Source: Bacteroidales bacterium | Lineage (GTDB): Bacteria > Bacteroidota > Bacteroidia > Bacteroidales > VadinHA17 | Length of the DNA: 32,121 bases | Direction: 5' to 3' | Assembly (NCBI GenBank): GCA_023251395.1 | Contig: JAHEYW010000003.1 | Span: 14,527-46,647 of the forward strand | Part shown: positions 1-32,121 of the stretch, piece after piece | How the letters are laid out: each line of letters starts with the position of its first letter | Position numbering within the stretch: the first letter of the stretch is position 1 | Program-made: the position numbers and the translations under genes | Notes under the pieces: model-generated | What the model saw: the letters and a program-made list of their open reading frames with translations, nothing else | Told to the model about the DNA's origin: nothing | The model's database searches: none

Positions 1-198
1 GAAAGCCAGGTTCTGGCTGTTTTCAGCGCTGCTGATCAATTGCCTTGTTGCTTCAGCCCAAAGTTCAACTTTCTTTTTTTCTTCAGTCTTGAGGCTGCTT
101 ACAAGGCTTTGGGTATAAAGGAGAGTAAACAGACCGATTATGACTGCAAAAAGAAGAAGCAACAGCTTCCATAGAGTATTTCGGTAATAGATATTCAA
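1..198 (-). CDS. N-terminal fragment of a membrane protein, probably a sensor histidine kinase (truncated by window edge)
   Basis: Reverse-strand reading frame open from a TTG at 198 to the window edge: (M)NIYYRNTLWKLLLLFAVIIGLFTLLYTQSLVSSLKTEEKKKVELWAEATRQLISSAENSQNLAF. TM helix followed by a charged periplasmic-type segment. Not in the ORF track (non-ATG start, truncated). Confidence 0.55.
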   Translation of the reverse strand, partial: MNIYYRNTLWKLLLLLFAVIIGLFTLLYTQSLVSSLKTEEKKKVELWAEATRQLISSAENSQNLAF

Positions 199-205
199 TT
201 TAATT

Positions 206-2836
206 TCAGTTTGCCCCGGAGCCGCTTTTTTTCTTCTTAAAGATAGAGTTTATTCCTTTCTCCTTTTTGACAACAACTGTATCTGTTTTTATCTCTGTAG
301 AATCACTGTCATCCCATTCAATCCTGAATTTTGGCTTTGACGTCGCTGCTTCCTGTTTAAGAGTGGAATCCTTTTTATACCATCCGTATTCCTTGTTCAG
401 TATTGTTTTCAGGCTCTCCTTTTCGGATTTAAAATTCTGCCTTATCTTTCCCCCTGCCGCTTTAAGATCGTAAGCAACCTTCAGATTTTCATCCTTCCCG
501 GTTATTTTCAGAAACACAGAAGTACGGCCAAGTCCGTCATCCTCAACTGCCCCGAATTCTTCATTTGACTTTTTACTCTTTTTGGCTTTTTTGCTCAACA
601 ATACAGACAAATAGGTTTTGACATGGTATTCATAATCATTATCAAACCCATGCTGCCCGCTTACTGTAAAATCGGCTGCGGAGGATTTAATATCCATAAG
701 AGGAACGACCACATATCGGTTCTTAATGTAGAAATCATTTTCAAGCTTTGAAAACCGGATGTTTTCCAGTTCGGAGATCTCAATAAATTGTGAAAGGCTC
801 TTAACGGGCTCAAAATTTGTCAGAGCGCCGTCAGTAATAACATACTTACCCTCAGCTGTTACCCCTTTGGATAAAGGTTCCAGCTTTTGATCAAGCGGGA
901 TAAGGAGGGATAGTTTCCCTGACAGCGAACCAGACAGGTTTTCTGCCTTAATAAAGCTCTGCCCGAAGTTATTGAATGCAGTGAAGGCTTTATATATATC
1001 TATACCATCAAAATCGAAATTACCGTGCGAAATAAAAGTGTCTTTTTCTCCCCGGGCAAGAAAACAATCACCTGAGATATTCCCGTCGAGGGCATTAATA
1101 TCCAAAGATTTAAATGAGAGAAGGCCCGGCCGGTAGAGAACCTTAGCTTTTAAATTATCCGCGAAGATCTTTTCATATCTGAGGTTTTCAACATTCAGAT
1201 TAATATCCAGTTCTGTATTTTCAGGAAACCTGAATGCTTTTTTTTCTGAGGTAGCGGATGACGAATCTCGCAAGAAAAATTCAGGCCGAAGATCTTTTAC
1301 AGCAACATCAGAATAGACCTTCAGAACAACATTCTGACCGGCAATCCATGCCGGAAGATTGATGAAATCTCCATCAATTGTAAAATGTTGATCTTTATTG
1401 AAAAATGAAACATTTTCAGCCCTCACATTCCTTCCGATCTTCATCTTCCCGTTTATATCCTTAAGTAATACCTTGCTTGAATCAAGATCCAGTGTCACAG
1501 AGTTAAAATTAATCTCAGCCTCAGGCCTCAACTTCAGTAAATCGGAAAGGGAATATTTCTCTTTAAATATCAGCGCTCCTGCCAGTTTTATGGTGAAATC
1601 TGCATTACCTCCTGAACCATTAAGCTCTTTAATATTGAAAAATTCTGAAAGCTCTGAAGGGAAGACCTTCCCGGTTAATGATAATGAAATCCGCGGGTTG
1701 ATGAAGTTATCTAATCTGAATGTTCCGGTATTGTCTGCAGACCCCAGGGATGCACCAAATTTCGTTAGTATGAGGCTGCTCGTCCTGGCAGATCTGTATC
1801 TGCCATTGGTATAGCTGCCAGAGAAATAAATATTATCCAGCTTTATTTTTGACTTTTTATATGCCACGTGCCCCTTTTCCAAAGAAAAACTAAGTTTTAT
1901 TGACGGAGTGTGAGTTCTGTCGATAAACCCTGAAAAGACTGCATCAATTCTCAGGATCCCGGAAGGATCATATTCATAAAAGCGCTTCTGGTATTCTGGT
2001 GTAAAGTATTTTTTAATCCTGGAGATATCGATATTTTTCCCGGAGATTTTAAGATTAAGGTTGTTCTCATTTGAGATGTTTCCTGCGATATTGAGATTGA
2101 AATTGTCGATTTTCAGAATCCCTTTTCTGAAGGTGTACCCGCTGTCGGATTTATGCAGATTCAGATCAACAGATGCTGAAACTGCTGTTCTCAGGTATAT
2201 GGGGAAGATCTCGAGCTTCTGGATCTGAAGAGCGGAACTTGCCGAAAGATCCAGGTAGGTGCCTGAAATCCTGCTTTTTAATTTGCCATTCTTTATTATC
2301 CCGCCCACTAAAAGTGAATTGGCTTTATTGCTAAACACGACCCCTATATTGTTAAGGCTTATTTTTTCAAGATTAAGTTCAAAGTTGCTTTCAGAACCAT
2401 AAGAAACTGTCTTAGCAGAAACATCATAATTTATTCCTCCGGAACTGTCTGAAAGCAGATAAAGCCGTCCATTATTAACTGTAATATCTTCAATATTGTA
2501 ATGACTGTTTATTATATCTCTGACACTGAATTCACAAACAGCTGATCTGGCAAACAGAAGCGTATCTGTGCTGATGTTCCCGAACTGTGACTTATCGAAA
2601 TTCTGAGAGGGATGGACAAGCAGATTTTCAAATTTTACCGAAGCCTTAGGGAATCTTGAAATAAGTGAAAAATGTACTTTGCCCGTTTCAATTCTGGTTG
2701 TCAGCGTTTTATTGACCGAGTTGATAAATAATGACACTATCTTATCCTGCAGGAAATAAGATGCGCCGGCAAGAAGTGCAATTAAAATTAAAAGTACAAT
2801 TGCAAACCATTTGATTATTTTCAATGCTGTTTTCAA
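206..2836 (-). CDS. AsmA-like family protein
   Basis: 876 aa; N-terminal TM (IIKWFAIVLLILIALLAGASYFL), then long beta-rich repetitive sequence with AsmA-like features (LSGSLSGKLSLLIPL, GKYVITDGALTNFEPVKSLSQF near the C-terminus). Confidence 0.8.
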   Translation of the reverse strand: MKTALKIIKWFAIVLLILIALLAGASYFLQDKIVSLFINSVNKTLTTRIETGKVHFSLISRFPKASVKFENLLVHPSQNFDKSQFGNISTDTLLFARSAVCEFSVRDIINSHYNIEDITVNNGRLYLLSDSSGGINYDVSAKTVSYGSESNFELNLEKISLNNIGVVFSNKANSLLVGGIIKNGKLKSRISGTYLDLSASSALQIQKLEIFPIYLRTAVSASVDLNLHKSDSGYTFRKGILKIDNFNLNIAGNISNENNLNLKISGKNIDISRIKKYFTPEYQKRFYEYDPSGILRIDAVFSGFIDRTHTPSIKLSFSLEKGHVAYKKSKIKLDNIYFSGSYTNGRYRSARTSSLILTKFGASLGSADNTGTFRLDNFINPRISLSLTGKVFPSELSEFFNIKELNGSGGNADFTIKLAGALIFKEKYSLSDLLKLRPEAEINFNSVTLDLDSSKVLLKDINGKMKIGRNVRAENVSFFNKDQHFTIDGDFINLPAWIAGQNVVLKVYSDVAVKDLRPEFFLRDSSSATSEKKAFRFPENTELDINLNVENLRYEKIFADNLKAKVLYRPGLLSFKSLDINALDGNISGDCFLARGEKDTFISHGNFDFDGIDIYKAFTAFNNFGQSFIKAENLSGSLSGKLSLLIPLDQKLEPLSKGVTAEGKYVITDGALTNFEPVKSLSQFIEISELENIRFSKLENDFYIKNRYVVVPLMDIKSSAADFTVSGQHGFDNDYEYHVKTYLSVLLSKKAKKSKKSNEEFGAVEDDGLGRTSVFLKITGKDENLKVAYDLKAAGGKIRQNFKSEKESLKTILNKEYGWYKKDSTLKQEAATSKPKFRIEWDDSDSTEIKTDTVVVKKEKGINSIFKKKKSGSGAN

Positions 2837-2901
2837 GAAGCCAGTTTTGACCGGTCTGGAAATATTTCCGGGGGCAAAATTAAACTATTTTGAACGTAAA
2901 A

Positions 2902-3609
2902 TTATTTAAGCAGGAAAGAGAGATCCTTTTCCGGATCCAATTCCACAGGGAGTGTTCCCTTACAAAACAACCTGGCCTTATGAGGGCCGACCAGCTTAAC
3001 TGACATATTTTCTATCAGAAGCATTGTGCTTTCTCTTAAGCCGATCACATTTACACCAGGGTTCATTTCTATAAACTCAAGTATCCGCTGCTCTCTTGTT
3101 TCTCCGGCATGGCCAGCCGGATTTGCATCAAGATAATGGGGGTTTATCTGGAATGGGACCAGATTAAAGGAATGAAATGAGTCGGGTTGAATTACAGGCA
3201 TATCATTGGTAGTTCTGATAGTCGGACAGGCAACATTTGAACCAGCACTCCAGCCGATATAGGGAGTCCCCGACAATACTTTCTCACGAACATTTTGGAT
3301 TAGGTTGTTTTCCTGAATCATCTTCAGCAGTTTCCAGGTATTCCCACCTCCAACAACTATTGCTTCAGCGTTTTTAACAGCAGCGACGGGATCATTAAGC
3401 CTGTGAATGGAAATAACATCATGTCCGATCTCACGGAACCTTTCAGCAACCTTTATTTCATATTCATCGTATGAAAATGTCACAGCAGCATATGGTATAA
3501 ATAGTGCTGTCACCGGTTTATCCCCCAGAAATTTCTTGATATTTTCCTTTGGATAATCGAGGTATTTTTCTCCGGGGTTTGTCGAGTTGCTGATAAGAAG
3601 CAGTCGCAT
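2902..3609 (-). CDS. pepE: Dipeptidase E (peptidase family S51)
   Basis: MRLLLISNSTNPGEKYLDYP start; nucleophile motif GWSAGSNVACPTIRTTNDMP; INPHYLDANPAGHAGETREQR. Confidence 0.9.
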   Translation of the reverse strand: MRLLLISNSTNPGEKYLDYPKENIKKFLGDKPVTALFIPYAAVTFSYDEYEIKVAERFREIGHDVISIHRLNDPVAAVKNAEAIVVGGGNTWKLLKMIQENNLIQNVREKVLSGTPYIGWSAGSNVACPTIRTTNDMPVIQPDSFHSFNLVPFQINPHYLDANPAGHAGETREQRILEFIEMNPGVNVIGLRESTMLLIENMSVKLVGPHKARLFCKGTLPVELDPEKDLSFLLK

Positions 3610-3647
3610 GATTTTGTGAAATGTTGAGTTCTTAATTTATCCTTTTC

Positions 3648-4397
3648 TTATTTAGTCTCCAGGTCTGTTTCAATTTCAATAATTTTTGAAGAATAATCAT
3701 TGATATTGAAAACCAGAAGTTTTCCCGAGAGTACCTGGCCTGTTCCGGTGATGATTTTAATTACCTCATTTGCCATCATTGTTCCAGTTATCCCGGGAAG
3801 AACACCCATAAGTCCGACATCTGCCGGATTGGGATTTCTGATATTCATTCCGTCTTGTTCCGGGTTATAAAAACTGTATGATGGTCCCCCGTTATAATTG
3901 AATACAGATACCTGGGCTTCAGTTTTATAAATGGCACCATGAACCATCGGCTTTCCGAGGGAAGAGCAGGCTTCATCTATCACATATCTTGCCTCCCAGT
4001 TATCAGTCGCATCTACAACAACATCAAAGTTTTTGATTATGTTATTTGCGTTGGGGCGTTCGATCTTAAGATTAAAGACCTCAAATTGGGTAAATGAATT
4101 AAGATGCTCAAGCCTGTTTTTTGCTATTATCGATTTCAGCTTTCCTACATCCATTGATCCGTATAATACCTGACGCTGCAGATTTGATTCGTTAACCATA
4201 TCAAACTCCGCAATTCCGATGCAGCCTGTCCCGGCGGCTGACAAATATTGCAGAACCGGACAACCGAGACCACCTGCTCCTACAACCAGAATCTTTGATT
4301 TCTTGAGTTTTTCCTGTCCTTCAATACCAATTTCCGGAAGAATGATCTGCTTCTGGTAACGTCTTATTTCCCGTGGTGTCAGGAAGGCTGGTTCCAT
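3648..4397 (-). CDS. ThiF/MoeB/HesA family adenylyltransferase (E1-like)
   Basis: RYQKQIILPEIGIEGQEKLKKSKILVVGAGGLGCPVLQYLSAAG Rossmann/ATP motif; DVVVDATDNWEARYVIDEAC; MGVLPGITGTMMANEVIKIITG. Confidence 0.88.
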   Translation of the reverse strand: MEPAFLTPREIRRYQKQIILPEIGIEGQEKLKKSKILVVGAGGLGCPVLQYLSAAGTGCIGIAEFDMVNESNLQRQVLYGSMDVGKLKSIIAKNRLEHLNSFTQFEVFNLKIERPNANNIIKNFDVVVDATDNWEARYVIDEACSSLGKPMVHGAIYKTEAQVSVFNYNGGPSYSFYNPEQDGMNIRNPNPADVGLMGVLPGITGTMMANEVIKIITGTGQVLSGKLLVFNINDYSSKIIEIETDLETK

Positions 4398-4454
4398 TGA
4401 TATTACTTTCAGAGTAATGCAAATATATTATTTTTAATATCAATGAGCACAAAA

Positions 4455-4497
4455 CACAGAGAACACAACCGCCGGATGGCTGGATGTGTTCTCTGTG
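4455..4497. repeat. Inverted repeat with perfect 13-bp arms (possible terminator for the - strand operon)
   Basis: CACAGAGAACACA (4455-4467) and TGTGTTCTCTGTG (4485-4497), 17-nt loop, in the gap between two - strand genes; no clear T-tract. Confidence 0.7.
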
Positions 4498-4554
4498 GTC
4501 AAAAACGGCTGATATTACTGTCAGGAAATGGAGGTTCCTTTATTTATTCTTGTA

Positions 4555-5499
4555 TCAATTCCTGAATGTAAGGGAAACCCCTATTTCGAAAGGATACAGG
4601 TCATATCCTCCGGGGCCCATACCCGATTTGAAAAGTGGTGTCATATAATAGGTTCCATAAAGGTGCAGGTTTTCATATCCAATACGTGCAGTGGCTCCAT
4701 ACCTCAGCATATTCAGGCTGAAGTCACTGTAATTTTTAACATCTGGTCCGTTTTCAAAAACCATTCTTGAGTGTGAACTCAATTTTACTGCACCAATTGC
4801 TCCTGCAGCAACATGGATCCTGTTATGATTTGCCGGTATCTGTACCTCAAATAATATTGGCAGGGTAAGATAAATAGTTGCAAGCTTTGATTTTTTAAGT
4901 GTACCCAGGGGAGAGAGAGAATCAATAGTTCCATCATCTAGCTTTTGTATATTGAAATTCCCATCGAACCTGTAATTATTGAAGTTAAGCCCGAGTCCGG
5001 TCACAAACCCTGCATGCCTTGCAATTCCTATGCTTAACTGAGAGAAGTTCAGGTTAAAATTTACAGATTTCGCGGAATGCATGCTCATATAATTGATATC
5101 AGCAGGCATTGTAAGGCTGTTGCTGGCTGTCACTATGTTGTTAAATCCCAGCTCCAATCCAGCCCAGTGACCCGTAAAACGCTGCCTTCTTTCTGCCTTT
5201 TGTTCATCTTTGTCATCTTCATTTCCTTCATTCTTTTTGAGGGAAAAGTTATCGAAAGAAACTTTGTGACCACCTTCAAGTGATTCCAGAATATTAATGC
5301 CCCGGTCCCCGGCTCTTACTTTCAGGGCCTCTTTGCTGTTCTCGATTTTTAACAGGTCGTCCCCGATTATGACTTTTGTATTGTCATTTGTATCTGATGC
5401 AACAGTTGTTTGATTATTGTTTGTCTCCTTCACCTGTCCAAGTGCGGAAAGATTAAACACTATCATTAACATCAGTAGAATTGTTCCAGTCTTTTTCAT
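4555..5499 (-). CDS. Outer membrane beta-barrel protein with signal peptide
   Basis: Signal peptide MKKTGTILLMLMIVFNLSALGQ; alternating beta-strands GHWAGLELGFNNIV...YPFEIGVSLTFRN; C-terminal strand ends in an aromatic-containing pattern. Confidence 0.75.
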   Translation of the reverse strand: MKKTGTILLMLMIVFNLSALGQVKETNNNQTTVASDTNDNTKVIIGDDLLKIENSKEALKVRAGDRGINILESLEGGHKVSFDNFSLKKNEGNEDDKDEQKAERRQRFTGHWAGLELGFNNIVTASNSLTMPADINYMSMHSAKSVNFNLNFSQLSIGIARHAGFVTGLGLNFNNYRFDGNFNIQKLDDGTIDSLSPLGTLKKSKLATIYLTLPILFEVQIPANHNRIHVAAGAIGAVKLSSHSRMVFENGPDVKNYSDFSLNMLRYGATARIGYENLHLYGTYYMTPLFKSGMGPGGYDLYPFEIGVSLTFRN

Positions 5500-5549
5500 G
5501 TGTCAAGAATTATTTATTTAATGCTGGGACGGCAATGATAACAGAAAAG

Positions 5550-6644
5550 TTACAGGGAGGCCATAACTTTTTTCACAGGAGTATTGAACTTTATTATTCT
5601 GGAGCTGAAATAAAGGGATTTAAGCTCCCCCTGTTCGTTCCGGTTTTGCTTTAGTGACATATCCCAGCCAAGCAACTTGTTTAATCCTAATATTCCTGTC
5701 TCTGCTACCTCATAACCTTTCAGGTTCCCTGTTTCGGGTGTTTTTGATTTCAGGATCTTTTCCCTCACAAACAGTGCAAAGTACCCGCTGACACCAGGTT
5801 TCTCAAAAGTTACAGGGATTTGTTTCAGAGATATAGACGCCAATTTCAGTCCGGAAGAGATATCTGCAACCGGGATATTGACTTCATGAATAAATTCTGC
5901 TCTGGTCAGCTTCACCCGGTTCATGTCAGGCTGAATTACGACCGAATCGGTAATAGCAGGGAGAAAGATAGTGTCTGACTTTTTTGCGGTGATTTCCTGG
6001 TCCAGAGGATTTTTAATATCTGTTTTTGGACCCAGGTTATTTATGGCTATTTCCTTTCTTATAACTGGTTCTTCTTTTTTAATCCGGACAGGTGTTTCAA
6101 ATTTGCCGGATGAAGAGTTTCGGGCAATCGTTACAGACTGATCATCATTATTAATACCAGAAGTATTAAAGAGGAACATTAAAACAGCGATGCCGGCAGC
6201 AGCACTTCCCACAGCCAGAGAGAGTCTTATGACTTTTTGCTGAAGAGTAAAATGCTTCAGGGAAGCTTTTCGGGGAAATCTGATTGCAGGCGGGACAAGA
6301 CGGATCTTTTCTATTAATTCCAGGTCTCTCTTTTTATCGGGATAAGCGGAAATGATTTCCGCCAGCTCCTCTTTCTGTTCAGAAGTTATATCTCCTTCGG
6401 AAGAAGCGACACAGAGAAGCTCAAACTGCGGGTCTGGAATTTCAGTAACTCTTTTCTTAAGGAGGTTTTTCCCGGAATAGGATATATCTGATGTTAAGAC
6501 AGTATTTTGAAGTTCAGTGAATTCATCCTTCAGATCAGGGTTTTGTTCAAGGAAAATGAAAAGCTCCCTGACATTGTCCTGGTCAAGCTTTCCATCAAGA
6601 TAATCGATGATCCACATTTCGTAATTTGTCCTGTTCGGCTTCAT
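5550..6644 (-). CDS. Single-TM anti-sigma-factor-like protein
   Basis: Directly follows the ECF sigma gene (stop/start separated by about 1 nt); N-terminus YEMWIIDYLDGKLDQDNVRELFIFLEQNPDLKDEF resembles Bacteroidetes anti-sigma N-termini; central TM LSLAVGSAAAGIAVLMFLF. Confidence 0.6.
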   Translation of the reverse strand: MKPNRTNYEMWIIDYLDGKLDQDNVRELFIFLEQNPDLKDEFTELQNTVLTSDISYSGKNLLKKRVTEIPDPQFELLCVASSEGDITSEQKEELAEIISAYPDKKRDLELIEKIRLVPPAIRFPRKASLKHFTLQQKVIRLSLAVGSAAAGIAVLMFLFNTSGINNDDQSVTIARNSSSGKFETPVRIKKEEPVIRKEIAINNLGPKTDIKNPLDQEITAKKSDTIFLPAITDSVVIQPDMNRVKLTRAEFIHEVNIPVADISSGLKLASISLKQIPVTFEKPGVSGYFALFVREKILKSKTPETGNLKGYEVAETGILGLNKLLGWDMSLKQNRNEQGELKSLYFSSRIIKFNTPVKKVMASL

Positions 6645-6645
6645 A

Positions 6646-7131
6646 TCAGATCACTGTCTCGACTTTTCCTATATAGTTCTTTAAGGCCAGTCGGCCCCGG
6701 TAAATATTGATTTTAACCTGTGCTTCGGTCTGTCCGGTCATATCTCCAATTTCTTTATAGCTATAACCCTCATAATCACGCAGAAGGACAGATGTTCGCT
6801 GCTGTTCGGGCAGCCTGGATACAGCTTCATGCAGGATCTCATTGAGATCACTGGAAGGATTTTCATATGTGAAGTCCCTGTCTGGCAGTACATCTACATG
6901 TGTTATTCTCTTTTCCTTCCTGATTATATCGATCATGTTGTTATAAGCGGCGGTGAACAGCCATGATTTAACAACTGCATACTCAATTTCTGTAACATGT
7001 CTCCAGAGTTTCTCAAAAGAATCCTGTACAATGTCTCTTGCACGCGATTCATCCTTCAGGTCCGAACGGATAAACCTGTAAACTGCATCTGCAAACTCAT
7101 CGACAGATCTGTTGTATTCTTTTACTGTCAT
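6646..7131 (-). CDS. RNA polymerase sigma factor, ECF subfamily
   Basis: Region 2 (RDIVQDSFEKLWRH..VVKSWLFTAAYNNMIDIIRKEKR) and region 4 (RLPEQQRTSVLLRDYEGYSYKEIGDMTGQTEAQVKINIYRGRLALKNYI). Confidence 0.92.
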   Translation of the reverse strand: MTVKEYNRSVDEFADAVYRFIRSDLKDESRARDIVQDSFEKLWRHVTEIEYAVVKSWLFTAAYNNMIDIIRKEKRITHVDVLPDRDFTYENPSSDLNEILHEAVSRLPEQQRTSVLLRDYEGYSYKEIGDMTGQTEAQVKINIYRGRLALKNYIGKVETVI

Positions 7132-7250
7132 AACCCGGATTACAATGCAAAGACGGATGAAAAGGGAAAATGTTACAGGGAAGACAGGAAATCTTTAGGT
7201 TGCCAGGCAAGGGCACAGGAACACTATGAAAGGCTGTCTTGCCTGAGGCG

Positions 7251-7375
7251 CCCCCCCTTTGTCCCCACTGGAAGGTGGGATAATGCCTTGTTATTTAAAG
7301 AGACCGTCAAAAAGATAGAGGTATTCTCTCCCCTCTTGGGGGGAGAAACCGCGAAGCGGAGAGGGTGCTGTTACT
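7251..7375. repeat. Dispersed palindrome-rich intergenic repeat, copy 1
   Basis: CCCCCCC-TTT-GTCCCCACTGGAAGGTGGGATAAT ... GAGGTATTCTCTCCCCTCTTGGGGGGAGAAACCGCGAAGCGGAGAGGG; same block order as the copy at about 21707-21826. Confidence 0.65.
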
Positions 7376-7408
7376 GTAAAGAGAAATACTACTAATCAGA
7401 AGAGAGTG

Positions 7409-8824
7409 TTAGCTCTTAACCTGATACACCCTAACCCAGTCAATCTCCATTGTGGAAGATCCGGAAATTGGTTTGTCGAGGCCGCCGGCCAGGTTAATAT
7501 ACATAGGTTCCTGAGGAACATTTTCAGTCTGCTGAAACGCAACAACGCCATTAACCTTCCAGATGAGAGAACTTGCTGTCCATTCAAGTGTAAAGATGTA
7601 ATGATCGTTAGCATACCTTGACCCTATGGAAGATTTTGCGGAGTTGCTTACAGAGGAAAATAAGTCGAACCATACTTTTCCTTTGGACGTCCTGCAAATA
7701 TCGATATGTGGTGTGATCTTGTCAGCCAGGAGCCAGAATGCGCTTTTTGCACCAGGGTCACCGAGTTTTATTTTTGCGGAGAAGACTCCGTATTTCTGTC
7801 TGAAACTGATGCTGGAGTTAATAATGCCGGATGTATAGTCAAAATCTTTCTGGTTGAATCCATGAGCAGCTGACCATACTTTACCTTTGATTTTCTGAGC
7901 TTTGGTAACAATTTTAAGATTGCTTCCTCCGAGCTGGAAATTATCTTTTTCTGTATAGAAGTGAAGATCGGATTCAACAGAGTATCTGTCATGAAGAAGC
8001 TTCTCTCCCCAGTAGTAGTTGGTGAGCCATTTTTTTGTATCAAGCTTGTCTGAATCAAATTCCTCACTGAATAAAAGCTCACGGTGCTTCAGAATATCGA
8101 ATTTATTTGAATCCTTAACCTTGAAATACCAGATTATGTCAGGATCTTTTTTAAGCTTTCCGAATTCCTCAAGATCCTTGAACATGTCGGTCTTTTCAAA
8201 TCTTTTCTTGTCGAGGAGATATGCTTTTTTCTCTGCAAATTCTTTTGATTCAGTGTAGGTTTTAAGCTCTGCAAGTTTATCGAGCTTCTTTGATCCGGCA
8301 ACACTTTTATAGTTTGCAAGCTCCCTGGAGGCTTTGAATTTGTAATAATCTTTAATCTCCTGACTGCCTTTCAGCTGTTTATATTCATCGATCTTTTTAA
8401 AATCTTCACTTTCCTTAAATTCTTTTGTCTTGCTTTTTTCCCTGAAATCTGAAGACTGGACAAGTTTTTCAAGCGCCTCAAATTTGCTGATCTTCTCAGA
8501 CCCGTCAAGGGCATTGAATTTCTTCAGTGCTTCGCCTTCGAACGTCTTGAAATAAAGGACAATATCCTTTGACTTTTTCAGGGAAATATATTCTTTTTCC
8601 TTAGCATATTCGTCAGAGCTTTTATACTGAAGACCTTCAATGTCTTTCTTCTTCTGAATAAAATCGGAAGAACTGACCTTCGTATTCAGTTCATTGTATC
8701 TCTTTAACTGATCAGAATCCGAAAAAGCCTGCAGCTTTTCATACTCTGCAACAAGAGCTTTTTCTTCCTGCTCAATTTTAGAAGTAGCGGGGATCATTCC
8801 CAGTAAAAACTTGAGACTTGCCAT
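7409..8824 (-). CDS. GH16-fold (laminarinase/concanavalin-like) protein with three N-terminal ~72-aa repeats; predicted non-catalytic
   Basis: C-terminal half shows GH16 hallmarks (ELLFSEEFDSDKLDTKKWLTNYYWG; FSAKIKLGDPGAKSAFWLL; HYIFTLEWTASSLIWKVNG; MYINLAGG; MEIDWVRVYQ). Track ORF starts at 8896; the ATG at 8824 (MASLKFLLGMIPATSK) is a plausible alternative start. Confidence 0.8.
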   Translation of the reverse strand: MASLKFLLGMIPATSKIEQEEKALVAEYEKLQAFSDSDQLKRYNELNTKVSSSDFIQKKKDIEGLQYKSSDEYAKEKEYISLKKSKDIVLYFKTFEGEALKKFNALDGSEKISKFEALEKLVQSSDFREKSKTKEFKESEDFKKIDEYKQLKGSQEIKDYYKFKASRELANYKSVAGSKKLDKLAELKTYTESKEFAEKKAYLLDKKRFEKTDMFKDLEEFGKLKKDPDIIWYFKVKDSNKFDILKHRELLFSEEFDSDKLDTKKWLTNYYWGEKLLHDRYSVESDLHFYTEKDNFQLGGSNLKIVTKAQKIKGKVWSAAHGFNQKDFDYTSGIINSSISFRQKYGVFSAKIKLGDPGAKSAFWLLADKITPHIDICRTSKGKVWFDLFSSVSNSAKSSIGSRYANDHYIFTLEWTASSLIWKVNGVVAFQQTENVPQEPMYINLAGGLDKPISGSSTMEIDWVRVYQVKS

Positions 8825-8973
8825 CGTAGAATTGTTTTTAATACAACCTGTTAAAGATAGAAAATCTTTTAAGAATAAATCATCTACCACTATCAAATAT
8901 TTGTTTTTTACCGGATAGATGATAATTATAAAACGAAAAATGAATAACTTTATTTGTTGTCAGTTAGTAAATT

Positions 8974-9726
8974 ATGAAAAGCTGGTTAATTACAGGAGTA
9001 TTACTTCTGGTTTCAAGATGGGTTCCTGCCCAGCAGTTGTCTGCCACAGAAATTATTAAGAAAGCAGACGACAGATTCAATGGTGAAAGCTCAGGTATAA
9101 GCACTATGGAAATGACCGTAATCCGTCCCACATGGCAACGGAAAGTGGAATTTAAAAGCTGGTCTCAGGGACGCGAGAATTCGCTTACTCTGATAACTGC
9201 CCCTGCGCGTGATCAAGGGCAGACCTTTCTCAAAAGAGAGCAGGAGATGTGGACCTGGAACCCGGCAATAAACAGACTTATTAAGCTTCCTCCTTCAATG
9301 ATGTCTCAGGGATGGATGGGTTCCGATTATACAAACGATGACATTCTCAAAGAATCATCTGTTGTAAAGGACTATACGCATGAAATTGTGGAAGAAGAAA
9401 CGATCAATGGCAGTTTATGCAATAAGATTAAAATGACTGCAAAACCGGAAGCAAAGGTGGTATGGGGTCACCAGATCTGGTGGGTTGACAAAAAGGATTT
9501 CAATATACTGAAAGCCGAGCTGTATGATGAGGATGGGGCTCTGGTCAGAACAGAGCTGGGCTCTGAGATTAAACTAATGGATGGTCGTTCTATTCCGACC
9601 CGACTTGAGCTGATCCCGGCTGAAGAAAAGGGTAACAAAACAGTTGTGATAATAAAGGAAATCAGGTTTAATGTTCCTGTTGAAGACAGCTTCTTTTCCC
9701 AGCAAAATATGAAAAGGGTGCGATGA
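8974..9726 (+). CDS. Outer membrane lipoprotein-sorting protein, LolA-like
   Basis: Signal peptide MKSWLITGVLLLVSRWVPAQQ; ATEIIKKADDRFNGESS..MEMTVIRPTWQRKVEFKSWSQGRENSLTLITAPARDQGQTFLKREQEMWTWNPAINRLIKLPPSMMSQGWMGSDYTNDD, typical of the LolA-like sorting family. Confidence 0.85.
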   Translation: MKSWLITGVLLLVSRWVPAQQLSATEIIKKADDRFNGESSGISTMEMTVIRPTWQRKVEFKSWSQGRENSLTLITAPARDQGQTFLKREQEMWTWNPAINRLIKLPPSMMSQGWMGSDYTNDDILKESSVVKDYTHEIVEEETINGSLCNKIKMTAKPEAKVVWGHQIWWVDKKDFNILKAELYDEDGALVRTELGSEIKLMDGRSIPTRLELIPAEEKGNKTVVIIKEIRFNVPVEDSFFSQQNMKRVR

Positions 9727-11144
9727 AAGAGGATCTCAAAATTGCCTGGCGGAATTTGTGGAGAAGCAAAAGAAGAACTCTCATTACATCTTCATCAGTC
9801 TTCTTTGCCGTCTTCTTTGCCGTTGTAATGAGATCATACCAGCTCGGCAGCTATGACAGGATGATTCAGAATTTCATCGAATCATATTCAGGTTATCTTC
9901 AGATCCAGCATAAGGAATTTCAGGACAATCCTTCTTTGGATTATTCGTTTGATTACAGCGATTCTCTTTTTGAAAAGATATTTTCAGTGAAAAACGTTGT
10001 TTCGGCTGCTCCGCATATCGAATCTTTTGCTCTTGCCTCCAGCGGAAACCAGACAAAAGGGGTTATTGTTCTTGCTGTTGATACTGAAAAGGAAAAGAAG
10101 TTTTCTAATCCTGAAAGCAAGCTTGTAAAATATAAAATCACACAAAGGCTTATTAATAAACTCAAGATATCAGGCCAATTCCATGAGTCTGTTCTGAAAA
10201 AGTTAAACCAGGTCTCCGGGAATTCCTATTCTTCGACATCAAGACTAGACCTTGACCTGGATCTTTCGGAAGATGAAAGAAACTCTTATATGTCTGTGAT
10301 ACTTGAAGAAAGCAAAGCGACCAACAGATATCTTTCAAACCCTGATTCCGGTGTCATGGTTTCTGATAAGCTTGCTACATATCTCAAAGTGAATGTCGGT
10401 GATACGGTAATACTTATGGGGCAGGGTTATCATGGGGCCTCAGCCGCGGGGCTGTTTCCTGTCAGGGGGATTATTAAAATGCCTTCTCCTGACATTGATA
10501 ATAAACTTATTATTATGACTATCCCGACTGCCCAGAGGTTCTTTCAGACTGAAGGGAAAATTACCTCTCTGGCAATCAACCTGACCGGAAGGTCTGCCGG
10601 AGTTTTAAAAAGGTCAAGGGAAAATATTTCACAACTTCTTTCCGATAAATCGACCCTGGTAAAGACATGGGAAGATCTTAACCCTGTTCTTGTTCAGCAG
10701 ATACAGGGAGATAGTCAGACCGGCATGGCAACACTGGCCATGCTTTATTTCATCATTTTCTTCGGGATATTCGGCACTGTACTTATGATGATGGCTGAGA
10801 GGAAAAGGGAATTTGGCGTTATGATCTCAATCGGAATGCAGAAAAAAAGACTGAAAAGAATTATTGTCACAGAAATGATAATGATGGGCTTAATTGGTCT
10901 TATTGCAGGACTTTTGGCAAGCGCCCCGTTCATACTTTATTTCTATTACAATCCGATATTGCTAAGGGGTGAACTTGGCAAAATGATGGAGGATTACGGA
11001 TGGGATGCAGTAATGCCAACAGCCTGGTTTGGTCCATATTTCTACTGGCAGGCTGTAATAGTATTTATTATGATTCTGGTTGCTACACTTTATCCGATAA
11101 GGAAGATTTCAAAATTAAAGGAAATTGAGGCTTTACGGAGCTGA
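9723..11144 (+). CDS. ABC transporter permease (MacB/FtsX/LolC-type)
   Basis: IAWRNLWRSKRRTLITSSSVFFAVFFAVVM N-terminal TM; three C-terminal TMs with MMMAERKREFGVMISIGMQKKRLKRIIVTEMIMMGLIGLIAG. Starts with ATGA overlap to the previous gene. Confidence 0.9.
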   Translation: MKEDLKIAWRNLWRSKRRTLITSSSVFFAVFFAVVMRSYQLGSYDRMIQNFIESYSGYLQIQHKEFQDNPSLDYSFDYSDSLFEKIFSVKNVVSAAPHIESFALASSGNQTKGVIVLAVDTEKEKKFSNPESKLVKYKITQRLINKLKISGQFHESVLKKLNQVSGNSYSSTSRLDLDLDLSEDERNSYMSVILEESKATNRYLSNPDSGVMVSDKLATYLKVNVGDTVILMGQGYHGASAAGLFPVRGIIKMPSPDIDNKLIIMTIPTAQRFFQTEGKITSLAINLTGRSAGVLKRSRENISQLLSDKSTLVKTWEDLNPVLVQQIQGDSQTGMATLAMLYFIIFFGIFGTVLMMMAERKREFGVMISIGMQKKRLKRIIVTEMIMMGLIGLIAGLLASAPFILYFYYNPILLRGELGKMMEDYGWDAVMPTAWFGPYFYWQAVIVFIMILVATLYPIRKISKLKEIEALRS

Positions 11145-11157
11145 AAAACTACCGGGT

Positions 11158-12582
11158 ATGACTATATCAATCGCTTGGAAGAACGTGTGGCGGAACAGGA
11201 ACAGAAGCCTGACTGTCATTATCGCTGTTGCTCTGGGCATCATCTCAGGCGTGATGCTGATAGCGATCATGGAGGGCTGGATTGAACAACGGCTGCATGA
11301 TGCAATCTATAATGAGGCATCACATATTCAAATACATAATTCCGATTATCTGAAGAATGAGGAGATACAGCTTACTGTCGATAAAGCTCCGGAAATAATT
11401 TCAGAAGCCGGAAAGATCAATGAAATATCCGGATGGGTCATCAGGTCAAAAGTTGTCGCGATGGCAAACACCTCCTGGGCAAACACAGGGGTTTTCATTT
11501 ATGGTATTGATCCGGAAAAAGAAAAGGATGTAACAGAGATATATAAAAGAATTGTCCGGGGGGGAGGTAAGTATCTGGAAAAGAACGCACCAGGAACCAT
11601 TCTGATAAGCGATAAAACAGCCGAACTACTAAAACTTAAGCAGTACTGTCTCAGAGATGAGGTGCTCAGTAAATTAAAAGAGGTTAATATCCCGGAGAAG
11701 GTAACTATCGCATTAAAAGACATTTATGGTATTAGATTCAGATCCCCAAAGGACTTCAGTAATGCCCTGAAGGAAAAGCTCACTCGTCGACAGCTCGATG
11801 ATTATGGCAAGACAATTATGGACAGTTCGCTCGATTACAGGATCAGGAATAAAATTCAGGTTACCTTATCAGATCTGAATGGCAATCCTGTTCAGGGGAC
11901 CTTCAGGGTTTGCGGGATCTATAAGACCACAAATACAGGATTTGATCAGCAGACAGTCTATATAAATTCTGATGACCTGTTGGAACTATACGGGGGAACT
12001 TCACAACTTATTCATGAGTTTGCATTTCTTCTTTCGGATGTAAAGAAATGTGAAGAAGTGAAGGAAAAGCTGGAGCTTATTTCTGGCAAAAATAAAGTCA
12101 GCACCTGGAAAGAACTTGCTCCTGATGCAGCAATGATGAATGATTTCATGATAATGTATTATGTCATCTTCGTCGGAATAATTATGCTTGCCCTGGCATT
12201 CGGGATAATTAATACAATGATGATGGCAATTCTTGAAAGGACGAAAGAACTTGGAATGCTGATGGCAATCGGGATGAACAGAAAGCGGATTTTCAATATG
12301 ATAATGCTTGAAACAGTATTTCTGACACTGGTTGGTGCAATCGCAGGGATATTTGCGGGCTGGCTTCTTGTGGCCGTTCTGGGCAGAAACGGGATCTATT
12401 TCTCTTCATGGGGAGAAGGTTTTGAGGCAATAGGATTTGCTGCAAGAGTATATCCTGTAATCTCCCCTTCATACTTTGCATTAATAATTGTAATGGTTAT
12501 TATAACTGCAATAATTTCCTCTGTCTGGCCTGCCCGTAAAGCGCTTAATCTTGCTCCGGTTGAGGCAATAAGAACAGAATAA
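11158..12582 (+). CDS. ABC transporter permease (MacB/FtsX/LolC-type), second paralogue
   Basis: MTISIAWKNVWRNRNRSLTVIIAVALGIISGVMLIAIMEGW ... MMMAILERTKELGMLMAIGMNRKRIFNMIMLETVFLTLVGAIAG. Likely start 11158 rather than 11125. Confidence 0.9.
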   Translation: MTISIAWKNVWRNRNRSLTVIIAVALGIISGVMLIAIMEGWIEQRLHDAIYNEASHIQIHNSDYLKNEEIQLTVDKAPEIISEAGKINEISGWVIRSKVVAMANTSWANTGVFIYGIDPEKEKDVTEIYKRIVRGGGKYLEKNAPGTILISDKTAELLKLKQYCLRDEVLSKLKEVNIPEKVTIALKDIYGIRFRSPKDFSNALKEKLTRRQLDDYGKTIMDSSLDYRIRNKIQVTLSDLNGNPVQGTFRVCGIYKTTNTGFDQQTVYINSDDLLELYGGTSQLIHEFAFLLSDVKKCEEVKEKLELISGKNKVSTWKELAPDAAMMNDFMIMYYVIFVGIIMLALAFGIINTMMMAILERTKELGMLMAIGMNRKRIFNMIMLETVFLTLVGAIAGIFAGWLLVAVLGRNGIYFSSWGEGFEAIGFAARVYPVISPSYFALIIVMVIITAIISSVWPARKALNLAPVEAIRTE

Positions 12583-12604
12583 TTCAGCTTAAAAAAGACC
12601 CAAT

Positions 12605-13291
12605 ATGAAGGTAATAGATATAAAAGAAGTTCACAAAGTATACGATGAAGAAGAAATTGCTGTAAAAGCAGTTGACGGAGTGACATTATCTTTTGATGAG
12701 GCAGAATTTGTGGCAATTGTCGGACCATCCGGCTCTGGTAAAACAACCTTGCTTAACCTGATTGGCGGCCTCGACATGCCAACAGAAGGGGAGATTGTTA
12801 TTGCAGGTACCAACCTCTCGACACTAAAACCCTCTGGGCTCATAGATTTCCGGCTGAATAATATAGGCTTTGTGTTTCAGGCATATAACCTGGTTCCTGT
12901 TCTTACTGCAAAAGAGAACGTGGAATTCATTATGTCGTTGCAGAAATGGTCAAAGCACGACAGGGAGTTAAGATCTGATGAATTACTGAAAGCTGTCGGG
13001 CTTCTTGAAAGGAAGAACAGCAGACCCGGGAAGCTATCGGGAGGCCAGCAGCAGAGAGTTGCGGTTGCCAGGGCACTGGCGTCAAGACCGAAGTTCGTTC
13101 TTGCTGATGAACCAACAGCGAACCTCGATTCAAAATCCGCTGCGACCCTCCTGGAGATTATGGAAAAGCTGAACCATGGAGAAAAGATCACATTTATCTT
13201 TTCAACCCACGATCCGCGTGTCGTCAAAATGGCTCACAGGGTTATTACACTTGAAGATGGCAAAGTCGTTTCGGATGATGTCAGGGAGTAG
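12605..13291 (+). CDS. ABC transporter ATP-binding protein (LolD/MacB type)
   Basis: Walker A GPSGSGKTTL, signature LSGGQQQRVAVARAL, Walker B FVLADEPTANLD, H-loop STHD. Confidence 0.95.
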   Translation: MKVIDIKEVHKVYDEEEIAVKAVDGVTLSFDEAEFVAIVGPSGSGKTTLLNLIGGLDMPTEGEIVIAGTNLSTLKPSGLIDFRLNNIGFVFQAYNLVPVLTAKENVEFIMSLQKWSKHDRELRSDELLKAVGLLERKNSRPGKLSGGQQQRVAVARALASRPKFVLADEPTANLDSKSAATLLEIMEKLNHGEKITFIFSTHDPRVVKMAHRVITLEDGKVVSDDVRE

Positions 13292-13310
13292 CCATCAATT
13301 CTTCAATCTG

Positions 13311-14459
13311 ATGAAAAAGATTCTGCTTATTTATATTCTTTCTTTTATTTTCCAGATACAATTATTGCCTCAGGACCCAGGTAAGATCACACTTAACGGT
13401 TATATTACCAGTATGCAAAGTGTGATGTTCGACTCGCTAAAAGGGAATTATATCAACCAGAACATGATCCATAACAGATTGAATTTCAAGGCATATTTTA
13501 ACGACAACATTACTTTTGGACTGGAGATACGCAACAGGCTGTTCATGGGTGATATGGTAAAAACCAACCCATGGTTTGCAACAAGCACGGGATTTGATCC
13601 CGGAGTTGCAGATCTTTCATGGAATCTGATAAATGAAAGATCAGTTCTTCTGAACACATCAATTGACAGGTGCTGGCTGGATTTGAATTATGGAAAAGTA
13701 CAGGTGAAGTTAGGCCGGCAGAGGATAAACTGGGGACAAACGCTCGTGTGGAATCCTAATGACATTTTCAATGCCTATTCTGTATTTGACTTTGATTATG
13801 TTGAACGGCCCGGAAGTGATGCGATAAGGATTCAATATTATCCGGGTACAGAATCGACCGCCGAGGTGGCAATTAAATCAGACAGAGATAATAAAATCAC
13901 CGCAGCCGGGTTGTACAGGTTTAACAGGAAGAGCTATGATATTCAGTTTTTTGCGGGATATTTTCAAGGTGAGGATATTGTTGCAGGGACAGGCTGGTCT
14001 GGTTCTTTCGGGGGAATATCTTTCAGGGGAGAGGCAACCTGGTTCCAACCCGCCAGCCATTTTTCAGATACAACCGGGAGAGGGATATTCACAACAGGTT
14101 TTGATAAGGTCTTAAAGGACAATTCTTCAGTGCAGTTACAGATAATGTACTGTAATGATCCGTTAAAACTCACAAATTTTGATTCTCTCTATAAAGGCGA
14201 TCTATCATCCAAAGATCTTGCTTTTTCGAAGTTTTCAGCATACGGGCAATATTCATATCAGGCAATACCCTTGCTGAACATAGGTGTTTCCGGGATGTGG
14301 CTTCCTGATCTGAATGGTTTTTTTGCCGGGGCCTCAGTGGAATATTCAGTAGCTGAAAATCTGGATGTTTCGTTTATCTGGCAGCACTTCAATACTGAGG
14401 TGAAAGCTTCCAGAAGCAGTATTAATATGTGCTTCCTGAGAATGAAATGGAACTTCTAA
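13311..14459 (+). CDS. Outer membrane beta-barrel protein (porin-like)
   Basis: Signal peptide MKKILLIYILSFIFQIQLLPQ; barrel-like strands, GKVQVKLGRQRINWGQTLVWNPNDIFNAYSVFDFD; C-terminal strand ...NMCFLRMKWNF. Track start 13176 overlaps the ATPase; ATG 13311 is more plausible. Confidence 0.8.
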   Translation: MKKILLIYILSFIFQIQLLPQDPGKITLNGYITSMQSVMFDSLKGNYINQNMIHNRLNFKAYFNDNITFGLEIRNRLFMGDMVKTNPWFATSTGFDPGVADLSWNLINERSVLLNTSIDRCWLDLNYGKVQVKLGRQRINWGQTLVWNPNDIFNAYSVFDFDYVERPGSDAIRIQYYPGTESTAEVAIKSDRDNKITAAGLYRFNRKSYDIQFFAGYFQGEDIVAGTGWSGSFGGISFRGEATWFQPASHFSDTTGRGIFTTGFDKVLKDNSSVQLQIMYCNDPLKLTNFDSLYKGDLSSKDLAFSKFSAYGQYSYQAIPLLNIGVSGMWLPDLNGFFAGASVEYSVAENLDVSFIWQHFNTEVKASRSSINMCFLRMKWNF

Positions 14460-14473
14460 ATATTCCGTTTATA

Positions 14474-14595
14474 ATGCCCCTCCTGACCTCCCCAAATGGG
14501 GAGGAAAAAGAATTCTGTTGATAATAATTATTCATATGGCAAAGTCCCCCATTTAGGGGATTTAGGGGGCAATCCGAAATCCGAAATCCGAAATG
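14474..14595. repeat. Dispersed palindrome-rich intergenic repeat, related element, ending in ATCCGAA x3 tandem repeat
   Basis: CCTCCCCAAATGGGGAGG ... GTCCCCCATTTAGGGGATTTAGGGGGC then AATCCGAAATCCGAAATCCGAAATG (14571-14595). Confidence 0.6.
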
Positions 14596-14596
14596 T

Positions 14597-15277
14597 TCAC
14601 CGGTTCCTGGCTCCCATGAAGATCGCCAGATAATACAGCAATGTTGCAAGCGAACTGAGAGCGGCTATTACATATGTATACGCTGCCCATTTAAGTGCAT
14701 CCTGGGCTTTGTCATAATTTTGATACACCGTAATTCCGGAGTTTGAAAGCCATGCCAGTGCCCTTTTGCTTGCGTTTATCTCAACCGGTAATGTAATAAA
14801 GCTGAATATTGTGGTAAAAGCAAAAAGTATTATACCAATCAGCAAAATTCCGGGAAATCTCTGAACAAGTAGAATTCCTGCCAGAAGTATCCACTGTACA
14901 TATTTTGAAGCAAAGCTTACTGCCGGTACCAGACTCGACCTGAATCCAAGCCATGCATATGCTTTTGCATGTTGTACTGCATGTCCGGTTTCATGTGCTG
15001 CGACAGCAGCTGAAGAAACACTTCTTCCGGAATAAACATCCTGGCTAAGGTTGATAGTCTTGTTTGCCGGATTATAATGATCTGTCAGCTGACCTTCGAC
15101 ACATTCAACTTTAACATCATAGATACCACTATCCCTGAGCATCTTTTCTGCAACCTCTTTTCCCGACATTCCATTATCGAGAGGGATCTGTGAATATTTT
15201 TTAAATTTTGATTTCAGTGTAAGACTTACAACCAGACTTAATAGCATGAATCCTATAAAAATTACCCATATAAGCAT
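14597..15277 (-). CDS. Zinc metallopeptidase, membrane-associated (YugP / neutral zinc metallopeptidase 2 type)
   Basis: HETGHAVQHA motif; MLIWVIFIGFMLLSLVVSLTLKSKFKKYS; SGKEVAEKMLRDSGIYDVKVECVEGQLTDHYNPANKTINLSQDVY. Confidence 0.9.
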   Translation of the reverse strand: MLIWVIFIGFMLLSLVVSLTLKSKFKKYSQIPLDNGMSGKEVAEKMLRDSGIYDVKVECVEGQLTDHYNPANKTINLSQDVYSGRSVSSAAVAAHETGHAVQHAKAYAWLGFRSSLVPAVSFASKYVQWILLAGILLVQRFPGILLIGIILFAFTTIFSFITLPVEINASKRALAWLSNSGITVYQNYDKAQDALKWAAYTYVIAALSSLATLLYYLAIFMGARNR

Positions 15278-15462
15278 ATGTTTTCCTCCTTAGTTTTTAT
15301 TTTCCTAATCTTTCAAATATCCTGCCAAATTCAGAATCCAATTATAAATTGCCAATTTGACAGGCAGCAAAAATAGTACAATTTCCGACTTCCGACTCCC
15401 ATCCTTCGCAATAGCTTCGGATGGCGAAGCGGACTTCCGACTTACTTCGCTATCTTTACAGC

Positions 15463-15771
15463 ATGCTGAAGATTTTAAGTAAGGTCATTTCATTTATTCT
15501 GTCTGTTCCTGTACATATTTACAGGTATATGATAGGTCCTTTCCTGCCAAAGGTATGCCGTCATGAGCCATCCTGCTCACAGTTTGCCCTTGATGCCCTG
15601 AGAATGCACGGCCCTCTTACAGGTCTCCGGATCGGAACCGGAAGGATTCTGAGATGCAGACCAGGAGGTACTCATGGCTTTGACCCTGTTCCAAAATTCC
15701 TGTTTCGCAGATATAAAATCATTTCATCATCATTCAGGCATTACCCCAAATGCAACAGACTTAAACAATAA
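15463..15771 (+). CDS. yidD: Membrane protein insertion efficiency factor YidD
   Basis: HIYRYMIGPFLPKVCRHEPSCSQFALDALRMHGPLTGLRIGTGRILRCRPGGTHGFDPVP. The ORF track's 15421 start runs through repetitive intergenic sequence; ATG 15463 preferred. Confidence 0.9.
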   Translation: MLKILSKVISFILSVPVHIYRYMIGPFLPKVCRHEPSCSQFALDALRMHGPLTGLRIGTGRILRCRPGGTHGFDPVPKFLFRRYKIISSSFRHYPKCNRLKQ

Positions 15772-15812
15772 GTATTTGCTATTTCAAAACTTCCAGACTC
15801 CCGGACCCCAGA

Positions 15813-16574
15813 CTAAAAATTCAGCTCTTCCTTCAGATGCTTATATCCTGCCCTGCTTACCGGAAGCTTGTCGCCGGAATGAAGGACCGCAACATAATTA
15901 TCCTTTGTATAAGGTTCAAGCCGGTTAATTTCTTCAATTTTAACAATATATGACCTGTGTATCCTGACAAAGCTTTCCTTTGGCAGATTGGCATCATAAA
16001 ATTTCATGGTCTGCTGCTTTAGGGCCTTCCCGGTGGTGTGATATATCATAACATAGTCATCCTGGGCTTCAACATACTTTATCTGTTTGACAGGAATAAT
16101 ATTGATTGAGTTCCCTTTTCTGACCACGATCCTGTTTATGGGCCCCTGAGGTTCGGGAAGCTGCAGTGTTTTCCCCTCCTTTTCTTCAGATCTTGTTTTT
16201 TCCATCGAGAGTCTTGAAACAGCCTTTTTCAAAGCTTCGCCAAATCTTTCCTTATGAAATGGTTTAAGCAGGTAATCGACAGCATTAAGTTCAAAAGCAC
16301 GGATAGCATACTGGTCAAATGCCGTTGTGAAAATGATCTGTGGTTTTTCATCCAGCACTTCCAGTAGTTCGAAACCTGTTAGTTTTGGCATCTGGACATC
16401 AAGGAAGACCAGGTCCGGTTTAATTTCAGATATTGATTTAAGTCCGGAAAATCCATCCTGACACTCTCCGGCAAGTTCAATATTATCGTAATCTTTGAGA
16501 TAATGTTTTATGATCTCCCTTGCAGGAGCCTCATCTTCAATTATTAATGCTTTAATTTTCATCAGATAATTCAC
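15813..16574 (-). CDS. Response regulator, LytTR family
   Basis: Receiver domain (KALIIEDEAPAREII..PDLVFLDVQMPKLTGFELLE..TTAFDQYAIRAFELNAVDYLLKPF) and LytTR domain (IVVRKGNSINIIPVKQIKYVEAQDDYVMIY..SFVRIHRSYIVKIEEI). Internal ATG at 16562 is an alternative start. Confidence 0.94.
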   Translation of the reverse strand: MNYLMKIKALIIEDEAPAREIIKHYLKDYDNIELAGECQDGFSGLKSISEIKPDLVFLDVQMPKLTGFELLEVLDEKPQIIFTTAFDQYAIRAFELNAVDYLLKPFHKERFGEALKKAVSRLSMEKTRSEEKEGKTLQLPEPQGPINRIVVRKGNSINIIPVKQIKYVEAQDDYVMIYHTTGKALKQQTMKFYDANLPKESFVRIHRSYIVKIEEINRLEPYTKDNYVAVLHSGDKLPVSRAGYKHLKEELNF

Positions 16575-17626
16575 TTTATATTTATTGGGATAGAGATATT
16601 GACAGTGAAAATATTGTTCTCTTTTTGAGTATTTATCAGCCCTCTTTTACCGTAAACAAGCTCTATTCTCCTTGCCACATTAATCAATCCCGTACCGGTA
16701 CCTTTATTTGGTATTGATTCGGGGTCAAAATTGTTACTGACTGAAATATTGAGATATCCGTTCAGTATTTCAGCATTGGTGATAATCTTTACCGTTTCAA
16801 GACTTTCATATACCCCATGTTTTATTGCATTTTCGTAGATCGGCTGAAGCAACATAACGGGCAGCATCACGTCATAACAATCATCCCGGATCGTAGCTTC
16901 GGAGACCAGTTTATTTCCGAACCTGACCTTTTCAATATCAAGATAGAGCCCGAGGTTCTCAAGCTCGCTTCTTAGGGTAACCGGTTGTTCGTCTTTACGT
17001 GAGAGTGCATAACGGAGAAATTCTGACAATTTTATAACCATTATCCTTGCCTTATCAGGGTCAGTTATTGTAAGAGAACTGATCGAATTCAGACTGTTGA
17101 AAAGAAAATGAGGATTTATCTGGGATCTCAGCATTTTAAGTTCAGTTTCTTTAACAACTGTTTCCAGTTTTGATTCTCTGGCTTTTTTTTCTGCAAGATC
17201 ATTAAGGCTGATAAAAAGGTAGTATGAAAGTATTGCCATGCCGAAAATAAATACACCGGTACCTATTCTGTAGGGCAATGTTGCATCCCAGTATAAAGGG
17301 AATGACTGGTCTTTCGGAAACAGGTTCGATGTCAGGTAGTAGGTGAGAAGGACCCATAAGGTAATGGAAATAGCAGCTGTAACAAGAAGGTTAAAGATCT
17401 GAACGGCGGGATTTGTTCCGGTGCGGTTAAAGTATCTGAAAGGATACCATAGCATAAGGGCAATCCCCGAATAAATGCAGACAGAAATGATTCCTTCAGG
17501 AATTGTTATAAAAGTGTAACTGCCGTAAGCATAGTAATAAATGAGTGACTGGCCCAGACCCAGCAGGATCCAGACCAGCCACCATAGAAATAGACTTGAT
17601 CCTTTTTCAAGAATCGGATGTTTCAT
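16571..17626 (-). CDS. Sensor histidine kinase, LytS/YehU type
   Basis: LKMLRSQINPHFLFNSLNSISSLTITDPDKAR motif; PVMLLQPIYENAIKHGVYES; GTGTGLINVARRIELVYG; N-terminal TM helices. Confidence 0.93.
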   Translation of the reverse strand: MKHPILEKGSSLFLWWLVWILLGLGQSLIYYYAYGSYTFITIPEGIISVCIYSGIALMLWYPFRYFNRTGTNPAVQIFNLLVTAAISITLWVLLTYYLTSNLFPKDQSFPLYWDATLPYRIGTGVFIFGMAILSYYLFISLNDLAEKKARESKLETVVKETELKMLRSQINPHFLFNSLNSISSLTITDPDKARIMVIKLSEFLRYALSRKDEQPVTLRSELENLGLYLDIEKVRFGNKLVSEATIRDDCYDVMLPVMLLQPIYENAIKHGVYESLETVKIITNAEILNGYLNISVSNNFDPESIPNKGTGTGLINVARRIELVYGKRGLINTQKENNIFTVNISIPINIK

Positions 17627-18390
17627 TATTTATAGCTTTTTATTTCACCGCCACCAAATACAACGGCTCCTTTTATCACCAGCTGTTTTGTCGTGTCAAC
17701 CGGTCTGCCCGGATTGATTTTTCTTGAATCGCTGAATCCACCTAATACAGGAACTACTTCAACAGTAACGTACCAGTCGTCAGGTACAATTAATGTAACA
17801 CCACCGAACACACATGCCAGTTCAATTTCAGATCTCCCGGGTGCAAGCTTAGCCTGTGTCAGATCTATTTCGCTTCCCCCGAAAATTGAGGTTGCTTTTC
17901 CTCCTCTGAAGTTCTGGGAAACGATCTGCCTCTCACCGCCGCTGAATACATGTACATAATCGATATAATCATCCCCAACAACCGGGGCGTTTGATTCAGG
18001 ATTCCACCCTCGTCTCCTTGAGAAGATAAATATTATACCCACTATAATGAAAATTGACGGCCAGAACAGGTTATAAAGGTGAAAGGTCTCCCTGAAGATC
18101 TGAGGTATAAGAAAGAATGCACCAACGGCCATTACGACAATACCCGATGTTTTTCCACCGGATGAACCAACAGTAATTATTAGTCCGATCGTCACCAGAA
18201 GCATTGGCCAGCTGAATATGATATTATCGAGATAGGAAGGCAGAAAATCGGTGTTTCTGATAACCAGGAAAAGTCCAACAATGACGAGAATAACGCCTAT
18301 GATCGCCCTGTTGCCGGAGAGATGATGATGTTGATGATACTCTCTCCTCCAATCATGCTGATCACCCCTGTAGTTTTCATTTGTTTCCAT
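17626..18390 (-). CDS. LiaF-like membrane protein (LiaF transmembrane + cell-wall-active antibiotics response C-terminal domain)
   Basis: TM helices, then VHVFSGGERQIVSQNFRGGKATSIFGGSEIDLTQAKLAPGRSEIELACVFGGVTLIVPDDWYVTVEVVPVLGGF. Confidence 0.85.
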   Translation of the reverse strand: METNENYRGDQHDWRREYHQHHHLSGNRAIIGVILVIVGLFLVIRNTDFLPSYLDNIIFSWPMLLVTIGLIITVGSSGGKTSGIVVMAVGAFFLIPQIFRETFHLYNLFWPSIFIIVGIIFIFSRRRGWNPESNAPVVGDDYIDYVHVFSGGERQIVSQNFRGGKATSIFGGSEIDLTQAKLAPGRSEIELACVFGGVTLIVPDDWYVTVEVVPVLGGFSDSRKINPGRPVDTTKQLVIKGAVVFGGGEIKSYK

Positions 18391-18414
18391 AGTTGTAAAT
18401 TTATTTGTTTCAAT

Positions 18415-18900
18415 TTAATTAATATACTTTTTTCTGCAGAACAGCGAGGAGATAATGTAAGATAATCCAATCAGGATAATTACTCCGGGCCAATAGATAG
18501 TTTTAATAAACGGAGGGATAATGTAATAGACTTCATCGATGAAGAACCATGATCCTGCAGCAATCATTAATATACCGCCGGTAAAATGTCTGTTGACCAG
18601 TAGAATGACTCCGACAAAGATCATTGCAGTCTGCCAGGTAAAATAGCGTGAAATGCTCCCAAGATTAAGCATATCGTTTGTTGCAACCAGTAATGCCAGC
18701 CCCAGAATAATCAGAAAAAGACCGATACTTACCATTGGATGATGATGATGCCTTCCAAAATTCCCGTATTTTTCTCTCATTTCTCTTTTTCGGGTTCTTC
18801 TTTCATTTCTTTTTGCCCAGTATTCTTCTGCGTCTTTCATTTCTTTGTAATTTTGATACCTGATGCAAATGTATTTATCAGGGTTACTTTTGGACATCAA
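18415..18900 (-). CDS. LiaF-like transmembrane (DUF5668-type) protein
   Basis: HHHHPMVSIGLFLIILGLALLVATNDMLNLGSISRYFTWQTAMIFVGVILLVNRHFTGGILMIAAGSWFFIDEVYYI; four short TM segments. Confidence 0.75.
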   Translation of the reverse strand: MMSKSNPDKYICIRYQNYKEMKDAEEYWAKRNERRTRKREMREKYGNFGRHHHHPMVSIGLFLIILGLALLVATNDMLNLGSISRYFTWQTAMIFVGVILLVNRHFTGGILMIAAGSWFFIDEVYYIIPPFIKTIYWPGVIILIGLSYIISSLFCRKKYIN

Positions 18901-19023
18901 TATTCGGCAAACAGCTGTTTTATGTCGGTAAACAGTCTTTTTGCAGCTAGTTTGTTACTTTTTTGTTGATAATTTTTTTAATTAGCGAAGGATTTATATT
19001 TTTGCAGACCAAAATTTAAAGAG

Positions 19024-19542
19024 ATGTCCGGGTTGTTTACGATACCGCTCAGCGGATTAAAAGAAGGACAGCACCTTTATGATTTTGAGATAGGGGACGA
19101 TTTTTTTGAGGAGTTTGAGGAATCAGAAATTAAAGAGGGTAATCTTTCAGCAAGTATAGTTCTGGATAAACGATCTTCTCATTTTGACCTTATTTTTAAA
19201 ATCAACGGAAGGGTAAAGGTCAGCTGTGACCGATGCCTGGGAATGTTCTTTCAGCCTGTAGAAAGTGAAAACAAACTACTGGTTAAGTTCGGAAAGGAAT
19301 GGGATGATTCGGATCCCGATCTGATTACAATACCTGCCGATGAGAATGAGCTCGATGTAAAGCAGTATTTATACGAATTTATTCAGCTGGCACTTCCGAT
19401 ACAGAAAGTGCATCGGGGGGGTAGTAAGGAGAATGAATGTGACTCTGAAATGATCAAAAAGCTCAGGGAACATATAGTAGGTGAAGAAAAGGAAAGTGAT
19501 CCCAGATGGGATGAACTTAAGAAACTGATTAATAATAATTAA
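19024..19542 (+). CDS. DUF177 (YceD-like) protein
   Basis: Located directly upstream of rpmF; RVKVSCDRCLGMFFQPVESENKLLVKFG ... DELDVKQYLYEFIQLALPI. Confidence 0.88.
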   Translation: MSGLFTIPLSGLKEGQHLYDFEIGDDFFEEFEESEIKEGNLSASIVLDKRSSHFDLIFKINGRVKVSCDRCLGMFFQPVESENKLLVKFGKEWDDSDPDLITIPADENELDVKQYLYEFIQLALPIQKVHRGGSKENECDSEMIKKLREHIVGEEKESDPRWDELKKLINNN

Positions 19543-19557
19543 TTAAATAATTTTGAA

Positions 19558-19743
19558 ATGGCACATCCGAAACATAAACATTCGAAGACCAGAAGAGACA
19601 AACGCAGAACACATTATAAGGCAACAGCACCTACAGTAGGTACCTGCTCAAACTGCAACTCCCCGGTACAGTATCACAGAGTTTGCCCGGAGTGTGGTTA
19701 TTACAGGGGGAAACTTGCAGTAGAGAAAAAAGTTTCTGCATAA
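19558..19743 (+). CDS. rpmF: 50S ribosomal protein L32
   Basis: MAHPKHKHSKTRRDKRRTHYKATAPTVGTCSNCNSPVQYHRVCPECGYYRGK. Confidence 0.97.
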   Translation: MAHPKHKHSKTRRDKRRTHYKATAPTVGTCSNCNSPVQYHRVCPECGYYRGKLAVEKKVSA

Positions 19744-19764
19744 GTTCTGCATAACTGAAATACT

Positions 19765-20703
19765 ATGAAAATCGGTGTTGATATCATGGGAGGTGATTTT
19801 GCACCCGATGCTGTTATTGAGGGTGCTTTTGATTGCCTCAGCCATTTATCAATAGATGAAAAACTGGTTCTCATTGGCGATGCTGACAGGATTCATTCAA
19901 AACTGAATGAGTTATCAATAGAGCCATCTTCTTTTGAAATAGTTCCTACCACCCAGGTAATAGAAATGGGTGATCATCCTGCAAAATCTTTTTCTCAGAA
20001 GAAGAATTCGAGCATCGCTGTAGGGTTCGGGATGCTTAAAAGCAGCCTGATAGATGGTTTTTGCAGCGCTGGCAATACAGGAGCTATGCTTGTGGGTGCC
20101 AGCTATACGGTCAATGCAATTCCCGGGGTTCTCAGACCTGCCCTGGTGACTATTATCCCTTGCATAACAGGGAGAAATTCTGTAATACTTGATGTCGGAC
20201 TGAACCCCGATTGCAAACCTGAAGTACTGCTGCAGTACGGACTCTTAGGTTCCCTTTATGCCAAGTATGTGTTTGGTATAGACCACCCTACTGTCGGACT
20301 TCTTAATATCGGGGAAGAGGAATCAAAAGGGACTCCTGCAGTAAAAGCAGCATATGAAATGATGAAAGAGGATCCTTCAATAAATTTTGTCGGAAATATT
20401 GAAGGAAATTCACTTTTTCTGGAATCAATGTCTGATGTGATAGTATGCGACGGATTTGTCGGGAATGTTGTTCTGAAAGAGGCGGAAGCATTTCATTCAT
20501 TATACAAAGCCCGGAATCTTAAAGATGAGTTTTTCGATAACCTGGATTTTGAAACAATCGGAGGAACTCCTATAGTTGGGGTTAATGCCAATGTTGTTAT
20601 CGGCCATGGAATTTCAAAAAGAAAAGCCATCATGAACATGATTCTTCAAACCAGAGATGTTGTAAAGGCAGACCTGGCTCAGAAAATTAAAGAAGCAATT
20701 TAA
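19765..20703 (+). CDS. plsX: Phosphate acyltransferase PlsX
   Basis: [76 protein letters not shown]. Confidence 0.96.
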
Positions 20704-20705
20704 TA

Positions 20706-21704
20706 ATGGGAAAAATACGGGCAGCAATCACCGGCATTAATGCATGGGTGCCTGAATACAGACTCGACAACCACGAAATATCAAAATTGGTTGACACCTC
20801 TGATGAATGGATCATGCAGAGGGTCGGAATCAAGGAAAGACGAATACTCAAAGGAGAAGGGCTGGGCACCTCAGATATGGGGGAAAAGGCGGTAAAAGGC
20901 CTTCTCGAAAAAACCGGGACATCTCCGGATGAAATAAGCCTTCTTATATGTGCAACTGTCACCCCTGACATGTTCTTTCCTGCAACAGCAAATATAATCT
21001 GTGATAAGGTCGGAATTAAAAATGCCTTCAGCTTTGACCTTGGTGCGGCCTGTTCCGGCTTTCTTTTTGCACTTCAGACGGCTTCCGCATATATCGAAAC
21101 AGGAAAACATAAGAAAGTGATTGTTGTTGGAGCGGATAAAATGTCATCTATTGTCGATTATTCCGACAGGACGACCTGTCCGCTATTTGGCGATGCTGCA
21201 GGTGCCGTATTGCTTGAACCTACTGAGGAGGAATTTGGAATAATGGATTCAATCCTTAAAACAGACGGATCAGGCAGGAAATTTCTTCACATAAAAGCCG
21301 GAGGTTCAGCCAGACCTGCATCGCACGAAACTGTTGATGCAAAAGAACATTTTATCTACCAGGAAGGACAGAGCGTTTTTAAATTTGCAGTCTCCAATAT
21401 GGCTGATGTTGCTGCCGAGATAATGGAGAAAAACAACCTGAAATCTGAAGATATCGCATGGCTCGTTCCGCATCAGGCTAACCTTAGAATTATAGATGCT
21501 ACCGGGAGACGAATGGGCCTTGCTCCTGAAAAAGTCATGATCAATATAGAGAATTACGGTAATACCACAGCTGCAACTATTCCGCTATGTTTATGGGAGT
21601 ACGAGAAAAGACTCAGAAAAGGAGATATTCTCATTCTTGCAGCATTCGGTGGTGGATTTACCTGGGGCTCTATCTATCTTAAGTGGGCTTACGATTTAAA
21701 GTAG
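20706..21704 (+). CDS. fabH: 3-oxoacyl-ACP synthase III (KAS III)
   Basis: [13 protein letters not shown] (active Cys), [11 protein letters not shown] (His), [12 protein letters not shown] (Asn). Confidence 0.97.
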
Positions 21705-21706
21705 AC

Positions 21707-21826
21707 GACCCCCCTGTGTCCCCCCTAAAGGGGGGATAATTCACTTATGGTTAGGAAGATCCTCACAAACGGAGAGGTTTTCTCTCCCCCATTTGGGGGA
21801 GATCCTGCGCAGCAGGAGAGGGGGTT
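21707..21826. repeat. Dispersed palindrome-rich intergenic repeat, copy 2
   Basis: TCCCCCCTAAAGGGGGGA (21719-21736), TCTCCCCCATTTGGGGGAGA (21783-21802), TCCTGCGCAGCAGGA immediately after. Confidence 0.7.
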
Positions 21827-21918
21827 TCACTTTATAATTCTTTCCCCGCCTTCTCTTTGTATCTAATAGTTTTTATATTTGTGTTCTGTTAATTTTGTTT
21901 TCATAAACTTCCAGCATT

Positions 21919-22329
21919 ATGGCAAAGACTAATGAACCCGACAACACTACAATAAACCTCATCAGTAATGGAACTGATATAACTGGCGATATTAAATCAA
22001 CCGGTGATATCCGTATTGACGGAACTCTCAAAGGAAACCTCAGTACCAGGGGAAAAGTGGTAATTGGACCGACTGGTAAGGTCAACGGTGAAATTACCTG
22101 TAAAAATTCAGAAGTTTCGGGTTCAATTGAAGGTAAAATAGCCGTCAGCCAGCTTCTTAATCTGAAAGCTTCTTCACGTATACTTGGCGACATAAGCACT
22201 TCAAAACTTGCAATTGAACCAGGAGCAAGGTTTTCCGGCAATTGTAAAATGAGCGATATTGAAGAAAATGGAGGAACAGCCTCAAAAGAAAGACAACCGG
22301 AAAGACCAGGCGAAAAAAACGGGAGATAA
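21919..22329 (+). CDS. Bactofilin (polymer-forming cytoskeletal protein)
   Basis: LISNGTDITGDIKSTGDIRIDGTLKGNLSTRGKVVIGPTGKVNGEITCKNSEVSGSIEGKIAVSQLLNLKASSRILGDI beta-helical repeat. Confidence 0.93.
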   Translation: MAKTNEPDNTTINLISNGTDITGDIKSTGDIRIDGTLKGNLSTRGKVVIGPTGKVNGEITCKNSEVSGSIEGKIAVSQLLNLKASSRILGDISTSKLAIEPGARFSGNCKMSDIEENGGTASKERQPERPGEKNGR

Positions 22330-22519
22330 CCCCGTTAATGCCTATGCAAAATATACCGGACTCGGGATCCAGATGATCGCGATAATTTTGTTATCAGTAT
22401 GGGGCGGTATAAAGCTGGATGAACTCCTTTCATTTAAAACTCCGGTATTTACAATTATCTTTTCTCTCCTTGGCGTATTTGCGGCCATTTATACAGCAGT
22501 CAAAGATTTCATAAAGTAA
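22259..22519 (+). CDS. AtpZ/AtpI-family small membrane protein
   Basis: YAKYTGLGIQMIAIILLSVWGGIKLDELLSFKTPVFTIIFSLLGVFAAIYTAVKDFIK; precedes atpB. Overlaps the bactofilin 3' end in another frame; ATG at 22268 also possible. Confidence 0.82.
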   Translation: MKKMEEQPQKKDNRKDQAKKTGDNPVNAYAKYTGLGIQMIAIILLSVWGGIKLDELLSFKTPVFTIIFSLLGVFAAIYTAVKDFIK

Positions 22520-22524
22520 AAGGA

Positions 22525-22914
22525 TTGGTGAAACAAATATTCAGATCTTCACTCTGTTTGATCATTATTTCAGTTGTGATAATAGCAGCTTATCTGTTTC
22601 TTGGTAACTGGATAAAAGAGTGGATATCATTTTTCAATATTGTTTTTCTTACACTGGCCTTTTGCATTGTCAACATCACTTTCATTGCAATTTTTTATAT
22701 CGGACAGAAGAAGCATTCCCATATTCAGACTTCTTATACACTTGCAGGCATAACGGCTAAATTCCTGATTGAACTGTTCATAGCTCTTGCATGGTTTTTA
22801 ATTGGTAAAAAAACTTCAATTCCCTCCGTAATATTGTTTTTTATACTATATTTATCGTTCACATTGTTTTCTATATCTATGATATTGAAAACGTTGAGAA
22901 ATAAATCTTTATAA
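22525..22914 (+). CDS. Small four-TM membrane protein, AtpI-like position in ATP synthase operon
   Basis: Four hydrophobic segments, non-ATG start, directly upstream of atpB. Confidence 0.65.
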   Translation: MVKQIFRSSLCLIIISVVIIAAYLFLGNWIKEWISFFNIVFLTLAFCIVNITFIAIFYIGQKKHSHIQTSYTLAGITAKFLIELFIALAWFLIGKKTSIPSVILFFILYLSFTLFSISMILKTLRNKSL

Positions 22915-22926
22915 TTTTCACCAGGG

Positions 22927-23991
22927 TTGAAAACGAAATATAAAATAATTGTTACTGCTCTTCTTCTGATCTTCTCAGCAACAGTTACTGCTTTTTCCCA
23001 GGAAGAAAAATCTGGAGCTCCCGAAAAGAAGGAATTCAATGCCAGCGAATTTATTCTTGAACATGTGACTGATTCGCATGAATGGCATATTCTCACACTT
23101 AAAGATGGGGAAAACATTGCTCTTTACCTTCCGGTGATATTATATACTAAAGAAAAAGGATTCTCCCTTTTCTCATCAAAAAGAATCGCTGAAGGCAGGA
23201 TTTATAATGGTTTTAAGCTTGAAGAAGAAGGAGATCTGAAAGGAAAGATCGTTTGTGTGAATGAAAATAACGAAGCTGATGAGAAAAATCTGCCATTCGA
23301 TTTTTCAATCACCAAGACTGTCTTTGCTATGATGTGTGCAGCCCTTTTAGGACTCATTATTTTTATTTCCATGGCAAGATCTTACAAAAAGACCGGGGTG
23401 AGCGCCCCAAAGGGTATTCAGAGCTTGCTTGAACCTGTGATCCTTTTTGTTCGTGATGATATTGCTATTCCAAATATTGGTCATCATAAATATGAAAAAT
23501 ACATGCCCTATCTTCTTACAGCATTTTTCTTTATCCTGATGAACAATCTAATGGGTCTGATCCCGTTCCCGCCACCCTTTGGCGGAAACGTAACAGGTAA
23601 TATTAATGTGACCTTTGTACTGGCCTTTTGTACATTCCTCATAACCCAGTTCAGCGGGAACAAAAATTACTGGAGGCACATATTTGCAACCCCGGGAGTT
23701 CCTGTCTGGCTCCTGCCGGTAATGATACCTGTCGAACTCATGGGAATCGTTTCAAAACCTTTCGCCCTGATGATCCGTTTGTTTGCGAATATTACAGCAG
23801 GTCATATCATCGTGCTAAGCCTTGTCTGCCTGATCTTTGTTTTTCAGTCTGTAGCTGTGGCACCCGTTTCAATAATATTTGTGATTTTCATGGACTGCCT
23901 CGAACTTCTGGTGGCATTCCTTCAGGCATATGTTTTCACCCTGCTTTCAGCGCTGTTTATCAGCCTGGCGGTACAGGAGGAGCATCATTAG
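22927..23991 (+). CDS. atpB: F0F1 ATP synthase subunit a
   Basis: PVMIPVELMGIVSKPFALMIRLFANITAGHIIVLSLV; N-terminal signal-like sequence and about 120-aa extension. Confidence 0.96.
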   Translation: MKTKYKIIVTALLLIFSATVTAFSQEEKSGAPEKKEFNASEFILEHVTDSHEWHILTLKDGENIALYLPVILYTKEKGFSLFSSKRIAEGRIYNGFKLEEEGDLKGKIVCVNENNEADEKNLPFDFSITKTVFAMMCAALLGLIIFISMARSYKKTGVSAPKGIQSLLEPVILFVRDDIAIPNIGHHKYEKYMPYLLTAFFFILMNNLMGLIPFPPPFGGNVTGNINVTFVLAFCTFLITQFSGNKNYWRHIFATPGVPVWLLPVMIPVELMGIVSKPFALMIRLFANITAGHIIVLSLVCLIFVFQSVAVAPVSIIFVIFMDCLELLVAFLQAYVFTLLSALFISLAVQEEHH

Positions 23992-24006
23992 TTTTTTAAC
24001 GTTTAA

Positions 24007-24231
<225 letters not shown>

Positions 24232-24294
24232 AGGAACTGAAGGCTGCAACGGTTGGTTGCAGCTCTTCATTTTAACAGATCAAAAACAATAAAT

Positions 24295-24807
24295 ATGATA
24301 TTAGCTAATAGTCTGGCAACTCCCGCAATAGGTACAATTTTCTGGACCGTACTTATCTTTGGCCTCTTCTTTCTCCTTCTGGCCAAATTTGCCTGGAAGC
24401 CGATACTTAGTGCCGTAAAAGCAAGGGAAGAAATTATCAAGGGTTCTCTCGAAGCTGCTGAAAGAGCAAGAGAGGATATGAAAAAGCTTCAGACAGACAA
24501 TGAAGCTATTCTCCGTAAAGCGCGTGAAGAGAGAGAGAACATACTCAAAGATGCAAGAGAAATCCGTGACAAAATGATCAATGAGGCGAAGGAGAAAGCA
24601 TCAGAGGAAGGAGAAAGACTCATTGAAAAGGCTCGTCTGGGAATTGAAAATGAGAAAGAGAAAGCTCTTTCCGAAATTCATCAGCAGGTCGCATATCTTT
24701 CAGTGGAGATTGCATCAATGCTGCTTGGGGAGAAACTGAAGGAAAGCGATGAACAGAACAAGCTGATTGACCATTACCTGAAAGATATTGACCTGAATAA
24801 AAACTAG
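24295..24807 (+). CDS. atpF: F0F1 ATP synthase subunit b
   Basis: MILANSLATPAIGTIFWTVLIFGLFFLLLAKFAWKPILSAVKAREEIIKGSLEAAERAREDM. Internal ATG 24295 preferred to 24253. Confidence 0.95.
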   Translation: MILANSLATPAIGTIFWTVLIFGLFFLLLAKFAWKPILSAVKAREEIIKGSLEAAERAREDMKKLQTDNEAILRKAREERENILKDAREIRDKMINEAKEKASEEGERLIEKARLGIENEKEKALSEIHQQVAYLSVEIASMLLGEKLKESDEQNKLIDHYLKDIDLNKN

Positions 24808-24820
24808 GTATAAATCCGAA

Positions 24821-25372
24821 ATGAACGACAGCAAGATATCAGTCAGATATTCACGGGCTTTATTTCAGCTTGCAGTTGAGAAGAAGATGCTCGACAAAGT
24901 CAATACTGATATGATCTTTATTTCTGAGATCTGCAGGATTAAGGAAGTAAAGGAAGTGCTCGACAGCCCTATAATTGTACCATCAAAGAAAAAATCAATT
25001 TTAGCTGCTGTACTTAAAGATAATGTTGAGAAAATGACCCTTTCTCTTATTGAACTGCTTGTCAAAAATGGAAGGGAAGGCCACCTTCCTGCTGTTGCAA
25101 GGGTCTTTGTCGATGAAACAAGAAAATACAACGGCGTAACTGAAACTTCACTTATTACTGCAATTCCCGTCAATGACAAGGTAAGAAAGCAGATGACTGA
25201 CCTGATTTCATCGGCATTTAAAACCAAAGTAGAGCTTAAAGAGACTGTAGACAAGGATATCATCGGCGGTTTCATTCTAAAAGTGAATGACAATTTCATT
25301 GACGCCAGTGTAAGGAATAAACTCAGGAAGATCAAAAAGGAACTTTCTTACAATCCTTCCATAAAAGAATAA
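24821..25372 (+). CDS. atpH: F0F1 ATP synthase subunit delta
   Basis: SVRYSRALFQLAVEKKMLDKVNTDM...ELKETVDKDIIGGFILKVNDNFIDASVRNKLRKIKKEL. Confidence 0.95.
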   Translation: MNDSKISVRYSRALFQLAVEKKMLDKVNTDMIFISEICRIKEVKEVLDSPIIVPSKKKSILAAVLKDNVEKMTLSLIELLVKNGREGHLPAVARVFVDETRKYNGVTETSLITAIPVNDKVRKQMTDLISSAFKTKVELKETVDKDIIGGFILKVNDNFIDASVRNKLRKIKKELSYNPSIKE

Positions 25373-25401
25373 GGAATTTAGCGAATATTAAGTAAATATA
25401 T

Positions 25402-26982
25402 ATGGCAAATATCAAACCAGCAGAAGTATCAAAGATCCTCAAACAACAGCTTGAAGGTGTTCAGACTGGCGTGGAATTGGAAGAAGTCGGTACAGTCCTT
25501 CAGGTGGGAGACGGAATTGCACGTATCTACGGGCTGTCAAATGTACAGTCGAACGAACTCATCGAGTTTGAAAATGGTATCGAAGCAATTGTGCTCAACC
25601 TTGAGGAAGATAATATTGGTGCTGTTCTCCTTGGCCCGACAGAAGAAATAAGCGAAGGAGACATTGTTAAGAGAACAGGCAGAATTGCTTCAATAATGGT
25701 TGGAGAAGGGCTGCTTGGCAGAGTTATTGCACCTACTGGTCAGCCTCTTGATGGTAAAGGGCCGATCACCGGCGAACTTTTTGAGATGCCGTTTGAAAGA
25801 AAAGCTCCCGGTGTTATTTATCGCCAGCCGGTGAAACAACCTGTTCAGACCGGAATAAAAGCCATCGATGCAATGATCCCGATCGGCAGGGGACAGCGTG
25901 AGCTTATTATCGGAGACCGCCAGACAGGAAAGACAGCTATTGCTATTGATACAATTATAAATCAGCGTAGCAATTACGAAAAAGGGAAACCGGTATATTG
26001 TATCTATGTGGCCATTGGCCAGAAAGGTTCAACTGTTGCAAATATTGCAGCCACCCTTGAAACACATGGTGCCCTGAAATATACAACAATAGTTCTTGCA
26101 ACAGCATCAGACCCGGCTGCCTCACAGTTCTATGCCCCGTTTGCCGGTGCTGCAATAGGTGAGTTCTTCCGCGATACTGGCCGCGACGCGCTGATAATAT
26201 ATGACGACCTTTCCAAACAGGCTGTTTCATACAGGGAAGTTTCCCTCCTGCTTCGCCGTCCACCAGGACGTGAAGCATATCCGGGTGACGTATTCTATCT
26301 TCACTCACGCCTGCTGGAAAGAGCAGCCAAGATCATTGAATCTGATGACGTTGCAAAACAGATGAACGACCTTCCTGAATCAATAAGACACATGGTTAAA
26401 GGTGGTGGTTCACTCACAGCTCTTCCAATTATTGAAACACAGGCAGGTGACGTATCAGCGTATATTCCAACAAACGTGATCTCAATAACCGATGGTCAGA
26501 TATTCCTTGAATCAGGCTTGTTCAATGCAGGCGTTCGTCCTGCGATCAACGTTGGTATTTCTGTATCAAGGGTAGGAGGAAATGCACAGATAAAGGCGAT
26601 GAAGAAAATTGCCGGTACCCTGAAGGTTGACCAGGCTCAGTATCGGGAACTGGAAGCATTTTCAAAATTTGGTTCTGACCTCGATGCAACTACACTTGGC
26701 ATCCTTGACAAAGGAGCAAAGAACGTTGAGATACTTAAACAAAAACAGTATTCTCCGGTCCCGGTTGAAAAACAGATTGCAATAATCTACTGTGGTACAA
26801 AAGGGTTGCTGAGAGACGTTCCGATTCATAAGGTTAAGAGTTTTGAAGCAGATTTCATTGAGTTTCTGGAGCTGAAACATAAAAATGTCCTTGACTTACT
26901 TAGGGAAGGTACGCTTAACAACGAGATAACAGATACACTGGAAAAAGTAGCGGCAGAAATTGCTGCAAGATACAGGTATTAA
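25402..26982 (+). CDS. atpA: F0F1 ATP synthase subunit alpha
   Basis: [63 protein letters not shown]. Confidence 0.98.
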
Positions 26983-27013
26983 TTACCGGAATTACTGAAC
27001 AAAAAGCTGGTTA

Positions 27014-27898
27014 ATGGCTAATTTAAAGATAATAAGGACCAGGATAGCGTCTGTAAAATCCACAAGGCAGATTACCTCGGCAATGAAGATGGTTTCTGCA
27101 GCCAAATTACGCAAGGCTCAGGACAAGATCGTCAGGCTGAGACCATATGCCAACAAGCTGCATGAGATACTTGTGGGTGTTTCACAAAGCCTTGTTGATG
27201 TTGAGGAAGATAATATCTATGGAAAAAAGAGAGATCCCGAAAAGGTCCTGATCATTATGATCACTTCGAACAGGGGACTCTGCGGAGGCTTTAATTCGAA
27301 TGTGGTCAAAGAAACGCGAAGAATAGTTGCGGATAAGTATCATAAACAGGCTTCCAAAGGCAATCTATGGTTTATGGCTATCGGGAAGAAAGGATTCGAA
27401 TTCCTTCGCCAGCAAAAGCTTAATATTCTTGAAGAACATAACCAGGTTTTCAATAATCTCACTTTTTCAAATGTATCCGTAATTGCAGAAAAAGTGATGG
27501 AAAATTTTGTTTCAGGTAAATTTGACAGGGTAGATATTGTCTATAACCAGTTCAAAAATGCTGCGGTACAGAATCTGACAAATGAACCATTCCTTCCTGT
27601 TGAAACAGCTCCGGCTGATCAGAAAACTGTGACGGTGGCAGATTACATTTATGAACCCACAAAAGAGGAAATTGTTAAGGAGCTTATTCCCAAATCCATA
27701 AAAATTCAGTTCTATAAAGCAGTTCTTGATTCGTGGGTAGCTGAACACGGAGCAAGGATGACGGCAATGCACAAGGCGACAGACAATGCTACCCAAATGA
27801 TCAAAGAACTCACACTGCAATATAACAAGGCACGGCAGGCCTCAATTACCAACCAGATCCTTGAAGTTGTCAGTGGTGCTGAGGCTCTTAAAGGATAG
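27014..27898 (+). CDS. atpG: F0F1 ATP synthase subunit gamma
   Basis: MANLKIIRTRIASVKSTRQITSAMKMVSAAKLRKAQ; SNRGLCGGFNSN; C-terminal QASITNQILEVVSGAEAL. Confidence 0.97.
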   Translation: MANLKIIRTRIASVKSTRQITSAMKMVSAAKLRKAQDKIVRLRPYANKLHEILVGVSQSLVDVEEDNIYGKKRDPEKVLIIMITSNRGLCGGFNSNVVKETRRIVADKYHKQASKGNLWFMAIGKKGFEFLRQQKLNILEEHNQVFNNLTFSNVSVIAEKVMENFVSGKFDRVDIVYNQFKNAAVQNLTNEPFLPVETAPADQKTVTVADYIYEPTKEEIVKELIPKSIKIQFYKAVLDSWVAEHGARMTAMHKATDNATQMIKELTLQYNKARQASITNQILEVVSGAEALKG

Positions 27899-27937
27899 CA
27901 GACCGATATAGTCTTTATTCTGAAAAATACCCTCTTT

Positions 27938-28912
27938 ATGTATACTAAACCTGAACTAAAGGAATTGATAGAGAAGGCGTTGGTCAATCTTTCAATTGAT
28001 GATGAGGCTGAGAGACTTACAGCACCAATAAGATATTTCCTTTCAATTGGAGGTAAACGCCTGCGCCCGGTGATCACCCTCTTATCCTGCAATATTTTTT
28101 CCGATAAGGTTGATGGTGCCATTCTTCCTGCATTAGGAGTAGAGGTATTTCATAACTTCACACTTGTACACGATGACATTATGGACAATGCCTCCCTTAG
28201 AAGAAACCTTCCGACAGTTCATACCAAATGGGGAAATAACCAGGCAATTCTTTCCGGAGATGTCATGGCATTTATAGCCAATGACTGTTTCCTTCAGACT
28301 CCTTCCAATGTCCTTTCAAAGGTCTTCACCACATTTAACAGGGCGGCAGTGCAGGTCTGTATCGGACAGCAGCTTGATATGGATTTTGAAAAGAGCCAGG
28401 TGATTTCTCATGAAGAATACCTGCGCATGATTGAACTGAAAACAGCAGTTCTTCTTGCAGCTTCAGCCAAAATAGGCGGTATAATTGGAGGTGCCGGGGA
28501 AAAAGATTGTGATCACCTTTATGAATTCGGCAGGAACCTCGGACTTGCATTCCAGATCCAGGATGATCTTCTGGATGTATACGGGGATGTTAATGTTTTT
28601 GGTAAAATATCCGGAGGTGATATTGTCACAAATAAAAAAACCTTTCTGCTGGTAAAGGCTTTGGAAACAGCAGGCGGCAGCACATTGAAAAAGCTGCAGG
28701 AGACAATTGCTTTAAAGGAATTTGAACCTGCAGAAAAGATCAAAGCAGTTGTTGAGATCTATAACGAGCTGAAAATCAAGTCACATACAGAGATCCTTGC
28801 AGAAGATTATATTTCATCCGCAATAGAAAATCTGGAGAAGGTAAGTGCTGAAAAGGAAAGGAAAAAAGAGTTGCTTCAGGTTGCTACCTCTCTGAGTGGC
28901 AGGAGAAAATAA
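27938..28912 (+). CDS. Polyprenyl (isoprenyl diphosphate) synthase
   Basis: GGKRLRPVITLL; first Asp-rich motif LVHDDIMDNASLRRNLPTVH; second QIQDDLLDVYGD. Confidence 0.94.
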   Translation: MYTKPELKELIEKALVNLSIDDEAERLTAPIRYFLSIGGKRLRPVITLLSCNIFSDKVDGAILPALGVEVFHNFTLVHDDIMDNASLRRNLPTVHTKWGNNQAILSGDVMAFIANDCFLQTPSNVLSKVFTTFNRAAVQVCIGQQLDMDFEKSQVISHEEYLRMIELKTAVLLAASAKIGGIIGGAGEKDCDHLYEFGRNLGLAFQIQDDLLDVYGDVNVFGKISGGDIVTNKKTFLLVKALETAGGSTLKKLQETIALKEFEPAEKIKAVVEIYNELKIKSHTEILAEDYISSAIENLEKVSAEKERKKELLQVATSLSGRRK

Positions 28913-28916
28913 TTAT

Positions 28917-29120
28917 TCAGAATTTTACATAAAAGCTTAAACTTGTAGTTGGATAAATACTTTTAGTAACATATACATTTTCATGTGAGTCTGTTTCATA
29001 AAACGTTGTTCTCCATTGCATTATTCCGAAGTCAAATTTCTTTCCAGAAAATTGGGACCATGAGACAGTTCTGCCATTCCTATTCCCAGCCGGTGAGCTT
29101 TCCCAAATTTTAGTTTCAAA
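28917..29120 (-). pseudogene. C-terminal remnant of a beta-barrel-type protein (no start codon of its own)
   Basis: Reverse-strand frame opens after a TAA at 29121-29123 and ends in TGA (28917-28919): FETKIWESSPAGNRNGRTVSWSQFSGKKFDFGIMQWRTTFYETDSHENVYVTKSIYPTTSLSFYVKF*. Terminal Phe and alternating hydrophobic pattern typical of an OM barrel last strand. Confidence 0.5.
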
Positions 29121-29269
29121 TTAATAAAATCCGTTCAGGACATTTCCACATGAAATTTAGAATATTTCTTTGTAAGAGTCAATATTCCAGGTTGATAGCT
29201 TATAAATCTTATCAGAAAACACACATAGCTTAATCGATGAAGAAGCACTCTACTTTCAAATATCAATTG

Positions 29270-29289
29270 CCGTCGGTTTTAACCGACGG
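29270..29289. repeat. Palindrome CCGTCGGTTTTAACCGACGG (REP-like)
   Basis: 9-bp perfect arms CCGTCGGTT / AACCGACGG with 2-nt loop, just downstream of the - strand beta-barrel gene. Confidence 0.8.
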
Positions 29290-29326
29290 TTAGAGGAACT
29301 CTGCTCTACCGGACATTAGTCCCTCA

Positions 29327-29908
29327 TTATTGAACAACAATCTTCTTTGGATTAATATCAAACACCGCCCCTGCATTAATTACAAGCTGACGGTATTTCC
29401 CGGCAATAATTTTTGCTTCAGAATTGAGCGTGATTTTATCTGTGATTTTGAAGTTAAGTCCGGCACCGAAATTAAAACCGAGGGCATTATCCACACTCGG
29501 GGAAAATGTCCCGTCTTCCCATTTTATTTTAGCAACAGTTACATTTATACCGGCCAGTCCATACAGATCGAACCACCCGGGAGCGAAAAAGAGATAGTCT
29601 CCATCAATGTTGAACTGATATTCTCCTGTGCGTGTTGATTTATATGTAGACCCGATATCAGGAATCTTATTATCCCTCGGAATATAGAAAATAAAAGAAG
29701 GAGTGATCTGCAATGGTGTTTTGGTTTCAAAACCAGCTTTAAGATAAATTCCCAGCAAAGGAGACCTGTAAAGGTCCCTGTCGGCTGTCTCATTGTTATA
29801 ATGAAATCCTGACCCGGAATTCAAACCTATGCCGATCTTTGGAAACTGGCAAAGAGCGCCGGTAAGACATGTAAATAGAACAAATAATGTCAGGATAATC
29901 TTCTTCAT
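29327..29908 (-). CDS. Outer membrane beta-barrel family protein
   Basis: Signal peptide MKKIILTLFVLFTCLTGALCQFPKIGIGLNSGSGF; beta-strands; LNFKITDKITLNSEAKIIAGKYRQLVINAGAVFDI. ATG 29908 fits a signal peptide better than 29965. Confidence 0.75.
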   Translation of the reverse strand: MKKIILTLFVLFTCLTGALCQFPKIGIGLNSGSGFHYNNETADRDLYRSPLLGIYLKAGFETKTPLQITPSFIFYIPRDNKIPDIGSTYKSTRTGEYQFNIDGDYLFFAPGWFDLYGLAGINVTVAKIKWEDGTFSPSVDNALGFNFGAGLNFKITDKITLNSEAKIIAGKYRQLVINAGAVFDINPKKIVVQ

Positions 29909-30105
29909 TCCAAATAATTCTTTAACACATTCTTTAGTCCATGTTTGGGTTCCAAAAGATAACACTAATCTCCGTGAAAATATTGTCAGAGGAAGCAGAT
30001 TCTTAATTTAGCTCAATCTATTCAAAATGGAAAATGATTATAGATGTTTTTCAGTCAGGGGAACCAGAATACCTCCGGTGAGCTCGTTGCGACAAATCGG
30101 AACCC

Positions 30106-30186
30106 GGTTCTTCGCTCCACTACGTTGCGCTCAGAATGACTTCCCCTTCAAACCCACAGACTGTCATTCTGAGCAAAGAAGAATCT
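30106..30186. repeat. Inverted repeat element (GTCATTCTGAGC type)
   Basis: GCTCAGAATGAC (30129-30140) and GTCATTCTGAGC (30163-30174), a perfect 12-bp inverted pair, with imperfect flanking similarity GGTTCTTCGCTC / AAAGAAGAATCT. Confidence 0.75.
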
Positions 30187-30277
30187 GGTAACCAATAATC
30201 TAAAACTTCAAATAGTGGACTGTCATCCGGGGCTCAGCGATAAATCTCTTTGCCATATCCTGATGTTCTAAAAATCA

Positions 30278-30322
30278 ACCCTTTGTGTTCTTTGCGTTTT
30301 TCTCTTTGCGCCCTTTGTGGTT
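30278..30322. repeat. CTTTGTG/TTTGCG-rich intergenic repeat
   Basis: AACCCTTTGTGTTCTTTGCGTTTTTCTCTTTGCGCCCTTTGTGGTT: internally repeated CTTTGTG and CTTTGCG words in a noncoding gap. Confidence 0.55.
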
Positions 30323-30403
30323 TAAATGGATCTCTTTCGTTAACAATTAAGATATAATAACAATTAAATCAGACTTACTCTCTTCTTCAAATACAAAATT
30401 TAT

Positions 30404-30411
30404 TAAATTTG
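30404..30411 (+). promoter_or_regulatory. Candidate Bacteroidetes -7 promoter box TAAATTTG upstream of atpD
   Basis: Matches the TAnnTTTG consensus, 33 nt upstream of the atpD ATG in an AT-rich region; no convincing -33 element seen. Confidence 0.35.
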
Positions 30412-30437
30412 TATCTTCTGAAAAAAATATAAAATAA

Positions 30438-31952
<1,515 letters not shown>

Positions 31953-31958
31953 ATATTC

Positions 31959-32121
31959 ATGAAAATAGAAATCATAACTCCTGACAAAAAGGTCTTTGAA
32001 GGAGAAATAAAATCCGTCAGAGTACCCGGGAAAAAGGGATCTTTTCAGGTCTTGAAGGACCATGCGCCAATTGTTTCCACGCTGGAGCAGGGTCCGGTTA
32101 TTCTTGTTGATCCTTTCGGAG
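31959..32121 (+). CDS. atpC: F0F1 ATP synthase subunit epsilon (truncated by window edge)
   Basis: MKIEIITPDKKVFEGEIKSVRVPGKKGSFQVLKDHAPIVSTLEQGPVILVDPFG, 7 nt after the atpD stop; not in the ORF track. Confidence 0.92.
   Translation, partial: MKIEIITPDKKVFEGEIKSVRVPGKKGSFQVLKDHAPIVSTLEQGPVILVDPFG

Follow-up and report, generated by a model that had tools for sequence, protein, structure and literature searches.

Tandem helical repeats joined to a GH16-fold domain without its catalytic glutamate pair in a Bacteroidales protein family

What might a protein do that carries the fold of a family 16 glycoside hydrolase (GH16), seemingly without the residues needed for cleavage, behind a series of repeats for which no described family is apparent? 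The question is raised by a 471-aa protein encoded on the minus strand at 7409..8824 of the window, i.e. the whole stretch of 32,121 nucleotides of Bacteroidales DNA that was analysed here. An earlier note on this DNA, made from the sequence alone, had singled out three tandem repeats that it took to be helical and to be fused to a dead GH16 fold. We report the follow-up of these claims across genomes of the order, class and phylum, and we weigh the possible roles of the protein.

The gene and its tandem repeats

The ORF finder called TTG 8896 as the start codon, but homologues favour ATG 8824 instead, with MASLKxLLGxxPsTxKIE kept as the N-terminus from the Met of 8824. A promoter-like element conserved in the genus, AAAGATTTTCTATCTTTA (8852..8869, minus strand), lies 27 nt 5' of this ATG and contains TATCTTTA, which is similar to the Bacteroidetes -7 box TAnnTTTG. 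TATCTTTA is found 25-28 nt 5' of the ATG in 40/41 genus loci, and the AAAGA half of the element in 37 of the 41. Given the position of TATCTTTA and the homologue starts at 8824, the 5' extension that begins at TTG 8896 is most likely promoter DNA. The element at 8852-8869 is also an inverted repeat, AAAGAT-N-ATCTTT, placed directly 5' of the gene. It occurs once in the window and in two copies in the source genome, the other being at G000:C111:9996-10014; outside the genus, upstream regions hold at most a TATCTTTA / TATATTTG-like half. With two genome copies and at most a half-element beyond the genus, the idea of AAAGAT-N-ATCTTT as a regulon marker was dropped, and we infer that the element acts as a promoter.

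The protein begins with a segment (aa 1-36, 8717..8824, minus strand) combining an F/L-G-x-x-P-x-T-x-x-I/V-E motif with a long helix (aa 13-35), followed at aa 37-248 by three tandem units of 69-72 aa, N-terminal to the GH16-fold domain. The repeats that the earlier note had placed at 8081-8728 were thereby recovered at 8716-8081 of the minus strand: repeat A, the first or N-cap, covers aa 37-108 (8501..8716), repeat B, of the middle, number-variable class, aa 109-177 (8294..8500), and repeat C, the last or C-cap and the most conserved, aa 178-248 (8081..8293). They share 31-34% pairwise identity in the window protein. Their self-alignment is significant: Smith-Waterman scores of 95 (AB), 82 (AC) and 86 (BC), against shuffle means of 35-38, correspond to z values of 8.7, 7.0 and 7.2, and none of 2000 composition-preserving shuffles matched any of these scores. 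An HMM seeded with A, B and C converged on 166 copies in 47 homologues; within the genus, each copy scores roughly 40-95 bits. The consensus is S..L....EL.....S.EF...K.......FK.S.EY.K..EY..LKKS..IK.Y.K.K.S.

The helical character suspected in the earlier note is well supported by AlphaFold, which, with 24 related sequences as input for aa 1-248, predicted five short helices per repeat (mostly 9-13 residues) with a mean pLDDT of about 90, Ser being frequent at the short breaks between helices. In the model, helices span residues 38-50, 53-63, 71-83, 86-95 and 98-106 in repeat A, 110-122, 125-131, 140-152, 155-164 and 167-175 in repeat B, with an extra short one at 134-138, and 179-191, 194-204, 213-225, 228-236 and 240-247 in repeat C.

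That note had recognised no named domain in the repeats, and our searches agree. Pfam returned nothing within the N-terminal 248 aa of the window protein, and when 30 diverse repeats were compared with Pfam (e.g. FF, DUF349) no family matched more than one member, the best chance match having an E-value of 0.027. The repeat corresponded to no known family in NCBIfam, PHROGs or PADLOC, its profile found nothing at E <= 1 among PDB sequences, and a Foldseek search with the predicted structure, which the note had suggested, gave no match at E <= 0.001 in the PDB or among viral models. The Babesia merozoite surface protein (2jo7/2lud) was considered as a relative and set aside, its E-values of 0.08-0.14 being deemed insignificant. 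The repeat thus appears to be without a described family in the libraries searched (Pfam, NCBIfam, PHROGs, PDB).

Distribution, copy number and gene neighbourhood

The gene is present in a single copy in the source genome, and 53 of 80 relatives have it. Of 393 genomes sampled from the order, 95 (about a quarter) carry the repeat. A class sample of 395 genomes yielded a single carrier besides the source genome, itself a member of this order, and a phylum sample of 346 genomes yielded the source genome and one weak single-repeat match (E 8.6e-4). The family is hence confined to one order, Bacteroidales, other orders being essentially without the repeat. Carriers include uncultured Bacteroidales / Bacteroidetes metagenome assemblies from a fen, lakes (LacPavin, Loclat) and other environmental bins. 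In all complete orthologues read, the GH16-like domain is C-terminal, and the conservation of this architecture across many Bacteroidales indicates that it is real. It recurs with 1-9 repeat copies, in one order and not over Bacteroidota at large. Two other origins were rejected: a mobile module carried on other proteins, since the sole repeat ORF without a GH16 part is cut at a contig end, and a viral source, since no IMG/VR contig was matched by conserved peptide patterns. We found no paper on the repeat-GH16 architecture in the literature.

Because the number of repeats per orthologue spans 1 to 9, open frames range from about 350 to 900 aa. The variation is unevenly placed. First repeats find their best match among the first repeats of other proteins in 53/61 cases and last repeats among last repeats in 62/63, while 118 of 138 middle repeats match middle repeats best; in nine-repeat proteins certain middle copies share 90-92% identity within one protein, the mark of recent duplications. 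Mapped on a quick tree built from the GH16 part only, the repeat number requires at least 25 changes, 4 or more of which fall inside the genus; this is a minimum count, and weak middle repeats were possibly miscounted. As the repeats at both ends are orthologous by position and middle copies are gained and lost, the simplest reading would be a fixed pair of end caps enclosing an expandable middle.

The same observations bear on whether the repeats are merely an accidental likeness among Lys/Glu-rich helical sequence. The composition of aa 1-248 is indeed skewed (K 20.6%, E 11.7%), but composition-preserving shuffles always fell below the observed scores, the profile gave a single weak match outside the order in the class and phylum samples, and the end repeats show positional orthology; we regard this explanation as already refuted, with a negligible residual probability.

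The gene neighbourhood proved less informative. Three genes on the minus strand at 4555-7131 encode an ECF sigma factor, a protein of 364 aa that has no match in Pfam, and an OMP beta-barrel; they probably represent an ECF sigma / anti-sigma pair plus its target. This trio comes after the repeat-GH16 gene in the majority of genus loci whose reading extended far enough, a synteny that holds at genus level only. The commonest order-wide neighbour is methionyl-tRNA formyltransferase-like, in 12/72 loci, and nothing recurs more; ATP synthase beta and a histidine kinase are other neighbours outside the genus, all names coming from sequence reading save where Pfam was run. In the loci read, we recognised no PUL, SusC/D-like or CAZyme neighbourhood. 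As no neighbour recurs beyond this count, the neighbours indicate no pathway, and a function inferred from them was dropped.

Other groups of genes were seen in the window. On the plus strand at 22927-31952, a polyprenyl synthetase gene stands among ATP synthase genes (A chain, OSCP, alpha, gamma and a 502-aa subunit of alpha/beta type). The repeat-GH16 gene is found no more than a few kb from a beta-subunit gene in eight further loci of the order, which may reflect an old linkage. A divergent group at 8974-14459 (plus strand), comprising a LolA-like protein, two FtsX/MacB permeases, an ABC ATPase and a DUF1302-like protein, is similar to a lipoprotein or lipid export system. The minus strand at 15813-18900 encodes a LytTR response regulator, a His_kinase-type sensor and two LiaF-like membrane proteins in tandem, which make up an envelope stress system of the Lia-like type in a Gram-negative bacterium.

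A GH16-like domain under constraint

The C-terminal part of the protein (aa 249-471, 7412..8080, minus strand) is a GH16-like beta-jelly-roll domain. It matched PF00722 in Pfam with an E-value of 2e-8 (34.4 bits, for a cut-off of 22), the family profile reached E 4e-19 against PDB laminarinases (4crq), and the top PDB matches in a fold search were all GH16, with moderate TM-scores of 0.5-0.65. Its membership of the GH16 fold family is therefore firm by both sequence and fold. AlphaFold modelled the GH16 part with uneven confidence, pLDDT being 32-89 in blocks, and at these pLDDT and TM-score values the state of the cleft is not readable from the model.

GH16 catalysis requires two glutamates in an ExDxE or ExDxxE motif (PMC6827312). 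The corresponding strand of the window protein is a degenerate HIDICR (aa 373-378, 7691..7708, minus strand). Column counts over 96 homologues gave no sequence with both catalytic glutamates: the first position is occupied by H in 69, E in 14, Q in 11, M in 1 and V in 1, and the acid/base Glu is found at +4 in none and at +5 in one, where the first residue is His. Judged by its residues, the GH16 domain is catalytically dead, and the claim of the earlier note on this point stands, the catalytic pair missing in 96/96. Could cleavage persist through other residues, e.g. the His, Asp or Cys of HIDIC? The strand Asp is largely kept (D in 80/96, N in 12/96) and His is the prevailing first residue, but Glu or Gln replaces it in 25/96 and the Cys is not retained beyond the genus, where F, A, L, V or M is found instead. 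It is thus unlikely that the whole family shares one chemistry, and we consider catalysis by other residues highly improbable.

Loss of the catalytic pair did not come with relaxed constraint. In close pairs, dN/dS values lay at 0.05-0.12 in the GH16 domain and at 0.07-0.19 in the repeats, save for a single pair at 0.38; both halves are under purifying selection, strong on the GH16 domain, and the low values indicate that the dead domain is itself constrained. Residues invariant throughout the family (W..W-G, W....GF, N, and the Arg in SFRQKYG), none of them catalytic, point to what may be a retained surface or pocket. An active-looking distant GH16, L071, which has a signal peptide and the motif NEIDVFEQ, was found in a genome that also carries the family (G065).

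Location, proposed role and known systems

A secretion signal is usual among catalytic GH16 enzymes, and GH16 relatives are normally secreted. The N-termini of the present family bear a short basic-hydrophobic motif, with F/L-G-x-x-P-x-T kept across the order. By a crude measure, the best 12-residue hydrophobicity mean, they show no strong hydrophobic core: the family median is 1.43, whereas the secreted GH16 scores 3.26 and two exported window proteins score 2.04-2.57. Five homologues begin with MGIPAT(A/T)KIE or MGLFGxMQATS and have no long hydrophobic stretch, and no Sec or lipoprotein signal, transmembrane segment or added sorting domain was seen at either end. From such leaderless-looking N-termini and this crude measure, the proteins are probably cytoplasmic; that no signal peptide is clear speaks against carbohydrate-binding proteins secreted in the ordinary way.

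The protein is, on present sequence evidence, probably a binding or scaffold protein. We tentatively favour a non-catalytic, lectin-like pseudo-glycanase of the GH16 fold on a length-variable helical arm, a possibility that we put slightly below an even chance. The pseudo-glycanase module would cap the end of an arm of tandem 70-residue helical repeats in a protein that stays in the cytoplasm. Its cleft would hold a ligand without cutting it, most likely a glycan or a glycan-like polymer, and the number of middle repeats might set the reach or valency between the GH16 module and the contacts made by the N-terminal motif and the arm. In this reading the protein would be no enzyme but a lectin-like adaptor whose arm is adjustable.

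A rewritten catalytic strand, an apparently leaderless N-terminus and loci in which no PUL, SusC/D-like or CAZyme neighbours were recognised would suit a GH16 fold without any sugar binding, which as a structural or protein-protein domain would form an intracellular scaffold with the repeats. Purifying selection and the invariant Trp, Arg and Asn fit a ligand site, but they fit a protein interface as well, and we hold this scaffold to be somewhat unlikely. A Sec-independent route could instead take the protein out of the cytoplasm as a surface adhesin or glycan-binding protein, with the N-terminal basic-hydrophobic motif as an export or anchoring signal. Conservation of F/L-G-x-x-P-x-T across the order and the usual secretion of GH16 relatives, such as L071 with its signal peptide, speak for export; the protein ends, where no Sec or lipoprotein signal, sorting domain or transmembrane segment was seen, speak against it and make it quite unlikely.

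The lectin-like adaptor can be taken further, to an order-specific family of pseudo-glycanases that work inside the cell as readers of a glycan, or a polymer like it, in the cytoplasm and whose reach or valency is tuned by the copy number (1-9, with fixed caps) of a new repeat. In this full form the proposal is doubtful; if true, the repeat would be a new fold, and the GH16 fold would have a use in the cell that is new. The architecture occurs in about a quarter of the sampled genomes of the order, and no described function was found for it. Since the domain exceeds the Pfam cut-off, its automatic annotation as a family 16 glycoside hydrolase is likely, although 0/96 homologues have the residues for the family chemistry. 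With end caps and a variable middle, the repeat count offers a simple handle on whether arm length matters.

Among known systems, the repeats are all-alpha and elongated like SH3BP5 (6ixg) and the SMC and BAR-type coiled coils, rod-like proteins returned by the fold search, but the fold match is insignificant (best E 0.15, TM-score about 0.25). The best NCBIfam match of the GH16 part is NF052454 EglC, an endo-1,3-1,4-beta-glycanase (E 8e-12); with 44.8 bits for a cut-off of 700, and only the C-terminal GH16 part matched, the protein is not a member. Active GH16 laminarinases, lichenases and kappa-carrageenases (PF00722; 3azx, 4crq, 4dfs, 5ocq, 3i4i) share the homologous beta-jelly-roll, but the present family differs from them in lacking the glutamate pair and a clear signal peptide, and its N-terminal helical repeats match no solved structure. 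Non-catalytic GH16 binding proteins exist elsewhere, e.g. the insect glucan recognition proteins (PMC6827312, PMC6403176), and in its proposed way of working the window protein would resemble these. The window protein belongs neither to this GNBP family nor to the catalytic glycoside hydrolases. The insect GNBPs (GH16_4, non-catalytic) are enzyme-derived binding proteins that likewise have mutated catalytic residues and an added N-terminal region (PMC6827312, PMC6403176), whereas the present family is bacterial, belongs to one order and bears tandem helical repeats instead of the GNBP glucan-binding N-terminal domain.
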